Origin: Gammaproteobacteria bacterium
GTDB lineage: Bacteria > Pseudomonadota > Gammaproteobacteria > Xanthomonadales > SZUA-36
Direction: 5' to 3'
Assembly (NCBI GenBank): GCA_021772915.1
Contig: JAJFLB010000056.1
Coordinates: forward strand, 62,001-126,000
Length of the DNA: 64,000 nt
The translations under genes and the position numbers were made by a program. Every line of letters begins with the position of its first letter. Position 1 is the first letter of the stretch. The notes beneath the pieces are model-generated. The model saw only the letters and a list, made by a program, of their open reading frames with translations. It was not told the origin of the DNA and ran no database searches. Positions 1-64,000 of the stretch are shown in pieces.

Positions 1-2
1 AC

Positions 3-443
3 CTGCCCTATCAGCTTGAAGTGGCACCACCTGCAAGCATAGACATGGCCCTGACTTTTCGCAGTGTGCACAACTGGGTGGAAAGACCTTTCGGTGGTGG
101 TAAATTCGCGGTTCTTCCGTTCAGTGCGATGTACGATTCCCTGAAACCCGGCGGCGTACTTGGTGTGGTTGATCACCGCTGGCCTGACCCGGAAACCGAA
201 GATCCACTATCAATGAATGGTTATGTTTCCAAGGAGCGAACCATCAAACTGGCAGAGACCGCTGGCTTCGAGCTGATCGGTGAATCCAACATCCTGAGAA
301 ACCCCAAAGATACACGGGATCACCCCAGTGGCGTTTGGACCCTGCCGCCCAGCTTTGCCTTGGGTGAGAAGGACAGGGAGAAATACGAGGCCATTGGAGA
401 ATCCGACCGGTTTGTGCTGAAATTCAAGAAGCCGGCAAAATAG
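3..443 (+). CDS. Class I SAM-dependent methyltransferase, C-terminal part
   Basis: The reading frame is open from the left edge of the window, so only the last ~146 codons of a longer gene are visible. The visible part resembles the C-terminal half of predicted secreted/cytosolic methyltransferases of the COG4798 type: the strand 'LKPGGVLGVVDH' (post-motif region where the product is arranged after the SAM fold), then a helix 'ERTIKLAETAGFELIGES' and a final strand 'DRFVLKFKKPAK'. The SAM-binding glycine loop would lie upstream, outside the window. A GTG at 21 could serve as a start but would lack the cofactor fold, so I treat the gene as cut by the window edge. Substrate unknown. Confidence 0.7.
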   Translation: MPYQLEVAPPASIDMALTFRSVHNWVERPFGGGKFAVLPFSAMYDSLKPGGVLGVVDHRWPDPETEDPLSMNGYVSKERTIKLAETAGFELIGESNILRNPKDTRDHPSGVWTLPPSFALGEKDREKYEAIGESDRFVLKFKKPAK

Positions 444-603
444 TCCTGCATGGCTCCGGCCCTACGATATATCTGCTGATCCTGCCATCGGTCAACTCCA
501 CCCAGCCGAAGAACTGCATGTTCGCGCCCGTGGCACCCACCACTGCGGCGCGAAATGCACCTTCATTACCCTGGACAATGGCATGGGTGAAACGGTGACC
601 CAC

Positions 604-1057
604 CGAACGATGGCCAGGGCTTTGTGAACGGCCTGGCCACCCTGCAGCCCCTGGGTGGTCATGTGACCGGCCACAAAGGTTATTCGCTGGCAATCATAGC
701 TGAGATCCTGGGTGGTATCGCAGGGGGTCTTATGGCCGGTGAGCATCAGCCCGAATGGTTCAGTAATGCAGCATTTTTTCTGTTTATACATCCTCAGAAA
801 TACATAGCCCGCGAGGTACTCGGCCAACGTATTGCCGCATTGGGTGCTTACCTTGAGGAAGACGGTGCGCGTTTGCCGGGTGCGGGCTCAACAGAGGCAA
901 AAAAAGACTCGCGGAGCAAGGCGTGGAAATCCGGGACCACGTTTGCAGTGACCTTCAATTATTAGCCAGGAAACTCAATCTGGAAGTACCTGCAGAACTT
1001 CCTGAACTGGCAAATGCGTTCGTCAATCCCGAATCAGGCACCACCCGGTCCTGGTAG
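604..1057 (+). pseudogene. Decayed malate/L-lactate/ureidoglycolate dehydrogenase (Ldh_2 family), C-terminal third
   Basis: The translation from about 606 reads NDGQGFVNGLATLQPLGG, then GHKGYSLAIIAEILGGIAGG, the hallmark segment of the NAD(P)-dependent Ldh_2 family, followed by a typical 'FFLFIHPQKY' strand. At a run of seven A (899-905) the frame breaks. Continuing in the next frame gives RLAEQGVEIRDHVCSDLQLL and ARKLNLEVPAEL, which is the family's usual C-terminus, up to a stop at 1055-1057. The N-terminal two thirds are missing: 444-603 shows nothing I can assign to this family. The gene is therefore a truncated and frameshifted relic. A sequencing error at the homopolymer could explain the frameshift but not the lost N-terminus. 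Confidence 0.75.
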
Positions 1058-1109
1058 AAAATGGGCTGGAACCACTGCTGTCCCATTTAATTCAAAGAAG
1101 GGTCGCGGC

Positions 1110-1205
1110 GGTGCGTATCTACTGTCAGGACACGCTGTGAACACGTCCATGTGCGCTCGGTCGCGACTTCCCTGTCGCTCACGGTCCTGACAGTAGATAC
1201 CCACC
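1110..1205. repeat. Intergenic inverted repeat (REP-like stem-loop)
   Basis: A 17-bp perfect inverted repeat has arms at 1115-1131 and 1184-1200 and extends to 22 bp with one mismatch (1110-1131 / 1184-1205). The 52-bp loop is GC-rich. It lies in a non-coding stretch between the dehydrogenase relic and the convergent aminoacylase gene. The form (long arms, structured loop, non-coding) matches dispersed intergenic repeats of gammaproteobacteria more than a terminator, since no T tract follows either arm. No second copy was seen in this window. Confidence 0.6.
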
Positions 1206-1339
1206 ACAGCTTATGTCCGTGAAGCCGTAGAACCTACTGACATCGAAGTATCTGGCATGCAGTACAACCCGTCCCAGCCTCATTGCTGACAGATCTCTCA
1301 GATTATGTAGGACAGCAGTGGGCCGGAACCCTAACGCGA

Positions 1340-2914
1340 TTAACTACCTTGGCGTCGAATAACCTGACCCGGTAAGTTACCGGTGGCCGCTCCGCGGTCA
1401 TAAACCATCTCACCGTTAACCCATACTCGGGTAATACCGGTATTGGGTACTTGTGGCTCGGCCGGGGTTGCATTATCGATCACTGTGTCCGGATCAAAAA
1501 GCACGAGGTCGGCAGCCATACCCGGGCGAATCAGGCCCCGGTCACTGAATCCCATGTGTTTGGCAGCGAGCCCCGTCATCTTGTGGATCGCCTGTTCGAG
1601 GCTCATTAGTCCCTGCTCACGCACGTAGCGACCAAGCACACGTGGGTAGGAACCTGTCCCTCGCGGATGCAGATCGTTCAGGGATCCGTCGGTGCAGACA
1701 TTAGATTGCGGCCAGGCCAACATGGCCTTGATGTCGTCCTCTATCATACTGGTTCCGATCATCATGTCGGCGTTGCGCCCGTCCTCGGTCTTGTGCGCAA
1801 CCGACTCTGCTGTCAGCTGCATCATGGCGGTTACGGGATCGGTATTTCGTAACATTGCAATTTCGGTCAGTTTTTTTCCTACGTATTCGGGCTGTGGATC
1901 AAAGCGGGTCAGCCAGAAGCCCTCGGGTGGTGCCAACTCTTTCAGGGCAAATTCATATTCCTCTCGGGCCGTAAGATTCCTGGAGGGAATCAGCACCATC
2001 ATATGCGACTGCCAGTACTCGTATGGGTAGATATCTGCCGTTATGTCGATCCCTTCTTCTCGTGCCGCATCGAGTATTTCAATGAGCTCGCCGGTACGTC
2101 CCCAGTTGCTTTTCATGGCCAGCTTGACATGTGATATCTGTACCGGCATTCCGGTTTGCCGGCCGATCTCAATGATTTCTTCAATCGCTTCCCAAAACCA
2201 TCGGTCCTCGCTGCGAACATGGCTAATGTAGCGTCCACCGGCGTTCGCAGTTATCTTCGCCAACTCAATGACTTCCTGGTGCGCAGAGTGTATTCCGGGT
2301 TCATACTCGAGCCCCGTGGCCAGCCCCAGAGCGCCCGCTGACAACTCCGAGCGCAGCAAGCTGGACATGGACTCCATTTCTCCGGCGGTTGCTTCCCGCT
2401 GAAATTTATCACCGAGAACATGCCACCTCAGGGTGTTGTGGCCTGCATAGGAGGCAAGATTAATAGCAACCGGTGCCGCCTCCAGGGCTGCAAACCAGTC
2501 GGCCAGGGGAAACGGTGCCCCTCCATCCTGCCCCACGATCGCCGTGGTAATGCCCTGACCCACGGCCGCCAGTGCATCACGTCGGTCCATTATTTGCTTG
2601 TCGGCATGACTGTGAGTATCGATAAAACCCGGGGCAATGACCTGCCCCCCACCATCGACAACGGACTCATCCTCAAGGGCTTGCAAGTCACCCACCGCTA
2701 TTATTTTTGACCCGTCAATGCGTACCGCACCCGGTACTCCGGGCGTACCGTTACCGTCGATCACAATGACGTTTGAAACCAACCAGGATGTCGGTGCAAT
2801 GGAATCGGCTACAGATGACTCCCCGATTGGCTGCTCATTGCACGACGAGAGCAATGCAATCTGGACAAGGAGAAAAAGTCGAAATACGAAACGAGTTACG
2901 GGTGGTCTATTCAT
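1340..2914 (-). CDS. D-aminoacylase / N-acyl-D-amino-acid deacylase family lipoprotein
   Basis: This is a 524-residue amidohydrolase-superfamily protein. The N-terminus is a lipoprotein signal peptide with lipobox LSSC (Cys25), so the enzyme is probably membrane-anchored in the periplasm. The metal-binding motif GFIDTHSHAD (HxH at 101-103) is preceded by the small beta-sandwich strand typical of the family. Further landmarks are the His-containing 'SYAGHNTLRW', 'YISHVRSE', 'QISHVKLA' and the late Asp in 'NVCTDGSL'. The C-terminus 'GMAADLVLFDP' closes the beta-sandwich. Family members remove acyl groups from N-acyl-D-amino acids; the exact substrate cannot be read from sequence. It lies 81 bp downstream of the acylase gene on the same strand, so co-transcription is plausible and a joint role in amide hydrolysis is likely. 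Confidence 0.85.
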   Translation of the reverse strand: MNRPPVTRFVFRLFLLVQIALLSSCNEQPIGESSVADSIAPTSWLVSNVIVIDGNGTPGVPGAVRIDGSKIIAVGDLQALEDESVVDGGGQVIAPGFIDTHSHADKQIMDRRDALAAVGQGITTAIVGQDGGAPFPLADWFAALEAAPVAINLASYAGHNTLRWHVLGDKFQREATAGEMESMSSLLRSELSAGALGLATGLEYEPGIHSAHQEVIELAKITANAGGRYISHVRSEDRWFWEAIEEIIEIGRQTGMPVQISHVKLAMKSNWGRTGELIEILDAAREEGIDITADIYPYEYWQSHMMVLIPSRNLTAREEYEFALKELAPPEGFWLTRFDPQPEYVGKKLTEIAMLRNTDPVTAMMQLTAESVAHKTEDGRNADMMIGTSMIEDDIKAMLAWPQSNVCTDGSLNDLHPRGTGSYPRVLGRYVREQGLMSLEQAIHKMTGLAAKHMGFSDRGLIRPGMAADLVLFDPDTVIDNATPAEPQVPNTGITRVWVNGEMVYDRGAATGNLPGQVIRRQGS

Positions 2915-2995
2915 GAGTACGGCCTCAAATCTGGTAAATACAGGGTGCTATTGCCATCTGCCTGCCGCGCAATGAAGTGAGCATTGCAGACGCAT

Positions 2996-5197
2996 TCAAA
3001 GCTTCCCTGCTCCGGGATGATAAGTTCGCTGGGCCCGGCGTTCAACATCCGCCCGATAGTACGCAACGTCCTTGAATTCTCGATTGACGTAGCGCTGCGC
3101 CTGATCGTCAAAATGAGCTGAATTCGGATCACCACTTTGGCCACCGGCCAGCATGCTCCTGGCCGTGACCTTGTCACCAAACTCGACTACCGCGACAAAA
3201 CTGTTGCCGGAGGTTCCGTAAATGCGCTTGGTGCCGGGATAGCGCCTGGCGCCAAAGGAGGCGAGCGCACCCCAGTTTCCGGAGGCCATTCCAACCGGCA
3301 GACTCGGCTCATCATCATTAAATGGCTGCTTGATATCACCGTTAATTCTCTGATATCGATTTACTTCGCTCCAGGGTGTAGTCCACTGGCCAAAGTCAGC
3401 CTCGAGCATGGCAATAGTCTCTGCGAACACCTGCAAACGTTCCTGGTCCGGCGTATCAGTGCCCAGGAAGTTGATCAGCTCAGCTCGCCCCAGGCCATGG
3501 ACATCCCGGAGTCCTGCGGCCTTGTTGCTGTACGCGACCCCGTAAAAGTGTGCAAGTGTCATCGCTACCGAATCTGCCGATACTTCAAGATTCCAGTTGC
3601 GTAACACCTCAATGGGCCCGATGAGTGACGGCCAGCCCGATTCTGAGCGATCGTAAGCCGCAACCAAACCCGGGATCAACTTCTCAAAACCCGGCAGATA
3701 GGGGTCGTACGCGATATCCAGCAATTTGTCGAGCGTAAGCCCTTCCACACCGGTAAGGACGCGCACTGCATGCAGTCCCCGGAAATTTTCTGGATCCGGT
3801 GCCATGTAGAAGGCGTAGTCCTCACGTTTTGGGCTGAATTCTGCCGCTGCTGTGAAGGGAGTCGAATTGCAGTTTTGAATCCAGCCATTAGCCGGGTTGA
3901 GTACGGTCACAATTTCGTCTACTTCGTGCAAACCGAGCCAGTCAGTCGCCGGGTTACTGCCATCGACGGGTTGCGAAAAATCAAATTGAATATCACGTTT
4001 GGGGACGAAGTTGCCGTGAAAATAGGCAATGTTTCCCTCCGAATCCGCAAACACAGTATTGTTGGATGAGTTGGTGCGAATATTCATCATTTCACGAAAT
4101 TCGTTGTAATTACTCAACTTGGTACGGGTATACGACTGCCGCAAGGCACTGACCGGGTCCCAGTTTATCCGGGTAACGACCCATTTATCCCCCACCATAT
4201 GGGTCACAGGACCATGGTGTGTGTGATACATGGGGAAGGACCTTTCGGCCATGCCATCGCCGTCCTTGTATTTCAGGGTCACCTCGGTGGTCTGCACCGG
4301 TCTGGTCTCATCGCCATAGTGATACAGGAGTTGGCCATTCTCTTCATAAACGTCTTCTACAAACTCATCCATGAAGTCAACATGGGTTGAGGTGTGCATC
4401 CAACCGGTGTTTTCATTAAAGCCCTGGTAAACGAAGAATTGCCCCCAGGTCACCGCACCGTAAGCATTGAGCCCTTCTTCGCTGACCACATGTACCTCGC
4501 CACGAAAAAAGAACGACGTGTGAGGATTAATCAACAGCATTGCATCACCGGACTCGGTCAATTCACCTGAAATCGCGAAACCATTTGACCCACTCGGTTC
4601 TTTGAACCCACCGGCTTTTGCCTGTGCTGCCTGCAACACCTTCATGGCTCTGCCTTCGCCGTAAAACGCCCTGATGCCATCAATATTAATCCGCTCGATG
4701 TCGCCGCCGATAGAGCCTTCACTAAAAAACATGGGCATCCAGGGCTCAAAACGGGTCAGCAACCTGGGCTTCACCTGCGGGTGCGTAGCGAGGTAATAAT
4801 TAATCCCATCTGCAAAGGCATCGCAAAGATCTTTTAGCCAATCAGGCGCCGTCGCGTAGGCCGCCTGTGCCTCCTCAACTGTCATGTAAAGACGGGCACG
4901 AAGGTCGCTGTACAGGGCCTGCTCCCCATCCACCTCGGCGAGACGTCCGGTTGCCCAGATATAATTTTGCTCAACACGATTAAAGTCATCTTCACTTTGC
5001 GCGTAAAGCAGGCCAAACACGGCATCGGCATCGGTCTTCGCATAAATATGTGGTACACCAAAGTCGTCACGAATGATGGTGACGTTTTGCGCACGCGTCG
5101 CGAGTCGTTGCAGCTCCAGGCTGGATTGGTTTTGATCGCAGCCAATCAAGGCGGCCAGGAAAAGAAGCAGCAGGATTTTGCAGGAGGAAGTTTTCAT
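2996..5197 (-). CDS. Penicillin acylase family (Ntn-hydrolase) lipoprotein
   Basis: A 733-residue protein of the penicillin G acylase / acyl-homoserine-lactone acylase family. A lipoprotein signal ends in LIGC (Cys20). The alpha subunit carries 'RDDFGVPHIYAKTDADAVFG' and 'YAQSEDDFNRVEQNYIW', both family signatures. Autocatalytic cleavage is expected before Ser204 in 'PSGSNGFAISGE', which would become the N-terminal nucleophile of the beta subunit. Length and order (signal, alpha chain, spacer, beta chain) are as expected for a precursor. Acyl substrate unknown: beta-lactam, AHL or another acyl amide are all possible. The pairing with the downstream aminoacylase-like gene suggests scavenging of N-acylated amino compounds. 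The next gene upstream is divergent (5416). Confidence 0.88.
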   Translation of the reverse strand: MKTSSCKILLLLFLAALIGCDQNQSSLELQRLATRAQNVTIIRDDFGVPHIYAKTDADAVFGLLYAQSEDDFNRVEQNYIWATGRLAEVDGEQALYSDLRARLYMTVEEAQAAYATAPDWLKDLCDAFADGINYYLATHPQVKPRLLTRFEPWMPMFFSEGSIGGDIERINIDGIRAFYGEGRAMKVLQAAQAKAGGFKEPSGSNGFAISGELTESGDAMLLINPHTSFFFRGEVHVVSEEGLNAYGAVTWGQFFVYQGFNENTGWMHTSTHVDFMDEFVEDVYEENGQLLYHYGDETRPVQTTEVTLKYKDGDGMAERSFPMYHTHHGPVTHMVGDKWVVTRINWDPVSALRQSYTRTKLSNYNEFREMMNIRTNSSNNTVFADSEGNIAYFHGNFVPKRDIQFDFSQPVDGSNPATDWLGLHEVDEIVTVLNPANGWIQNCNSTPFTAAAEFSPKREDYAFYMAPDPENFRGLHAVRVLTGVEGLTLDKLLDIAYDPYLPGFEKLIPGLVAAYDRSESGWPSLIGPIEVLRNWNLEVSADSVAMTLAHFYGVAYSNKAAGLRDVHGLGRAELINFLGTDTPDQERLQVFAETIAMLEADFGQWTTPWSEVNRYQRINGDIKQPFNDDEPSLPVGMASGNWGALASFGARRYPGTKRIYGTSGNSFVAVVEFGDKVTARSMLAGGQSGDPNSAHFDDQAQRYVNREFKDVAYYRADVERRAQRTYHPGAGKL

Positions 5198-5415
5198 TCT
5201 TATTCAACAACGGTGTATTGGGTGTCATCGATCACTGATTATACAACAGCAACCCTGTCCTCCTTCAGCATTGGTAACACATGCAGACCGGACTCTCCAG
5301 GGCCAGATACGGCGAATCCGGATCCGTAGGACTTGTGGCCTTCGAGGCAAGCTTGATGTTATTCAATTACGAATGGGAATAAAGTAGTCCGTGGGACGTA
5401 TATAGAATACAGCCA

Positions 5416-5910
5416 ATGAAAAGTGATGCTATGAGACAGCAATTGGTACATCTGGGAAATGGGGCACACGCACTGGCCACGCAAATACTGGGCAGCACCG
5501 ACGATGCCGCTGATGCGGTTCATGACTCGATTGCAACGGTGCTGAAACGGCCGGAGGCATTTGACCCCAGCAAAGGGTCTTTGAAATCCTGGTTTCTGCG
5601 TGTGGTCCACAATCGTTGTGTCGACCAGCTCCGGCAGCGCCGGCAGATCAGTTCAGAGGTCGACGAGCTCATCGAACCAGGCATGGGACCAGAACAATCC
5701 CTTGAAATGGCACAGCGTGACCAGTCTTTGCGTCTGGCGCTTGGACAGTTACGCAATGAACAACGCCAGATTATTGTGCTGCGGGACTACATGAACTTGA
5801 GTTATGCCGAGATTGCCAACGTCTTAGATGTCGCGCAAGGCACTGTCATGTCGCGCTTACATCGTTCGCGGCTCGCACTGAAAGAGGAATTGACCCGTCA
5901 TGAAAAATGA
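5416..5910 (+). CDS. ECF-type RNA polymerase sigma factor
   Basis: This 164-residue sigma-70-family factor has only regions 2 and 4. Region 2 includes 'AADAVHDSIATVL' and 'GSLKSWFLRVVHNRCVDQLR'; region 4 is the C-terminal helix-turn-helix 'LSYAEIANVLDVAQGTVMSR'. It is followed, with an 11-bp overlap, by a zinc-finger anti-sigma factor, the standard regulator pair. ATG 5416 has no obvious Shine-Dalgarno; ATG 5431 is an alternative start. A GGGAAT (5375-5380) and CGTA (5397-5400) 16 bp apart could be an ECF-type autoregulatory promoter, but it sits very close to the start codon and is a weak call. Stimulus unknown. Confidence 0.9.
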   Translation: MKSDAMRQQLVHLGNGAHALATQILGSTDDAADAVHDSIATVLKRPEAFDPSKGSLKSWFLRVVHNRCVDQLRQRRQISSEVDELIEPGMGPEQSLEMAQRDQSLRLALGQLRNEQRQIIVLRDYMNLSYAEIANVLDVAQGTVMSRLHRSRLALKEELTRHEK

Positions 5911-6352
5911 CAACAGTTCGATAGATCAACACGTGGGTGAGCAGCTGTCAGGCTACATCGACGGAGAGCTGACCCAGCAGGAACGCCAGCGGGTGGTCTT
6001 GCACTGCGAGACTTGTGAGCAGTGCAGACAGAATCTGGATGAAATACGGGTGCTGCGCAAGCGTATTGGAGATACCCGGCTCAGCACAATCGGTGCAGAT
6101 AAATGGAGAGAAACAATGGAAGACACAACCGTTCGGACCAGCCAAAGCATAGGATGGATACTCTTTATCGCTGGATTGCTAATCGCCTTTGGAATTGGGC
6201 TTATTGGCTTTGTCTCAGAATCCGGTATGTCACTGGGGGAGAAGATCATGATTTTTGCAATCTACGGCGGGCTCGCCACCTTATTGTTCTCAGTGCTGCG
6301 TCAGCGGCTGATTGAACGCAAATCCGACAAATACAAAGACGTGGAGATCTGA
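5900..6352 (+). CDS. Anti-sigma factor with zinc-finger (zf-HC2) and membrane segments
   Basis: 150 residues. The N-terminal anti-sigma domain has the His-Cys-Cys zinc motif (H35 to 'LHCETCEQC' around residues 34-43) within 'QLSGYIDGELTQQERQ', the usual ASD layout. Two hydrophobic segments follow ('IGWILFIAGLLIAFGIGLIG' and 'IMIFAIYGGLATLLFSVL'), so the protein should tether the sigma factor at the inner membrane. The start overlaps the sigma gene by 11 bp and the stop is one base from the next ATG, so the three genes form one translationally coupled unit. Confidence 0.85.
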   Translation: MKNDNSSIDQHVGEQLSGYIDGELTQQERQRVVLHCETCEQCRQNLDEIRVLRKRIGDTRLSTIGADKWRETMEDTTVRTSQSIGWILFIAGLLIAFGIGLIGFVSESGMSLGEKIMIFAIYGGLATLLFSVLRQRLIERKSDKYKDVEI

Positions 6353-6353
6353 C

Positions 6354-6674
6354 ATGATCATAGTCACCAGTGAAAATATCGCCGATCACAAAATCGTAAA
6401 AACCCTGGGTCTGGTACGCGGTAACACCGTGCGCGCGCGTCATGTCGGCAAGGACATCCTGGCGGTTCTGCGTACCATCATTGGCGGTGAAATTCATGAA
6501 TATGCCAAGCTGATTGCAGAAAGCCGAGAGCAAACCCTTGACCGCATGGCAGCCGAAGCTGAATCCCTGGGCGCTAATGCGATTATCGCAACCAGATTCA
6601 CCACTTCGGTCATTCTCAAAGGTACAGCTGAGCTATTGGCGGTTGGGACTGCCGTTTTGATCGAACCAGAGTAA
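6354..6674 (+). CDS. YbjQ/UPF0145 family protein
   Basis: A 106-residue protein beginning MIIVTSENIADHKIVKTLG, with 'GLVRGNTVRARHVGKDI' and 'AAEAESLGANAIIATRF', the full signature of the YbjQ (UPF0145, 'heavy-metal-binding domain') family. The family forms small pentameric shells; its biochemical role is not settled. I chose ATG 6354, one base after the anti-sigma stop, over an upstream frame-compatible ATG at 6312 that would overlap the anti-sigma gene by 41 bp, because family members start at this motif. As the last gene of the sigma operon it is probably controlled by that sigma factor. Confidence 0.85.
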   Translation: MIIVTSENIADHKIVKTLGLVRGNTVRARHVGKDILAVLRTIIGGEIHEYAKLIAESREQTLDRMAAEAESLGANAIIATRFTTSVILKGTAELLAVGTAVLIEPE

Positions 6675-6888
6675 TTCCAAAAGGATGCCGTACAACAGTA
6701 CCAAATGAGGCCTCAGCCCCACTTTCATTGGTTTTTGATTGGGCACTCAAGTGTGAAGAAAATTCTGGGAACTGACCACTGCCCGTTGAAAGTTTTGACT
6801 CACAATTCCGTTCTGTTGCTCAGACACATATAATAAATGAGTCTGGATATTCTTACTGACAGTAAAGTTCACAGCAGGTTTGACTAAG

Positions 6889-8532
6889 ATGACCGTCAAG
6901 TTCTTCAGGCAAATCACGAAAGCTCACGTGTTTCTCCTCATGATGTGGATAGCGATTCATGTCGTTCCAATGCCGGCCTCAGCCGCAATCGATGCAACCT
7001 ACAGTGGGTCCTGGTTCAACGCCGCACAATCAGGCCATGGCTTTTTTGTACAGGTGACAGGTGATCGGGTCGTGTTGGCGTGGTTTGTATTTGATAATAA
7101 TGGTAATCCTCACTGGTTGGCTGGTGTTGGGCCGATTTCTGAAAAGGGCTTCAAGATAAGCGCTATATTTGTCCAGGGCGGTCAGTTCCCACCTAACTTC
7201 GACGCTGCACAGACTGAAACCATAGTCTGGGGTGAGATCAGCTTCGAATTTACCGATTGCGACAATGCGACAGTATCCTGGATTCCACAGGTGCCTGGTT
7301 TCAACCCGGGATCGTTGGCGGTGATTCGTCTCAGTTCGGTTGAAGGGCTGGATTGTAATGGCCCACAGTCAAACCTGAAGGATTTGGAAGAACTGATTCA
7401 GGCTGTCATCGGCGGCCACCCGAATCTATTTTCCGGGCTCACTGCTCTGGCCTGGGAACGTCGTGCTGAGGGCGCAGCTGATTTTCTGGCCGGACAAGTA
7501 CGCGGTCATCATTTCCCGATCGCCTTGGCTGAGCTGCTGGCTTCGATCGGTGATGCCCATACCGCCATCACTCTGGATCAGATTGTCGACTTTCATCGCC
7601 TGCCGATAAGCTTGCACCGCGTCCGTGAGGGTCTTGTCGTCAGCGCTGCGGACAGCGAACACCTGGGGCTATTGGGCGCATTGGTTGTCGGTATTGAGGG
7701 TATTCCCATCGAGGATGTTGAAGCCCGACTCAAGCGGGTGATCTCGCACGAAAACCAGCATTGGGCTGATGTCCGGGCCGAATCCTATGTATTGATACCG
7801 GAAATTCTGGAATATCTGGGTGTTACCTCCAGTTTGGACACGATCCTGGTGAGCGTTGTCGGTACCGGCCAGACAGTCAGCGAGGTCCTGTTAACCACCC
7901 ATCTTGCAAACGAACCAGTCAATCTTGTTGGACTATTTGAAGAGAGTGGGCTGACGCCACCCTTGTATCTACAGCGTGATGATGCGTATTGGTTTCAATA
8001 CCTGCCTGAGTCGAAAACTGTATATATGGCCTACCAACAGGCCAATGAGATTCCCGGCTACAGCTTCCAACAGTTTATTGATGACGTGGTCACCCTGGTC
8101 GGGCAACAGGATGTGCAACGCCTGGTCATTGATTTCCGCCGCAACACCGGGGGCAATTCCAGGCTCGCGGAACCCCTTGGCGTAGCTTTGCTGCTCGGAC
8201 CACTGCAAGCATTCAATACCGCGGACCGTTTATTTGCGATTGGTGGTCGCCGCACGTTCTCATCCGGTCTGATTAACTGGGTTCAATTTGGTGATCAAAC
8301 GAACGGTACAACGATCGGTATGCCCAGCGGCGGAAAGCCCAACCATTTTGGCGAGGTTGTCAGTGTGGTGCTGTCACAATCCAAAATTCGTGTTCAGCAC
8401 TCAACCACATTCTTCACTCTGATCGCAGACAATTCAATCGAAACCTTCACACCAGAAATTGTCGTCGAAGAGCCGACCCGTGCAATGTTCCAGGATGGAC
8501 GCGATCCGGTACTGGAGCGCATCCTGCAGTAA
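6889..8532 (+). CDS. Secreted S41-like peptidase with N-terminal WFN module
   Basis: About 547 residues. A signal peptide (hydrophobic 'HVFLLMMWIAIHVV', cleavage near 'ASAA') precedes a ~120-residue module with 'GSWFNAAQSGHGFFVQV', 'LAWFVFDNNGNPHWLAGVG' and 'FEFTDCDNATVSW'. The same module sits in four other proteins of this window. The rest resembles the tail-specific protease (S41) fold: a helical N-part, a degenerate PDZ-like region, 'LVIDFRRNTGGNS' (the GNGGG-type loop) and 'GGRRTFSSGLIN', whose Ser is the probable nucleophile. ATG 6889 is preferred to TTG 6880. Secreted, probably periplasmic or extracellular; activity not proven, since the catalytic Lys could not be placed with certainty. 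Convergent with the next gene (29-bp gap). Confidence 0.7.
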   Translation: MTVKFFRQITKAHVFLLMMWIAIHVVPMPASAAIDATYSGSWFNAAQSGHGFFVQVTGDRVVLAWFVFDNNGNPHWLAGVGPISEKGFKISAIFVQGGQFPPNFDAAQTETIVWGEISFEFTDCDNATVSWIPQVPGFNPGSLAVIRLSSVEGLDCNGPQSNLKDLEELIQAVIGGHPNLFSGLTALAWERRAEGAADFLAGQVRGHHFPIALAELLASIGDAHTAITLDQIVDFHRLPISLHRVREGLVVSAADSEHLGLLGALVVGIEGIPIEDVEARLKRVISHENQHWADVRAESYVLIPEILEYLGVTSSLDTILVSVVGTGQTVSEVLLTTHLANEPVNLVGLFEESGLTPPLYLQRDDAYWFQYLPESKTVYMAYQQANEIPGYSFQQFIDDVVTLVGQQDVQRLVIDFRRNTGGNSRLAEPLGVALLLGPLQAFNTADRLFAIGGRRTFSSGLINWVQFGDQTNGTTIGMPSGGKPNHFGEVVSVVLSQSKIRVQHSTTFFTLIADNSIETFTPEIVVEEPTRAMFQDGRDPVLERILQ

Positions 8533-8561
8533 TTCAGTTGGGATAACCCGGCCGCCGACAC

Positions 8562-9851
8562 TTACCTGGCGTCAAGCGTCTCACACAGCTCAACATTATC
8601 TTCGGCAACACGTGTTATATCTACTGAGCCCTGCCGGTTGATGGACGGAATATTGTAATCAACTTTGCCCAATCGGCAATTCACAAAAGTCAGTGTAAGG
8701 GTTCCGTCATCCCTGCGATTAATCTCGGTAGAAGTATCAAACAACCCACCTGAAGCAATGGATACAGTCATGATGGAAGTGTTGCCGTTAATTGTACCCA
8801 ACGCCGTCAGCCAGCGGTGTCCGGGATCACCCAGCTTGGCGGTTTCACCTTCACCCGGTAATGTCGTGTCATAGGTAAACCAGGCCAGTGAAACCAGGCC
8901 GAGCCCCGGAAATACCGTGATAAAGAAGCCCTGACCGTCGGTCGCTGAATTAAACCAGGCGTCATTGAGACCGGCGTTCATTTTAAAACTAGAAAGCAGT
9001 CTGATACGCAGCCCATTGGGCGTGCTCAACCCACCCAAGCCAGGCTGGACGAAATCCTTGACGAAGGTCCCGCTGCCGTTGTATTGCCTTACGGACGAAG
9101 TACCGCCATTACCGATGAGGAAGTCGCCGTTACTCAGAAACTCAATGCCTTCTGGCTGGTTCAGCCCGTTTACAAAGGTATTTTGGAAGGCACCGTTGGA
9201 GTTGTATCTCCTGATAGCCCGTCCGGTCCAGTCCATGACCAGCAGACTACCGTCCGTATCAAACCAGATGTTAGTCGGCCCCTGAAGATTGGTTGTTACA
9301 AACAGACCCAGATCTTTGCCGTTACTGTCGAATTTACGCACGTGACGAGCGTCCCACGACGAGACATACAAATTGCCCTGGCTGTCCCAGTCCATACCAA
9401 TGCTATTACTTACACGGACGTCAGTAAAATCATCCACAAAGTCACCGTCCAGTGTGTAGCGCCGGACGGTGCCGGTTCCTCCCCACTGCAAAACATAGAG
9501 CAGGTTGTCGGCACCAATCTTCATCCGGGTAGGCTGGTTAATGCCGGTTGCAAAGTCGTTGATGAAGTTCCCCGAAGTGGCATTGTGCCTGGTGATCCGT
9601 CCGCTCCCCAGACTCGAAACCAGGGCTATGCCCTGGTCTTCCAGGAATATAATATCCTGAGGCCGGTTCAACCCGGCGCTGATGAAAGTCTCAGGGTTTT
9701 GGCCGTTTTGGTCGTACTTGATGACCTGCCAGGGTTGCCCGCGGTTGGGGCCAACGTCGACCACATATAATTCGAAGTCCTGTGCCGGCGCGTCTGCCAC
9801 CAGAAATATTAGGCAAATCAAGCCCAGAATGAATTTCGCTTTAGTGCCCAT
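8562..9851 (-). CDS. Secreted NHL-like beta-propeller protein with C-terminal WFN module
   Basis: 429 residues. A clear signal peptide ends near 'ADAPAQ'. Residues ~30-285 are about six repeats of the form 'GLNRPQDIIFLEDQGIALVS', 'GINQPTRMKIGADNLLYVLQ', 'GLNQPEGIEFLSNGDFLIGN', i.e. NHL/SMP-30-type propeller blades, which bind ligands or proteins rather than show a fixed activity. Residues ~290-429 are the WFN module ('DAWFNSATDGQGFFITVFPG', 'LAWFTYD', 'RWLTALG', 'TFVNCRLGKVDYN'), almost the same as in the Kelch protein at 19870. Convergent with the S41-like gene that carries the module at its other end. Role unknown; an exported binding protein is likely. Confidence 0.75.
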   Translation of the reverse strand: MGTKAKFILGLICLIFLVADAPAQDFELYVVDVGPNRGQPWQVIKYDQNGQNPETFISAGLNRPQDIIFLEDQGIALVSSLGSGRITRHNATSGNFINDFATGINQPTRMKIGADNLLYVLQWGGTGTVRRYTLDGDFVDDFTDVRVSNSIGMDWDSQGNLYVSSWDARHVRKFDSNGKDLGLFVTTNLQGPTNIWFDTDGSLLVMDWTGRAIRRYNSNGAFQNTFVNGLNQPEGIEFLSNGDFLIGNGGTSSVRQYNGSGTFVKDFVQPGLGGLSTPNGLRIRLLSSFKMNAGLNDAWFNSATDGQGFFITVFPGLGLVSLAWFTYDTTLPGEGETAKLGDPGHRWLTALGTINGNTSIMTVSIASGGLFDTSTEINRRDDGTLTLTFVNCRLGKVDYNIPSINRQGSVDITRVAEDNVELCETLDAR

Positions 9852-10221
9852 GGTGCAAATAATTCTTCATCGGTTGTAAATTACCTCACGGCCAACTCAA
9901 TAAGTCTCCCCAACTGTTTAAGAAAGGATTAACGCCAGATATATTACAAAAATGGTACAGCTAAAGACCCATACAATCACCATAATTCACTTTCTACAAA
10001 CCCGGTGGTCCGGATGGGAGAGACCGCAGCTGTTCAACAACCGGCCAGGTGTCTTCCACCGGGAGGACAGAAGCTCTGACTTGAGCTCTTCAAGGAATGA
10101 CGATTTGTGCAAAAATCGAACTTAAAACCACCAAATTAGTGTGCTAATACTGTAAAATTAGCCCCTAAAATCGGTACACAATCAGACATCTTTTTTAACA
10201 GCATCCAGGGGCAAAATCACC
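9852..10221. promoter_or_regulatory. Divergent intergenic region upstream of narG
   Basis: 370 bp separate the propeller gene (minus strand) from narG (plus strand), so the nar operon promoter must lie here. The segment 10121-10160 is AT-rich with a possible extended -10 (TGCTAATAC, ending 10150), and ATTAG/CTAAT half-sites flank 10135-10160. An inverted repeat CTTGA-N5-TCAAG is at 10080-10094; it looks like an FNR site but has one base too few in the spacer (N5 instead of N6 between TTGA and TCAA). I could not find a convincing FNR box or NarL heptamer array. No coding potential seen. Confidence 0.45.
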
Positions 10222-13200
10222 ATGAGCCGCTTGCTCGACCAACTATCCTTTTTTACCCGTAACGTTGGATCCTTTTCCGGCAAACATGGTGTTATCACTA
10301 ATGAAAACAGGACCTGGGAAAAGGGTTATCGCCAACGCTGGCAGCATGACAAGATCGTTCGTTCTACCCACGGAGTTAACTGCACCGGCTCATGCAGTTG
10401 GAAGATTTATGTCAAAAATGGATTGGTGACCTGGGAGACGCAGCAAACCGACTACCCACGCACCCGGGCTGATCTACCCAACCATGAACCAAGGGGCTGC
10501 GCACGTGGTGCAAGTTATTCCTGGTATCTGTACAGTGCCAACCGGCTGAAATTCCCCAAAGTGCGCAAAAGGCTATTGAAAATGTGGCGTGCGGCCAGGC
10601 TTTCCATGGAACCGGTTGAAGCCTGGGCGAGCATCGTTGAGGACCCGCTTAAAAGTAAGGCGTACAAGGAAATCCGCGGTCACGGTGGATTTGTTCGTTC
10701 ACACTGGGACGAAGTCAATGAGATCATTGCTGCGGCCAATGTGTACACGACCAAAACCCATGGGCCCGACCGTATCATTGGCTTTTCACCAATCCCTGCG
10801 ATGTCGATGGTTTCCTATGCTGCCGGTTCGAGGTACCTGTCACTGATCGGCGGTGTCTGTATGAGTTTTTATGACTGGTACTGTGACCTGCCGCCGGCCT
10901 CACCCCAAACCTGGGGCGAGCAAACCGACGTACCCGAGTCTGCAGACTGGTACAACTCCAATTACATTATTGCCTGGGGCTCCAACGTTCCTCAGACCCG
11001 GACGCCCGATGCCCACTTTTTCACCGAAGTCCGCTACAAGGGCGCCAAGACGGTTGCCATTACGCCGGATTATTCCGAGGTGGCAAAGCTGACTGACCTG
11101 TGGTTGAACCCAAAACAGGGTACCGACGCTGCGCTCGGAATGGCATTTGGTCACGTTATCCTCAAAGAATTCCATCTCGACAAGCCGAGTGAGTACTTCA
11201 ACTCCTACTGCCGTCAATACACTGATATGCCATACCTGGTAAAGCTTGAAAAGCGTGACGACGGCAGTTACAAACCCGGGCAGTTTTTACGTGCTTCTGA
11301 TCTTGATAATTCCCTGAACGAAGCCAACAATCCCGAATGGAAAACCATTGCCATTGATGAAAACACCGGCAACCTGGTGGCGCCAAAGGGCTCTATTGGA
11401 TTTCGTTGGGGTGAGCAGGGCAAGTGGAATATCCAGGAACAGGATTCTGCCGGTAATAACATCAAACAAAAGATGACCCTGGTCGGGGATCATGACCAGG
11501 TACTGGACGTTGCATTCCCCTATTTTGGCGGTATCAGGCATGTTCACTTTCAGCACAATGAGCAGCAGGACATTCTGTTGCACAAGCTGGCCGCAAAACG
11601 TGTTGTCCAGGCTGATGGTTCCGAAGTCCATGTGGTCACGGTGTTCGACCTGCTATGTGCCAACTACGGCTTGGATCGCGGGCTCGGTGGCGAACACGTA
11701 GCCAGCAGCTACGACGATAACAAGGCCTACACACCGGCCTGGCAGGAGAGCATCACGGGGGTCCCCAGGGACAAGGTCATTCAGGTGGCACGTGAATTTG
11801 CCGACACCGCCAATAAGACGCGGGGTAAGTCCATGATCATTGTCGGTGCGGCAATGAACCATTGGTACCACATGGATATGAACTACCGTGGCCTGATCAA
11901 TATGCTGGTGATGTGTGGTTGTATTGGCCAAAGCGGTGGTGGTTGGGCGCACTATGTGGGGCAGGAAAAACTTCGTCCGCAAACCGGCTGGACACCATTG
12001 GCATTTGCACTCGACTGGCACCGTCCGCCACGTCACATGAACAGTACGTCTTTTTTCTACAGCCACACCGATCAATGGCGATATGAGAAAGTGGGCATGG
12101 ACGAAATCCTTTCACCCCTGGAAAACAAGAAAGACTGGCAGCTTTCCAGTATCGACTACAACGTGCGCGCAGAGCGCATGGGCTGGTTGCCTTCAGCACC
12201 GCAGTTGAAAACCAATCCTTTACATATTTGTAAGCAGGCCGAAGCAGCGGGTATGGAGCCGTCAGCCTATGCGGTTGAGCAATTGCAATCCGGTGAACTG
12301 CAGTTTTCCGCTGAGGATCCTGACCACCCGGCAAATTATCCGCGCAATATGTTTGTCTGGCGTTCCAACCTGTTGGGTTCGAGTGGCAAAGGCCATGAGT
12401 ACTTCATGAAACACCTGTTGGGCACGACCAATGGCGTGATGGGCAAGGACCTCGGCGCCGAAGGCGGCCAGAAACCGCAAGAGGTAGCCTGGCACGATCA
12501 GGCCCCTGAGGGCAAACTGGATCTGTTGGTAACTCTGGATTTCAGAATGTCCACCACCTGTCTTTATTCAGATATCGTATTACCGACCGCGACCTGGTAT
12601 GAAAAAAATGATCTGAATACCTCGGATATGCATCCGTTTATTCATCCGTTGTCCGCGGCAGTGGATCCGGCATGGGAGTCACGCAGCGACTGGGAAATCT
12701 ATAAAGGCATTGCCAAAAAGTTCTCGGACCTCGCTGACGGTCATCTCGGGCTTGAAAAAGACCTGGTTACTTTGCCGATGCAACACGACAGCCCCGGCGA
12801 ACTGGCCCAGCCCTTTGATGTGGCGGACTGGAAACGCGGTGACTGTGAACCGGTACCCGGCAAAACCATGCCCAATTTGATGGTGGTGGAAAGAGATTAT
12901 CCCGCCACCTACAAAAAGTTTACCTCGCTTGGACCATTGCTGGAAAAACTCGGTAATGGCGGCAAGGGTATTAACTGGAATACCGATGCTGAAGTTGAAC
13001 TGTTAAGGGGCTTGAATCACACGGTTTTGGAAGACGGTGTATCTTATGGCCAACCTGCCATCGAAGAGGATATCGATGCAGCCGAGGTGATCCTTGCCCT
13101 GGCGCCTGAAACCAATGGCCAGGTGGCGGTAAAGGCCTGGCAGGCACTGGGTAAATTTACCGGTCTGGACCATACCCATCTGGCTACACCCAAGGCGGAC

Positions 13201-13971
13201 GAAAAAATTCGTTTCCGTGATGTGCAGGCACAGCCGAGAAAAATTATTTCTTCGCCGACCTGGAGTGGTCTCGAAGACGAGCATGTCAGTTATACAGCCG
13301 GCTACACCAATATCCATGAAACCATACCCTGGAGAACGCTGACCGGTCGTCAGCAGTTTTATCAGGATCATAAGTGGATGCGGGGGTTTGGTGAGAGTCT
13401 CAATACCTACCGTCCACCCATCGATATGCGCACCGTTGACAACATCAAAGGGGTGAAAGCAAACGGCAATAAGGAAATAGTCCTGAACTGGATCACCCCG
13501 CACCAGAAGTGGGGTATTCACTCCACCTATACCGATAATCTGCTGATGTTAACCCTGTCGAGAGGAGGACCCTGTGTCTGGATCTCCGAAATTGACGCCC
13601 AAGAGGTTGGGATCGTGGATAACGACTGGATTGAAATCTTCAATATTAATGGTGCAATCGTCGCCCGGGCCGTCGTCAGCCAGCGGGTCAAGTCAGGCAT
13701 GCTGATGATGTATCACGCGCAGGAGAAAATCATCAATATGCCAGGGTCAGAAATAACCGGCACCCGCGGCGGGATACACAACTCCGTGACCCGCACAGTG
13801 ATGAAACCAACCCATATGATTGGCGGTTACGCACAGTACAGTTACGGTTTTAACTACTACGGCACCGTCGGCTCAAATCGCGATGAATTCGTTGTATTGC
13901 GGAAAATGAAAAATGTCGACTGGCTTGAAGAACCGGATACCTATGCAAACACGAAGGAGGTTCAACCATGA
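10222..13971 (+). CDS. narG: Respiratory nitrate reductase alpha subunit
   Basis: 1249 residues, the normal length for NarG. This is the molybdenum (bis-MGD) catalytic subunit that reduces nitrate to nitrite on the cytoplasmic face of the inner membrane. His50, Cys54, Cys58 and Cys93 ('STHGVNCTGSCSW' and 'RGCARGASYSW') match the H-C3 ligands of the FS0 [4Fe-4S] cluster one residue off the E. coli numbering. Other family segments are 'GSRYLSLIGGVCMSFYDWY', 'WGSNVPQTRTPDAHF' and the C-terminal 'QYSYGFNYYGTVGSNRDEF'. First gene of narGHJI plus a parvulin; its stop overlaps the narH start (ATGA). No frameshift or missing motif was noticed. Confidence 0.98.
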   Translation: MSRLLDQLSFFTRNVGSFSGKHGVITNENRTWEKGYRQRWQHDKIVRSTHGVNCTGSCSWKIYVKNGLVTWETQQTDYPRTRADLPNHEPRGCARGASYSWYLYSANRLKFPKVRKRLLKMWRAARLSMEPVEAWASIVEDPLKSKAYKEIRGHGGFVRSHWDEVNEIIAAANVYTTKTHGPDRIIGFSPIPAMSMVSYAAGSRYLSLIGGVCMSFYDWYCDLPPASPQTWGEQTDVPESADWYNSNYIIAWGSNVPQTRTPDAHFFTEVRYKGAKTVAITPDYSEVAKLTDLWLNPKQGTDAALGMAFGHVILKEFHLDKPSEYFNSYCRQYTDMPYLVKLEKRDDGSYKPGQFLRASDLDNSLNEANNPEWKTIAIDENTGNLVAPKGSIGFRWGEQGKWNIQEQDSAGNNIKQKMTLVGDHDQVLDVAFPYFGGIRHVHFQHNEQQDILLHKLAAKRVVQADGSEVHVVTVFDLLCANYGLDRGLGGEHVASSYDDNKAYTPAWQESITGVPRDKVIQVAREFADTANKTRGKSMIIVGAAMNHWYHMDMNYRGLINMLVMCGCIGQSGGGWAHYVGQEKLRPQTGWTPLAFALDWHRPPRHMNSTSFFYSHTDQWRYEKVGMDEILSPLENKKDWQLSSIDYNVRAERMGWLPSAPQLKTNPLHICKQAEAAGMEPSAYAVEQLQSGELQFSAEDPDHPANYPRNMFVWRSNLLGSSGKGHEYFMKHLLGTTNGVMGKDLGAEGGQKPQEVAWHDQAPEGKLDLLVTLDFRMSTTCLYSDIVLPTATWYEKNDLNTSDMHPFIHPLSAAVDPAWESRSDWEIYKGIAKKFSDLADGHLGLEKDLVTLPMQHDSPGELAQPFDVADWKRGDCEPVPGKTMPNLMVVERDYPATYKKFTSLGPLLEKLGNGGKGINWNTDAEVELLRGLNHTVLEDGVSYGQPAIEEDIDAAEVILALAPETNGQVAVKAWQALGKFTGLDHTHLATPKADEKIRFRDVQAQPRKIISSPTWSGLEDEHVSYTAGYTNIHETIPWRTLTGRQQFYQDHKWMRGFGESLNTYRPPIDMRTVDNIKGVKANGNKEIVLNWITPHQKWGIHSTYTDNLLMLTLSRGGPCVWISEIDAQEVGIVDNDWIEIFNINGAIVARAVVSQRVKSGMLMMYHAQEKIINMPGSEITGTRGGIHNSVTRTVMKPTHMIGGYAQYSYGFNYYGTVGSNRDEFVVLRKMKNVDWLEEPDTYANTKEVQP

Positions 13972-15515
13972 GAGTACGCGCTCAAATTGGCATGGTCCTG
14001 AACCTGGACAAGTGCATTGGTTGTCATACCTGCTCGGTAACCTGCAAGAATGTCTGGACTTCCCGTGAAGGGGTCGAGTACGCCTGGTTCAATAACGTTG
14101 AAACCAAGCCCGGCATTGGTTACCCCAAGCAATGGGAAAACCAGGAGCAGTGGAACGGTGGCTGGAAGCGCAAGGCCAAAGGCAAGATTGAACCAAAGAT
14201 CGGTGGCAAGTTTCGCATCCTGGCCAATATCTTTGCCAACCCGGATTTACCCGGGATTGACGATTACTATGAACCCTGGGATTACGATTACGAACACCTG
14301 CACACGGCCAAGGAATGTAAACACCAGCCCACGGCAAAACCGCGCTCGTTGATCACCGGTTTACGCATGGAGAAAATAGAATGGGGACCAAACTGGGAAG
14401 AAATTCTTGGTGGCGAATTCTCCAAACGCAGTGTTGATTCAAATTTCAAAGACATCGAAAAGCAGATCTACGGTGAGTTTGAGAACACCTTCATGATGTA
14501 TTTACCCAGGCTGTGTGAACACTGCTTGAATCCGACCTGTGTGGCTGCCTGTCCGTCGGGTGCAATATACAAACGGGAAGAAGATGGCGTTGTCCTCATC
14601 GATCAGGATAAGTGCCGCGGGTGGCGAATGTGCATCTCCGGCTGTCCCTACAAGAAGATTTACTACAACTGGCAAACCGGCAAGTCGGAAAAGTGCATTT
14701 TCTGTTACCCGCGGATTGAAGTCGGCCAACCCACGGTATGCTCTGAAACCTGCGTCGGACGAATCCGCTACCTGGGTGTTCTGCTTTATGATGCCGATAA
14801 AATTGAAACGGCTGCGAGCACCGAGAACGAACAGGATCTATATCAGGCACAACTTGATATTTTTCTCGATCCTGAAGATCCGGATGTCATTAAGGCCGCG
14901 GAAGCCGCGGAGATTCCAGCATCATGGTTGAAGGCAGCAAAACAATCGCCGGTGTATAAACTGGCAGTGGACTGGAAACTGGCCTTGCCCTTGCATCCCG
15001 AGTATCGCACTTTGCCGATGGTCTGGTATGTGCCACCGCTGAGCCCCATTCAGAATGCAGCCCAGGCGGGTGCAGTCAGTACCAACCATGGTATGCCCGA
15101 TGTGGAATCGCTGCGAATTCCGGTGAGGTACCTGGCGAACATGTTGACGGCCGGGTTTGAGGAACCGGTGATCAGTGCCCTTAAAAAGTTATTGGCTATG
15201 CGTGCATACAAACGCAGTCAGAATGTCGACAATGAGGAAAATCTCGAGGTTCTGGAAGAGGCGGGATTAACAAAAGTCCAGGTTGAGGAAATGTACCGTT
15301 ACCTGGCGATCGCCAACTATGAAGATCGCTTTGTGATACCCACCAGCCATAAGGAATATGCCGGCGATGCGCTTGCAATGCGCGGTGGCTGTGGCTTTAC
15401 CTTTGGTGGCAGTATTGATGACAGCCAATCCGGTGTAAATATTTTTGGCAAGAAGAGACTGACTCGGCGCCACGTTGAACGTAAAGGTGAAATACCTTTC
15501 AAGCTGGAGGAATAG
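13968..15515 (+). CDS. narH: Respiratory nitrate reductase beta subunit
   Basis: 515 residues. Iron-sulfur electron-transfer subunit between NarI hemes and NarG. Four ferredoxin-type cysteine groups are present: 'DKCIGCHTCSVTCKNVW' near the N-terminus, 'CEHCLNPTCVAACPSGA', 'DKCRGWRMCISGCPYKK' (the Trp in place of Cys marks the [3Fe-4S] cluster site) and 'KCIFCYPR'. A strong Shine-Dalgarno AAGGAGG lies inside the end of narG and the start codon overlaps the narG stop, so the two are translationally coupled. The C-terminus is typical of the family. Confidence 0.98.
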   Translation: MRVRAQIGMVLNLDKCIGCHTCSVTCKNVWTSREGVEYAWFNNVETKPGIGYPKQWENQEQWNGGWKRKAKGKIEPKIGGKFRILANIFANPDLPGIDDYYEPWDYDYEHLHTAKECKHQPTAKPRSLITGLRMEKIEWGPNWEEILGGEFSKRSVDSNFKDIEKQIYGEFENTFMMYLPRLCEHCLNPTCVAACPSGAIYKREEDGVVLIDQDKCRGWRMCISGCPYKKIYYNWQTGKSEKCIFCYPRIEVGQPTVCSETCVGRIRYLGVLLYDADKIETAASTENEQDLYQAQLDIFLDPEDPDVIKAAEAAEIPASWLKAAKQSPVYKLAVDWKLALPLHPEYRTLPMVWYVPPLSPIQNAAQAGAVSTNHGMPDVESLRIPVRYLANMLTAGFEEPVISALKKLLAMRAYKRSQNVDNEENLEVLEEAGLTKVQVEEMYRYLAIANYEDRFVIPTSHKEYAGDALAMRGGCGFTFGGSIDDSQSGVNIFGKKRLTRRHVERKGEIPFKLEE

Positions 15516-15519
15516 GAGC

Positions 15520-16260
15520 ATGAAATCTCTAAAAATTATCTCATTGTTACTTTCTTATCCCTCACCAGAGCTGTTTGCTGAGCCGGCTGCGCTTCAACGA
15601 GGGGTCATCGAAGACCCGGCATTGAGCGAAATGGCCAGACAGCAGTTGCTTGATTTCATCACCCAGTTGTTATCCCGGGATTGTCTGGATGCACAGGAGG
15701 ACTATGTCGCCACCTTTGATAAAGGACGCTATACCTCGCTACTTTTGTTCGAGCACGTGCATGGAGAATCCCGTGACCGTGGTCAGGCAATGGTAGAAAT
15801 GATCAATATCTATCAACAAAACGGCTACCAACTAGCAACCAGGGAACTACCGGATTTCATTCCTTTGTTCCTGGAGTTCTTATCCTGCTGTGAACCGGCA
15901 ATGGCGATTGAATGGCTCAATGAAGTCAACCATATCCTGGCATTGCTCGAAGAGCGCCTCACGCAACGTGACAGTCCATATGCGGTGCTGTTCACGGTGC
16001 TACTGAGTTTGGTTTCAGAGGTGGAAAACCGCAGTGACATAACAAAACAGGTTGCCGCTGAAAAGCGTGATGACACGATGGAAGCCATCGATAAGGTTTG
16101 GGAAGAAGAGGCCGTACGGTTTGGTGACCAAATGGCGGGGGGCACGTGTTCCCCGACCTCGACAATGGGTCACAACGACGACCTGAATATAGTTTTGCTG
16201 GACGGGTCTACGAACACAGAGCATCAGCCAGGAGTTGGGAACTCGTCCCGGGAGCACTAA
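15520..16260 (+). CDS. narJ: Nitrate reductase molybdenum cofactor assembly chaperone
   Basis: 246 residues of the NarJ/TorD-like chaperone family, which holds the NarGH apo-complex in the cytoplasm until Mo-cofactor insertion and docking to NarI. Typical opening 'MKSLKIISLLLSYPSPEL', the acidic motif 'YVATFDKGRYTSLLLFEHVH' and 'PDFIPLFLEFLSC' are visible. I use ATG 15520, directly after the narH stop and behind GGAGGAATAGG, not the in-frame ATG at 15475 inside narH. The C-terminal tail after ~205 is polar and variable, as in other NarJ proteins. Confidence 0.95.
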   Translation: MKSLKIISLLLSYPSPELFAEPAALQRGVIEDPALSEMARQQLLDFITQLLSRDCLDAQEDYVATFDKGRYTSLLLFEHVHGESRDRGQAMVEMINIYQQNGYQLATRELPDFIPLFLEFLSCCEPAMAIEWLNEVNHILALLEERLTQRDSPYAVLFTVLLSLVSEVENRSDITKQVAAEKRDDTMEAIDKVWEEEAVRFGDQMAGGTCSPTSTMGHNDDLNIVLLDGSTNTEHQPGVGNSSREH

Positions 16261-16261
16261 C

Positions 16262-16957
16262 ATGTCGACGTATATCAATGAGTTTTTATTTGGCCTGTAT
16301 CCATACCTTGCCGGCACCGTGTTTATTGTTGGTAGCCTGGTGCGGTTTGAAGTCGCCCAATATACCTGGCGTGCCGGCTCCAGCCAGATACTGACCGCCC
16401 GTTCCCGCCAGTTTATTATCGGCAACCGTTTGTTCCATATCGGCATTTTGTTTCTCTTCTTTGGTCATCTGGTTGGACTACTGACCCCACCAGAGGTCTA
16501 CCATTTGCTGGGACTGGACGCCGCGACAAAGCAACAATCTGCGATGACCGCCGGCGGCATATTCGGCGTTCTGTGTCTGCTCGGTATTAGTATGTTGTTG
16601 CATCGCCGGATGACGGGGCAACGGGTAAGGGCAACCAGTAGTCAGGGTGATATTTTTATCCTCTGGTTGTTATTCATCCAGGTACTGGTTGGCTTGATGA
16701 CCATTGTTATTTCGGCCCGGCATCCTGATGGCAGTGTGATGGTACTGCTAGGCGAGTGGGCACAGCGAATTGTAACTTTCCGTGAGGGCGCAGCAGCCGC
16801 AGTGCTCGGTGTTCACTGGGTCTACAAGATTCACCTGTTTCTCGGAATCACCATGTTCCTGGTATTCCCGTTCACCCGTCTCATACACGTGTGGAGTGCC
16901 CCTTTAACCTATATTGGGCGGGCGTATCAAATCGTTCGCCAGAAACGAACGTACTAG
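16262..16957 (+). CDS. narI: Respiratory nitrate reductase gamma subunit (cytochrome b)
   Basis: 231 residues with five hydrophobic helices, the membrane diheme quinol oxidase of the nitrate reductase. Four heme ligands can be placed: His59 and His69 in 'RLFHIGILFLFFGHLVG' (spacing 10, as in E. coli His56/His66) and His191 and His209 in 'VYKIHLFLG' and 'FTRLIHVWSAPL' (spacing 18, as in E. coli His187/His205). ATG 16262 is one base after the narJ stop. The protein passes electrons from quinol to NarH. Confidence 0.97.
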   Translation: MSTYINEFLFGLYPYLAGTVFIVGSLVRFEVAQYTWRAGSSQILTARSRQFIIGNRLFHIGILFLFFGHLVGLLTPPEVYHLLGLDAATKQQSAMTAGGIFGVLCLLGISMLLHRRMTGQRVRATSSQGDIFILWLLFIQVLVGLMTIVISARHPDGSVMVLLGEWAQRIVTFREGAAAAVLGVHWVYKIHLFLGITMFLVFPFTRLIHVWSAPLTYIGRAYQIVRQKRTY

Positions 16958-16965
16958 GGCCTGCT

Positions 16966-17754
16966 ATGCACCTCGGTGAAAACAACGATATTTCGGTCAA
17001 TGACTGGCTTATTTCCCAGGAGGATATTAGCAACGAGATGCAGTATCACCAGGCGGAAACACCCGAAGCGGCACGCTATGCAGCAGCGGAATCGCTGGTG
17101 ATTCGCGAGCTGTTGAAGCAACGGGCCGGCGAAGCAGAAATCAGTATTCAAACAGAGGGCAAGTACGATGAGGAAGCGACATTTTCGGCACTGATTGAAG
17201 CTGAAGTGCAAGTTCCAGAAAGTAGCGATGAAGAATGCAAACGCTATTTTGACAACAACCCACAGCGATTTTGCAGCGCAGCAATTATCGAAGCAAGACA
17301 CATTCTGCTGGCGGCTCCGGCCCATGATATTGACGCCCGCGTTATAGCAAAGAAAACCGCGCTTGCGCTGATCAGAAAATTGGCGGTTTCAACAGATAGT
17401 TTTGCTGACCTGGCAGAAGAACATTCCGCCTGCCCTTCGAAGAAAACCGGCGGCAGTCTCGGGCAGTTGAGCAAGGGCAGTACGGTGGAGGAATTTGAAC
17501 GCCAGGTATTCGCCCTGCAACCAGGCCTTTGCCACACGCCGATTGAGACCCGTTATGGTTTTCATATCGTGATAGTTGACCGAAATGCCGCTGGCCAGCC
17601 ACTGCCTTTTGAGCTGGTCAAAGACGAAATCAGTAGCTATCTGCAGCATCAGGTAAAACAACGGGCTCTGCGGAATTACCTGCAACGCTTAATGGCGGAG
17701 GCTTCCATATCAGGTATAGACCTGGATCAGGCAAAGTCTGCGCATATTCAGTAG
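16966..17754 (+). CDS. Parvulin-type peptidyl-prolyl isomerase of the nar operon
   Basis: 262 residues: an N-terminal helical region and a parvulin (rotamase) domain around residues 110-215, with 'EARHILLAAP', 'FADLAEEHSACPSKKTGGSL' and 'ETRYGFHIVIVDR'. A PpiC-type isomerase directly after narI is a known arrangement in Pseudomonas and relatives. It has no signal peptide, so it should act in the cytoplasm, perhaps in folding or assembly of the nitrate reductase. Eight bases separate it from the narI stop. The in-frame start at 16891 inside narI was rejected. Confidence 0.9.
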   Translation: MHLGENNDISVNDWLISQEDISNEMQYHQAETPEAARYAAAESLVIRELLKQRAGEAEISIQTEGKYDEEATFSALIEAEVQVPESSDEECKRYFDNNPQRFCSAAIIEARHILLAAPAHDIDARVIAKKTALALIRKLAVSTDSFADLAEEHSACPSKKTGGSLGQLSKGSTVEEFERQVFALQPGLCHTPIETRYGFHIVIVDRNAAGQPLPFELVKDEISSYLQHQVKQRALRNYLQRLMAEASISGIDLDQAKSAHIQ

Positions 17755-17884
17755 CAACGCCAACACTGGTGTTGCAATCTACCCTTCGTTCCCGCGGGAC
17801 GGATATACCCAGAATTTTCAATGCACCTTGCTTTCTGGAGCAGCGGCGTTCGGTCTTCTTTTACTCCACCCCGCACTACTGCCC

Positions 17885-19489
17885 TTATTCAGACTTGGGT
17901 CTGAGGTGTGCAAGTTCTTCTTCCGTCATTATTTTTGGAACAGGTTGTGGGCTCAGTGGTGAAAGCTCGCGACCTGCCAGTGCCGGATGGTCTGCTGGAA
18001 TAAAGGTTGCACGAAATGCCGCATACTTAAATGGCCCGCTTGGTTGCGGTGGCGACCCATCAGGCAATTTGACATCACCTGAGTACTGAGACCAGTATTC
18101 CCAAACGATATCACCATCCGACGTCACTTCCACAAAGCGTCCCTGGGGACCATAGGTTACCAGTGTATTTCCATTCGACAGACGCCGTGCCCCTGAGATA
18201 AATGGACTAAAAAACCCATCCTGTGAGTAGGTCCATACGGGCTTTTCTGGGCCAAACCTGCCATCATTCAGCCTCGTGTAGTTACCCGCCTCGTCCCTGG
18301 CCGGGCTAAACTCAATGACCTCGGAGCGTGGTGGCTTCACGCCGAAGCCATTGTTACTGAACGCAGTTAAATTACCGGCACCCGGGTAACCCTTTTCAAT
18401 CCAGCGAATGTCGTGTTGCTTACCCAGTCCCGATGCTCCGGGTTCCATTCCATAATTTTCCGGATGCCCCCAACGATATAGCAAGTCTCCTGCCTCTCCA
18501 GCCGCTTCGACTGTGCTCAGCCCATGATCAATGATCCAGATTTCGTTGAGGCCACGAACACTCATGGCGATCTGATCGAGATCGGCATTGTAGTTAATCG
18601 CGTTGCTGTGATGAATGTCGGACCCCCGATCCGCTACGCTTGCTTCAGGAGGAGCCAGTCCCCTGGCTTTCTGTGCTGCCAGCTCTGCTTCGGTGGCCGG
18701 ACCTGTATAGGGTGGGTCTGCGTTGATGTCAATTTTTCGCGGATGTTGGTCTGGTTCACCATAGTTGGCACCAACTTTGCTCTGGTTTTGAACAATGTGG
18801 TCCCACGTGTGCCATTCCCACACGACTTTGCCGCCCTCTGGTTCAACCGGTTCAATTTCCATGATCACGTCGGGCCAAACACCTGCCACCGGTGTCCGCT
18901 CTTTAACCCGTCCTGCTGCAATCGCTTCTTCACGGGTTTTTCCTTCCCAGGCAAGCACCAGAACATTGCCGTTGGGCATAGGCTCAAAGTCATGGTGTAA
19001 TAAGCTGTTTTCATCTGCCTGGGTGTAACTCCAAACAACTTCACCCTGCCAGTTGAATTTCTCAATTCGGCCACCCTGCCCACCGCCACTGAAACGTGTT
19101 GATTCCGGTAATCTTGCGCCTCTCATCAGGTAACCACTCTCCAGCAGGTAAGTGCTGGATGGACTGTGTGTTCCTTTCCACAAATGCACAACTTCGCCCT
19201 CACGATTGATCAAATAGGTCGTATCTGAGACCAATGGCGTGAACAGAATATACCCCGGTAAAGTACCTGATTTGTTTAAGCGCACGCCGCGAATTTCTTC
19301 CAGCCCTGCGAGAGCGACCGGATTTGGCGGCCCTGGTTTCGCTGCAACTTTTTCCTGGGCTTCAGGCGCAACGAGTTTGCCGACTTTGTCCGGACTGTCC
19401 GTGTCAGATTCACCGCATCCCGAAACACCGAATAAAACCGCTGTGGTGACAAAGTAAATCCTGATTACAGCAACAAATGACAAATTCAT
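17885..19489 (-). CDS. Arylsulfotransferase (ASST)-like lipoprotein
   Basis: 534 residues. A lipoprotein signal ends at 'FGVSGCGES' and is followed by a Pro/Lys-rich linker. The body is the six-bladed propeller of the arylsulfate sulfotransferase family: 'GYILFTPLVSDTTYLINREG', 'GEVVWSYTQADENSLLHHDF' (the His-rich active region), 'DIHHSNAINYN', 'KQHDIRWIEKGY' and 'GNTLVTYGPQGRFVEV'. Family members move sulfate between phenolic compounds or are uncharacterised relatives. A catalytic His (His436 in E. coli ASST) cannot be assigned by eye, so activity is open. It is convergent with the nar operon and stands alone. Confidence 0.8.
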   Translation of the reverse strand: MNLSFVAVIRIYFVTTAVLFGVSGCGESDTDSPDKVGKLVAPEAQEKVAAKPGPPNPVALAGLEEIRGVRLNKSGTLPGYILFTPLVSDTTYLINREGEVVHLWKGTHSPSSTYLLESGYLMRGARLPESTRFSGGGQGGRIEKFNWQGEVVWSYTQADENSLLHHDFEPMPNGNVLVLAWEGKTREEAIAAGRVKERTPVAGVWPDVIMEIEPVEPEGGKVVWEWHTWDHIVQNQSKVGANYGEPDQHPRKIDINADPPYTGPATEAELAAQKARGLAPPEASVADRGSDIHHSNAINYNADLDQIAMSVRGLNEIWIIDHGLSTVEAAGEAGDLLYRWGHPENYGMEPGASGLGKQHDIRWIEKGYPGAGNLTAFSNNGFGVKPPRSEVIEFSPARDEAGNYTRLNDGRFGPEKPVWTYSQDGFFSPFISGARRLSNGNTLVTYGPQGRFVEVTSDGDIVWEYWSQYSGDVKLPDGSPPQPSGPFKYAAFRATFIPADHPALAGRELSPLSPQPVPKIMTEEELAHLRPKSE

Positions 19490-19869
19490 ATAGCCCTCCT
19501 TGAGGCCTTTGTTTTATTAACCATGGTTTTCCCTGCTGACTGTCTGAACGTCAAGACCGTTTACAACACGTTATCGTTTGATTGTACCTGCTATTTGTTC
19601 ACTTTAAGCTTTTTCGATGCCGCAAACATGATCAATACCCCGGCCACTTAAGGAATCCCGGGTCTCTGCCGCCAGGGTGTCTTCAGCAAACTCATGCCAG
19701 AAACCTAAGCTTAGACCGGTCCTCCTAAGCTTAGAGCGGTCTTGTGGGGGTGCCTCTACGGCAAGTTCTCAAATTGACCTGGTTTCATCAGACAATGGGA
19801 GCCGGCAAAAATGAAGCTCTCAAAGCAATGTCGCAATCCATTGAGCCTAATGTGAAAGAGTAGAGAGAA
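19490..19869. other. Intergenic region with short tandem direct repeat
   Basis: 380 bp between divergent genes (ASST-like on the minus strand, Kelch on the plus strand). It must hold both promoters, but I could not define them. The only structure noticed is the tandem repeat at 19704-19741. No convincing coding sequence. Confidence 0.5.
19704..19741. repeat. Two 18-bp direct repeats, 20-bp period
   Basis: CCTAAGCTTAGACCGGTC (19704-19721) is repeated with one mismatch at 19724-19741. Each copy contains the palindrome CTAAGCTTAG, so the pair could be a dimer-binding operator in tandem. It lies ~130 bp upstream of the Kelch gene start. No regulator is identifiable. Confidence 0.5.
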
Positions 19870-21288
19870 ATGACTTCAACAGAAATACCACCAGCCAAAA
19901 ATACCGCTGCCATTTTCGTTTTGTTCATCGCTTTTTTTGTCATGAACGATGCATTGGCCCAGGACCCGCCGACATGGTCAACGGGCGCAGACATGCCGAC
20001 ACCACGTAAGGAAATTGCCAATGCCACGGTAGCGCTCAATGACGAGGTTTACATTCTTGGTGGTGTGGACCAACAGGGAAATGTCTCGAACGTCGTGGAC
20101 GTGTACAACCCAGCCACAAACTCCTGGCGTAGCGCAGCACCGTTGCCACTGGCCGTTTGGCGCAGTTCTGCCGCTGTGGTTAATGGGCGCATCTACATAT
20201 TCGGTGGCTTTCAATTCCAGGTACAGCGTGCTTTCCCCTTCAATCCGACCAACCGCGTTTTCGAATATGATCCGGAGGCTAATACCTGGGTCGAAAAAGC
20301 CAGGATGAACACCCTGCGTGGGGCCTTGTCAGCGGTCACACTGGGTGGAGAGGTTCACGTCATTGGCGGGGCCAACATCGCTGCCCTTGCCACCCATGAG
20401 GTATACGACCCTGTCACCAATCAGTGGCGTACAGCAGCAGGTCTGATCGAAACGAGATCGGGCCTGACGGCGGCTGCCCTCGATGGAAAGATTTATGCTT
20501 TTGGCGGCTATAGACTTGGTGCCGGGAACGTCTTTCGGCGCACGACAGCAGAAGTTTATGACCCGGCGACCGATGGTTGGTCCTTTATTACGGATCCCCC
20601 ACAAGCCCGCTTGGGAATTGACGCCGTGGTGGTTAATGACAGGATCATTGTCATTGGTGGCAACGATACCGCGCCGCCGCGCACGGTTCAATACGACCCG
20701 CAAACGGATACCTGGAACGGTCTTGCCGATATGCCCACACCGGTGAATTTCATGGGTGTCGCACGGGTGGGCCACGTGGTAGTGGCGGCAGGTGGCGGGC
20801 CAGTGAACCTGGATCGGTTTGATGCGGTAGCCGACACGCGCTTGTTGACTTTTTCAGCACCCTTTCTGATCAACGCCGGTCTGAATGACGCGTGGTTCAA
20901 CCCACTCACAGACGGACAGGGGTTTTTCATTACGGTATTCCCCGAATTGGGCGTGATAACGCTGGCCTGGTTCACTTATGACACGTCTCTGCCCGATGCC
21001 GGTGCCAGTGCCAAACTTGGGGATGCCGGGCACCGATGGCTAACCGCGCTTGGTAGCATTGATGGTAACCGCTCGGTGATGGCAATCACTATTACGTCTG
21101 GCGGCTTGTTCGATACGGCCACAGCTGTTGAGCGCGTCGACGACGGCACTATTATCATCACTTTCAATAACTGCAATTCCGGCACCATTGTTTATAACAT
21201 CCCATCTATCGGCCGACAGGGATCGATACCTATTGAGCGAGTCGTGAGTGACAATATTGACTTGTGCGAGGCATTATCTGGCGAATGA
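19870..21288 (+). CDS. Secreted Kelch-repeat protein with C-terminal WFN module
   Basis: 472 residues. A signal-like N-terminus has hydrophobic 'AAIFVLFIAFFVMNDALAQ'. Six Kelch blades follow, each with the double-Gly strand and the downstream Tyr/Trp, e.g. 'DEVYILGGVDQQGN', 'NGRIYIFGGFQF', 'GEVHVIGGAN', 'GKIYAFGGYRLG', 'DRIIVIGGND'. Residues ~335-472 are the WFN module ('DAWFNPLTDGQGFFITVFPE', 'LAWFTYD', 'RWLTALG', 'FNNCNSGTIVYN'), about as close to the copy at 8562 as recent paralogs. Probably an exported scaffold or binding protein; function unknown. Confidence 0.8.
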   Translation: MTSTEIPPAKNTAAIFVLFIAFFVMNDALAQDPPTWSTGADMPTPRKEIANATVALNDEVYILGGVDQQGNVSNVVDVYNPATNSWRSAAPLPLAVWRSSAAVVNGRIYIFGGFQFQVQRAFPFNPTNRVFEYDPEANTWVEKARMNTLRGALSAVTLGGEVHVIGGANIAALATHEVYDPVTNQWRTAAGLIETRSGLTAAALDGKIYAFGGYRLGAGNVFRRTTAEVYDPATDGWSFITDPPQARLGIDAVVVNDRIIVIGGNDTAPPRTVQYDPQTDTWNGLADMPTPVNFMGVARVGHVVVAAGGGPVNLDRFDAVADTRLLTFSAPFLINAGLNDAWFNPLTDGQGFFITVFPELGVITLAWFTYDTSLPDAGASAKLGDAGHRWLTALGSIDGNRSVMAITITSGGLFDTATAVERVDDGTIIITFNNCNSGTIVYNIPSIGRQGSIPIERVVSDNIDLCEALSGE

Positions 21289-21591
21289 TGATGCTCAATA
21301 CCCAGACCATGCCTGACGCGCACAAACTTCGTATCCGGCGGTGCGTTTCTGCGGTTGAAGATAGCCACTGCGGGGTTGTGGTTTAACGGGCGATTACTGC
21401 CAGGCACTGATTTGATAAGTAAAAACCTGATACTTGGTCTGTTAAGCAGATTGACAGCGATAAAACCGGAAGGATAAATCCTGACTCGGAGTTGACTGGT
21501 TTCTTCAATCGAACAAACCCATCGGCAGACTCGGAAAAGCCCTGCTATCCGGTATCAGGGTCGTTTCTGAAGAAATTGCCGGGTTATCCAG
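21289..21591. other. Non-coding stretch before the IS110 relic
   Basis: No open frame with recognisable family features and no repeat structure seen. It may be the eroded upstream part of the insertion element, but the six-frame translations show no transposase catalytic motif here. Confidence 0.4.
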
Positions 21592-21861
21592 ATGAGCACG
21601 TATTTTCTGAGTAACAACCGGAAGATGCGTGGCAAGCGATGTATTCGAGGCGGGCGGTCTCAGGTGCGCACCGTATTGTTTATGACCACACCAAGCGCTA
21701 TTCAACACAACCCTTTCATTAAGCTGTTTTATCAACATCTGTTGGCTAACGGCAAACACAAAAAAGTCGCCATCGAAGCCTGCATGCGCAAAATGATCGT
21801 GTTGCTCAACGCCATGGTCAGAGACGAAACCTGCTGGGGAGTAATGAAACACGTAGCCTAA
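21592..21861 (+). pseudogene. IS110-family transposase, C-terminal relic
   Basis: The frame reads 'MRGKRCIRGGRSQVRTVLFM' and then 'NPFIKLFYQHLLANGKHKKV' and 'ACMRKMIVLLNAMVRD', the classic C-terminal (transposase_20) end of IS110 transposases. The N-terminal DEDD catalytic domain and the rest of the element are absent, so this is an inactive remnant. It neighbours an integron-integrase relic, marking 21.5-23.2 kb as a site of old mobile-DNA insertion. Confidence 0.8.
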
Positions 21862-22159
21862 TTCTTGACTTGGGATCACAGTCGCTTGTTATAAATATTG
21901 GCCGTGACCAAGCATGATGCTCTAGATGCCAAATGAATCCCTTTCGTTTCCCGCCTCTTTTGTGCCTCGATGGCACTCCTGATTTCGACTGTTTCTACGC
22001 TGTGACTCTCTGAGGGCACACCTTTAGTTTCTTACCCCGAGAATTCGTTGATGACAATGCTGACAGAAAGAATCAGCTCCATTGCAATTTTTCACGTCTT
22101 TTAGCGACAACCTCTCAAAACGATCTGCAAGGCGTCTCAAGATCTGCTTGAGTCGTTTG

Positions 22160-22669
22160 TTACGGATATTCATATTCAGGGAGTTTTAGAAAATCCATAT
22201 ATTGCTCTTTTGTAACCAGACTCGGATTTATAACTCCAGTCCTTATATTATCAAGAACATCTAATTCCATTTTTTTTTGATCGATTTTGCCAGAATGGCC
22301 ACACTTCGAAATCCTGTTTATTTTACTGCCACTCTTTGATATGTAAATCAAGTATTCCTTCCCTTGTTCAACCGAAAATCCACACACACAACATTCGACA
22401 TTGGTTTCAGTATTAAACTCTGTTCCAACATCTCCTTTCCATGAATCCAACACCTTAAAATTGACAGATTGAGTTCCCTTCCCAATGTCAGTTGGAATTT
22501 TTTTAACATTCAATACAACTTGAGCCTTCCCTTTAAAAACGAACTTGGCAGTCTGAAATGCTCTAATTACATGATATTCAGGCGCAATGTTATCTTCTTC
22601 TCTATGACAGGAACAAGAAAAAGCATTGCTAGACATTAAGAATATGATGCAAAAATAGAAATATCGCAT
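22160..22669 (-). CDS. Small secreted NTR/TIMP-like Cys-rich protein
   Basis: 169 residues from the ATG at 22669 (a GTG 39 bp upstream is also in frame). A signal peptide 'MRYFYFCIIFLMSSNAFSC' is followed at once by 'SCSCHRE'. Then come 'TAKFVFKGKAQVVL', 'VNFKVLDSWKGDVGTEF', 'ECCVCGFSVEQGKEYLIYIS' and 'ISKCGHSGKID'. The N-terminal CxC after cleavage, the WKG strand and the later C-G-F and R/K-C motifs match bacterial tissue-inhibitor-of-metalloproteinase-like (netrin/OB-fold) proteins. The gene is clearly more AT-rich than its surroundings and lies between IS110 and integrase relics, which suggests horizontal origin, perhaps as an integron cassette. Function unknown. Confidence 0.65.
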   Translation of the reverse strand: MRYFYFCIIFLMSSNAFSCSCHREEDNIAPEYHVIRAFQTAKFVFKGKAQVVLNVKKIPTDIGKGTQSVNFKVLDSWKGDVGTEFNTETNVECCVCGFSVEQGKEYLIYISKSGSKINRISKCGHSGKIDQKKMELDVLDNIRTGVINPSLVTKEQYMDFLKLPEYEYP

Positions 22670-22899
22670 AATGCTACGTCCCGACGGTTTGCATGAGGTC
22701 AGGTTCACGTTGCATATAACTACAATTAGGTGGAAAAAGTGTAGCTTGTGGGTCTTTTGGTGAATATTTGCATTTCCTTTTCTTTAACCTCTTCATTAAT
22801 TTTTATATTCAAGCGGTTACGACCGGCCGTTAACCGCACAAATCCGTGCTAAAACAACAAATTCTTACCTAACTGCACTGAAATAACCCCTACCATTCT

Positions 22900-23159
22900 T
22901 TGCGTTTGTGGCAAAGCTTGTCAAATGTGAAATTCAAACCTCCCCAACCACGATTATTGGATCAAATGCGGAACGTCTTTCGTTTACATCAGTATAGTTT
23001 GGATACTGAGCGTTCATATACTCAATGGGTCACGCGGTTTGTCCTTTTTCATGACAAAAAGCACCCTGAAACCATGGGTAAAGATGTAAAGCAACCATGA
23101 CCTACACCCATGTCGTTGAGCGTGGTGCATAGGGTGCCAGTTCGCCACTGGATCTCTAA
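22900..23159 (+). pseudogene. Integron-type tyrosine integrase relic with large internal deletion
   Basis: The first ~60 codons give PPQPRLLDQMRNVFRLHQYS and 'TERSYTQWVTRFVLFHDKKH' 'PETMG', the N-terminal SAM-like domain of IntI-type integrases. The sequence then jumps to a different part of the gene: after a one-base shift it reads 'TMTYTHVVERGA', a stop, and 'GASSPLDL', which is the extreme C-terminus of IntI (usual form TMIYTHVLNRGG..SPLD). The joint lies near 23080-23090, at MGK/DVK. All catalytic residues except the terminal Tyr region are lost. The element is dead, but it shows that an integron integrase once resided here. Confidence 0.85.
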
Positions 23160-23285
23160 CCCTGGTTAAAGCGCAGCGAATAACTCAACTGTGTCTGGCC
23201 CTGCTAAGGGATGGGGTTGCTGTTCTGGTATCATCTGCTGCCGCGCCGCCAGGTCACCCTGCACCGCTCCTTCAGTGTTTCCCCT

Positions 23286-25394
23286 CTAGTCCTTTAAATC
23301 CACCAGAAAAAGATCAGACCGGGTCCGGTCCGTGCGCACCATCAGAATGTTGTCCGAACCGGGCTGAACATCGAGGTTAGGCCCGAGCGCTGTCGGGATC
23401 TCATCGCTGATTTTTTCCGTCCGACCACCCTCCACCGGTTTTCTCATTAATGCAACTCCCGGTGGCTCGGTAATCACCGGAAAATAAATCCATTGGTCGG
23501 TGCCGGTCCAGTCGTTCCAGGCCGAACGCGGCAAGTCCAGTAGAAAAACCTTCTCCTCCGATGGTCCCGCCAGTGGGGCACGGAATAACCCCTGCTGGTT
23601 GTGTTTTGTATAAAAAACCCATTGACTCGCCACGATGTGAAAATTATTGACTGGTCGGTCGAATAACACGATCGCCTCTCCGCCGTTATCAGAGGCCTGG
23701 CGCCACAGGCGCGTGCCCACTTCGCCTGCTCCTGCAACGTAATATAACCAACGCCCATCGGCTGAATAAGTCCCGCCATAAGGCCGCTCACCGGCAGTGG
23801 GAATGATCACGACCTCTCTTTGATTCAACGCGATTTTGACCAGGTTTTGACCTCCGCGGCTATACTGGGTGGCAATCAAAAACGTGCCGTCAGGCGACCA
23901 TGACGGCCATACCACGCGGCCATCGGGTGGTGCATACACCAGACGTTCACGCGTACCATCGGCAGACGCGATCCAGATCGAGCCGGTGTCGGTGCGGTTG
24001 GATGAAAAGGCAATTTCCTGACCGTCGGGCGACCAAACGGGGTTCGAGTCGTACTTGTTTGAGGCGATCAACGGTTGTTGATCGAGCTTCCCCGTTTTCT
24101 TGTTCAAACGCCAGATATTGGCTTCGTATTGTGAGATCCTAAACACCAGGCGGTTACCGGCGAGCGAGGGTGTATCGGCGTCGCGTGCACCCAGCAAGGT
24201 CCATTTCCCTTCGAGGTCCAGCAGCCACAGTGCCCGGTGCCCACTGCGTTCGGAATCGAGTAGCAAAGCCTGACCGTCGGGCATCCAATCATGGCTGGTG
24301 GTGTACTGGTGATCGAATGACAGCTGGCGTGGCTCCGGCAACTGTTGCTCATTTGTGAGAACTGGGGGTAAATCCAGCACCCAGATTTCCCTGGCCGCCC
24401 GCGTACCGCGTGAGAAACTCAATTTCGAAGCGTCCGGACTAAAGCGGGGACGGGTGTCAAAGCTATAGGCATCGGGAGGCGCTGTGACCCGGGTGCGTTC
24501 ACCATCGGCCAGCGTCATGACCCAGATGGCAGCGCTATTGCTGGTGGGGTCGGTATCAACATAGGCCAGCATCGAACCGTTGCTGGACCAGTCCAGAATC
24601 GGTAATAGATTTCGTACACTACACGGACCCAGCGGAACGGGTTCACCACCGTTGATGGAATATCGCATTACCTGGCAACCCTGGTCATTAACGGCGGCAA
24701 CAGCCAGTTGGCTGCTGGTCGGGTCAAACACGGGTGATAATATTGAGAATTCACTCTCGATCTCCCATCTCTCGGTCGGGCTCGCTGTCGACACGATGAC
24801 CAGTTGGCCGTTACCATCGCGAGCGCGAACATAGGCCAACCAGTGCCCATCGGGGGAAATTTCTGGATGATGTTTGATGATCGAATCTGCACTTAGACGG
24901 GTTGCACTGGCCAGTACCGCGGGGTTGATAAGTGGTCTTGTTTCGCCGGCATTAAAGTAAACCACGACCGCAACCGTCAGTATTACAACGACTGCCAGAC
25001 CTCGACGCAAAGTCGACGTTGAAGCCTGTGTGAGAGAAAAGCCTCGTCCGGGATCCTGGACTTGAGCATTTTCCAGACTGACCGTAGCCACCAGGCGGTA
25101 GCCCTGCTTCGGGATGGTCTCAATAAAGCTTGGCCGCCGGGCGTCGTCTCCCAAGTGTTGGCGTAGTTCCGCAACCGCCCGCGACAAAGCCTCTTCGTTT
25201 ACAAAGCCCCGCGGCCAAAGCGTGTTGATTAGTGCCTCCCTCGCAACCGTGGCACCGCCCGCATCCTTTAAGAGGCATAACAGCTTCATCAGCCGCATAG
25301 GCAGACGCTGTACACCCGTCTCCGTGGTGAGCGTGCAGCCGTCGGCGTCGACACTGATCTTATTCAGCTTGAATCGTCTGCTCGTGCCGCTCAT
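23286..25394 (-). CDS. CadC-like winged-helix regulator with TM segment and TolB-like propeller
   Basis: 702 residues. Residues ~8-105 form an OmpR-type winged helix ('GVQRLPMRLMKLLCLLKDAG', 'LINTLWPRGFVNEEALSRAV', 'RRPSFIETIPKQGYRL'). A single membrane helix follows at ~132-150 ('GLAVVVILTVAVVVYF'). The remainder is a long WD40-like (PD40/TolB) propeller with repeated 'SPDGHWLAYV', 'SPDASKLSFSRG', 'SPDGQEIAFSSNR' blades facing the periplasm. The architecture is that of one-component ToxR/CadC-type regulators in which the periplasmic part senses a ligand. Divergent from the secreted propeller protein at 25568, its most likely target. Ligand unknown. Confidence 0.88.
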   Translation of the reverse strand: MSGTSRRFKLNKISVDADGCTLTTETGVQRLPMRLMKLLCLLKDAGGATVAREALINTLWPRGFVNEEALSRAVAELRQHLGDDARRPSFIETIPKQGYRLVATVSLENAQVQDPGRGFSLTQASTSTLRRGLAVVVILTVAVVVYFNAGETRPLINPAVLASATRLSADSIIKHHPEISPDGHWLAYVRARDGNGQLVIVSTASPTERWEIESEFSILSPVFDPTSSQLAVAAVNDQGCQVMRYSINGGEPVPLGPCSVRNLLPILDWSSNGSMLAYVDTDPTSNSAAIWVMTLADGERTRVTAPPDAYSFDTRPRFSPDASKLSFSRGTRAAREIWVLDLPPVLTNEQQLPEPRQLSFDHQYTTSHDWMPDGQALLLDSERSGHRALWLLDLEGKWTLLGARDADTPSLAGNRLVFRISQYEANIWRLNKKTGKLDQQPLIASNKYDSNPVWSPDGQEIAFSSNRTDTGSIWIASADGTRERLVYAPPDGRVVWPSWSPDGTFLIATQYSRGGQNLVKIALNQREVVIIPTAGERPYGGTYSADGRWLYYVAGAGEVGTRLWRQASDNGGEAIVLFDRPVNNFHIVASQWVFYTKHNQQGLFRAPLAGPSEEKVFLLDLPRSAWNDWTGTDQWIYFPVITEPPGVALMRKPVEGGRTEKISDEIPTALGPNLDVQPGSDNILMVRTDRTRSDLFLVDLKD

Positions 25395-25567
25395 CCATCA
25401 CTCACATCAGGGGATTTGGGAAACTGTCTGTCACTGCGTGGTATCAAGCCAATTTATCCAGGCCCGGTCAAGTTCAAATGCAAAACTGGAGAAAAAATGG
25501 AGGTTTCCATCAGGACTTGTACCGACCCCAGGGCCAACATTCGGCTGATAAAAAGGAGATTTGAACC

Positions 25568-26938
25568 ATGCGAACACCCCACAAGTCATTGGCCAACTGG
25601 ATCTGCCTTGCGGCCCTCGCCCTGCCCTGGAGCCTGCAGGCACAGGACATGGGCGACCCCGCGTGCCCAAAACTGCTGCTGATTTCGGCTTTCAATTCCA
25701 ATAATGTCAAGATCCACAATGCCTGTGACGGCAGTTTTATACGCAATCTGGATACTAACAACTACCTGCGCGGTCCACAGGCGATCGCCATTGATCCCCG
25801 GGGCGACCTGGTGGTCGTGAGTGAGAGCAACGGCAGACTGGTGCGTTACCACCGCGACTCCCTGACCTACGATACCGTGGTGGCCGGCGACCGCCCCGAG
25901 ACTCAGGGGATAGAGACTACACCCGTCGCAAATCCCACCGGTTTGGCGATTACACCGGCTGGCCGGATGCTGGTTGGCTCTTTCAGTGGCGATACCGTCA
26001 CCGAGGTCGACCCCGCAGATGGCTCGGTCATCGGCCACCTGGCAAGCTTCGGCAATTCCCAGATCCGCGGCCCGGATACGGGTATGAGTCTCGACGGCAA
26101 CCGCCTGGTGGTGCCGGGCTTTAACAGCAGTACATTGATTGAAGTGGATATCACCAGACCAGGCTCTGATCGGGTATTGGTCAGCAGCGGGTCCGGTGGG
26201 ATCAACGCGCCACGCACCGTGGTCAAACAGGCATCGGGCGACTTGCTGGTGACCAGTTGGAGAGGGAACAGTGTTTTGCAATACTCGGCTACCGGCGTCT
26301 TCAAGCGGGTGGTCAGTACCAACGTCAGACGACCCACGGGTATGGCTCTTGAATCCAACGGCGTCATGTTGGTTGCCAGCGATTCCACCAACGCCATTTA
26401 TCGCGTGCGCATCAGTGACGGGGTGGTTCTCGAAACCCTTATTTCCGCCAGCAATGGAAGTCTGCAGGGGCCGACATTTATTCTGCTGCTGGAAAAGCGC
26501 CCGTCCAAATTGGCGGGGAACAATCCCTTCTGGCTGATCGGGGTGGGAAAAGTGCTGGGAAAATCCATTCAGGTCGATGAAATGATTTTCACCACCGGCG
26601 GTCAGTTTGGTGCGGCCTTCGACCCCGATACTGTCGCCAATATCCCCTGGGGCAGCATCATCATCGAATTTCTGACCTGCAACAGTGGGTTCATGACCTG
26701 GAGCACCGATGACCCCCTGTTTGGCTCGGGCGGTTATGAGATCTTTCGTCTTGCAAGTGATCACTTCGGTGATCTGTGTGCCGAGGTGGGTCTGGAGCTG
26801 GTGGATAATGACTTCTGGATAGCCGGTACCTGGTACGGTGGTGTAACGCGCAACGGTGAAGGTTTTTTAATCAACCTGATCAACGACGGCCGGGTTGTTG
26901 TCTCGTGGTACACCTATCTGCCAACGGCACCCGGTTGA
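25568..26938 (+). CDS. Secreted NHL-like propeller protein with rearranged WFN module
   Basis: 456 residues behind a good Shine-Dalgarno (AAAAGGAGAT). The signal peptide ends near 'SLQAQD'. Residues ~30-305 are NHL-like blades ('LRGPQAIAIDPRGDLVVVSE', 'NPTGLAITPAGRMLVGSF', 'RPTGMALESNGVMLVASD'). The C-terminal part holds the second half of a WFN module ('NNPFWLIGVG', 'IEFLTCNSGFMTWSTDD') and then the first half of another ('GTWYGGVTRNGEGFLINL', 'VVSWYTYLP') before an abrupt stop. Compared with the S41-like protein at 6889, ~30 residues are missing at the front of the first copy and the second copy is cut. The gene may have been truncated by deletion. Probably regulated by the divergent CadC-like protein. 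Confidence 0.75.
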   Translation: MRTPHKSLANWICLAALALPWSLQAQDMGDPACPKLLLISAFNSNNVKIHNACDGSFIRNLDTNNYLRGPQAIAIDPRGDLVVVSESNGRLVRYHRDSLTYDTVVAGDRPETQGIETTPVANPTGLAITPAGRMLVGSFSGDTVTEVDPADGSVIGHLASFGNSQIRGPDTGMSLDGNRLVVPGFNSSTLIEVDITRPGSDRVLVSSGSGGINAPRTVVKQASGDLLVTSWRGNSVLQYSATGVFKRVVSTNVRRPTGMALESNGVMLVASDSTNAIYRVRISDGVVLETLISASNGSLQGPTFILLLEKRPSKLAGNNPFWLIGVGKVLGKSIQVDEMIFTTGGQFGAAFDPDTVANIPWGSIIIEFLTCNSGFMTWSTDDPLFGSGGYEIFRLASDHFGDLCAEVGLELVDNDFWIAGTWYGGVTRNGEGFLINLINDGRVVVSWYTYLPTAPG

Positions 26939-27088
26939 AGCCATCCTCCAAAGTCGTCCGCTTGACCGATTTCCGGGGCTCTGCTACCCGCTCCAATCTA
27001 GACGTGGCAAAAACCACCTTAAGTAGCAATGGTGCGATAAACAATGGCCAACACCCTGGTCATCACCTTACTCAACTCTTGCGGCTTG

Positions 27089-29146
27089 TCATTTGAGGAA
27101 AAATGACACACACGTAAACCCACTCGGTCCAAGAAACTGATCGGTAGGTTGAATTTCGAAACTGCCGCTAATGACACCATCAATTTCGTATTCGACCGTG
27201 CCGTGGTCACACTTATCAAAATTGATCGTCAGTTGCCCGGCCGTGAAGGTCGCTTCGAAATCATTGGGTGGGGAGTCAAAGGCACCACCATGCCGGGCCT
27301 GTAATGGCCCAGAGAGCGTTTGCCCATTCAGCGTCATCGGTGAAATCATCCAGCGTTGCCCGAGCGCACCTACATCCGTAGGAGGAAGCGTGGATGGCGT
27401 TTCGGCCTCCAGCTTGTAAGTGAACCAGGCCGCAAAATATACACCCGGACCGGGCAGATAATCGAGGAGGATTCCCTCACCAACAGTTTCCGCGTTGATC
27501 CAGCTTCCTTCGATCAGGATCAACAGGGGATCGCCCTCGCCCTCAACCAGTTTATTCACGGAATTGGTAGCGAGACCTCTGAAGACCTCACTACCACCCG
27601 CCGGCCATCGCACAAGCACCCCGTCAACAGCGGGTCGGGTACCGAGACCAAAAATAAGCCGGCTTGATTCGGTGCTTAAGTGACTCGAACCGGCGTACAC
27701 CTCTTTTGACTGGCTCAGGTCTTGCGCATGGACCGTAACCCGTGCGCCCACTGCATTATAATTACTCTGGGTACCTTGCAGGTCGAAGGCGACCCAGTTG
27801 TTTTCATTGCCCTGGTTTTTTAATAACACCGGACGACCCGAAGTCATGGCACGGCCATTGTGGGCTGGTACCTCTTCACGAATGATCAGCAGGTCAGCAA
27901 ATCCATTGCCATCAAAGTCACCGTGAGCGACACCCGAGCTGAAGTCATTACTCAGGTCGATCTGCAATGCGTCGCTGAACTCCTGGAATTTGCCCTCCCG
28001 GTCGGAGAACAGGAGTGTTCCCGGGTTCCCACGACCGGGTCCAATGGTATCCAGGTCGGGGCATCCAGCAACACCTGGCTGGCACACCGTATCCAGGGCC
28101 CCGGTAAAAAACAGGTCATCCCAGCCGTCGTTGTCCAGATCGGTAAAGCTGCAACCCCAGGCGAATTCATGTGCCGCAACGCCTGCCTCGGGCGCGACGT
28201 CGTCAAAGGTGCCGTCGCCGTTATTTTGGTACAGCGCATGGCGCAAATCGGTCCTGGTCGAGGAGTAATTGGTGGCAAAAATATCAGTGTCGCCGTCATG
28301 ATCATAATCGGCACCACACAGCCCCATATAAAGTGCCTGGGTTGTAAAACCTGCAGCAGCCGTCACATCGCTAAAGCGTCCCTGCCCGTCATTGCGAAAC
28401 AGGTTAAGTGGTATTTCCGTGGTACAGCCAACGGTGAAAAAATCCTGGTCACCATCATTGTCGTAATCCGAAAAAAGAGACGCACAGGAGCTTTGCAGCC
28501 GGCCCAGACCGGCGCTTGAAGTGATATCCTCAAAACGCAGTCCGCCAAGATTCCGGTAGACGCGGTTGGGTTGGATGCTGGTGCTTGTATTACCCGCAAT
28601 GACCAGGTCGAGCAAACCATCGTTGTCAATGTCCGCCGCCGATGCCGTCCGATGCGCTGCCGGACCGACGATCCCCGATGCAGAAGTTACATCTTGGAAA
28701 GTTCCCGTACCGGTATTCCGATACAGTTTTACTGCTTGCTGGACCCAACCTTTGCCACGACCCTGATCACCGGTCAAGAACAGGTCTGTCCTGCCATCAT
28801 TGTCAAAATCCGCCGCGACGACCGCGGCATTCCCCAAACCATTGCTGACGCCTGCCAGCTCAGCAACATTGCTGAACGAGCCATTGCCATCGTTACGGAA
28901 CAGGCCATTGTCATGCCCCAAGCCGTTGGGAATGAAGGCGTCGAGATCGCCATCGCTGTCGTAGTCAAACCAGGCTGCTCCCGATAACCCGTTTCCGCCG
29001 TTGTCATTTGACGCATGGACAAAGTCCAGTGCACTCGATTCATCGGAAAAATTCACTGGCGAGGTTTGCGCAACGGCCACAGAAGTGATCAGTAACAACA
29101 GGATAGACGCTGAAAACTGGCAAAACAATCTGGCTGCCTTAATCAT
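27089..29146 (-). CDS. Secreted FG-GAP/VCBS-repeat (ASPIC/UnbV) protein with C-terminal WFN module
   Basis: 685 residues with a signal peptide ending near 'SVAVAQ'. At least seven FG-GAP/VCBS blades carry calcium-binding loops such as 'DYDSDGDLDAFIP', 'DFDNDGRTDLFLT', 'DIDNDGLLDLVIA', 'DYDHDGDTDIFAT', 'DLDNDGWDDLFFT'. An ASPIC/UnbV domain follows ('RLIFGLGTRPAVDGVLVRWP'). The last ~130 residues are a WFN module ('GSWINAETVGEGILLDYLP', 'AAWFTYKLE', 'FDKCDHGTVEYE'). Length and layout are typical of exported integrin-like propellers of marine bacteria. Role unknown, perhaps adhesion or binding. Confidence 0.85.
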   Translation of the reverse strand: MIKAARLFCQFSASILLLLITSVAVAQTSPVNFSDESSALDFVHASNDNGGNGLSGAAWFDYDSDGDLDAFIPNGLGHDNGLFRNDGNGSFSNVAELAGVSNGLGNAAVVAADFDNDGRTDLFLTGDQGRGKGWVQQAVKLYRNTGTGTFQDVTSASGIVGPAAHRTASAADIDNDGLLDLVIAGNTSTSIQPNRVYRNLGGLRFEDITSSAGLGRLQSSCASLFSDYDNDGDQDFFTVGCTTEIPLNLFRNDGQGRFSDVTAAAGFTTQALYMGLCGADYDHDGDTDIFATNYSSTRTDLRHALYQNNGDGTFDDVAPEAGVAAHEFAWGCSFTDLDNDGWDDLFFTGALDTVCQPGVAGCPDLDTIGPGRGNPGTLLFSDREGKFQEFSDALQIDLSNDFSSGVAHGDFDGNGFADLLIIREEVPAHNGRAMTSGRPVLLKNQGNENNWVAFDLQGTQSNYNAVGARVTVHAQDLSQSKEVYAGSSHLSTESSRLIFGLGTRPAVDGVLVRWPAGGSEVFRGLATNSVNKLVEGEGDPLLILIEGSWINAETVGEGILLDYLPGPGVYFAAWFTYKLEAETPSTLPPTDVGALGQRWMISPMTLNGQTLSGPLQARHGGAFDSPPNDFEATFTAGQLTINFDKCDHGTVEYEIDGVISGSFEIQPTDQFLGPSGFTCVSFFLK

Positions 29147-29584
29147 GAAGACTACTCCCTCTAATTCAGGTGACTGCTCTTTTCAGACAAAAACAATTCT
29201 CATCCAAGAGAATGGAAAGGCTGCAACAGCTTTTTCATTCACAAAAATTTTATGCGCTCACCTGCCACCTTGTGCATGCGGGTGTAGCCACCAAAGCCAG
29301 TGATCGTGCAAAACTGGAACGCTTGTGCCGTTATAGTACGAGGCCGGCGGTATCCACAAAACGTCTGTCAGAATTAAGGAAAATACCGAAGAACGGATAA
29401 AAACTTACAACGACTACCGACCACACAGGGCATTGGGGCGGATACTTCCGGCGATATATGTGCGCAATTTAAAGCTGGAGAACTCTAGTTTAGAACTGTG
29501 TACTTGACGGGGAAGCTTACGATTGCAACGCCTGCAGGTCACACCTGTAACGAGGCCGGTAAGTCAGCAGTGAACATCCTCACG
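29147..29584. other. Intergenic stretch without recognisable genes
   Basis: The region upstream of the FG-GAP gene contains its promoter but no clear box. Short open frames here have no family features. The segment ends at a decayed copy of the hydroxylase gene 3' end. Confidence 0.45.
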
Positions 29585-29727
29585 AATTGGATCGTGTTAA
29601 GTATAGACCGAAACCCAGGGATGATTGGTACCTAACTCTGGTAACGTTCCCACCAGTCCATGGGCGAGGCGATCCAAAGATAATGACCCTATGCCGGTGA
29701 ATAGTGGATGAACATACCAACGTGGCT
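29585..29727 (-). pseudogene. Relic copy of the 3' end of the double prolyl-hydroxylase gene
   Basis: About 143 bp match 30454-30596 closely, covering the last ~30 codons and the downstream spacer of the hydroxylase gene at 30500. Read on the minus strand the relic gives 'HVGMFIHYSPA', a stop in place of Gln, then 'LWIASPMDWWERYQS' and a stop, against 'WIASPMDWWERYRS' in the intact gene. It is therefore the tail of an old tandem paralog or a partial duplication. The methyltransferase gene at 29748 lies between relic and intact copy. Confidence 0.85.
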
Positions 29728-29747
29728 ACCGGAACAGGAACTGCAAA

Positions 29748-30401
29748 TCACCGCCGGTTTTTAAGGCGCCAGAAGTCACCGTTCGTGGTAATACCCAGTT
29801 TGTTCATTCGGGCAAACGATTCGACTTCGCGCCGAACAGGTGCTTCTTTCCCCCACCAATTCCAGTCATCGCCACAGATCACTCCATCGGTGGAGATCAT
29901 CCTCATCGAATGAGTGAGATCGTGCAAAACAGACTCCCTGTCATGCGCGGCGTCCACGTAGATGAGGTCAAACGTTCCCTGCAGACCTTTTCGACGAAAC
30001 AGTTCGAAGGCTGCAGAAGTGCTCATCTTCAACGGAAGTATTTTGTTGGATTTCGGCCTGCAATTCGACATGAACTGTTGGTACAGAGTAGGCAGCCGGA
30101 TCACGACATCTTCTCTTGACGTGTCTTGGTGTTCGGCTGAACCTTGCCAGTGGTCTACTGCGACCACCAGCTCAGATATGTCTGCCAGGAACCGAGTGGA
30201 CTTTCCAATCCACGAACCCAACTCCAGGATAAACTTGATGTTCACCAATTCCTCTCTTGCCTCGAGTAATCCCTGTATGCTGCATTCGTCAAACCAGCCA
30301 TGCTTGTCAAAAGGAAGTATTTCCAGGCCGTCTTGCCAGGGATTAGCTATTCCCAGTTTTCTGCACATGTGATCCAGGTGATTCATATCGTCGTGAAGCA
30401 T
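29748..30401 (-). CDS. Class I SAM methyltransferase (Methyltransf_24 type)
   Basis: 217 residues. The SAM loop is 'KFILELGSWIGKSTRFLADI', followed by 'VVAVDHWQGS' (acidic ribose-binding strand), 'FDLIYVDAAHDRESVLHDLT' and 'GVICGDDWNWWGKEAP'. This pattern (ELGS, YVDAAH, DDWN) is typical of small-molecule or sugar methyltransferases near glycosyltransferases. The same fold, including 'VIVDDWNWWRVQKG', ends the visible part of the large protein at 57273, so the two are related. Located downstream of the prolyl-hydroxylase gene on the same strand (98-bp gap). Probably methylates a sugar or tailored residue in the glycosylation island; substrate unproven. Confidence 0.8.
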   Translation of the reverse strand: MLHDDMNHLDHMCRKLGIANPWQDGLEILPFDKHGWFDECSIQGLLEAREELVNIKFILELGSWIGKSTRFLADISELVVAVDHWQGSAEHQDTSREDVVIRLPTLYQQFMSNCRPKSNKILPLKMSTSAAFELFRRKGLQGTFDLIYVDAAHDRESVLHDLTHSMRMISTDGVICGDDWNWWGKEAPVRREVESFARMNKLGITTNGDFWRLKNRR

Positions 30402-30499
30402 ACCTCATAGCACCAATGACCTTGCAATGCGAAAGTCCTGAACTTCCTCTCGGGTCGAATCGTGTTAAGCATAAACCGCGATCCCTGGAACCGTGACAC

Positions 30500-32146
30500 C
30501 TAACTTCGGTATCGTTCCCACCAGTCCATGGGCGAGGCGATCCAGAGATCATGATCCTGTGCCGGTGAATAATGGATGAACATACCGACGTGGTACCTGC
30601 CATTGAGTGGGACGGGTCTGCCATGGGAGATCAGCGCACTTTCATAAAGGACATGTTCACCGGGGCGGCAATCCACGTCGTGTGCCGTGCCATCAACATC
30701 AATCGCATGTAGATACCAGGGTGAGTAGGTGTCACTGGCGACACAAAGCGTTGAACTGATGACATGTGTATCACCCGTGTCGACGTGATTGTGCAGATAG
30801 GCGCCGGGCAGGTAGGCGCGGAAACCGTAGCAGGCCGCGGATTTCAACTCGAAACCACACCACTCTTCATGCAATGGCTTGAGCAGTTCAAGAACCCGGG
30901 CACTGAATTGCTTGTCTTCCATGAAAAGTGCGGGTGGAAATTCATAACTCACGGTATCGACGAACGATCCGATGGCTTCGTTGTCCTCAGCTTGCATGAG
31001 TGGTTGCAGTGCCTGATACTTGGCCAGAATCTCGGCATAGATTTCTGGGTCCATCTTGCGTTTTTCGAAGCCTCTGCAGTTTGGGCCACCCGATTCCAGA
31101 TACGGGATTTTGGCCTGTTGTGTGCGGGTCTGTTCGACAATCCACCCCGGAGCCGCTATTGAACGTGGGTTGTTGATCCAGTCGACGTAGCTGATCGCCC
31201 TGGCTGTCTGATGTGGTTGCTGCGGTGGTGTGTCCAGGTACGCTGATTCCCTGACCCAGATTACCAGGGCCCATTTCTCCCCCTGTTTGACGGGGTGAGC
31301 CGTATGCAGGCTATTGTGGTATACCTCACCATCCACGTGGTTGCACCAGAACCCGGCCCGGCCCGGTGCGGGTGAGATCGTCACCTGTTGGCGTGGAAAC
31401 TCGGTCTCACCACCCTCATCGACCTCGTTCAGGTAGACAATAAAAGTGTAAAGTCTCTCACCACCCCGGGTGAGTTCCCACCTGGAATATTCGCTGTCCG
31501 GGGTAAATGAATCCGTATGGGGCAGAAACTCCTCACCTACATCGTAATGCAGCACCTGGCAAGGTTCCTGATGCTCCGGTGGAAGCAGGGTCAACTCGGC
31601 AACGATTTGTCTCAATTTCTCGATAACACCGTCAAATTCCGGTGAAACCTGTTCATTCGGCTCAAAGCTTGCAACCGTATTGGTGCGGTCATCTCCTACT
31701 CCTGAACCTGCTGCTCCATACACACCGTTGTCAACACTGACCGTGGCGGGCTCCAGACGCGATCGTGAGGCCTCAATAATGGCTGTGCATTCGTCCGCTG
31801 ACAGAATATCATCCAGCCCCCACAGATAGGGTGCAAGTTCCCTGATTGAACCGATGTGTGGATTTCCGGGTATCGACATGGACAAACCAGGTGTTTCCAC
31901 CAGGACTGGGGGCGAGGTGGCCACAGATACGACCTGCGAGGCACGGAAAGTGCAGGCTGTCCGACCATGATCAACCGGTAGCTGAATAAGCTCTTGGGCG
32001 TTGTTTGGTGAAGCAAGTGTGGAGAAAAGCGTACGCAGTTCGGGTGTGTTTTCGGGCAAAGTCACATTGTGAGTGTGTCCACCAAGAAGGCTTATGCTCA
32101 AGTCAATATTACGTGTGTCTGCCGGTTGCCTGTCATTGTGACCCAT
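30500..32146 (-). CDS. Double-domain 2-oxoglutarate/Fe(II) oxygenase (prolyl 4-hydroxylase type)
   Basis: 548 residues from ATG 32146, which has AGGAG six bases upstream; a TTG five codons earlier is less likely. Numbering here counts from that TTG. Residues ~20-90 are a small module shared with the oxygenase at 54222 and the large protein at 57273. The first catalytic domain is P4H-like: 'HYDVGEEFLPHTDSF' (His215, Asp217), His289 in 'HTAHPVKQGEKWALVIW' and Lys296 for 2-oxoglutarate. The second domain resembles the protein at 51563: His459 and Asp461 in 'YLHNHVDTGDTHVISS', His513 and Arg515 in 'SHGRP'. Both iron sites look complete. Expected reaction: hydroxylation of prolyl or related residues. 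Substrate proposed: the Pro-Thr repeat protein. Confidence 0.88.
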   Translation of the reverse strand: MGHNDRQPADTRNIDLSISLLGGHTHNVTLPENTPELRTLFSTLASPNNAQELIQLPVDHGRTACTFRASQVVSVATSPPVLVETPGLSMSIPGNPHIGSIRELAPYLWGLDDILSADECTAIIEASRSRLEPATVSVDNGVYGAAGSGVGDDRTNTVASFEPNEQVSPEFDGVIEKLRQIVAELTLLPPEHQEPCQVLHYDVGEEFLPHTDSFTPDSEYSRWELTRGGERLYTFIVYLNEVDEGGETEFPRQQVTISPAPGRAGFWCNHVDGEVYHNSLHTAHPVKQGEKWALVIWVRESAYLDTPPQQPHQTARAISYVDWINNPRSIAAPGWIVEQTRTQQAKIPYLESGGPNCRGFEKRKMDPEIYAEILAKYQALQPLMQAEDNEAIGSFVDTVSYEFPPALFMEDKQFSARVLELLKPLHEEWCGFELKSAACYGFRAYLPGAYLHNHVDTGDTHVISSTLCVASDTYSPWYLHAIDVDGTAHDVDCRPGEHVLYESALISHGRPVPLNGRYHVGMFIHYSPAQDHDLWIASPMDWWERYRS

Positions 32147-32266
32147 ATTTTTCTCCTGCAAAACTTTGCAGGATTATACTTGCAATACTTCAACCTCCTC
32201 GTGATCTAAGTCAACTCCCCGTGACCGAACGCCTCGGGCTTGTTGGCACCGTGCTACTTATGGTCT

Positions 32267-32644
32267 TTAAGCCTGGTCGTCGTAAATTCCGGATTTCTCT
32301 TCCACGATCCTGGAGTTCTCGTTGAGCTGACTTTTCAGCCGAAACCGCTCACGGTTACAGGCGTTCGAGGCCCTGGTTACCATGATGTACTCGGCGTCGA
32401 AACAGTCTTCCCGCTCAAGTTCATTCCAACGCTCCACCAGGTCCCAGTTTTTTCGATGAAGTTCGAGTAGTTGCTGAAAACTCTCACTTTGCTGGTCAAC
32501 GCCAATTCTCAGCATGGCCGCACTGATTTGTCGATACTCGCGATCGACATTCTCTATTCTGGACTTGTCGGAAAGACGCTCCAGCTTAACCTTGAGGACC
32601 ACGGCCTTGTCCACGAGTTCACCTCTCGACACCTCGATTTTCAA
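32267..32644 (-). CDS. DUF6165-like small helical protein
   Basis: 125 residues, starting 'MKIEVSRGELVDKAVVLKVK' and continuing with a highly charged helical body ('VDREYRQISAAMLRIGV', 'LHRKNWDLVERWNELERE', 'FDAEYIMVTRASNACNRERF'). The opening motif and the late FD-x-x-(F/Y)-I pattern match the DUF6165 family, commonly found beside glycosyltransferase and TPR genes. No enzymatic motif. It sits immediately upstream of the hydroxylase gene on the same strand and could be cotranscribed with it. Role unknown. Confidence 0.7.
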   Translation of the reverse strand: MKIEVSRGELVDKAVVLKVKLERLSDKSRIENVDREYRQISAAMLRIGVDQQSESFQQLLELHRKNWDLVERWNELEREDCFDAEYIMVTRASNACNRERFRLKSQLNENSRIVEEKSGIYDDQA

Positions 32645-32811
32645 CCTGTTTCTCCATTAAGATACGCCATTAGATGCTGGCTTTCGTCTTTGCTGATTGA
32701 CACGCAAATTCCCAATTGAAAGACACGATATTCAATATCCACAGGGGCCCGCATCTCGTCAGGTATCATGTGCCAGTTTATTCAAGAAAAGGAACAGGGG
32801 CAACCGTCCAC

Positions 32812-33852
32812 ATGGCAGGCAAGCGCTTAGGAATTGTATCGACAACCATCAATGATGAAGCAGGCTATCTGCCGTTTGACCGGCTTGCCGCCAAAAGTGG
32901 TTTTGACGAAGTGTTTTTCTGTATTGCCGGGGATTTAAAAACGCCTGACTTCGATACATCGGTCTTTGCATGCCCGGTTCACTTCCTGTCACCAAGTGAC
33001 CAGCAACAGTTTGAGTGCTCGGAAGAAATTGGCTGGAACAAAGTGATGCGGCGCAATACCGCCCTGTTGAGATGCATCGCGGAACAACCGGATTTTATTC
33101 TGATGATCGATGATGACAATGTGCCGCCCGATAATTACTTTCAACGCTGGTTCGAAATTATCGGGCAACCGGCGACCAGGCGAGTTGTACCCGTATCAAC
33201 TGAATCAAGAAGTTGGCACAACTACTTACGCAGTGCCGATTCAAAGTCGGAGATCTGGCCTCGGGGATTTCCGCGCGAGGAACGCGGCAGGCATGAGACG
33301 CGGATTTTATCCCTTGGCGATAACCAGATCCGCGCCGAAGACATCTTGATGTACCAGGGCATCTCCCTGGGAGACCCCGATATTGGCGCATGCACGCGAG
33401 AACAACTGGCGCCCGAGCTAACTCTTATCGACGAGTCCAACTACGTGTTACAGGATGTCTGGAGTCCTTACAATACCCAGAACACACTGTTCAGGCAGCC
33501 GTTGTTTCCACTGGCCTGTGTGTGGCCATTTTGCGGTCGCTTCGACGACATATTTTCGTCTTTCACCTGGCAAAATTTTGCCTTCACCCAGGGCAAATAT
33601 ATCCACGTTGGAGAGCCGTTAAATACGCAGTCCCGCAGACCACGTGATATTGCACGTGATATGGCGGCAGAAAAGGAAGGCTATGCTCACTGGCGGAGCG
33701 TGCTCCGGGCCATTACCAGTTGCGCCGCTCTCACCGCGGACGACTTCATCGATGCACTCATCTATCTCGACGGGCCAGAGATACTGACCCGTCACCACGG
33801 TTTCTTCAGGGCCTGGAAAAACGATTTGCGAAACTGTCTGGGGGCTGGTTAA
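32812..33852 (+). CDS. STELLO/RGP-like glycosyltransferase
   Basis: 346 residues from ATG 32812 (GGAACAGGGG upstream); an in-frame TTG at 32716 would add 32 residues. Motifs: 'KRLGIVSTTINDEAGYLPFD', 'FDEVFFCIAGD', the metal-binding 'FILMIDDDNVPP', 'WPRGFPREERG', and 'SPYNTQNTLFR' followed by 'CGRFDDIFSSFTWQ'. The DDD site and the PYNTQNT...DI..S..WQ combination are characteristic of the STELLO and reversibly-glycosylated-polypeptide group known mainly from plants. Probably a GT-A enzyme or mutase-like protein acting on a nucleotide sugar. Donor unknown. Confidence 0.7.
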   Translation: MAGKRLGIVSTTINDEAGYLPFDRLAAKSGFDEVFFCIAGDLKTPDFDTSVFACPVHFLSPSDQQQFECSEEIGWNKVMRRNTALLRCIAEQPDFILMIDDDNVPPDNYFQRWFEIIGQPATRRVVPVSTESRSWHNYLRSADSKSEIWPRGFPREERGRHETRILSLGDNQIRAEDILMYQGISLGDPDIGACTREQLAPELTLIDESNYVLQDVWSPYNTQNTLFRQPLFPLACVWPFCGRFDDIFSSFTWQNFAFTQGKYIHVGEPLNTQSRRPRDIARDMAAEKEGYAHWRSVLRAITSCAALTADDFIDALIYLDGPEILTRHHGFFRAWKNDLRNCLGAG

Positions 33853-33875
33853 TTGAACGTTGCTCTTGGAAAGGG

Positions 33876-34300
33876 CTAACGCGCCACCGAATCATCCGGC
33901 CATTCGTCGGTGATGGCCCAAGTGTCGGGATTCGTTGTCGATCTCGCTTCCTCCTGATTGGTAATGAAAGGCCAGGGGTACCAGGTGAGCAGTTCGTAGT
34001 CATTGTATTTCGTAATAAACTTGTCAGTTGAAATGGCATCTGCAGCATTTGCCCCCGGTCCGGAAACATATCCACGGACTCCACCACACAACCGAGCTTG
34101 CCGGCAGGAACCAGGTCGAGCAGGTTTGGGCAATCCGGTGCAATGATGCAGGTATCATCCATGTAAATAAAGCGGTCGAATCGATCAAAGAAGGGCAACA
34201 GTTTGAGCCGCTCGCATTGCAGCACGTCCGGAACCAGGGGTTTGCCGAGATCGTAGATGCGTACCAACTCCAATCCGTGTCGATCACAGTATTGTTGCAC
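33876..34300 (-). pseudogene. Frameshifted small GT8-like glycosyltransferase
   Basis: From 34300 the frame reads 'YCDRHGLELVRIYDLGKPLV', 'QCERLKLLPFFDRFDRFIYM' and 'DDTCIIAPDCPNLLDLVP', the typical N-terminal part of nucleotide-sugar transferases with a YDR..Y.DDD-like metal site. Near 34030-34040 the sensible reading moves to the next frame: 'STDKFITKYNDYELLTWYPW' and 'TWAITDEWPDDS' up to the stop at 33876. No proper start codon precedes the N-terminal strand ('RLCIVTAPSVQQYCD' runs back without ATG). At ~150 residues it is shorter than a complete enzyme. Likely inactive. Confidence 0.6.
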
Positions 34301-34375
34301 GGAGGGCGCGGTTACAATGCAGAGCCTTTTACATAAGCCCCCTATTTCACCGTCCCGTGATATCCTGCTGCGGTC

Positions 34376-35131
34376 ATGGATTCAACCCACACGACAGGGT
34401 TTTCGACACACGATGGGGGAACCTCAATCTCCCTGGTGGTGCCGTGTATTGCAGAAGATACGGTTTTTGTTTCCCGCCTGCTGCGCTCGGTGAACTACCA
34501 GACCAAACTGCCCGCTGAAGTCATCATTGCGATATCGGGTATTGAACCGGAAAGTGCGCGTCAATTGAAGCAACAATGGCGAGCAGAACTGGATGGAAGC
34601 CTGCCGCTTATCATACTGGACACTGTGGTACCGGCTTTTGCCGGACCAAACCGGCAACGGGGTGGCGAGATTGCCCGTGGTGAAGTGATCTCCTACTTCG
34701 ACGTGGATGACGTCCAGGCACCCACCCGGCTGGAGAAAATAGCCGAAGCGTTCACCGCGACGCATATCAAAGCCGCATTTCACCGATTCTCGATACAGGA
34801 CGTGCCGGATTACCCCGAGACCAATGAACACGCCTGGTACGCAGGGGCACCCAAAATGTACCACCGTGGGTGGATAAGCATCAGGCGGCCAGTGGTACAC
34901 AAAATAGCCTGGGGCAACGAGCCACGGGCACAGGAATTCATCTATCTGGAAAGATTCATAGATGAGTTTGGAAAGCAGGCAATCGCCTTTCTGCCGGAGT
35001 TCCTGGGACATTACATATTCACCGGCTTCAAACAACAGGAACAATACGTCACGTTCAAAACCAAGGCCATGGACAGGAAATTGATGGAATGGACCCGCGG
35101 TGAAATCCGGGAACCCGTGCGGTTTCCATGA
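34376..35131 (+). CDS. GT2-family glycosyltransferase
   Basis: 251 residues with a GT-A fold: 'ISLVVPCIAEDTVFVSRLLR' as the nucleotide-binding strand, 'QTKLPAEVIIAISGI', 'RQRGGEIARGEVISYFDVDD' with the DxD site in 'YFDVDDVQAPTRLEKI'. The C-terminal half ('KMYHRGWISIRRPV', 'FIYLERFIDEFGKQ') is less usual for GT2 and may carry acceptor specificity. Its stop overlaps the next start by four bases (ATGA), so it is coupled to the GT23-like gene. No signal peptide or membrane helix: cytoplasmic. Confidence 0.8.
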   Translation: MDSTHTTGFSTHDGGTSISLVVPCIAEDTVFVSRLLRSVNYQTKLPAEVIIAISGIEPESARQLKQQWRAELDGSLPLIILDTVVPAFAGPNRQRGGEIARGEVISYFDVDDVQAPTRLEKIAEAFTATHIKAAFHRFSIQDVPDYPETNEHAWYAGAPKMYHRGWISIRRPVVHKIAWGNEPRAQEFIYLERFIDEFGKQAIAFLPEFLGHYIFTGFKQQEQYVTFKTKAMDRKLMEWTRGEIREPVRFP

Positions 35132-36114
35132 ACGAATCAATGGAAAGGATTGATAGACGCTTCTCAATCGAACGCAACAGTTCCCTGGCCTACCAGGAGG
35201 AGAACCTCCGCAGAAACCGGATTCTGGTCCACGAGCCCGGAATCCGCGGGTTTTACGCGGAGTTCTCGACAGTTGCACATGCGATGGTCTACGCGTGGAC
35301 CAATAATCTGCAGTTTGTTATCGACTCCAGCAGCTGGGGCTTTCGTTGCCAACAGGGATGGTCTGACTACTTCACGCCAATCTTCACCGAGTACGAACCC
35401 GAGATGGATAGTCGGGTCGAATTTCGCACCTCCGGCCGTGTCCATCCGTCCGCAACGGGACAACACGTCCACTACCGCAACATTCTCTTCTCGCGCCCTG
35501 AGCGTGTAACTATCGGTGATCACGTTGTCCTGGGCGATCATCCGATCAATATCCACTTTTTACGTATGCTCTTTGTTCCCAACCCGAGAGTGCGACGGCT
35601 TATCAACGAGTGTATCGAGCAACTTGGAGTGCCCGATCACTACGTCGCCCTCCACCTACGCAGAGGCGATAAGATTGGCGACCAGGACATCCTGTATCCC
35701 GCGCAGGCTTATCTCAAACGCGTTACCGGGAAACAGCGAGAACTTGCTGTATTCGCTATGAGCGACGATTATGCAGCCATCAAAGAGGTTGCAGAGGCCC
35801 TCGCTAAAGACGGATCAAAGCGGCCGCTCATTTCCATCACGGAAGCAAGCCAAACCGGGTTCGACGCTGACAGGCTCGGCGAGGGAAAACTCTTTCTGCG
35901 TGGCGATTTTTTACCCGACTCCGATGCAGAAAGAAGTACTTATACCGACACCGAGGTAGTACGCCTGCTTACCGAAACCGTTATCGCAGCGCAGTCCGAG
36001 AGGTTTATCGGCAGCTACTTTTCAAACGTCGGCAAGGTTATTCGCGACCTGCATCACCTACCCGGCCAGGTCACCCTGATGCAGGAACATCACCTGGACT
36101 CCGAACAGGAATAG
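35128..36114 (+). CDS. GT23/NodZ-like (alpha-1,6-fucosyltransferase-type) glycosyltransferase
   Basis: 328 residues. 'GIRGFYAEFSTVAHAMVYAW' is the N-terminal motif and 'YVALHLRRGDKIGDQD' the H-x-R-R-G-D-K GDP-binding motif of the FUT8/NodZ group. 'ELAVFAMSDDYAAIKEV' and 'SERFIGSYFSNVGKVIRDL' follow at the usual distances. The same domain occurs twice in the large protein at 57273 ('GFYAEVTTVARAMIYAW', 'IHVRRGDKVGDED'). GDP-fucose is the standard donor of the family; a GDP-L-galactose donor is possible because the window encodes GDP-mannose 3,5-epimerase. Coupled to the GT2 gene. Confidence 0.8.
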   Translation: MNESMERIDRRFSIERNSSLAYQEENLRRNRILVHEPGIRGFYAEFSTVAHAMVYAWTNNLQFVIDSSSWGFRCQQGWSDYFTPIFTEYEPEMDSRVEFRTSGRVHPSATGQHVHYRNILFSRPERVTIGDHVVLGDHPINIHFLRMLFVPNPRVRRLINECIEQLGVPDHYVALHLRRGDKIGDQDILYPAQAYLKRVTGKQRELAVFAMSDDYAAIKEVAEALAKDGSKRPLISITEASQTGFDADRLGEGKLFLRGDFLPDSDAERSTYTDTEVVRLLTETVIAAQSERFIGSYFSNVGKVIRDLHHLPGQVTLMQEHHLDSEQE

Positions 36115-36206
36115 CGGACAGAGCCCCAAATCTCCGGTGAGCCGGTCGTCATGGAATGACTCGTTCTCCTTGTACGAATGAAAGACTGCCTTTTTAAAGG
36201 TGAAAC

Positions 36207-37271
36207 TCAAGAGTGCCGGTTATTTTGTCCCACATGCCGGCTTGTCCACGGGTCCAAATGTACTGGATCCACTATGGGACTGCTGCGGTTTTGTCCCGAA
36301 TAACGATAAAAATGAAGGAAGAAATGTTCACAGGCATACTCAACTGAATTATTCAGCTGACAATGAGGTTTGATTTGGTGCAGTTTACATAGCGCGACAT
36401 TTTCAGTATTTACGATCATTTTAGCCTGTTGGTACAAAGGCAGTGCCTCTTCACTGCAGACGATATCGGCTTGGTAGAAAGACTCTGGTTCAACATGCAG
36501 GTAATCGTACCCTGGCATGTCCGCCCAACGATTACGAAAAGTCAAGTGGCTGGTCTGGGCCCGGGGAACACCTGACAGGTAGTTCTGCAGGTCATCAATG
36601 ACCAGAAACTCATCAAGATCGAAATAGGCCATCCATGTCGTTCTGCGCTTAGCCCGGTACAGACATGAATTCATCGCCATGGTTTGGGCAGACCTGATAT
36701 TGTGTCTCAGCGACTCATTCCTCAAAGTACTGTATTCAATTTCATAGGGGTAATCCCAGGCGCAGAACGTCACATCCCGTGCCTGAAAGCTGAACTTGTC
36801 GAGTTCATCCTGGTTACCGTTGTAGTAAAGGTAGAAATGCTCCACACCTATGGTTCGATAGTGATCTAACCAAACCGGCAACAGATAATGATCATGCTTG
36901 AAAAGCGTAAACAGGGATAGGTTTTGGCGCGGACCAGGGGTGGGTTTACCCAGTTGGTAAGTACGTGACGCGCCCGCGTAAGTAATGTCGATCTCGACCG
37001 GCCCAACTGCAGACCTGACAAATGCTCTGACTTCCGGGTGCTCAAGCTTGCAGGCCACGGCCGCCTCATGCCACCAGCAATTGGCAGTGACGGTAAACTT
37101 GTAAACCCGACCATTTGGCAACCTGCATTCGACCGCTTCGTGTTCAAGTTCAATATCAGGGTAGACCGTGGAGATGTAAACGAGGTCGTGGTCATCGTCA
37201 ATAAACAGGTCCGAAAATAAATAACGGTCTTCGGCTAAAGCAAAAGCATTGACCTGTAGCATGTCAGTCAT
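36207..37271 (-). CDS. GT92-family (DUF23) glycosyltransferase
   Basis: 354 residues from the ATG at 37271; the in-frame ATG at 37304 would overlap the upstream gene by 26 bp. After an N-terminal beta-rich region (~100 residues) the catalytic part has 'NLSLFTLFKHDHYLLPVWLD' 'HYRTIGVEHFYLYYN', 'AQTMAMNSCLYRAKRRTTWM', the metal site 'YFDLDEFLVI' and a His-rich C-terminus 'CEHFFLHFYRY'. This is the GT92 layout (beta-galactosyltransferases in animals and plants). A second GT92 domain lies in the protein at 57273, with the same N-terminal beta region. Part of a same-strand group with the next two genes. Confidence 0.85.
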   Translation of the reverse strand: MTDMLQVNAFALAEDRYLFSDLFIDDDHDLVYISTVYPDIELEHEAVECRLPNGRVYKFTVTANCWWHEAAVACKLEHPEVRAFVRSAVGPVEIDITYAGASRTYQLGKPTPGPRQNLSLFTLFKHDHYLLPVWLDHYRTIGVEHFYLYYNGNQDELDKFSFQARDVTFCAWDYPYEIEYSTLRNESLRHNIRSAQTMAMNSCLYRAKRRTTWMAYFDLDEFLVIDDLQNYLSGVPRAQTSHLTFRNRWADMPGYDYLHVEPESFYQADIVCSEEALPLYQQAKMIVNTENVALCKLHQIKPHCQLNNSVEYACEHFFLHFYRYSGQNRSSPIVDPVHLDPWTSRHVGQNNRHS

Positions 37272-37278
37272 GTGCGTT

Positions 37279-38031
37279 TTACATGAGGTCTGCATATATT
37301 GCATCCCAGCTTTCCAGACTTTTCACACCTCCGCGCCGCAGGACCTGCCGCCAGGAGATGCGCCCGGTGTCGTCTAGTTCGTTAACAAATTGATCAACGG
37401 CAGTGTTGACCCGATCAATTTTCACATGGGGTGCCATAAAGCAACTGACTACTCGAAATTCCAGTGACGGGTATGGCCCCGAGATTGCCCGAACAAAGCG
37501 CTCGGTTTCCTCACGCCAGTAGTGAAGTTTTCCATCGATGTCGTAATCCGGTTGATTAATGTATTGACCATTAATTGGGCCGTGATACTGCCGGTAATAT
37601 ATGAAAACGAGAGGGACATCCCCCGTCAGCAAACGCATAAACCGTCTTGCCTTGCGCTGAAACTTTTCAACCATCTCTGTACCGGGTTGGTAATGCAGTA
37701 GTGCAATGTTCCGGTAGTGTTTGTGACAGAGCTGTTCGGCCTGAAGATCGCCACACGCAATCCTCAAGCGGCCGGAAACTTCGGGCGTATTCCACTCGGG
37801 ATGACGAATACGAATGAAGTTGTCCATTGAATCAAAACCGGCAAATTGTCTTGCGATGATGTCGGTAACATTGCCCAGGCCACCGTCAAGATTCCACAGG
37901 TAATCAAAGAAATGAGAGGTGGTTGCCAACCCACGTCGTTGTAACAACTCAGTGGCCACGTCACAAGCGCCTCCCAGTGACACCGGGACCGCATTCATAC
38001 CGCGATCCTCGATCGAGTATCGGTCATGCAA
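37279..38031 (-). CDS. DUF1796 putative papain-like cysteine peptidase
   Basis: 250 residues. 'VSLGGACDVATELLQRRGL' followed by 'TTSHFFDYLWNLDGGLGNV' is the start of the DUF1796 family, in which the Cys of S-L-G-x-x-C is the presumed nucleophile. 'FRRLLTGDVPLVFIYYRQY'-like strands and 'LEFRVVSCFMAPH' complete the fold. The family often lies in polysaccharide clusters and its activity is not established; it could be a transferase rather than a peptidase. Eight bases separate it from the GT92 gene. Confidence 0.75.
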   Translation of the reverse strand: MHDRYSIEDRGMNAVPVSLGGACDVATELLQRRGLATTSHFFDYLWNLDGGLGNVTDIIARQFAGFDSMDNFIRIRHPEWNTPEVSGRLRIACGDLQAEQLCHKHYRNIALLHYQPGTEMVEKFQRKARRFMRLLTGDVPLVFIYYRQYHGPINGQYINQPDYDIDGKLHYWREETERFVRAISGPYPSLEFRVVSCFMAPHVKIDRVNTAVDQFVNELDDTGRISWRQVLRRGGVKSLESWDAIYADLM

Positions 38032-38046
38032 GCCATTAAGTTCACA

Positions 38047-38652
38047 CTAGCGCACTGATTCCTCATCGGCCTGTTTCAAGATATCAACACAAGACATTTG
38101 ACTGGACAGAAACCGGGCATACTGGCTGGCTGACACAAACTTCGTATTGACCCACCAATCCTCCATGGGCAAACCATTGCCACCATCGACATCGGCGGCC
38201 ACCAGGACATAGCCAAGCCTTGACAGCAGCCTGCGTTGGGGTTGCTGCTCCGCTTCCCGATAGCCCTTCTTGTAAACATCGTGCTCAAGGGTAATTACCT
38301 TGAAGTGATAATCCGTACTCGTAAGCCGCTCAATCGCCTTAAAACGACTTCCCTTCCCATCCAGGTCAACGCTGAGGTAGTCAATAATAATCGGTAAATC
38401 AAAGGATTGGAAAATATCGGAGAATTCACAATCAAGGGCATTGGCCAGAATAAATGGTGTTTTTCTGGCGCTCCACTCATGGGAATAATCAACGATATCC
38501 ATGGCGATCCCGGTCCAGCCTTTTTCTTCCAACAGTAGGGTATTACTGATTTCAAAAGGACGGTGACAACCGATATCGACAAAAGTCCCGGTCCTAGGTT
38601 GATTGAGAACAGAGATTACGAACTGGTCTTGTTGAATTTGGGAATACTTCAC
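38047..38652 (-). CDS. FkbM-like SAM methyltransferase
   Basis: 201 residues. 'SQIQQDQFVISVL' then 'GTFVDIGCHRPFEISNTLLL' (SAM loop), 'WTGIAMDIVDYSHEW', 'IDYLSVDLDGKGSRFKAIER' and 'FKVITLEHDVYKKGYREAE' give the order seen in FkbM-type methyltransferases (E.G...G.D, D.EG, E.D). It lies 15 bp upstream of the DUF1796 gene on the same strand, so this gene, DUF1796 and GT92 probably form one operon. Likely O-methylation of a sugar hydroxyl. Confidence 0.78.
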   Translation of the reverse strand: MKYSQIQQDQFVISVLNQPRTGTFVDIGCHRPFEISNTLLLEEKGWTGIAMDIVDYSHEWSARKTPFILANALDCEFSDIFQSFDLPIIIDYLSVDLDGKGSRFKAIERLTSTDYHFKVITLEHDVYKKGYREAEQQPQRRLLSRLGYVLVAADVDGGNGLPMEDWWVNTKFVSASQYARFLSSQMSCVDILKQADEESVR

Positions 38653-38793
38653 AGAAGCAGTCTCCTAAACCGGGTGACCAGAGTAAAGATCCAGAGACTG
38701 ATCAAGCGGTCTATCCCGGTTGCCGGCAAGTGGCCTCCTGGAACTTGAATACTTACAACAACCCCTTGTTTAACGAACTGCTATGCCTAGCCG

Positions 38794-39657
38794 TCAGACA
38801 TAACGCCTTAAGCCAATGGCCATACCCAGCATCAAAAGGACCAATAACAATTTGCTGAATAGCCCAAGTGTGGGAATGGGCACAGCGTTGTTAGCAGCAA
38901 CTGCTTGATAGTTGATAGTGCAAACCTTTACCCCGGCCGCCAGCCCTGGATTACATGTAGTACCTGCCGCCGCAAATCCTGGTGGGGGCGTTGCCGCCGA
39001 TTGGGTGGCGGTGCATTGCAGGCCTGGCAGGAAATTGATCACCTTGAACTTGGCAACGCCGCCGGTGGTCGTTTTAGTAGCCATCAGACTCCCCAGGGGT
39101 GGAGCGTTAACATTGCCGTTATTGCAGGTTAGTTTGATATCTACTTCAACGGGGGCTCCCCCGGAAAACGATAAGTTCACCGTAAATTCCAGATCATCAT
39201 CGTTGATGGCGACATTACCCGCTGCTACTGCCTGAGTACCATTTTTTGCGCCCACTTGCTGTTGTGTTACCGGCGCGGATATGATCGTTGCTTCGAGAGA
39301 AAACGATTCCGGAACCTCGACTATGAGGTCGTTGGTAATCTTCACATTAACAGTCTGTGCCACATTGAACTGGGTGAATTGAAACGTTCCCGCTGCGGCC
39401 TCGTAGTCCCCGCTGCCGTTCTCGTCCTCTGCTGTACCGTCTACTGTCGTGTAATCGACGCGAACGGCGGCAATGCTTGCAGGCGGAGTGGGGTTTGTGG
39501 TTTTTAACGTGACGTCTGCACCTATGGTACCGGCATTCTCACTCACTGCAAAAGAATCTACCTCAACAAACGCTTGCAGCTGAACACAGTAAATTGTGCT
39601 TAGCACAAGAAAAAACTGCCGAATTTTTCTCAAGTTGACGCCCCCAGATTGGTCCAT
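38794..39657 (-). CDS. IPTL-CTERM protein with Calx-beta domain
   Basis: 287 residues from ATG 39657 (27 residues shorter than the longest frame). The signal peptide is 'KIRQFFLVLSTIYCVQLQAF'. A Calx-beta domain spans ~30-140: 'VDSFAVSENAGTIGADVTL', 'GSGDYEAAAGTFQFTQF', 'NDLIVEVPESFSLEATI'. A central Ig-like region with Cys pairs follows ('IKLTCNNGNVNAPPLG', 'GLQCTATQSA', 'CNPGLAAGVKVCTIN'). The C-terminus is the IPTL-CTERM sorting signal: 'AVPIPTLGLFSKLLLVLLML' and the final basic 'GLRRYV'. It is exported and probably handled by a sorting protease encoded elsewhere. The only structural surface protein within the first half of the glycosylation island. Confidence 0.88.
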   Translation of the reverse strand: MDQSGGVNLRKIRQFFLVLSTIYCVQLQAFVEVDSFAVSENAGTIGADVTLKTTNPTPPASIAAVRVDYTTVDGTAEDENGSGDYEAAAGTFQFTQFNVAQTVNVKITNDLIVEVPESFSLEATIISAPVTQQQVGAKNGTQAVAAGNVAINDDDLEFTVNLSFSGGAPVEVDIKLTCNNGNVNAPPLGSLMATKTTTGGVAKFKVINFLPGLQCTATQSAATPPPGFAAAGTTCNPGLAAGVKVCTINYQAVAANNAVPIPTLGLFSKLLLVLLMLGMAIGLRRYV

Positions 39658-39734
39658 ATTCCTTGCTGAAGTCCACCGCTCCAAACCTGCGTGAGCTTGT
39701 AACAGATAAGTACTGACACTTGTTAGGGTAATCA

Positions 39735-40700
39735 TTACTTCAATAAATTGCCATCATTTTTTTCTGCTGACTTACTGCAACTGGCTTGGAATTGAGTCGG
39801 AAAGGCAGGTCGTTCAACGGCTCCGGTCACCTTATTTTTTCCTGACTTAGCGGTAACTGGCTTAATGTAAGTTCGGAAAAGCAGATCGTCTGCCGACTCC
39901 AGTTGTTTGACCATCTCGAGATTTTCCCGGATGGCAGGAAGCATACTCTCGTATCGCTCCTCGCTCAGATTCCCGAGGTTAAAACTCTCGTCCAAAACAA
40001 TCACCCCTTCGGTATTGCACATTTCGCTGATACAATCCGAGCCCCAGTAAATGGGCACGGTACCCGTGGCGAAGCAATCTGTGAGCTTCTCGGTATAGTA
40101 GAATGCGGTCTGACAGTTTTCCATGACCACGGAAAATCGGTATGGCAGTAGTCCTTCTCGCTTGTCGGGGTGCGGCCCTGAACCTCCGATTCGTGGGCTT
40201 CCACAGGCGCCACCAAACAGATCCAGATGATCCTTTAGTTTCTCAGCTACCTGGCTCCTGTAGAGGTGGCCATCCGTCATCTTCTTGTTGGAAGCAAACA
40301 TTGAACACATTTTGGTTTTTGCAGGAATGGCGTATTGGGCTTCGGGGATCCAGGGCAGATTGCTGCCAGCGGCGTGATAGACAAAGCCTGGATGGATTTC
40401 GCATTCGGAACGATCAGAGGTCAGAATAATTTCGTAAGCGTCCATGTAGTGGTCAAGATCCGAGTGAATGATGCCGTGAATGTTTTGCCATTTTGTAATG
40501 GCGGGTGATTCGTTCAGCCAACCAATTTTCCTGCCTGGTATATCGACGGCCCGGAGAATTCCCTTCTGGATGCACACGAAGGTATCGACAGTCGCTTCCG
40601 CCGGGTCATGAGTCCAGTCAAAATAGACCGGCTTGCGGCTGGAGTTGGAAGAAAATTTCAGTCGGAAAGACTCACCGATACCCAGTACCTTGTCACGCAA
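39735..40700 (-). CDS. GT10-family (alpha-1,3-fucosyltransferase-type) glycosyltransferase
   Basis: 321 residues. The C-terminal half carries the hallmark GT10 motif 'YRFSVVMENCQTAFYYTEKL' and 'TDCFATGTVPIYWGSDCISE', with Glu and Lys for GDP-sugar binding. 'KTKMCSMFASNKKMTDGHLY' precedes it as in bacterial FucTs. Last ~35 residues are basic. The same motif is in the gene at 42757. Donor: GDP-fucose by family rule, GDP-L-galactose possible in this context. Confidence 0.85.
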   Translation of the reverse strand: MRDKVLGIGESFRLKFSSNSSRKPVYFDWTHDPAEATVDTFVCIQKGILRAVDIPGRKIGWLNESPAITKWQNIHGIIHSDLDHYMDAYEIILTSDRSECEIHPGFVYHAAGSNLPWIPEAQYAIPAKTKMCSMFASNKKMTDGHLYRSQVAEKLKDHLDLFGGACGSPRIGGSGPHPDKREGLLPYRFSVVMENCQTAFYYTEKLTDCFATGTVPIYWGSDCISEMCNTEGVIVLDESFNLGNLSEERYESMLPAIRENLEMVKQLESADDLLFRTYIKPVTAKSGKNKVTGAVERPAFPTQFQASCSKSAEKNDGNLLK

Positions 40701-40910
40701 TTGTTAGTACCCCTGCGTCTTTCATCGATTGAGATCCAGAACACCCTTCACCGGACCTGGAACCGGGAGGTATTTCAATTCCGCCTGGAGGGTGTAGTTG
40801 CAGTGATTCGAGTACACGCTTCACTCGCAATAGTGTATATGATCGTGGCCACCTTTACGCAGAGCCGCGACCCCATTTTTAATCATTGAAGTCTACGGTA
40901 GACTGGGTAC

Positions 40911-41627
40911 ATGAAATCAGGCGACATTACAGTTGTGATTCCTTCCTGCAACCGTGGTGCTCTTTTGGGTCAAACCCTGGCTTCACTTGCACCTCATGTT
41001 ATACGCCACAAGATGTCGGTCCTGATCGGTGAAAACTGCAAATGCACGATGGATATCGAGAAGACGGTCGCCGAGCAGGTCAGCCTGCTTACCCTTGAGA
41101 ACGTCAGATTGTTGGACCTGACCAGCCCCCGGTTTCCGGAACCTTCAGTCACCAATCAACTCCGCGCCATTGACCTGCTGTATGCAGAGGTTGAAACCCC
41201 CTATATCTTTCACTGTGAAGATGACTGGTGGCTGGATGATTACGACTTCATCACACCTTCACGGATTATTCTGCAATCCCACCCGGAAGTGACGATCATT
41301 CGAATCACGGGTGACCTGTATCACCCCCATGCTGACCTGACCACCCGGCAAACGATCGTTCGGAATGATGTACCGAATGTTTCCTTTTGCTATTCGAACT
41401 ACGGGGGGCCGGCGGGGCTGTACGGTGCATTTAGTTTTCACCCGGGCTTGCGAAGAACCTCAGACTACGTGGAATACTATCGGCCCTTTAGCCGGTTTGG
41501 GCATGAGAGCCAGATTTCCACTTTTGGCAAGACCCTGGGGCACCGTGAAGCCATCCTGGAAGGCGCCCATGCGCGGCATATCGGGTTTGAGCAAAGTACA
41601 GGCCTTGATTCCAGTAACGACACCTGA
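40911..41627 (+). CDS. GT2-like glycosyltransferase
   Basis: 238 residues. 'DITVVIPSCNRGALLGQTLA' is the nucleotide-binding first strand. 'PYIFHCEDDWWLDDYDFI' contains an acidic metal site (EDDWW), also seen in bacterial galactosyl-/glucosyltransferases. The C-terminal part 'GGPAGLYGAFSFHPGLRRTS' and 'FGHESQISTFGKTLGHREAI' probably contacts the acceptor. No membrane segment. Divergent from the GT10 gene (210-bp gap) and convergent with the GT61 gene. Confidence 0.72.
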   Translation: MKSGDITVVIPSCNRGALLGQTLASLAPHVIRHKMSVLIGENCKCTMDIEKTVAEQVSLLTLENVRLLDLTSPRFPEPSVTNQLRAIDLLYAEVETPYIFHCEDDWWLDDYDFITPSRIILQSHPEVTIIRITGDLYHPHADLTTRQTIVRNDVPNVSFCYSNYGGPAGLYGAFSFHPGLRRTSDYVEYYRPFSRFGHESQISTFGKTLGHREAILEGAHARHIGFEQSTGLDSSNDT

Positions 41628-41651
41628 CCAAGAAGCCATCGGCCTGCAGCA

Positions 41652-42734
41652 TCAGCAACGGGACTCAATTAATTTCCTGATCTCGTCAGGCGGCACCTCA
41701 AAATGTGCCGGGTAGTGGTCAACCAGCGATGCGGTCTTGTGAATAACATGTTCCATACCAAGGCGGGCGCAAAAATGAAACCAGCCCCACGGAAGCGCCG
41801 ATGTTGCAAACTCGATAACCCGGGTGCCGGGCCGGCAGAAGATGAGATTGGCAAGCGCGCCACCATGTGGCGTGATGATGAGACTGGATTGGTTAAACAA
41901 CCGGGCCTGTTCAGACGGCTTCAGTGTTCCATAGTCCTCCGACAGGAAACTGATGTTCGAGACCCTATCCGCAAATTCTTTCTGGATCAGTGACAGGGCG
42001 TCAATGGCGTTCGACCAGCGTCGACGATGCATATCACCACGGTCGTAGATCAGTATCGAGTTGTCATCGTGGGTCTGGTCCGGTTCGCTGTCGAAACAAT
42101 TTCCGAACAGCCTGCGGCGCATTTCAAGCAACACGTCAAGTGGATACAGCGGGTCTGACTGATCTATATAGCGAAAATCCCGAAACGGCGCCAGAGACGG
42201 CCAGTCGGCGGCAAAACGATGACGCATGTACTTTGGCATCATCAGGTGTGGGAAGAAGAACAGCTTGTTCCTCTTGTCCATCCCGCGGAAAAGCTCAGAT
42301 TCGGGACTTACGATGCCCAGTTGATGATGAACGTACTGGTTCCAGTTGCTATTCCCGAAATGTCCATCAACGGGCTGGCTGTTAGCCAGGAAGTAGTGAT
42401 CGAAACAGTAGCCTGTCTCTCCTCGTTTGCAAAGATTATCCAGGACAACGGAAAACAGGGCATCGTTCAACGCATGGGCAGGGTTGTCCATGGGCAGGAT
42501 GAACAACACAGCAGCACTGGTGTTAGCCTCGAACATTGCTGGTTCGGGTTCCTTGCAGGTTGCTTCAAATTGTATCCACGTTCCCGTCGCCTTGTCCGCC
42601 GCTAATACAGCAGGTACAGTTGCGCTCTCATTGAAAAACAGCAAAGTGGGGTTTGTACCCTGGATGCGAACGGCGACGTTGTACAGGTGGTACAGTCCCC
42701 GGTCGCTATCACTATCTATGTGTGAACGTGTCAT
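41652..42734 (-). CDS. GT61-family glycosyltransferase
   Basis: 360 residues. The C-terminal catalytic segment is classic GT61 (DUF563): 'NISFLSEDYGTLKPSEQARL', 'FNQSSLIITPHGGALANLIF' and 'CRPGTRVIEFATSALPWGWF'. The N-terminal ~80 residues are a beta-rich region ('YHLYNVAVRIQGTNPTLLFF'). 'NDALFSVVLDNLC' and 'ILIYDRGDMHRRRW' fall at expected positions. GT61 includes plant xylosyl-/arabinosyltransferases and animal O-GlcNAc-transferases of the EOGT type. A second copy is at 44857. Confidence 0.85.
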   Translation of the reverse strand: MTRSHIDSDSDRGLYHLYNVAVRIQGTNPTLLFFNESATVPAVLAADKATGTWIQFEATCKEPEPAMFEANTSAAVLFILPMDNPAHALNDALFSVVLDNLCKRGETGYCFDHYFLANSQPVDGHFGNSNWNQYVHHQLGIVSPESELFRGMDKRNKLFFFPHLMMPKYMRHRFAADWPSLAPFRDFRYIDQSDPLYPLDVLLEMRRRLFGNCFDSEPDQTHDDNSILIYDRGDMHRRRWSNAIDALSLIQKEFADRVSNISFLSEDYGTLKPSEQARLFNQSSLIITPHGGALANLIFCRPGTRVIEFATSALPWGWFHFCARLGMEHVIHKTASLVDHYPAHFEVPPDEIRKLIESRC

Positions 42735-42756
42735 TAGATGAATAATAAATGCAAAC

Positions 42757-43722
42757 TTGAATTTAGTCTTGTACTCGTGGTCCTCCGACAGGGGTTTCGG
42801 ACCGATGGCTCACTTGGGAATCAGCATGAGTGAGCCAAAGAAATCAATCAAAATGGTCAATGACACCTTTGGTGGTGGCTACACTGGCCCTATGTACAAG
42901 TGCAAGCAATTGCAATGGAACAAAGTTCGGCACGAGGACGTCGCTGCGGATGACCTGGTGGTTTACACCAACCTGGAACTGGAGAAAAGTCTGCAGTACA
43001 AGGTGCGAAAACGCATCGCCTGGCTACTGGAATCACGTGGTATCTCCTGGAGCACCTACAGCTTTGTCGAGGATAACCTGGAGGCCTTTGATACGGTCTT
43101 TACCTGTGATGACAGCATTGTCGACCTGGACCCGCAACGCTGTATCTTTATTCCGCGTGGGGGGTGCTGGATCAAAATCGAAGATCACAGAATCTACCCG
43201 AAATCACGTCTCGTTTCGTTCATGTCCTCTTCCAAAAGTTTCAATTCCTGGTCCGCCGTCGGCCACCGGATCAGACCGGACCTGTACTATATTTTGACCC
43301 AGATGGGTGGTTGCCTGGGGACACGGCTGGAACGCGCCGGCATCAAGGAGAAGATTGGCCTGTTTGGCAACATTACCGGTAACAATATCCCGTACAAGCT
43401 GCCTGCCCTGCAAGACTACATGTTTCATATTGCGATCGAGAACATGATCCACGACACCTACTTCACCGAAAAGCTAACCGACTGCTTCGCCACCGGTACC
43501 GTGCCGATATTCCGTGGCTCGTATAAAATTGACCGCTTTTTCAATCCCGATGGCATCATATTTTTCGACTCACTTGAGGAGTTAACCGATATCCTCATCG
43601 ATTTGCGTGAAGATGACTACTACTCTCGCATGGACGCCATTCGTGACAATTTTGAGCGGGTAAGGGAATTTCTATTACCGGAGGACTGGATGTGTCGACA
43701 CACTGGCCTGCTCAGCTGGTAA
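42757..43722 (+). CDS. GT10-family-type glycosyltransferase (second copy)
   Basis: 321 residues from TTG 42757; ATG 42805 is an equally likely start and would remove 16 residues. The C-terminal motif 'MFHIAIENMIHDTYFTEKLT' 'DCFATGTVPIFRG' is shared with the GT10 gene at 39735. 'RKRIAWLLESRGISWSTYSF' and 'DTVFTCDDSIVDLD' resemble N-terminal GT10 strands. Less standard at the N-terminus than its partner. Divergent from the GT61 gene with only a 22-bp gap. Confidence 0.78.
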   Translation: MNLVLYSWSSDRGFGPMAHLGISMSEPKKSIKMVNDTFGGGYTGPMYKCKQLQWNKVRHEDVAADDLVVYTNLELEKSLQYKVRKRIAWLLESRGISWSTYSFVEDNLEAFDTVFTCDDSIVDLDPQRCIFIPRGGCWIKIEDHRIYPKSRLVSFMSSSKSFNSWSAVGHRIRPDLYYILTQMGGCLGTRLERAGIKEKIGLFGNITGNNIPYKLPALQDYMFHIAIENMIHDTYFTEKLTDCFATGTVPIFRGSYKIDRFFNPDGIIFFDSLEELTDILIDLREDDYYSRMDAIRDNFERVREFLLPEDWMCRHTGLLSW

Positions 43723-43733
43723 TCAGGGTTTTC

Positions 43734-44699
43734 TTACAGGTACCAAATATTCGCCATCCGGTATTTTTTCATCTTCTGTTCGAGATTGCTGGTCCAGCTA
43801 CAGTGGATGACGTAGGGGTCCGTGGGTAAACCGCTCATGTCATCCCACGTGAACAGGTGGCCATTGGCAAAATCTGCCTCGGCCAGCAGATCCAGTTTAA
43901 GACCACGGAAATACCGGTGCGTCAGTACCTTGTTGACCACTCGCTGCTGGCTTCCATAGTGGTACACCTTGTCAAAACTGTCATGGACAAGTTGCCACAA
44001 CCTGCGGCACTGGGCCGTGTTGCGCAAGTGGAAAAAACCACTGTTGGCGTATAACGGTGCATACAACCAGTTGGGACCGTCATACATGAATTGCGCGTCC
44101 AGTAGTTGGCGGTCTGGATCCAGGAGGAAATCACCCGGGTCTTTGAGCCAGACCAGATCGACATCCTGGAACAGCACGTCGTAGCCGAGACTTAACAGGT
44201 CCTGTACGACTGCGTTCTTGGGAAACATCATATCCTGGAAGGCCTTATCGCCATACTCGTCAACCGGGTCATCACCATGACTGCCATAATCTGTGCCGGG
44301 GTAATAGACGGCAAACCCCAGCCGTTCAAACTGCTGTGCCGTGGTTTCATCCAGTGCCACTATCAGGGTCCAGGAGCGCACCTCTATATTGTGGAGGTCA
44401 CAGGATTTCACCCAATTAAGCAACAACTCTGAAAACCCGCTATTCAGAGTCATCGCCAATACGGTGTTCTGACGGTTGCAGTGTCGCAATATGCCAGCCA
44501 GCTCCCGCTCCCTTTTTTCACGGCCTGCTTCAAAAGCACCAAGACATATCCGGGCCCGATTGATCTCCCAGGCTCGTTGTGGATGATCATTGATGTACAT
44601 CTCGTGGTCGAGCATTTCGCCGCAGGTGAACAGGACCTGCTCTTCATTGCACCTGGGGAAACCGGAAAACGGAAATTTTTGGGAATACCGGTCGTTCAT
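43734..44699 (-). CDS. GT77-like nucleotide-diphospho-sugar transferase
   Basis: 321 residues of the Nucleotid_trans (PF03407) group. 'NTVLAMTLNSGFSELLLNWV' opens the fold. 'KNAVVQDLLSLGYDVLFQDV' 'DLVWLKDP' holds the DxD site. 'FMYDGPNWLYAPLYANSGFF' 'HLRNTAQCRRLWQL' and a C-terminal His in 'PYVIHCSWTSNLEQKMKKY' complete the pattern. GT77 contains the plant extensin arabinosyltransferases (RRA, XEG113) and Dictyostelium AgtA, which extends the hydroxyproline-linked glycan on Skp1. Residues 1-70 are specific to this protein. Convergent with the GT10 gene. Confidence 0.78.
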   Translation of the reverse strand: MNDRYSQKFPFSGFPRCNEEQVLFTCGEMLDHEMYINDHPQRAWEINRARICLGAFEAGREKRERELAGILRHCNRQNTVLAMTLNSGFSELLLNWVKSCDLHNIEVRSWTLIVALDETTAQQFERLGFAVYYPGTDYGSHGDDPVDEYGDKAFQDMMFPKNAVVQDLLSLGYDVLFQDVDLVWLKDPGDFLLDPDRQLLDAQFMYDGPNWLYAPLYANSGFFHLRNTAQCRRLWQLVHDSFDKVYHYGSQQRVVNKVLTHRYFRGLKLDLLAEADFANGHLFTWDDMSGLPTDPYVIHCSWTSNLEQKMKKYRMANIWYL

Positions 44700-44856
44700 C
44701 TGCCTTTATTCAATACTCCGGGTGTGGTTCCACAAGCAGGAGGGACTCGATACCGTAGTGTATCGGTTACCCGGTGGGAAATCAGTGACAATTCCCGTAG
44801 TTCCGAGATAGCCAGGCTCACCACACTACCCACCACTCGATGTTTCCTGCTTCAAT

Positions 44857-46035
44857 TCAATCGTCCAGAACGTACTCGACAATCGCGACCATCTCCTCGA
44901 CGTCTATCAGCATTCCATCCGGTTCTTCATATGCGAAGTTGTCAGGTTCAATCGTCCAGTACTCCAGACCGGCGGCTTGTGCCAGACCCCAAAACATGGC
45001 ACGGGAATCCGATCCTTCCTCGTACAGCCTGTAAATAGGTAGAAACTCGACTACGTGCGTCCCGGGCTGAGCGAACACGATATTGGCCATCGCGCCGCCG
45101 TGGGGTCCAAAAATGATCCTGGCACGTCTGAACCGTTCCAGGTCGTCTTGTGTATCCTGCATTGGACCGGTAAATACTTCCAGTTCGAGCCCGGTGCCCA
45201 CCAGGCTCTGTCTGACGTGCTCCAGTAGTGCTTCCTCGTTGGCAACCGTACGGGGGAAATAATCCGGACGCTGCAGATAGATCACCCGGTCCTGGGGCAC
45301 CGGCTTCAGTAGTCCAAGACGACGTTGAACGGGTCTTAACAGATGACGCGGGTAAATACCGATTTCCCCAACAGTCGGCATGAATTGTGAATACAACACC
45401 TGATCGGCATGGATTACGAATCCTTCCTTAGCATTGATGGGTTTTTGTACGACGCGGTCCGACAGACCGAGTTGCTGCCAGAACCATGGTGCCATGCGAG
45501 CCCCCTTCAGGTGGCTGACGATCTTGACGTGCTCATACCCGGGAGATTCCAGCAGATCGATTACCCCTGCCAGAGTAGGCAAGACATCCATAATGAAGTG
45601 CTGAAACGCTTCGCCACCCCAGGCGCCAAGACAGATACCGGCATCGATATGCCGGATAGACCGGGTCTCAGCATACAGATCCCAGTTATACCCCATCCAC
45701 CAGCGACCAAACGCATAATAGTGCTCGGCGTCAAAAACCACATTATCCCCTATGAATCCACCCGGGAGCCGTAGCAGAAAAGCCTTGTTCAATTGGGGAA
45801 ACCAACTCAAGTGCTCTACACTCTGACTAATCGACCTGGGCCGTCGCATGCTACTCAAGATATCGCGCGTACTGAGTAATTCGGCTGGTACCTCATCCAG
45901 TGAGTTGATGGTACTTTTTTCCTTCTGCGTGACCAGCTGCAGTAAATCCTCGTGCTTTCTCGGTGTGGGGGGCCACGTCTGTTTGCCCGGAACCAATCCC
46001 CACGACGCGAATGGCAGGTCAGATGAAGTCGTCAT
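44857..46035 (-). CDS. GT61-family glycosyltransferase (second copy)
   Basis: 392 residues. C-terminal GT61 signature: 'FRRARIIFGPHGGAMANIVF' 'AQPGTHVVEFLPIYRLYEEG'. Central 'GICLGAWGGEAFQHFIMDVL' (the H of the N-terminal catalytic region) and 'RVIYLQRPDYFPRTVANEEA' are also typical. More divergent N-terminus than the copy at 41652; the two do not look like recent duplicates. 44 bp upstream of the epimerase gene's stop on the same strand, so a two-gene unit with GDP-mannose 3,5-epimerase is plausible. Confidence 0.85.
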   Translation of the reverse strand: MTTSSDLPFASWGLVPGKQTWPPTPRKHEDLLQLVTQKEKSTINSLDEVPAELLSTRDILSSMRRPRSISQSVEHLSWFPQLNKAFLLRLPGGFIGDNVVFDAEHYYAFGRWWMGYNWDLYAETRSIRHIDAGICLGAWGGEAFQHFIMDVLPTLAGVIDLLESPGYEHVKIVSHLKGARMAPWFWQQLGLSDRVVQKPINAKEGFVIHADQVLYSQFMPTVGEIGIYPRHLLRPVQRRLGLLKPVPQDRVIYLQRPDYFPRTVANEEALLEHVRQSLVGTGLELEVFTGPMQDTQDDLERFRRARIIFGPHGGAMANIVFAQPGTHVVEFLPIYRLYEEGSDSRAMFWGLAQAAGLEYWTIEPDNFAYEEPDGMLIDVEEMVAIVEYVLDD

Positions 46036-46079
46036 TTACCCGGTTCCCTACGGTCTGGCCGGCGACAATCAGCATTGCG

Positions 46080-47051
46080 TCAGGCAGGTCTCCCCGCATT
46101 AACCTGTGCTTCTATCCACGCATAGGTTTTCTCCAGGCCCTTGCTTACGGGTTGCGAGGGTGACCAAGCCAATTTCTCCGCGATGAGCCGGTTGTCAGAA
46201 TTGCGGCCCCGCACCCCCAGCGGACCAGGAATGTTGTTAATGCTCAGCCGCTTACCCGCGATCTGCATGGTGAACTCCGCCAACTGGTTGATGGAAACCA
46301 TTTCATCGGAGCCAATATTGACCGGGCCGGTCCAATCCGAACGCATCAGCCGCGTGCTGCCTTCAAGGCATTCGTCGATGAACAGGAAAGAGCGGGTCTG
46401 CAGACCATCACCCCAGATTTCTATTTCACCCCCGTCAGGGGCCTCGGCCACCTTGCGACAAATGGCCGCCGGAGCTTTTTCCTTGCCGTCATTCCACGCC
46501 CCTTCCGGCCCAAAAACATTGTGGTAGCGTGCAACCCTCACCTCCATACCATGGTTGCGCCGGTAGGCCAGGTACATACGCTCGCTGAAGAGTTTTTCCC
46601 AACCATATTCGCTATCCGGGGCAGCGGGATAGACCGTACTCTCTTCCAGGTTAGGGCTGTCAGGTTCCAACTGGTTGTATTCGGGATAAACACAGGCTGA
46701 GGATGAGTAGAAAATCCGTTTGATAAATCGCTGCCGACAGGCTTCCAGCACATTCAGGTTGATCTGTGCGGAGTTATGCATCACCTCAGCGTCATTCTCA
46801 CCTGTAAAGATGTACCCTGCACCACCCATGTCTGCTGCAAGTTGCCATACCTCGTCGAAACGGCGGTCGACTGCCCGTTGGCAAACCCCCATTTCGCGCA
46901 GGTCACCCTGCAGGAAATCATCCGCCTGTGTTTCAGAAAATGGTGGGAATTTCAGGTCGACACCACGTACCCAGAACCCCTCTTTTTTTAGTCTTTTGAC
47001 CAGATGCGCACCGATAAACCCGCCTGCGCCACATACCAGAGCTGACCGCAT
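46080..47051 (-). CDS. gme: GDP-mannose 3,5-epimerase (GDP-L-galactose forming)
   Basis: 323 residues from ATG 47051; longer in-frame starts lack family sequence. An extended SDR: Rossmann 'ALVCGAGGFIGAHLVKRLKK', then 'QLAADMGGAGYIFTGEND', catalytic 'FYSSSACVYPEYNQLEPDS' with 'SEYGWEKLFSERMY' (YxxxK). Also 'RYHNVFGPEGAW', 'EKAPAAICRKV', 'IWGDGLQTRSFLFIDECLEG', 'PVNIGSDEMVSINQLAE' and 'IPGPLGVRGRNSDN'. These segments match plant GDP-mannose 3,5-epimerase almost word for word, including the second active-site Cys of SSAC. Reaction: GDP-D-mannose to GDP-L-galactose (and GDP-L-gulose). It gives the island its own L-galactose donor, most likely used by the fucosyltransferase-type enzymes. Confidence 0.92.
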   Translation of the reverse strand: MRSALVCGAGGFIGAHLVKRLKKEGFWVRGVDLKFPPFSETQADDFLQGDLREMGVCQRAVDRRFDEVWQLAADMGGAGYIFTGENDAEVMHNSAQINLNVLEACRQRFIKRIFYSSSACVYPEYNQLEPDSPNLEESTVYPAAPDSEYGWEKLFSERMYLAYRRNHGMEVRVARYHNVFGPEGAWNDGKEKAPAAICRKVAEAPDGGEIEIWGDGLQTRSFLFIDECLEGSTRLMRSDWTGPVNIGSDEMVSINQLAEFTMQIAGKRLSINNIPGPLGVRGRNSDNRLIAEKLAWSPSQPVSKGLEKTYAWIEAQVNAGRPA

Positions 47052-47212
47052 ACATTGTCTCCACGTTGAGACTGCTTTCCAAGGCGCACATTTTGCTCGC
47101 GGACAGACATAAAGGTCAACCACTGAATGCGTGACTCGTGGCCATATTGCCGGTATCGTACTTGCTCTTGATGCGATAACACCCAGTGAGACCAAGGCAC
47201 TTGAGTTTACCC

Positions 47213-48217
47213 GTGAAAGCAAAACCGAATATTTTCGTCACGATCGCATCCTATGCCGATCCGGAGTTACCGCGCACCCTCAGGGATTGCATGGAGATGG
47301 CACGCCACCCTGAACGCCTGAGCTTTGGTCTCTGCTGGCAACAGGATCCCGATGATCCGATAGACATAGAAGAGTTCCGTCAGGATACCCGTTTTCGAAT
47401 CATAGACCGTACCGTGCAGGAGAGCCGTGGCGGGCCCTGGGCGCGTAATCTTGCGCAGTCACTATGGCGTGGTGAGCCCTATACCTTGCAGGTTGATTCG
47501 CACATGAAATTCGAACCCGACTGGGACTCTAAGCTGGTCGGGATGTTGGAATCCCTGCCCGCTGAAAAACCCATTATCAGCATGAACGCACCGTTGTTTC
47601 ACTACGATGACCAGGGCAAATTGCACTGCCAGTCAGAGATGGGTGTGCCCACGACCCGGGTCAGTGGTTGGGAGGAAAACAGTGGCTGGTCACCCTGGTT
47701 CGATTTTGGCCCTCCCAACCAACAACAGCCAGGGCGCACACGATTCGTGAACGGCAATTTTGCGTTCAGCCGCGGCCAGTGGTGCGCCGAGGTGCCACAG
47801 GACCCCGACCACTATTACTGGGGCGAGGAATTCAATGTCACGGTGCGTTCCTTCACCTGGGGTTACGATTTATTCCTGCCCAGCGAGGTGGTGGCATGGC
47901 ATATGCTGCATACTGATGCACCACCGCGTCGGCACTGGGAGCACGGTGAGGAGGTCATACAACAACGCAACAAGGTTGCTTACGAACGCCTGCATCGCCT
48001 GATCTACTCCGCAGGTGGACATGACCTGGGTCCCTACAGCCTGGGCCGGGCACGGAGTGTACATGATTACGAAATCTACGCTGGTTTTAGTTTTCAATCC
48101 AAGCGAGCACACCCAGACGTGTTCACCGGAGCCAACCCGGACCCGGTGACCATCCACTCTGAAGCGGACTGGGCGAAGTGCATCACCTGGGATGAGGCCG
48201 CCAGGCAGAGGCAATGA
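47213..48217 (+). CDS. GT60-type (Skp1-hydroxyproline GlcNAc-transferase family) glycosyltransferase
   Basis: 334 residues from GTG 47213, nine codons inside the longest frame, where the family sequence begins ('KPNIFVTIASYADPELPRTL'). 'RHPERLSFGLCWQQDPDD', 'RGGPWARNLAQSLWRGEPYT' 'LQVDSHMKFEPDWD' (D-S-H metal site) and 'YYWGEEFNVTVRSFTWGYDL' 'FLPSEVVAWH' match family PF11397. The founding member is Dictyostelium Gnt1, which adds GlcNAc to hydroxyproline of Skp1. Related to the gene at 56355. Divergent from gme. Confidence 0.85.
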   Translation: MKAKPNIFVTIASYADPELPRTLRDCMEMARHPERLSFGLCWQQDPDDPIDIEEFRQDTRFRIIDRTVQESRGGPWARNLAQSLWRGEPYTLQVDSHMKFEPDWDSKLVGMLESLPAEKPIISMNAPLFHYDDQGKLHCQSEMGVPTTRVSGWEENSGWSPWFDFGPPNQQQPGRTRFVNGNFAFSRGQWCAEVPQDPDHYYWGEEFNVTVRSFTWGYDLFLPSEVVAWHMLHTDAPPRRHWEHGEEVIQQRNKVAYERLHRLIYSAGGHDLGPYSLGRARSVHDYEIYAGFSFQSKRAHPDVFTGANPDPVTIHSEADWAKCITWDEAARQRQ

Positions 48218-48286
48218 TCCGCAATGGCCCTCAGCACTTCGAAACTGTCATAATGCTACAGCACAAAATGTGTGGTACGGGTTGAC

Positions 48287-48994
48287 ATGGCTTTTTACTT
48301 TCGCGTCAACGAAGAACTCAACCTGGTCGCGGTGTTTAGTCCCAAGTGTGCCTGCACGAGCATCAAAAAGTGGATGGATGCACTCGCACAAGCAAGTGCC
48401 CGGCGGGCCGATCTTAACGCCAATCATGCCTACAATATCGGAGCAGACCAGTTTGCCGCCTACACGGGATACCGTACCGTATTGTTCCTGCGCGATCCGT
48501 TACGGAGGCTGGCCAGCTTTTACGCGCACTGGGTGGTCAAGCGGCCCGGGCGCTGGGATTTTGCGGACGCTGAGCGACGATTCTGGCTCCGTGGCAAATC
48601 GTTTCGCAGGTTCCTCTTTGTGCTTGACCACCTGGCGCGCCACGATCTGGCTTTCCAACATCATCTGGAGTCACAGCTCGGAAACCTGCCGGGGTTTGAA
48701 TTCCAACATCTGGTTTTGGTCGAAAACCTGTTGGAGGGAATACAAATGCTGAACACCGTGCTCGGTTACAAGGTCTTACCCGCAAAACGCTACAATTGCA
48801 TTCGCAAGAACAAACAGTTGACGGAATTTGTGGGTGACCGTACCCCCCGGTGGCTGGCCGAAAACGGTATACCAGATTACTCCTGGTTTTACGATTCTGA
48901 AATGGTGGCCATGGCCAAGCATATCTACACGCAGGATGTGGATCTTTACCAACGGCAAGGCGGCCAACTCCTCAACCCGGCAGAACCCTGCTGA
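48287..48994 (+). CDS. Sulfotransferase (Sulfotransfer_2 type)
   Basis: 235 residues from ATG 48287. The PAPS 5'-phosphosulfate loop is in 'LVAVFSPKCACTSIKKWMDA' (Lys and Cys-x-Ser) and the 3'-phosphate motif in 'TVLFLRDPLRRLASFYAHWV' (R...S). 'FDHLARHDLAFQHH'-like helices and the C-terminal 'YSWFYDSEMVAMAKHIYTQD' agree with carbohydrate sulfotransferases. Cytoplasmic by sequence (no signal). Probably sulfates the island's glycan; a second sulfotransferase domain is inside the protein at 57273. Confidence 0.82.
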   Translation: MAFYFRVNEELNLVAVFSPKCACTSIKKWMDALAQASARRADLNANHAYNIGADQFAAYTGYRTVLFLRDPLRRLASFYAHWVVKRPGRWDFADAERRFWLRGKSFRRFLFVLDHLARHDLAFQHHLESQLGNLPGFEFQHLVLVENLLEGIQMLNTVLGYKVLPAKRYNCIRKNKQLTEFVGDRTPRWLAENGIPDYSWFYDSEMVAMAKHIYTQDVDLYQRQGGQLLNPAEPC

Positions 48995-49172
48995 GGTAGG
49001 CCAATCCCAGACTGGCAGCAGGTATGCTTTTACCTGCTTCCGGATAATTCAGCAGAGGTAGTTCCACCGACCCGGGTCAACCAGTGATTTATCATTTTCA
49101 GATCGCGTGCTATTATTAATGGGACTACCGGATGTTAATCAGCAATCGACGAAATAGTCGTCAGGGACTAGT

Positions 49173-50168
49173 ATGAGCGATAAGCGCAAAACCAAGAAAG
49201 AACTTATTGAGGAACTGGAGGCATTACGCAGCAAGGTCGACAATGCCTCCGATGATGCTTCGCAGGGTGATAAAGGTGGGGAAGAGGAATCAACTGGTGG
49301 TCTGACCCGCCGCGAAGTTCTAAGCGGCTGGATCGCACCTGTAATCCTGACTGTGCCCGTGGTACCACGCGCCGCTGTGGCCCAGCAGGGTGGTGAGGGT
49401 CTTGAATTCGTGGCCTTTCCAACCGCGCTCGAAGTAGACCTGCAAAAAGCCGTGGTACCTACAACGGTCGCATTTATTGAGGCAGTTACCGCCAGCCCGA
49501 CCAATAACCCAACCAACAACCCGACCAACAACCCAACCAACAACCCGACCAACAACCCGACCAACGAGCCGACTACCGAGCCGACCAATGTCCCAACCAA
49601 TAGCCCGACCGGCAGTCCGACCACGGCTAACCCGACCAACAACCCGACAGTTCCAACCAGTAGCCCGACAGGCAGTCCGACCACGGCTAACCCGACCAAC
49701 AGCCCGACGACGAGACCGACCACGGCTAACCCGACGCAGAGTCCAGTTACTGCCAGCCCGACGCTGAGCCCGACCGCAGTCGCTACAACATTAAGTCCGA
49801 CCGGTAGTCCGACCACGGCTAACCCAACGCAGAGCCCGGTTACGGCTAACCCGACCAATAGTCCAACCGCAGCAACACCGACCACGGCTAACCCGACATT
49901 AAGTCCAACCTCCGCGGCACCGACCAAGAGCCCAACCCGGCGCCCAACCCGGAGCCCAACCTTTGCCCCGGGTGTGACTGCGGCGCCAACACAGAGCCCA
50001 ACCTCGGCAGCACCCACCAAGAGCCCAACCGCATTCCCCACGCAAAGTCCAACTACGGCAACGCCAACAACGGCGAGCCCTACCAGCGTGGCGCCAACGG
50101 CGAGCCCAACGGCTGCACCAACGGTTATCATTCCAGTTGAACTGACAGATTTCGAGGTTGACGGATGA
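49173..50168 (+). CDS. Tat-leader Pro-Thr repeat protein (proposed glycosylation substrate)
   Basis: 331 residues. Residues 1-42 are a charged, coiled-coil-like leader ('KKELIEELEALRSKV'). A twin-arginine signal follows: T45 R46 R47 E V L, hydrophobic 'GWIAPVILTVPVV', and an AVA cleavage site at 68-70. Residues ~108-318 are low-complexity repeats, first NNPT units (12-bp DNA repeats), then SPT, NPT, TANPT and SAAPT variants. The region has no Cys, Tyr or Trp and has Pro at every third or fourth position next to Thr or Ser. The tail is 'VIIPVELTDFEVDG'. Pro-Thr density like this suits hydroxyproline or Thr O-glycosylation. First gene of the operon, one base before the PqqD-GT gene. Export after cytoplasmic modification would suit Tat. 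Substrate role is inferred. Confidence 0.8.
   Translation: MSDKRKTKKELIEELEALRSKVDNASDDASQGDKGGEEESTGGLTRREVLSGWIAPVILTVPVVPRAAVAQQGGEGLEFVAFPTALEVDLQKAVVPTTVAFIEAVTASPTNNPTNNPTNNPTNNPTNNPTNEPTTEPTNVPTNSPTGSPTTANPTNNPTVPTSSPTGSPTTANPTNSPTTRPTTANPTQSPVTASPTLSPTAVATTLSPTGSPTTANPTQSPVTANPTNSPTAATPTTANPTLSPTSAAPTKSPTRRPTRSPTFAPGVTAAPTQSPTSAAPTKSPTAFPTQSPTTATPTTASPTSVAPTASPTAAPTVIIPVELTDFEVDG
49492..50127 (+). repeat. 12-bp-based Pro-Thr codon repeats
   Basis: In-frame tandem repeats of the type AACCCRACCAAC open the array (about six perfect or near-perfect 12-bp units at 49502-49566), followed by imperfect 12-18 bp units such as AGCCCGACC and ACGGCTAACCCGACC. All unit lengths are multiples of three, so copy-number change would keep the reading frame. 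Confidence 0.85.
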
Positions 50169-50169
50169 C

Positions 50170-51582
50170 ATGAGCCGGTCCAGGGCAGCCGGTAAGAGTG
50201 CCGGAAACAAGAAAAAGACAAGTAAGCAACCGGCCACTGGCAGAAAAAAACGCCAAAAAAGGGCTCCCAGGCAAGCAGAGACTTACCCATTGAGGCCACT
50301 CAAATTGGGTGGTCCGGAGTTGTACAGTGTCGCCGACGAGGCTGTGCTGGTGCCGGAGCAGGGTACGGACATATTTGCCCTCAATGCTACCGGTGCCCGG
50401 GTCTGGGAAATGTGTGACGGGCGTCATTCATTGCTTGATATGCATGACAAGCTGTGTGCACGTTTCGATGGTGACAAGGTGCAGGTGATGGCTGACATGG
50501 CCACTGCCCTGTTCCGCTTCCGCTCCCTGGATTTATTGGAACCACAATCACTCGTTGACCCACGGATCGCGAGAACCGGCACCATTGTGCTGGCACCCGG
50601 CGAAGACCCCCGCCCCAAGGTGCATATTGTGCACGGTATAGAAGACAATCATTATTTCCGTTGGCAACTGGCCATCATGTTTGAATCACTGGTGGGCAAG
50701 ATGCCGGCCGGTTGGGAAATCAAGGTTGTCGTGTGCAATGACCATCGTTCGATATCAGCGGATTTAAAACACATCCTTGACACCTACGATGTGCAGCATT
50801 TTACCGGCGAGAGCCACGCGGATAATCATCATATTGACTTCGCCGGCGGTGGTGACCGGTACGTACCCATGAACCGTGTCGAGGCTTTGAATATTGTCAG
50901 TCATCACGTGGCACCGGATGATCTGGTGTGCCTGATGGATACCGATATATTTCTCTACGGCGAACTCCGGCCGGAGCTGTTTCCCCGGCACAATGCCATG
51001 GCCAGCAACTGGATCATAGCGCAGGAAAAGTACTTCCAGTTTGCCGCCAATGACACCAAGGGTCTCCAGTTGCCCAAGCTACTGGAAGCACTGGGTTGTG
51101 AGCAGGAATTCAAACCTGGTGGCGTTATGGTTTTCCTTACCGGCGAAACACTCCAGCGCAATGACCGTAAAGTCATCCGCGACTGCTTCAGGTTTCTGCA
51201 GATTCACTTCCTGGCAGGTAAAATCCTGGATATGCCGCACCACGGTGTTTGGGTCGCCGAGATGGCTTGTTTTGCCATGGCCATGTACCCCAACGGGATC
51301 GATTACGAACTGCTGGAAATTGAACAATTCGCAGTCCAGGAGCAACATGCGGATGACCTGCCCGAAGGGACGTTTTTCCACTACTACACGGACATCAACG
51401 ATGAAGGCAGCCTTGGGCCGTTCTTTGAGTCCCAATGGCACAAGCAGCTGTTCTCCAACCAGGATTTCCTCAAGTCTGACATTGACAGTTTTCTGGATGT
51501 CGCAAAGGGTAAGGCAGAAATACAATTCATGACACTGGCCAAGCAGGCTCGAGACAGGTTATATGGAAAAGCAGATGACTGA
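50170..51582 (+). CDS. PqqD-domain / glycosyltransferase fusion
   Basis: 470 residues from ATG 50170, one base after the upstream stop. Residues 1-36 are Lys/Arg-rich. Residues ~38-120 are a PqqD-like domain: 'YSVADEAVLVPEQGTDIFAL' 'NATGARVWEMCDGRHSLLDM'. PqqD proteins are peptide chaperones (RiPP recognition elements) that hold a precursor leader for modifying enzymes. Residues ~135-470 look like a GT-A enzyme: 'KVHIVHGIEDNHYFRWQLAI', the DxD in 'DDLVCLMDTDIFLYGEL' (~257) and 'FKPGGVMVFLTGETLQRNDR'. GT family not recognised. Stop overlaps the next gene. Proposed role: leader-guided transfer of a sugar to the repeat protein. Confidence 0.75.
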   Translation: MSRSRAAGKSAGNKKKTSKQPATGRKKRQKRAPRQAETYPLRPLKLGGPELYSVADEAVLVPEQGTDIFALNATGARVWEMCDGRHSLLDMHDKLCARFDGDKVQVMADMATALFRFRSLDLLEPQSLVDPRIARTGTIVLAPGEDPRPKVHIVHGIEDNHYFRWQLAIMFESLVGKMPAGWEIKVVVCNDHRSISADLKHILDTYDVQHFTGESHADNHHIDFAGGGDRYVPMNRVEALNIVSHHVAPDDLVCLMDTDIFLYGELRPELFPRHNAMASNWIIAQEKYFQFAANDTKGLQLPKLLEALGCEQEFKPGGVMVFLTGETLQRNDRKVIRDCFRFLQIHFLAGKILDMPHHGVWVAEMACFAMAMYPNGIDYELLEIEQFAVQEQHADDLPEGTFFHYYTDINDEGSLGPFFESQWHKQLFSNQDFLKSDIDSFLDVAKGKAEIQFMTLAKQARDRLYGKADD

Positions 51583-52210
51583 CAGCAAGTTGACCAGGAA
51601 CCTGTTTGACATGCCCGAATGGCTCAAGCAACAAACCCTTGAACAGCAGGAAAACGCACCCTATTGCGGCTTGGGTTTTAAAAAAGGCCGACTGGAGCCG
51701 GATCTGCATGCCCGCATGTTGAAAAACATTGAAGAAAATGTTTCGCTGTTCCGGCCTGAGCATAATGTCAGAGAAATTGAATCTGTTGAACCCGGTGTCA
51801 TACCGGTGTTGTTTCACGAGGACCGCGAGTTCAACCAATCCATAATGGAGGCGCTCAAACCCGTGCATACAACCTGGTCGGGGATGCGTCTGGAGGAATC
51901 CGCCTGCTATGGTTTCCGAATCTACCAGCGTGGTTCGTACCTGTACAATCATGTAGACCGTACCCAGACCCACATTATCAGCTCCACCATCTGCGTGGAC
52001 CACCGTCTCGAAAAGCCCTGGCCACTTTACATCGAAGACATTGATGGCAACCCTTACCAGGTGGATATGGAACCGGGTGAGTTTGTGTTTTATGAGGGGG
52101 CACGGCTCATTCACGGTCGCCCCTGGGCACTTGATGGGGATTACTACATTGGTATGTTCGTCCATTATCGTCCTCAAGACATTGCCTCCCACCAGGCGCT
52201 ACAACGATGA
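51563..52210 (+). CDS. 2-oxoglutarate/Fe(II) oxygenase (prolyl-hydroxylase-like)
   Basis: 215 residues (ATG 51563; ATG 51575 also possible). The iron triad is His130-x-Asp132 in 'GSYLYNHVDRTQTHIISSTI' and His184 in 'EGARLIHGRPWALDGDYYI', with Arg186 for 2-oxoglutarate. The sequence parallels the second domain of the double oxygenase at 30500 over ~130 residues ('ESACYGFRIY', 'MFVHYRP'). N-terminal 60 residues are helical. It overlaps both neighbours, so it is translationally coupled in the operon. Expected: hydroxylation of Pro (or another residue) in the repeat protein, the step that would create glycan attachment sites. Confidence 0.82.
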   Translation: MEKQMTDSKLTRNLFDMPEWLKQQTLEQQENAPYCGLGFKKGRLEPDLHARMLKNIEENVSLFRPEHNVREIESVEPGVIPVLFHEDREFNQSIMEALKPVHTTWSGMRLEESACYGFRIYQRGSYLYNHVDRTQTHIISSTICVDHRLEKPWPLYIEDIDGNPYQVDMEPGEFVFYEGARLIHGRPWALDGDYYIGMFVHYRPQDIASHQALQR

Positions 52211-54222
52211 GACAGCTGTACTACACCAACTACGAATCGGGCCAATCCGGTCTGAGTAACGCGATTATGTCGATCGAAATTGGCGTGGTACTTGCGTTCC
52301 TGACCAATCGCTTCCTGTTGCTGGATGGCAACGTATCGCCGCCTGCCAACGTGGTGGCCTATGACGGACGTATTGACAACAAAGTCATGAGCAAAGTGAC
52401 TGACCTGCTCGACATTCCGGTGGCATGGAGCGAACCGGATAGCAAATCGTTGGCGAGAATAGATAGTCAGGAATTGACCGACCACCACCTGATGGATTCT
52501 GTTTTTTACGTGCCCGGCAGCGTCGATATCGACTCCGATGATGCCGGTCAGTTCGCGCGTGGCCGCGAGAACTGGCTGTGCGAAACCGAAGAATTGTTCG
52601 ACGTACCATTGCTAAGGGTTTCAGAAAAACCTAAGGCCAAAAACGAAAAGCGGCATCGGAATAACCTGGGATTCTATTCCTATTTCTTCTATTTCAATGA
52701 CGAAACCCGGCGCGCCGTCTACAAGGTGCTGGAGCGTATGCGGGCCAAGGCGCCTTTCGCAGAGCTGGCGCAGCAGGTGGCCAGGGATCTTGGCAAATTC
52801 AACGCCGTGCACATGCGACGTGGGGACTTCAAGGTGACCTACGGTGTGACCGTACTCGACCGCCATCCATGGGAAGCCATCGATGCACTGGACAAACATT
52901 TCAAACACGACGACCGGCTGTTGATCTGCACGGATGAACGGGATGATCCATTCTTCAAGGATCTGAAGGCCACTTGGAAAAATCACGTTTTCATAGACCA
53001 CCATATCCTTGATAACTATGGCAAGGAATTTTTCGACTTGCCACGACACGACAGCATTGCCCTGGCCTACCTTTCACAACTGGTCGCTGCAGAGTCACAG
53101 GATTTTATCGGTACAATGACCAGCACTTATACATCCATTATCCAGCGTCTGAGAGGTAATCGCGGCGCAGATGAGCCGTTCAAGTTCCTCTGGAACGAGC
53201 TGCCAGAACCGGATGACCGTTACGAACGCGGCCGTCATCCGGTCAGCGAGTGTGTACCACTGGAAAACGGTATCATGGTCGAGGAACTGGAAGGACCGTA
53301 TTCCTGGAATCGCTACAATCAACGAATCAACCCCGCCTGGATGCGTGAATGGCCGGAAAGCTTCCTTACTGACGCGGCCCTGGAGTCGGGAACCCTGCTT
53401 GCGGATGTGAAAACCAGGGTTGTTCCCCTTTCAGGCACTACTGCCCGCACCAAAGCACACTTACATTTCGAGGGGGTTCGGGTGCGGGTCAAAAGCTCAA
53501 TTCCGGGACTGGCATTCAGACTGTCAGAAGTGTTCAACCAGGGTGAACGCGGGGAGCAGAGCGCTATCATTGCCGACATTTCAGTCGAATCGAGTCAGGA
53601 TCAGTTTGTGATGTCTGCCGGCGGTCGTGAACTGGCTAACAGTGGAACACAAAAGAAAATCATCGGTGAGTTGATCAGGCACGTGGTCCGCGTTTTGACG
53701 GATGCCCGGCGCTATCACTGCTGGCTGATTGGCATACTGTTCAGAAAAAAGGAAAACACGATCGTCTACATAGGCGACCTGGGGGCGTCTGGCAAATCCA
53801 TTGCCGACGCCATGTGCACCTCCGGTTGGGAAATGCTGGCGGATGAAGTCATCCCGGTGCGTGTAAAGACCGCTGAGGCCATACCATTTGTACGCATGTC
53901 CTGGCCAAAAGGCGCTGCCGCGCGGTTAGAGTGGAATAAGACCAAGTTAGCCGCAGTCGTCCACGGGAGCGCTCGCCTGCATGGCAAGGACACGGTCACC
54001 CGGCTTACACCAGCTGTCGGCGCAGCCGAAATGCTGCAGCAATGTTTTGATTTTCGCTTTGACCGAAAACGTGCCACGGAGCGACTGTGCAAGGTTGCCT
54101 CTGTATTGCCGATCTACGCACTCTCTTTCAGTGAGTCATCCAGGGTACCTGGCGTGCTTGAGTTTTTGGCCTCACACGGCGACGCTGGTGAGAAAACTGC
54201 CATCGCATCGGGAGGTGGATAA
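52207..54222 (+). CDS. O-fucosyltransferase-like / HPr-kinase-like fusion
   Basis: 671 residues; ATG overlaps the previous stop. N-terminal ~390 residues resemble the O-FucT (PF10250) group: 'GLSNAIMSIEIGVVLAFLTN' 'RFLLLDG' and 'FNAVHMRRGDFKVTYGVTVL' (GDP-sugar site). The C-terminal ~260 residues are an HprK-related kinase domain: 'FEGVRVRVKSSIPGLAFRL', Walker A 'VYIGDLGASGKSIADAMCT' (GxxGxGKS-type, ~523-531), 'GWEMLADEVIPV' (Asp following the P-loop) and a C-terminal helical tail. HprK-related proteins paired with PqqD homologs form a known but uncharacterised bacterial system. Here both partners are fused to glycosyltransferases. Kinase target unknown. Confidence 0.8.
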   Translation: MRQLYYTNYESGQSGLSNAIMSIEIGVVLAFLTNRFLLLDGNVSPPANVVAYDGRIDNKVMSKVTDLLDIPVAWSEPDSKSLARIDSQELTDHHLMDSVFYVPGSVDIDSDDAGQFARGRENWLCETEELFDVPLLRVSEKPKAKNEKRHRNNLGFYSYFFYFNDETRRAVYKVLERMRAKAPFAELAQQVARDLGKFNAVHMRRGDFKVTYGVTVLDRHPWEAIDALDKHFKHDDRLLICTDERDDPFFKDLKATWKNHVFIDHHILDNYGKEFFDLPRHDSIALAYLSQLVAAESQDFIGTMTSTYTSIIQRLRGNRGADEPFKFLWNELPEPDDRYERGRHPVSECVPLENGIMVEELEGPYSWNRYNQRINPAWMREWPESFLTDAALESGTLLADVKTRVVPLSGTTARTKAHLHFEGVRVRVKSSIPGLAFRLSEVFNQGERGEQSAIIADISVESSQDQFVMSAGGRELANSGTQKKIIGELIRHVVRVLTDARRYHCWLIGILFRKKENTIVYIGDLGASGKSIADAMCTSGWEMLADEVIPVRVKTAEAIPFVRMSWPKGAAARLEWNKTKLAAVVHGSARLHGKDTVTRLTPAVGAAEMLQQCFDFRFDRKRATERLCKVASVLPIYALSFSESSRVPGVLEFLASHGDAGEKTAIASGGG

Positions 54223-55238
54223 TGGCCAGCCATGAGGATACCCAAGCAGGCGGGCGCATGATCTCGGTCCAGTTGCAGCTGGAGAGTGGTCATGAACTGA
54301 AACTTACCCTGGGCGAGCAGTCCCCGGAACTGGTGACCCTGTTCCGCATTCTGGCCAGCAGAAATTCCGACACCGTGACGCCGGCCGAACAGTTCCTGCA
54401 ATTACCGCTGAATAATGGCGCCGCTGCGTGTTCATTCCATTCCCGTCAACTGGTCTCCATCATCACGGAACCCCCGGTGGTGGTCCAGTTGGAGCAGGCC
54501 GAGACACCCGAGACAGCACCGGTCGCAACAGCTGTGCCACCCACTGTCGTGGTGAATACACCGCGTTACCTGATCATTGATGATTTCCTGGGACACGACG
54601 AACACCGGGACATGCTGGCTTTTGCAATGAACCACGAGGATCAGTTTGAAGCTGGAACGGTGGTGGGACATGAAACACCACATCGAAAGAATCAGGTTAT
54701 CCTGAGTTTTGCTGAGACGGCCCATGCCAAGTTATTGTCTAACCGACTGCTGACCTGGCTACCCATGTTGACTGAAGAACTCCAGATGGAACTGTTTCCT
54801 GTCCGCTTTGTTGAATCGCAGCTGACAGCCAGCAACGATGGACATTACTACCGCGTACACTGCGATACCGGCGCCGACGAGGCTGACTTTCGCGCCATCA
54901 CGTGTGTGTACTACTTCTTTCGTGAGCCACGTCCTTTCAACGGCGGAACCTTGCGACTGTATGACAGCATAAATCAGGGTGACCGGCGCGAGGCCAGCGG
55001 AAGTTACCGGGAAATCGAGGCAGTCTCCAACCGACTGGTGGTATTCCCAAGTTCCGCGCACCATGAACTCATGCGCATCCGCTGCCCATCGGGGAAATTC
55101 GGTGACAGTCGCTTCGCCATAACCAACTGGATCCAGATCAGCCCTGAACCACGACCGGATGACACCTTTGGTTGGGGTCACCTGCGTTGTGGCGTCCTGC
55201 CTGCACAATACGGTGACCTCGCAGGAAGTTCACAGTGA
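54222..55238 (+). CDS. 2-oxoglutarate/Fe(II) oxygenase (P4H/Tpa1-like) with N-terminal shared module
   Basis: 338 residues. Residues ~14-88 are the small module shared with the oxygenase at 30500 and the protein at 57273 ('SVQLQLESGHELKLTLGEQS', 'QFLQLPLNNGAAACSFHSRQ'). The catalytic domain (~115-310) has 'RYLIIDDFLGHDEHRDMLAF', His213 and Asp215 in 'HYYRVHCDTGADE', 'ITCVYYFFREPRPFNGGTLR', His280/281 in 'FPSSAHHELMRI' and Arg297 in 'GDSRFAITNWIQ'. This is the DSBH order of prolyl-hydroxylase-like oxygenases. ATG overlaps the upstream TAA by one base. Cytoplasmic. Confidence 0.87.
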   Translation: MASHEDTQAGGRMISVQLQLESGHELKLTLGEQSPELVTLFRILASRNSDTVTPAEQFLQLPLNNGAAACSFHSRQLVSIITEPPVVVQLEQAETPETAPVATAVPPTVVVNTPRYLIIDDFLGHDEHRDMLAFAMNHEDQFEAGTVVGHETPHRKNQVILSFAETAHAKLLSNRLLTWLPMLTEELQMELFPVRFVESQLTASNDGHYYRVHCDTGADEADFRAITCVYYFFREPRPFNGGTLRLYDSINQGDRREASGSYREIEAVSNRLVVFPSSAHHELMRIRCPSGKFGDSRFAITNWIQISPEPRPDDTFGWGHLRCGVLPAQYGDLAGSSQ

Positions 55239-56365
55239 TCATCACCGTATTTGTAACCACTGCCGATGAGAGCGATCAGTGGCGGGCTGAATTGCTCGAG
55301 CACTCCTGGATGCAGACGCAACAACCCGGTGAGTTGGTTCGGCTGGTAGCCAGTTCATCCGCTACGCCGCTGCCGATGCACAGTCTGGCTCGAGTGGTAC
55401 GTACCCGGCCTTACAGTCCACACCCGTATATTGATGACCGTTTTCCCGGTTACAATCAACCAGGTGCACTGCTGGAATGGCTGTTCCATGAACGGATCGA
55501 TGCAACGTTGCTGTTACTGGACAGTGACTGCCTGATGCTGAAATCCGTGACGGAGGAGCTTGCACCGGGCGAAGCCATCGGCAACCCATGGCGCGAATGG
55601 CCGAAGGGCGAAGGACCATTCGGATTATCCGAGGACTATCAAAATCTGCAGGCTTTTTGTGTCAATCGTGATTTAAAGCCATCCAAAATCAGGTTTCCCT
55701 TGCTCATCCATTCCCGGGACCTGAAGAAAATGGCGGCCCGCTGGCTGGAACTGACAGCACTGATCCGCTGTGAGGTTAACTACACGGCAGGCAAAGTCCC
55801 CGAGGCACACCAGGTGGCCTACACCATCGCGGCTTCTGAATACCGGATTCCCCACAAGGTTCAAAAATTGGCCGTGATCCCCAGCGACCGAAAGATCGAC
55901 CGGCCATTGTTAAGCTACCAACAAGCAGTGGAGTCCCCAAGAGGGGAAATTGTCTGGAGTTCAGAGACATACTCGCCGTGGTCGAAATGCAAGCCTGAAA
56001 AAGCAAAGGCCGGCGTCGGACGTCAATTCCTCGAGAGACTCAACAAATACGTGTCCCTGGTCGATGCGGGCGAACAACTGCGATTTCACCGGCCGTTGCG
56101 CTGTCATGGCGTACGTGAAGCGCGCTTGCCTGGAAAGATGTTGCTGGAAATACCCGACGCGGAGCGGCCCGTGACTCTCAATGCCTCGGCTGCCGCCATC
56201 TGGGATCTGTGCGACAACCAGCGTACACTTTCGGAGATCGCGGATGTGCTCGAGAAGCGATTCGATGTAGCACGTAGCATACTGTGTCGGGACATCGATT
56301 CGACAATGAAGCATTTACACACTGACGGCGCCGTCGTTTTGGAACCTGCCACCCATGACCACTGA
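55235..56365 (+). CDS. HPAT-like glycosyltransferase with C-terminal PqqD domain
   Basis: 376 residues from GTG 55235, overlapping the previous stop. The N-terminal ~250 residues have 'VFVTTADESDQWRAELLEHS' 'W', 'FPGYNQPGALLEWLFHERID' 'ATLLLLDSDCLMLKS' (DxD-like site), 'GNPWREW' and 'PLLIHSRDLKKMAARWLELT'. The order of these segments parallels plant peptidyl hydroxyproline arabinosyltransferases (HPAT, GT95) and their relatives; similarity is by eye and moderate. Residues ~283-370 are a PqqD domain ('VTLNASAAAIWDLCDNQRTL' 'SEIADVLEKRF'). If correct, this would be the enzyme attaching the first sugar to hydroxyproline, docked by its own leader-binding domain. Confidence 0.7.
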   Translation: MIITVFVTTADESDQWRAELLEHSWMQTQQPGELVRLVASSSATPLPMHSLARVVRTRPYSPHPYIDDRFPGYNQPGALLEWLFHERIDATLLLLDSDCLMLKSVTEELAPGEAIGNPWREWPKGEGPFGLSEDYQNLQAFCVNRDLKPSKIRFPLLIHSRDLKKMAARWLELTALIRCEVNYTAGKVPEAHQVAYTIAASEYRIPHKVQKLAVIPSDRKIDRPLLSYQQAVESPRGEIVWSSETYSPWSKCKPEKAKAGVGRQFLERLNKYVSLVDAGEQLRFHRPLRCHGVREARLPGKMLLEIPDAERPVTLNASAAAIWDLCDNQRTLSEIADVLEKRFDVARSILCRDIDSTMKHLHTDGAVVLEPATHDH

Positions 56366-57272
56366 TCAAGCCAAGGCCAGCATTTTCGTTTCAATTGCCT
56401 CCTACCGGGATGAGTTTCTTCCTTTTACCATCAGGTCTGCCCTGGAACAGGCCGCCCATCCTGAACGTCTGACCTTTGGTATTTGCTGGCAGGCTGACGA
56501 GACAGAAAATCTCGATGAGTGGCTGGAAGACCCGCGTTTTCGCATACGACGCTACCCCTACCAGGCCAGCCTTGGCTATGGCTGGTCACGTACTGAGATC
56601 CAGAAGCTGTACGCCGACGAAAAGTACCATCTGTTGATCGATTCCCACACCTGGTTTGCCAAGGGCTGGGACGACAACCTCATTGGGCAACTGGAAAGCA
56701 AACCCGGCAAAAAGCCGTTGTTAACCACCAGTTCTCCACCGTTCACTTTTGACGGTGCAGGTGAAGTTGTCATTCCATGGGCCGGTACAGACATGGATGG
56801 CGTCCCCCTGATGACCTGCGAGGTGATTCCACCGGTCGGTTGGATTGATATCCAGATGTCGCCGCAACGCAAATCCAGGAAGCACGAACTTACGGCACTG
56901 GTGTGTTGTAATTTCGTATTCACACATGGAAGCTGGATCCGCGAGGTTCCGGAAGATCCCGCCATGATCAACGCCGGCCACGAGGCCGCACTATCGGTCA
57001 GGACCTACACGCACGGCTATGACATCTACCTGCCTGACGAATTGCAGATCTGGCACCTGGATTACGACAATTACCCAGATGGCGAGCGCCACAAGGTGTG
57101 GGAGGCAAAGACGGACCGCTGGCAGGCTGAGCATACCGATGGCATGATTCGTCGGCTGCACGCATTGTTCTACGGCAAAGAATCCCCGTCGATTCTGGGT
57201 CGGTATACCCTGGGTGAGGTACGCAGCCTGGATGAGTGGGCGGAACTTGCGGGTCTGAAGCTGGAAATCTAA
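56355..57272 (+). CDS. GT60-type (Skp1-hydroxyproline GlcNAc-transferase family) glycosyltransferase, second copy
   Basis: 305 residues. 'SIFVSIASYRDEFLPFTIRS' and 'HPERLTFGICWQADETEN' match the opening of the gene at 47213. The metal-site strand is 'YHLLIDSHTWFAKGWDDNLI' (D-S-H), and 'NAGHEAALSVRTYTHGYDIY' 'LPDELQIWHL' is the C-terminal family motif with the acidic residue in GHEAAL. Overlaps the upstream gene by 11 bp and its stop abuts the GTG of the next gene. Likely adds a HexNAc in the operon's glycan. Confidence 0.85.
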   Translation: MTTDQAKASIFVSIASYRDEFLPFTIRSALEQAAHPERLTFGICWQADETENLDEWLEDPRFRIRRYPYQASLGYGWSRTEIQKLYADEKYHLLIDSHTWFAKGWDDNLIGQLESKPGKKPLLTTSSPPFTFDGAGEVVIPWAGTDMDGVPLMTCEVIPPVGWIDIQMSPQRKSRKHELTALVCCNFVFTHGSWIREVPEDPAMINAGHEAALSVRTYTHGYDIYLPDELQIWHLDYDNYPDGERHKVWEAKTDRWQAEHTDGMIRRLHALFYGKESPSILGRYTLGEVRSLDEWAELAGLKLEI

Positions 57273-60200
57273 GTGCCGGAACGGCAACTTCAGCCCAGGG
57301 ATAGACCCGAAACCCCGGTATGGTGTGAGGATGCGGAGACCGCACCGCTGGATATCATCGTGTTCAGCAAAGACCGGGCTTGCCAACTCGACGCTTTACT
57401 CCGCAGTATGCGTGAGTTCTTTGACCTACCGCACCGACTGCACGTGCTTTACACAACCTCCAGCTCCGAATTTGAGCTGGGGTATGACTTGCTGCGCATA
57501 TGGCACCGTGGTGTACGCTGGGTCGGCGATGGGGGTGTATTTGGTCTGACCATGCAGAAACTGATGGCCGCCATTGACCGCGGTCCTGGCCGCTACCTCA
57601 TGTTCCTGGTTGACGACATGATGTTTACACGGACTTTTACCGCCGGGAAACTCATGGAATCCCTGAGTGATGACGACGATATTCTCGCGGTCTCCTTACG
57701 CATGGGTGAAGACATTACCTATTGCTACGTGCGTGATATCCAGACCACCCCTCCTGACTTCAGCAAGGGTTATCGGTGGAGTTGGAAAGACGCCAGTACG
57801 GGGTACTGGAACTACCCCATGTCACAGGACGCACATATATTTCGGACAAGCGATTTTGCCGAGCTTCTGCCCCGGTTACGTTTTGTCAACCCCAATACAC
57901 TGGAGGCTACGCAGTCCGGTCATCCGTTTCCGCGCCCCGACATGGTCTGCGAGGCGACTTCCTGTGTCATCAATATCGCAGCCAATCGGGTACAGTCCAT
58001 CTATAAAAACCGCTGCGGAAACATCAGTGCAGAGTTTTTGAACGAATCTTTTCTGGCCGGTCTGGCCATTGATGTTGTGCCCTTTACCGGCAGGGTTTAT
58101 AACTCCTGCCATATCGATGAAGACCTCGCTTTAATCGATGATAAACGGGACCGGTCTCCGCATGGTTTTGAGAAGTTCGAGCGCAACGGCCGGCAGTACT
58201 TTCGTGTCGATCTGCGCAAAATACCCACCTTTGTGCTGAATTGTGAAGACGACACTGAAAAACGCTGGTTAATGCAGGAGCAATTGACTGAGTTGGGGTT
58301 GAACTTTGAGTTCATACCCACGTTGAAGGTCAAGCCGGGCTGGGTCGGCGTCGCGCTCGCACACCTGAAGGCTCTGCGTCTTTCGCGTGCGGTCCCTCCT
58401 TTTCTTGTGCTGGAAGATGACTGTGTTTTCAATACACACTTCCAGCCGGTAATCGAAATTCCAGCCGAGGCCGAAGCTGTTTACCTCGGTGTCTCCATCT
58501 TTGGGCTTGAAAAACCGGGCAAAATGAGCTGGGGCAAACCCGACAAGGTCTTGTGGGAGCATTTCGATGAAGGCTATTTACGCGTCCACAACATGCTGGC
58601 CCGACATGCTCTGCTCTACCTTGACGAAGACTTTCAGTCAGCAGTAATTGGTTCACAAGTCGAGGCACTCACCAACCGCCAGCTGTCACACATGGGTGAT
58701 ATCGGGGTGGCAATGCTCCACCATTCACACACGGTGCTGGCTTTGGATCGTAACGTTTGCCGGCAAAGGAACCGAAATACCACCGACAAAGACCTTGCCG
58801 AAGCATTACCCGGTAACGAAATCCGGCCTGCTGGCAGCGAAGCGGTAAAACCTGCCCATTCCGTTCCACAAACTGGAAACAAGAGCAGGTTACCCAGAGG
58901 GCGCCACCTGGTGTCGCACAAGTACCGATTCATCTATTTTTCAATTGCCAAGAATGCCAGTAGTACTCTGCGAACAGAACTAGGCAAACCTCATTATCAG
59001 TGCGAGGACATCCGCTTCACCCAACAGGATGAAGCGATTGTGAAAGAATATTTCAAATTCACTTTTCTGCGTGATCCTGTATCCCGGTTTGTATCCGCCT
59101 ACCAGGAAGTTTCTCTTCGGGGTGAAATGGATGATTCCGGTGTGCAGAAAAAACCATTTATGGAACTCGAAGACAACTCTGAAAGATTCGAAGCTTTTTT
59201 AACACAGGTCGAAGCAGAAAAGTGGGACACGCATGTGCGTACTCAAAGCGACGCAATCGGCCATTTCCACATGGATTTCTATGGCCGGATTGAGTCCCTG
59301 GAAAATGATTTGCAGCTGTTGTTTGACACATTGGGGCTTCCTGATTGCCCCCCATTACCCATGCGCCGCTCACGTGCCGGTCGCAAGAGTGATTACGACT
59401 ACGACCGCTTTAATATCGACCACAATCAATTACCACAGGAGCAAATTGACCGGATTCGCGAACTGTACAAGGACGATGTCGCACTGATGCAAGCTTTCTG
59501 TCCCGAAGCGACGGGCCCAAACGGTGATTCGATTGCCAGAATATCCAGCCGGGTCAGGGCCCTAAAAATTGAAGAACAGGGTAAATTACCACCGATCGAG
59601 TTGTTCAAACGCGTCAACACGGAACACGAGCAATGCATGGTCTATGTTTTAGGTGACCGGGGTTTTTACGCCGAAGTCACCACGGTTGCACGTGCCATGA
59701 TTTACGCCTGGGTACATGGTTATCAGTTATTGTTAGCCTCCAACGCCTCTTCCTGGGCGCATGAGAAAGGCTGGGCCGACTATTTCGAACCCTTTTGCCC
59801 GGAACCAGACGAGGTTGACGCCAAAAGGATCGTAGAAAGTATCGAGTTCCGGCACGACGGAGACAAAACAGACTTCAATCGTCTGCGGGGTTTCATGCCT
59901 GAAGTACTGTCATTCGGCCAAACTCACCTGCGAGGTTTCCAGGAAATTCTGGCGTTTTTTACGACCATGATCTTTCGGCCCACACCTGACTGCCAGGTCA
60001 TGATTGATGAATTGACAGCCTCACTTAATCTTCCCGATGAGTATGACGCCATTCACGTGCGCCGGGGTGACAAGGTGGGCGATGAAGACGTCTACTATCC
60101 TGTCGAGGAATACCTGGACGGCCTGGGGCCGCTGAGCGCTGGCCGTACAGTGTTTGTTATGAGTGATGCCTGGGAGGCCGTGCAGCAAGTGCGTGACCAT

Positions 60201-63200
60201 CTCGATGAGTTGGGCACCTCAGTCCGCGTTGTAACATTGGTCCAGCCTGATCGCACCGGCTTCGACGTCTGGAAACTCCGTCGTGGCGAGCCCTTCATTG
60301 GAGAAGGAAAGCAACAGTCGGATAAACAGCTCGAAAAATACTATGTCCGCGACAACACCCGCATGCTGATCGCTGAAACCCTGATTGCTGCAGGTGCAAA
60401 ACGATTCGTTTCCACCTGGCTGTCCAACGTAGGGCGTACCGTGTGGTTCCTGCACCCACAAAGGCAAAACTGCAAGCTGCTGCAGAGTACCGGCAGTACG
60501 GACTCGGATCAAGCCCAATCCTCATCTGCTACCACCACTCACCATTGGGCCAGCTTGCGCGACCAGAGAAGCCTTCAGAGACGTCGTAAACAGTACTCCA
60601 ACACAAACCGCGGATTTCGGCACGCAGTCGTGTACCAACTGTCCGGACAGGACCTGTTTGAAGAACTTTCAGGCCTGGCGCGGGCCATGATTTATGCCTG
60701 GTCCCATCAGCGGCAGCTGCGACTGGAGGACGATAGCCTGGTCAGGAACGGCGGTAGTCACTGGCACGAACTGTTCCAGGCCCTGGTGCCTGAATGTGGG
60801 GGTTTCAAAACAACGAGGATTAAGGAACGGTTTTCGATCACAGATAAAGATGGGTTCGGCAAACTCTCCGGTTTTCAACCAGAACGTCTGAGTTTTGGAT
60901 CGACCGCACTTCAAGGATTCCGGGAGATTCTGGCCTTTTTCATGCAAATGCTCTTCTGGCCCACATCAGCCAGTCAGGGCCGCATAGACCTATTGCTGCA
61001 AGAATTACCCTTATCCGATAACTATGACGCTCTGTACTTTGGGCCCGGCGAAGCAACTGACAATATCAGCGTGGTAAGCCAATCTTTGCAACGTCTGCAA
61101 CCAATACCGGAAGACCGTTCAGTGTGCGTGATCACCGGCAATGATGAAGTATTTTCCGAGGTTGGCAGAGGTCTGGCTGCAGGTGGTTACAAGACCCGTT
61201 CCAGCATCCTGCGGCAAGCAAAAAATGAAGATCAGCTCGCGCAGGAAACCCGGTCCCTCGCCGAACTCACACTTGCCCTGCGTGCCCGGTGTTTCGTGGC
61301 ATTGGCGGACTCACGTTTTGGCCAGGCGGCCTGGTTGCTGCACCCAAGAAAAGCCGGCTGCCACCTGCTGGACAGGATAGGGAGTACCAAGCCCGCAGAA
61401 AACGGTGCCATGGTTTGCGCGGAACTGCAATTGCGTGATGGCCGCTTGTTCGAGCTGGATCTCCCGGCCAATTCCCAACATCTCGCACGACTGCGAGACC
61501 TCTCCAGCTACGCCACGCAAACTGCCAGTATGGTGCAACTACCGCTTAATGGTGGGCATTCAGCACTGGCCTTCTCCACCAGTGACCTGGTCCATCTGAA
61601 GTTAGAGCCCGTTTCGTCCCATGCTCCAGATCTGCTGAATCTGACCACCCCCCACCCACAGCCCGTGTCCAAACACAATGGGCCGGTATTCATGAACACC
61701 GATGAGGGACATCTGGGTGGCTACGTACGTGCCGCTCACCCGGTCTCGGTGCAGAGAGGGTGGCACAACGGAGACCCGAAGTGCTGGAACCCCAAACTCT
61801 GGGACTGGGCCTGCAAAGCTCTCAAGGTTCGCTCGGTGATGGATGTTGGCTGTGGTGAGGGTCACTCCGCTAAGTACTTTCAAGATCTGGGGTGCCGGGT
61901 GCTGGCCATCGATGGCAGCGTCCAGGCGCAACGAGACAGCGTGATTCCTGACCGGCACGTGCGGCATGATTTCATCAATGGGCCCTACATCCCGGCCAGA
62001 ACCTTCGACATGGTGTGGTGCTGCGAATTCGTCGAGCACGTGGAAGAAAAATACTCACATCATTATCTCACCACGTTTTCACTTGCCCGGAAATACATTT
62101 TTTTGACCTATGCAGTACCCGGGCAACCTGGCTGGCATCACGTAAATTGCAAACCCGAGGGCTATTGGGTGAGTAAACTCGAAAGACTGGGGTTTGAGCT
62201 AGACAATGATCTCACCAGCCAGGCCCGGGAGATCGCTGAACCTGGCCATTTCAAGCCGCGGGGACTGGTCTTTGTACGTGTGGATGGAACTCGTCTTGCA
62301 TTACCCGAAACTGCGGCTGGTGAAGCATCGACAGTTGGTCCCGCACGGGGCCTGATCGCAGCATCGCGACAGGCCTTGCCAGTGAAAAACATGCTGATCA
62401 CGACCATACATGATCGTCGTTTTTTTCTGTTCCTGGACATTTTTGTACACCCGGACCGGGAAAAAATTGTTGCGGTTATGCCCTGGTATAACGAGGACTG
62501 GGACCCGCGATCGGAGGGCATAGACTTTAGCAAAGTGGAGTTGCTCTACCGCGGTAAACGAATCAGGGGCACGTATATTCCTCACCGACTTGATTCATGG
62601 GAACCTTGTGCGTTGCTGGACTTTGAAGACCCGCTGTTGGCGAAGTGGCTCAAAAAACGTAAATCCGTCAGCATTCAGATCAAAGCCGGACCACATTCCA
62701 GGAAATTCAAGCTCTCGACCCAACCACAGCCCGCCTACAACGTACTGATGAGTCTGGTAATCAAGAATGAAAACCGCTGGGTGCGTCACTTCCTGGAGTA
62801 CTACCTGGAATGCCTGCAAGTCGATCACGTGCTGGTCTACGATAACTTCACCAAGGACCGTGACGCATTGCTCGAGATACTGAATCCCTACCGCAAGACC
62901 GGCAAGGTCACTTACATCCCCTGGAGTTATCGCTGGCGCAACATGGGTAGCCCAAAGAAGATGATCGCCCAACCGCAGCAGGAGGCCCATTCCCTGAATC
63001 GTTTTGCGAATTCACGCTGGATCGGCTTTCTTGACGTGGATGAATTCCTGCGTCTGCCCGGCACAACCCTGCCGCGGTTCCTGGGGTCTTACCAGGGCGC
63101 CAATGTGGATGGCTTGTCATTCGGATTACGCTGGTTCCACTACCAGGGGGCGTTGGAATTTAATGAAATCATTGATGTCCCGCTTACCTTCCGTCGCTCA

Positions 63201-64000
63201 CGTCGCTCCAGGCTGGGCAGGAAACGGCAAAAATTCCTGGTTTCACCACATCAGGTTCGTTTCCTGCGTCTGCATACATTGGAAGAGGGTGGACGTGAAC
63301 TGCAAATCGATGACACGGACATCTATTTCCACCACTACTGCCAACGCGATTACCGCTTCAAACAGGAAGAAACAGAGCAGTACCAGTACGACGACTACAT
63401 GATGCAGTTCGCCGATCGCCTAACGCTGGACGGTACAGGCGATGCGCGCCCGGAAAAACCCTCCAGCCCTGAAGCGTGGATCGGCCATATTAGCCGTGCT
63501 ATCGCCGAAGCGGAGTGTGGCCGCTCGAAACTCAACCGTGAAGGGCTGGCAGTGAAAGGCTACTGCGGGGTTCAGACCCGGCATTTTTACAACAATATCT
63601 GTAACTTCAATGGCTGTCGCTACCTGGAAATCGGGTCATTGCATGGCGCCAGCACCGTGGCCGTCATGGCCGGCAACCAACTGGATCTAACTTGCATCGA
63701 TAACTTTTCCCAGTTCCACGGCAGTCAACAGGAATTCGAGGCCAATATTCAACCGTTCAGGGGCGATAATCATCTCAGCCTGCTTACCGAGGATTGCTTC
63801 GCTATGGACACGGCCGGAATGGGTCCATTCGATGTCTACCTGTACGACGGCGCCCATAGCTACGAAAGCCAGTACAATGCCATCAAGCACTATTTCAACA
63901 CATTGGCGCCACTGGCAGTCGTCATTGTTGATGACTGGAATTGGTGGCGGGTACAGAAGGGTACTCAGGAAGCGCTGGACGAATTCAACATCCCGGTTCT
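57273..64000 (+). CDS. Giant multidomain glycan-tailoring enzyme (>=2242 residues, runs off the window)
   Basis: One frame stays open from GTG 57273, directly after the upstream TAA, to the window end with no stop. Modules in order: (1) ~26-300 GT-A-like ('DIIVFSKDRACQLDALLRSM', 'MFLVDDMMFTR'); (2) ~317-500 GT25-like ('IPTFVLNCEDDTEKRWLM', 'FLVLEDDCVF'); (3) ~550-740 sulfotransferase ('FIYFSIAKNASSTLR', 'FTFLRDPVSRFVSAYQE'); (4) ~790-1070 GT23-like ('GFYAEVTTVARAMIYAW', 'AIHVRRGDKVGDED'); (5) ~1116-1367 a second GT23-like copy whose HVRRGDK is replaced by YFGPGEA; (6) ~1380-1447 the small module shared with the oxygenases; (7) ~1520-1660 methyltransferase ('VMDVGCGEGHSAKYF'); (8) ~1700-2040 GT92 ('NVLMSLVIKNENRWVRHFLE', 'FLDVDEFL'); (9) ~2090 onward Methyltransf_24 ('YLEIGSLHGAS', 'VIVDDWNWW'). 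No signal peptide. Probably a cytoplasmic assembly line for the operon's glycan. Confidence 0.88.
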   Translation, partial: MPERQLQPRDRPETPVWCEDAETAPLDIIVFSKDRACQLDALLRSMREFFDLPHRLHVLYTTSSSEFELGYDLLRIWHRGVRWVGDGGVFGLTMQKLMAAIDRGPGRYLMFLVDDMMFTRTFTAGKLMESLSDDDDILAVSLRMGEDITYCYVRDIQTTPPDFSKGYRWSWKDASTGYWNYPMSQDAHIFRTSDFAELLPRLRFVNPNTLEATQSGHPFPRPDMVCEATSCVINIAANRVQSIYKNRCGNISAEFLNESFLAGLAIDVVPFTGRVYNSCHIDEDLALIDDKRDRSPHGFEKFERNGRQYFRVDLRKIPTFVLNCEDDTEKRWLMQEQLTELGLNFEFIPTLKVKPGWVGVALAHLKALRLSRAVPPFLVLEDDCVFNTHFQPVIEIPAEAEAVYLGVSIFGLEKPGKMSWGKPDKVLWEHFDEGYLRVHNMLARHALLYLDEDFQSAVIGSQVEALTNRQLSHMGDIGVAMLHHSHTVLALDRNVCRQRNRNTTDKDLAEALPGNEIRPAGSEAVKPAHSVPQTGNKSRLPRGRHLVSHKYRFIYFSIAKNASSTLRTELGKPHYQCEDIRFTQQDEAIVKEYFKFTFLRDPVSRFVSAYQEVSLRGEMDDSGVQKKPFMELEDNSERFEAFLTQVEAEKWDTHVRTQSDAIGHFHMDFYGRIESLENDLQLLFDTLGLPDCPPLPMRRSRAGRKSDYDYDRFNIDHNQLPQEQIDRIRELYKDDVALMQAFCPEATGPNGDSIARISSRVRALKIEEQGKLPPIELFKRVNTEHEQCMVYVLGDRGFYAEVTTVARAMIYAWVHGYQLLLASNASSWAHEKGWADYFEPFCPEPDEVDAKRIVESIEFRHDGDKTDFNRLRGFMPEVLSFGQTHLRGFQEILAFFTTMIFRPTPDCQVMIDELTASLNLPDEYDAIHVRRGDKVGDEDVYYPVEEYLDGLGPLSAGRTVFVMSDAWEAVQQVRDHLDELGTSVRVVTLVQPDRTGFDVWKLRRGEPFIGEGKQQSDKQLEKYYVRDNTRMLIAETLIAAGAKRFVSTWLSNVGRTVWFLHPQRQNCKLLQSTGSTDSDQAQSSSATTTHHWASLRDQRSLQRRRKQYSNTNRGFRHAVVYQLSGQDLFEELSGLARAMIYAWSHQRQLRLEDDSLVRNGGSHWHELFQALVPECGGFKTTRIKERFSITDKDGFGKLSGFQPERLSFGSTALQGFREILAFFMQMLFWPTSASQGRIDLLLQELPLSDNYDALYFGPGEATDNISVVSQSLQRLQPIPEDRSVCVITGNDEVFSEVGRGLAAGGYKTRSSILRQAKNEDQLAQETRSLAELTLALRARCFVALADSRFGQAAWLLHPRKAGCHLLDRIGSTKPAENGAMVCAELQLRDGRLFELDLPANSQHLARLRDLSSYATQTASMVQLPLNGGHSALAFSTSDLVHLKLEPVSSHAPDLLNLTTPHPQPVSKHNGPVFMNTDEGHLGGYVRAAHPVSVQRGWHNGDPKCWNPKLWDWACKALKVRSVMDVGCGEGHSAKYFQDLGCRVLAIDGSVQAQRDSVIPDRHVRHDFINGPYIPARTFDMVWCCEFVEHVEEKYSHHYLTTFSLARKYIFLTYAVPGQPGWHHVNCKPEGYWVSKLERLGFELDNDLTSQAREIAEPGHFKPRGLVFVRVDGTRLALPETAAGEASTVGPARGLIAASRQALPVKNMLITTIHDRRFFLFLDIFVHPDREKIVAVMPWYNEDWDPRSEGIDFSKVELLYRGKRIRGTYIPHRLDSWEPCALLDFEDPLLAKWLKKRKSVSIQIKAGPHSRKFKLSTQPQPAYNVLMSLVIKNENRWVRHFLEYYLECLQVDHVLVYDNFTKDRDALLEILNPYRKTGKVTYIPWSYRWRNMGSPKKMIAQPQQEAHSLNRFANSRWIGFLDVDEFLRLPGTTLPRFLGSYQGANVDGLSFGLRWFHYQGALEFNEIIDVPLTFRRSRRSRLGRKRQKFLVSPHQVRFLRLHTLEEGGRELQIDDTDIYFHHYCQRDYRFKQEETEQYQYDDYMMQFADRLTLDGTGDARPEKPSSPEAWIGHISRAIAEAECGRSKLNREGLAVKGYCGVQTRHFYNNICNFNGCRYLEIGSLHGASTVAVMAGNQLDLTCIDNFSQFHGSQQEFEANIQPFRGDNHLSLLTEDCFAMDTAGMGPFDVYLYDGAHSYESQYNAIKHYFNTLAPLAVVIVDDWNWWRVQKGTQEALDEFNIPV

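Follow-up and report, generated by a model that had tools for sequence, protein, structure and literature searches.

Gene content of the locus

The window, by which we mean the whole stretch of 64,000 nucleotides analysed, ends inside a giant gene on the forward strand. The GTG start of this gene, at 57273, immediately follows the TAA stop of the gene before it, and in the source contig (G000:C52) the gene ends at 126139, 139 bases beyond the window. The genes leading up to it were compared with those of another genome, G263.

47186..48217, + strand, GT60-type (PF11397) glycosyltransferase a, GT60a (E 3.6e-45; 74% identity to G263)
48272..48994, + strand, sulfotransferase gene lying after GT60a and before the precursor (52 bases at this place in G263)
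49173..50168, + strand, proposed substrate (precursor) of 331 aa (PT repeat model, 1.5e-6)
50158..51582, + strand, protein with a PqqD domain (residues 61–126; 3.2e-12) and a long C-terminal part (60% identity to G263)
51563..52210, + strand, putative 2-oxoglutarate oxygenase (HxD...H by eye; 57.5% identity to G263)
52207..54222, + strand, protein with an O-FucT-like N-terminus and an HprK-related C-terminus (weak model matches)
54222..55238, + strand, prolyl-4-hydroxylase-like (P4H-like) 2OG oxygenase with a module 6-type N-terminus (2OG-FeII_Oxy_3, 9.8e-17)
55235..56365, + strand, putative glycosyltransferase with a C-terminal PqqD domain (PqqD 9.3e-12; HPAT 0.0018, under cut-off)
56355..57272, + strand, GT60-type glycosyltransferase b, GT60b (1.5e-44; 79% identity to G263), ending at the start of the giant
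57273..63998, + strand, part of the giant gene within the window (last whole codon in the window at 63998)

From the precursor to the giant, all seven junctions overlap or touch, taking the longest-frame starts. Nine genes were colinear between the window and G263: GT60a, the precursor, 50158, 51563, 52207, 54222, 55235, 56355 and, in the last slot, a methyltransferase gene (G263) or the giant (window). Leaving out the last gene, the seven enzymes were 38–79% identical. Relative to the gene run in G263, the window has the sulfotransferase gene 48272 in addition.

PF11397 is the model that we take to represent GT60, the family of the Skp1 hydroxyproline GlcNAc-transferase (Gnt1); a PDB search with GT60b gave nothing below E 0.37. 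The PqqD domains of 50158 and 55235 were both above the Pfam cut-off, and the C-terminal part of 50158 resembled a glycosyltransferase by eye. For 51563 there was no Pfam match; its counterpart in G263 shared 43% identity with the C-terminal half of another window gene, 30500. Both models matching 52207, O-FucT (2.1e-5) and TIGR04352 (0.0017), stayed under cut-off. The best solved relative of 54222 was prolyl 4-hydroxylase alpha (6t8m, E 2.3e-5), a homology from which its activity is predicted. The surrounding island carries many glycosyltransferase (GT) genes (GT2, GT10, GT61, GT92 and others) and an epimerase gene, on both strands. Downstream of the giant, some genes resembled by eye polysaccharide O-acetylation genes; we read them as MBOAT/AlgJ-like.

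The precursor gene

In 49173, a leader is followed by a core of 214 aa with 45 Pro-Thr pairs (29% T, 22% P), the core boundaries being our own choice, and by the tail IPVELTDFEV. The G263 precursor is shorter (124 aa), with a similar leader and tail around a 46-residue Pro/Thr/Ala core (33% P, 22% T). The leaders share the pattern MSD..KTK.EL..E..ALR.K ... LTRREVLS..W(I/V)APVILTVP, in which RREVLS precedes a hydrophobic stretch, and the tails share IPVE(L/I)(T/S)DF(E/D)(V/I). Over the first 64 aa the leaders were 58% identical, and a longer local alignment had 52 of 127 positions identical. A search of three genomes with the leader returned these two precursors and one chance-level match (E 0.41).

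In both leaders an RR motif stands ahead of the hydrophobic stretch, a likeness to twin-arginine signals by pattern alone. The W(I/V)AP of both leaders also fits W/Y/LxxP/L/I, which many RiPP recognition elements (RREs) are reported to bind, a motif so loose that the fit proves little. In the two loci, a precursor with conserved leader and variable core adjoins the enzyme genes, as in RRE-dependent RiPP pathways.

Ten modules in one chain

The complete giant gene encodes 2288 aa with no internal stops. An earlier note on this DNA had described an uninterrupted frame running past the window, with at least nine modules that included one sulfotransferase and two methyltransferases. Annotation of the whole gene bore this out and resolved ten modules, in the following order.

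57273..58187, + strand, module 1 (residues 1–305), predicted GT-A fold glycosyltransferase, GnT-I-like in its structural model
58188..58862, + strand, module 2 (306–530), GT25-like glycosyltransferase
58863..59582, + strand, module 3 (531–770), sulfotransferase (Sulfotransfer_2, Pfam 3.7e-15)
59583..60587, + strand, module 4 (771–1105), GT23 glycosyltransferase, FUT8/NodZ-like, HVRRGDK present
60588..61403, + strand, module 5 (1106–1377), second GT23 copy, HxRRGDK absent
61404..61622, + strand, module 6 (about 1378–1450), small domain
61710..62282, + strand, module 7 (1480–1670), class I methyltransferase (Methyltransf_11, Pfam 1.7e-7)
62370..62738, + strand, module 8 (about 1700–1822), accessory domain ahead of GT92
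62739..63452, + strand, module 9 (1823–2060), GT92 glycosyltransferase, DVDEF conserved (Glyco_transf_92, Pfam 9.6e-11)
63510..63998, + strand, module 10 (2080–2288, cut by the window edge), class I methyltransferase (Methyltransf_24, Pfam 9.4e-11)

This makes four intact-looking GTs, one degenerate GT, one sulfotransferase, two methyltransferases and two modules with no recognised activity. The Pfam scan gave 11 matches at E ≤ 1 across the 2288 aa. The four models with E-values in the list were above the curated cut-offs on the whole protein; FUT8_N_cat (1.7e-5) and Glyco_transf_25 (0.0086) were under them. No PqqD domain was matched in the giant itself. The same note had spoken of an assembly line. 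That label did not hold, as no carrier or condensation-type domain appeared in the scan; a PKS/NRPS-type assembly line was rejected, with no carrier-protein or chain-extension family among the 11 matches, and "poly-enzyme" is the better word. The chain holds at least two GT domains, as do multidomain glycan-building enzymes of the A064R type, since GT92 was above cut-off, module 4 resembles FUT8 and module 1 was recognised by fold; the case for module 2 is weaker.

Module 1 alone had no Pfam match, and a PDB sequence search gave chance matches alone, mainly to antibody chains (E 0.06 or worse). Its AlphaFold2 model, built from an alignment of 40 sequences, had a pLDDT of 86.9. The best structural matches of the model were the GT-A glycosyltransferases GnT-I (Z 13.2) and POMGNT1 (Z 13.1), the best having an rmsd of 3.7 over 200 aligned residues at 12% identity. 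Foldseek matches to GT-A enzymes had E-values of 5e-7 to 6e-7, yet TM-scores of just 0.45–0.47. D114-D115 were invariant in all 40 alignment rows and occupy what we take to be the place of the acidic metal-binding pair of GnT-I, whose family is GT13. The local GT-like gene 40911 was compared with module 1 and showed no relation.

Searched alone, module 2 matched Glyco_transf_25 at 6.3e-5, just under the Pfam cut-off, and phrog_24091 at 1.6e-30. The best solved relatives of module 4 were FUT8 structures (E 1.5e-5), with hvrrgdk aligned to hvrrtdk of FUT8; the HxRRxDK motif has a role in GT23 (FUT8/NodZ) enzymes. In module 5 this motif is replaced, and by its sequence the module is a degenerate GT23 paralog only.

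The P4H-like 54222, 30500 and the G263 methyltransferase all have an N-terminal domain of the module 6 type. An HMM built from four oxygenase N-termini matched the giant at residues 1381–1446 (E 1.2e-8, 309 sequences). Module 8 had no Pfam match and no PHROG match better than 0.23. By hhalign, roughly its final third corresponded to the N-terminal region of 36207, a stand-alone GT92 gene, and module 8 is perhaps the N-terminal half of a GT92 unit. A structure of modules 5–10 from a two-sequence alignment (A1) had a pLDDT of 29.0 and was set aside.

Relatives of the giant and its operon

A scan of bacterial and archaeal genomes with six peptide patterns of the giant found one relative, in the metagenome-assembled genome (MAG) Halieaceae bacterium SI047_bin19 (G101; we assume that "SI" stands for Saanich Inlet). 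Its frame, L020, encodes 1344 aa: about 113 residues of GT10 type, 75% identical to the window gene 42757, followed by modules 5–10. These six modules are fused in identical order in the giant and L020, at 63% identity. Module 9 was the most conserved (77%), and the HxRRGDK motif of module 5 is replaced in both copies. For modules 5–10, pN was 0.15–0.32 and pS 0.67–0.84, pN being less than half of pS in all six (module 5: 0.29 and 0.72), pS being saturated and two of the six modules beyond correction. The next two genes after L020 look, by eye, like the two genes after the giant.

GC content in blocks of up to 200 codons was 0.493–0.575 in the giant and 0.528–0.567 in seven other island genes. 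With the fused relative, the low pN/pS and this even composition, the C-terminal 1180 residues of the giant are, on sequence evidence, real as one chain. Modules 1–4 as part of that chain rest on one contig. A chimeric origin of the giant is unlikely, given that a second MAG has modules 5–10 fused in the same sequence at 63% identity.

Within the family of G101 (140 genomes including G101), one further genome, G263, matched the giant at E ≤ 1e-15. It has a 280-aa gene of modules 6 and 7 alone, 61% identical to the giant over 196 aa; the rest of the giant was without match in G263 at this threshold. This gene stands after the GT60 gene that is 79% identical to 56355 and so holds the operon slot of the giant. 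The giant therefore probably grew around the ancestral methyltransferase of the operon, extending on both sides.

The operon was rare in the genomes sampled. In the class sample (369 genomes), 50158 was found in the source genome alone, and among the 140 genomes of the G101 family a homolog was found in one, namely G263; 55235 was found in one of 151 genomes, again the source genome, and in none of its 150 relatives. The class and order samples were drawn from larger groups, so these counts are rates in samples. G101 had no 50158 homolog at E ≤ 1e-12 and no precursor leader at E ≤ 1. In a search of 100 relatives with the whole protein, ten other genomes gave one match apiece, each confined to a single module region, and none had the architecture of the giant. 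Parts of the giant were matched by 45 records of the phage collection and by 12 plasmid records, none covering 80%. The six peptide patterns of the giant had no match among the viral contigs; a pattern of 50158 occurred in 24 viral stretches, of which none was confirmed. Plasmids gave no match to 50158. The operon was likely transferred horizontally.

Origin of the modules

To the earlier note, the giant looked as if it had been assembled from local genes. This stood for modules 4 and 5 (the two GT23 copies) and for the module 6–7 core, is weakly founded for module 10, and was not upheld for modules 1, 2, 3 and 9. Closeness is judged here by scores.

Module 4 was 39–40% identical to a gene at C52:140177-141064 and 33% identical both to 35128 and to module 5, which fits local origin. 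Three genes of this contig have four GT23 domains between them, which were 22–40% identical where aligned. Across the class sample, 368 genomes besides this one, module 4 had no match at E ≤ 1e-6, and the match listed for plasmids had 26.5% identity. The duplications may predate this genome, as the G101 island has a module 4-like GT23 copy (34% identity). Modules 6–7 are apparently the operon's own methyltransferase, with the G263 counterpart in the same slot.

Module 3 had been linked to the local sulfotransferase, to which it is just 23% identical; 48272 did not appear in the own-genome search at E ≤ 0.01. Thirteen further genomes of the order had homologs with 28–36% identity (E 6e-10 to 6e-6). 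These homologs were the only hits of modules 1–3 outside the source genome among the 397 genomes sampled from the order. A local GT92 origin fared no better: module 9 was 22% identical to 36207, which was unlisted in the own-genome search (E ≤ 0.01), compared with 30–37% in two relatives. The module 9 region and 36207 are nevertheless homologous (hhalign E 7e-6, probability 84%), the alignment beginning inside module 8. For module 10, descent from the local Methyltransf_24 gene 29748 has homology in its favour (41.6 bits; hhalign E 2e-7 over 47 columns), but cyanophage proteins scored higher, at 81–84 bits across the whole module (25% identity, E about 1e-13).

Modules 1 and 2 had no local homolog at E ≤ 0.05. 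Module 1 matched phages at 36% identity (E 3e-39). Relatives of this module are encoded at 44 viral loci, of which 39 entered alignment A3 (L077, L083, L088, L092 and L096 were dropped as near-duplicate rows). Homologs of module 2 in cyanophages and marine viruses were 27–34% identical. Among the collections searched, sequence scores were thus best with marine or large-phage genes for modules 1, 2 and 10, and with other bacteria for modules 3 and 9. The phage matches do not establish phages as the source, because the wider bacterial collection was scanned with six peptide patterns only.

A proposed glycosylation pathway

We propose, at even weight for and against, that the giant is a cytoplasmic poly-enzyme finishing the glycans of a secreted Pro/Thr-repeat protein from the same operon. 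The proposal starts from the gene, its modules, the operon order, the leader, core and tail pattern of the precursor and their conservation; the reactions and their order, the hydroxyproline link, the location and the export route are predicted as follows. The PqqD domains of two operon enzymes would bind the conserved leader of precursor 49173. The P4H-like 54222, perhaps with 51563, would hydroxylate prolines in the PT repeats, and a GT60 enzyme would add the first sugar. Four GT modules of the giant (GnT-I-like, GT25-like, FUT8-like GT23 and GT92; modules 1, 2, 4 and 9) would extend and cap the chain, module 3 would O-sulfate it, and modules 7 and 10 would O-methylate it. A binding or scaffold role may fall to module 6 and to the degenerate GT23 of module 5. 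The finished protein would leave the cell via the twin-arginine-like signal.

The giant is tied to the operon by module 6, which it has in common with the P4H-like enzyme. The extra modules are apparently not essential to the pathway, as the slot in G263 holds modules 6–7 only. The half with modules 5–10 may act on something else, since G101 keeps it without a detected precursor leader or 50158 homolog, or that MAG may be incomplete. The glycosylated residues could also be Thr, Ser or Asn of the repeats rather than hydroxyproline. Also counting against the proposal are the lack of a PqqD match in the giant and the downstream genes that resemble, by eye, those for polysaccharide O-acetylation. 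The fuller reading, which we hold only tentatively, is a bacterial mucin- or extensin-like pathway: leader-guided GTs with PqqD domains and a prolyl hydroxylase would equip a protein of tandem Pro-Thr repeats with hydroxyproline-linked glycans while still in the cytoplasm. One ten-module poly-enzyme, derived from an operon methyltransferase plus phage-type and locally duplicated transferases, would extend, fucosylate, sulfate and methylate the glycans before export.

Comparison with known systems

In chlorovirus PBCV-1, A064R (638 aa) combines two rhamnosyltransferases and a methyltransferase acting in turn (PMC9614988), and A111/114R (860 aa) carries three GTs on one chain (PMC7826918). Like them, the giant has several GT domains in one chain, in the case of A064R together with a methyltransferase (PMC7826918, PMC9614988). 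The working GT-GT-methyltransferase chain of A064R makes a one-chain finishing logic plausible. Unlike the ten-module giant, the chlorovirus enzymes have three domains, and the excerpts of these papers mention no sulfotransferase or degenerate GT copy. As far as the excerpts describe them, they serve viral N-glycans with no leader-guided substrate, unlike the proposed target of the giant. The viral loci L066 (1101 aa) and L068 (687 aa) from IMG/VR are large-phage fusions of the module 1 family to other GTs, with the order methyltransferase-GT2-module 1 in L068. They share this kind of fusion with the giant but have fewer modules and lie on viral contigs; these stretches gave no match to the other modules of the giant at E ≤ 1e-5.

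In Dictyostelium, Hyp143 of Skp1 carries a pentasaccharide made by PhyA, Gnt1, PgtA and AgtA, in a pathway that opens with P4H, followed by Gnt1 (PMC3515798). The operon likewise has P4H-like and GT60-type enzymes and further transferases. It differs in being bacterial and in its leader-bearing repeat protein, PqqD domains, and sulfotransferase and methyltransferase modules. PqqD-like domains are leader-binding parts of RiPP pathways, and earlier work predicted fusions of an RRE with a glycosyltransferase (PMC7470986). Many RREs, including the group of PqqD, are reported to bind W/Y/LxxP/L/I (PMC12710340); in the cacaoidin cluster, an RRE was not found (PMC8068269). The operon resembles RRE-dependent RiPP pathways in its PqqD domains, in a precursor that comes first among touching genes, and in a conserved leader before a variable core. 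Unlike theirs, its substrate would be a PT-repeat protein that has a conserved tail and reaches 331 aa.

Alternative explanations

The giant might instead decorate a surface polysaccharide or lipopolysaccharide, its position behind the PT-protein operon being incidental. The island, rich in GT genes on both strands and with an epimerase, would suit this role, as would G101, where modules 5–10 occur with no detected precursor or 50158. GT25 enzymes, sulfate caps and methyl caps are, as general knowledge, common on polysaccharides. We nevertheless consider this unlikely: the giant directly follows the GT60b stop, in a slot held by modules 6–7 in G263, and it shares module 6 with the operon's P4H-like enzyme.

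A fusion without biochemical meaning, in which stops between neighbours were lost and the modules work or are cleaved separately, some of them decaying, appears a little more doubtful. It would account for the loss of HxRRGDK from module 5, the different front ends of the giant and L020, and the stretch linking modules 7 and 8, which is just 31% identical between the two. Against it stand six modules in one order at 63% identity, with pN well below pS in each, module 5 included; this low pN and shared order point to long maintenance as one chain.

An assembly or binning artefact joining unrelated genes is scarcely credible, for although the source assembly is in 71 contigs and modules 1–4 within the chain are known from this contig alone, the independent record L020 has modules 5–10 fused, modules 6–7 form one gene in the third genome (G263), and the 6.9-kb open frame has fairly even GC.

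Implications

Among open-licence PubMed Central papers, we found none that names glycosyltransferase, prolyl hydroxylase and PqqD together. If true, the proposed pathway would join RiPP-style, leader-guided modification with hydroxyproline- or mucin-type protein glycosylation. For glycan synthesis, it would also offer an enzyme that combines several GTs, a sulfotransferase and methyltransferases in one chain. The three genomes give a growth series for a poly-enzyme: a small gene in G263, six modules with another partner in G101, and ten modules in the window. If the predicted activities are real, the giant would be an unusually large glycan-building machine in one chain.

Fusion proteins on the source contig

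The contig that carries the giant (the 2288-aa, ten-module protein) encodes, as judged by sequence comparison, a second, smaller putative poly-GT:

G000:C52:139079-141202 (L003:79-2202, beyond the window), minus strand: 707-aa protein with two fucosyltransferase-like halves

Its N-terminal half is a GT23, nearest to module 4 of the giant (about 40%), and its C-terminal half is FUT8/NodZ-like. Single GT genes and an oxygenase fusion were found in the window:

29000-47000, both strands: single GT genes forming a dense mosaic (GT2, two GT10, two GT61, GT92 and Nucleotid_trans)
30500-32161, minus strand: 553-aa protein in which an N-terminus of the module 6 type and a 2OG-FeII oxygenase are fused to a second, oxygenase-like half
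38794-39735, minus strand: Calx-beta protein (domain match)

The mosaic also included a DUF1796 gene and an epimerase. The second half of the oxygenase fusion was related to 51563, the operon's putative 2OG oxygenase. By eye, a 545-aa protein of the Halieaceae MAG G101 (L024:3288-4925) resembled this fusion. The Calx-beta protein ended in IPTLG, a hydrophobic stretch and RR, which, by eye, we take to resemble an IPTL-CTERM sorting signal.

Fusion proteins in other genomes

Two viral contigs encoded the module 1 family fused to GT2/TOD1-like GTs, in L068 together with a methyltransferase:

L066:2237-5539: 1101-aa protein
L068:2717-4777: 687-aa protein

Upstream of the colinear operon in G263 (contig C1, L033) there were two proteins:

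minus strand: 562-aa protein, by eye looking like a GT-sulfotransferase fusion
minus strand: 225-aa protein that shares 29% identity with module 3 of the giant across 159 aa

Two further proteins came from G101:

L024:7727-8914, minus strand: PqqD domain plus NodZ-like region (match below the cut-off)
L020:1384-5418, plus strand: truncated GT10-like protein joined in frame to modules 5-10 (sequence comparison)

The first is possibly another RRE-GT fusion; the conserved leader of the precursor was searched for in G101 and not found. Contig ends suggest that C66 and C292 of G101 are neighbours, with the junction within a GT60 gene. The joint in the second protein looks like a deletion or a partner swap.
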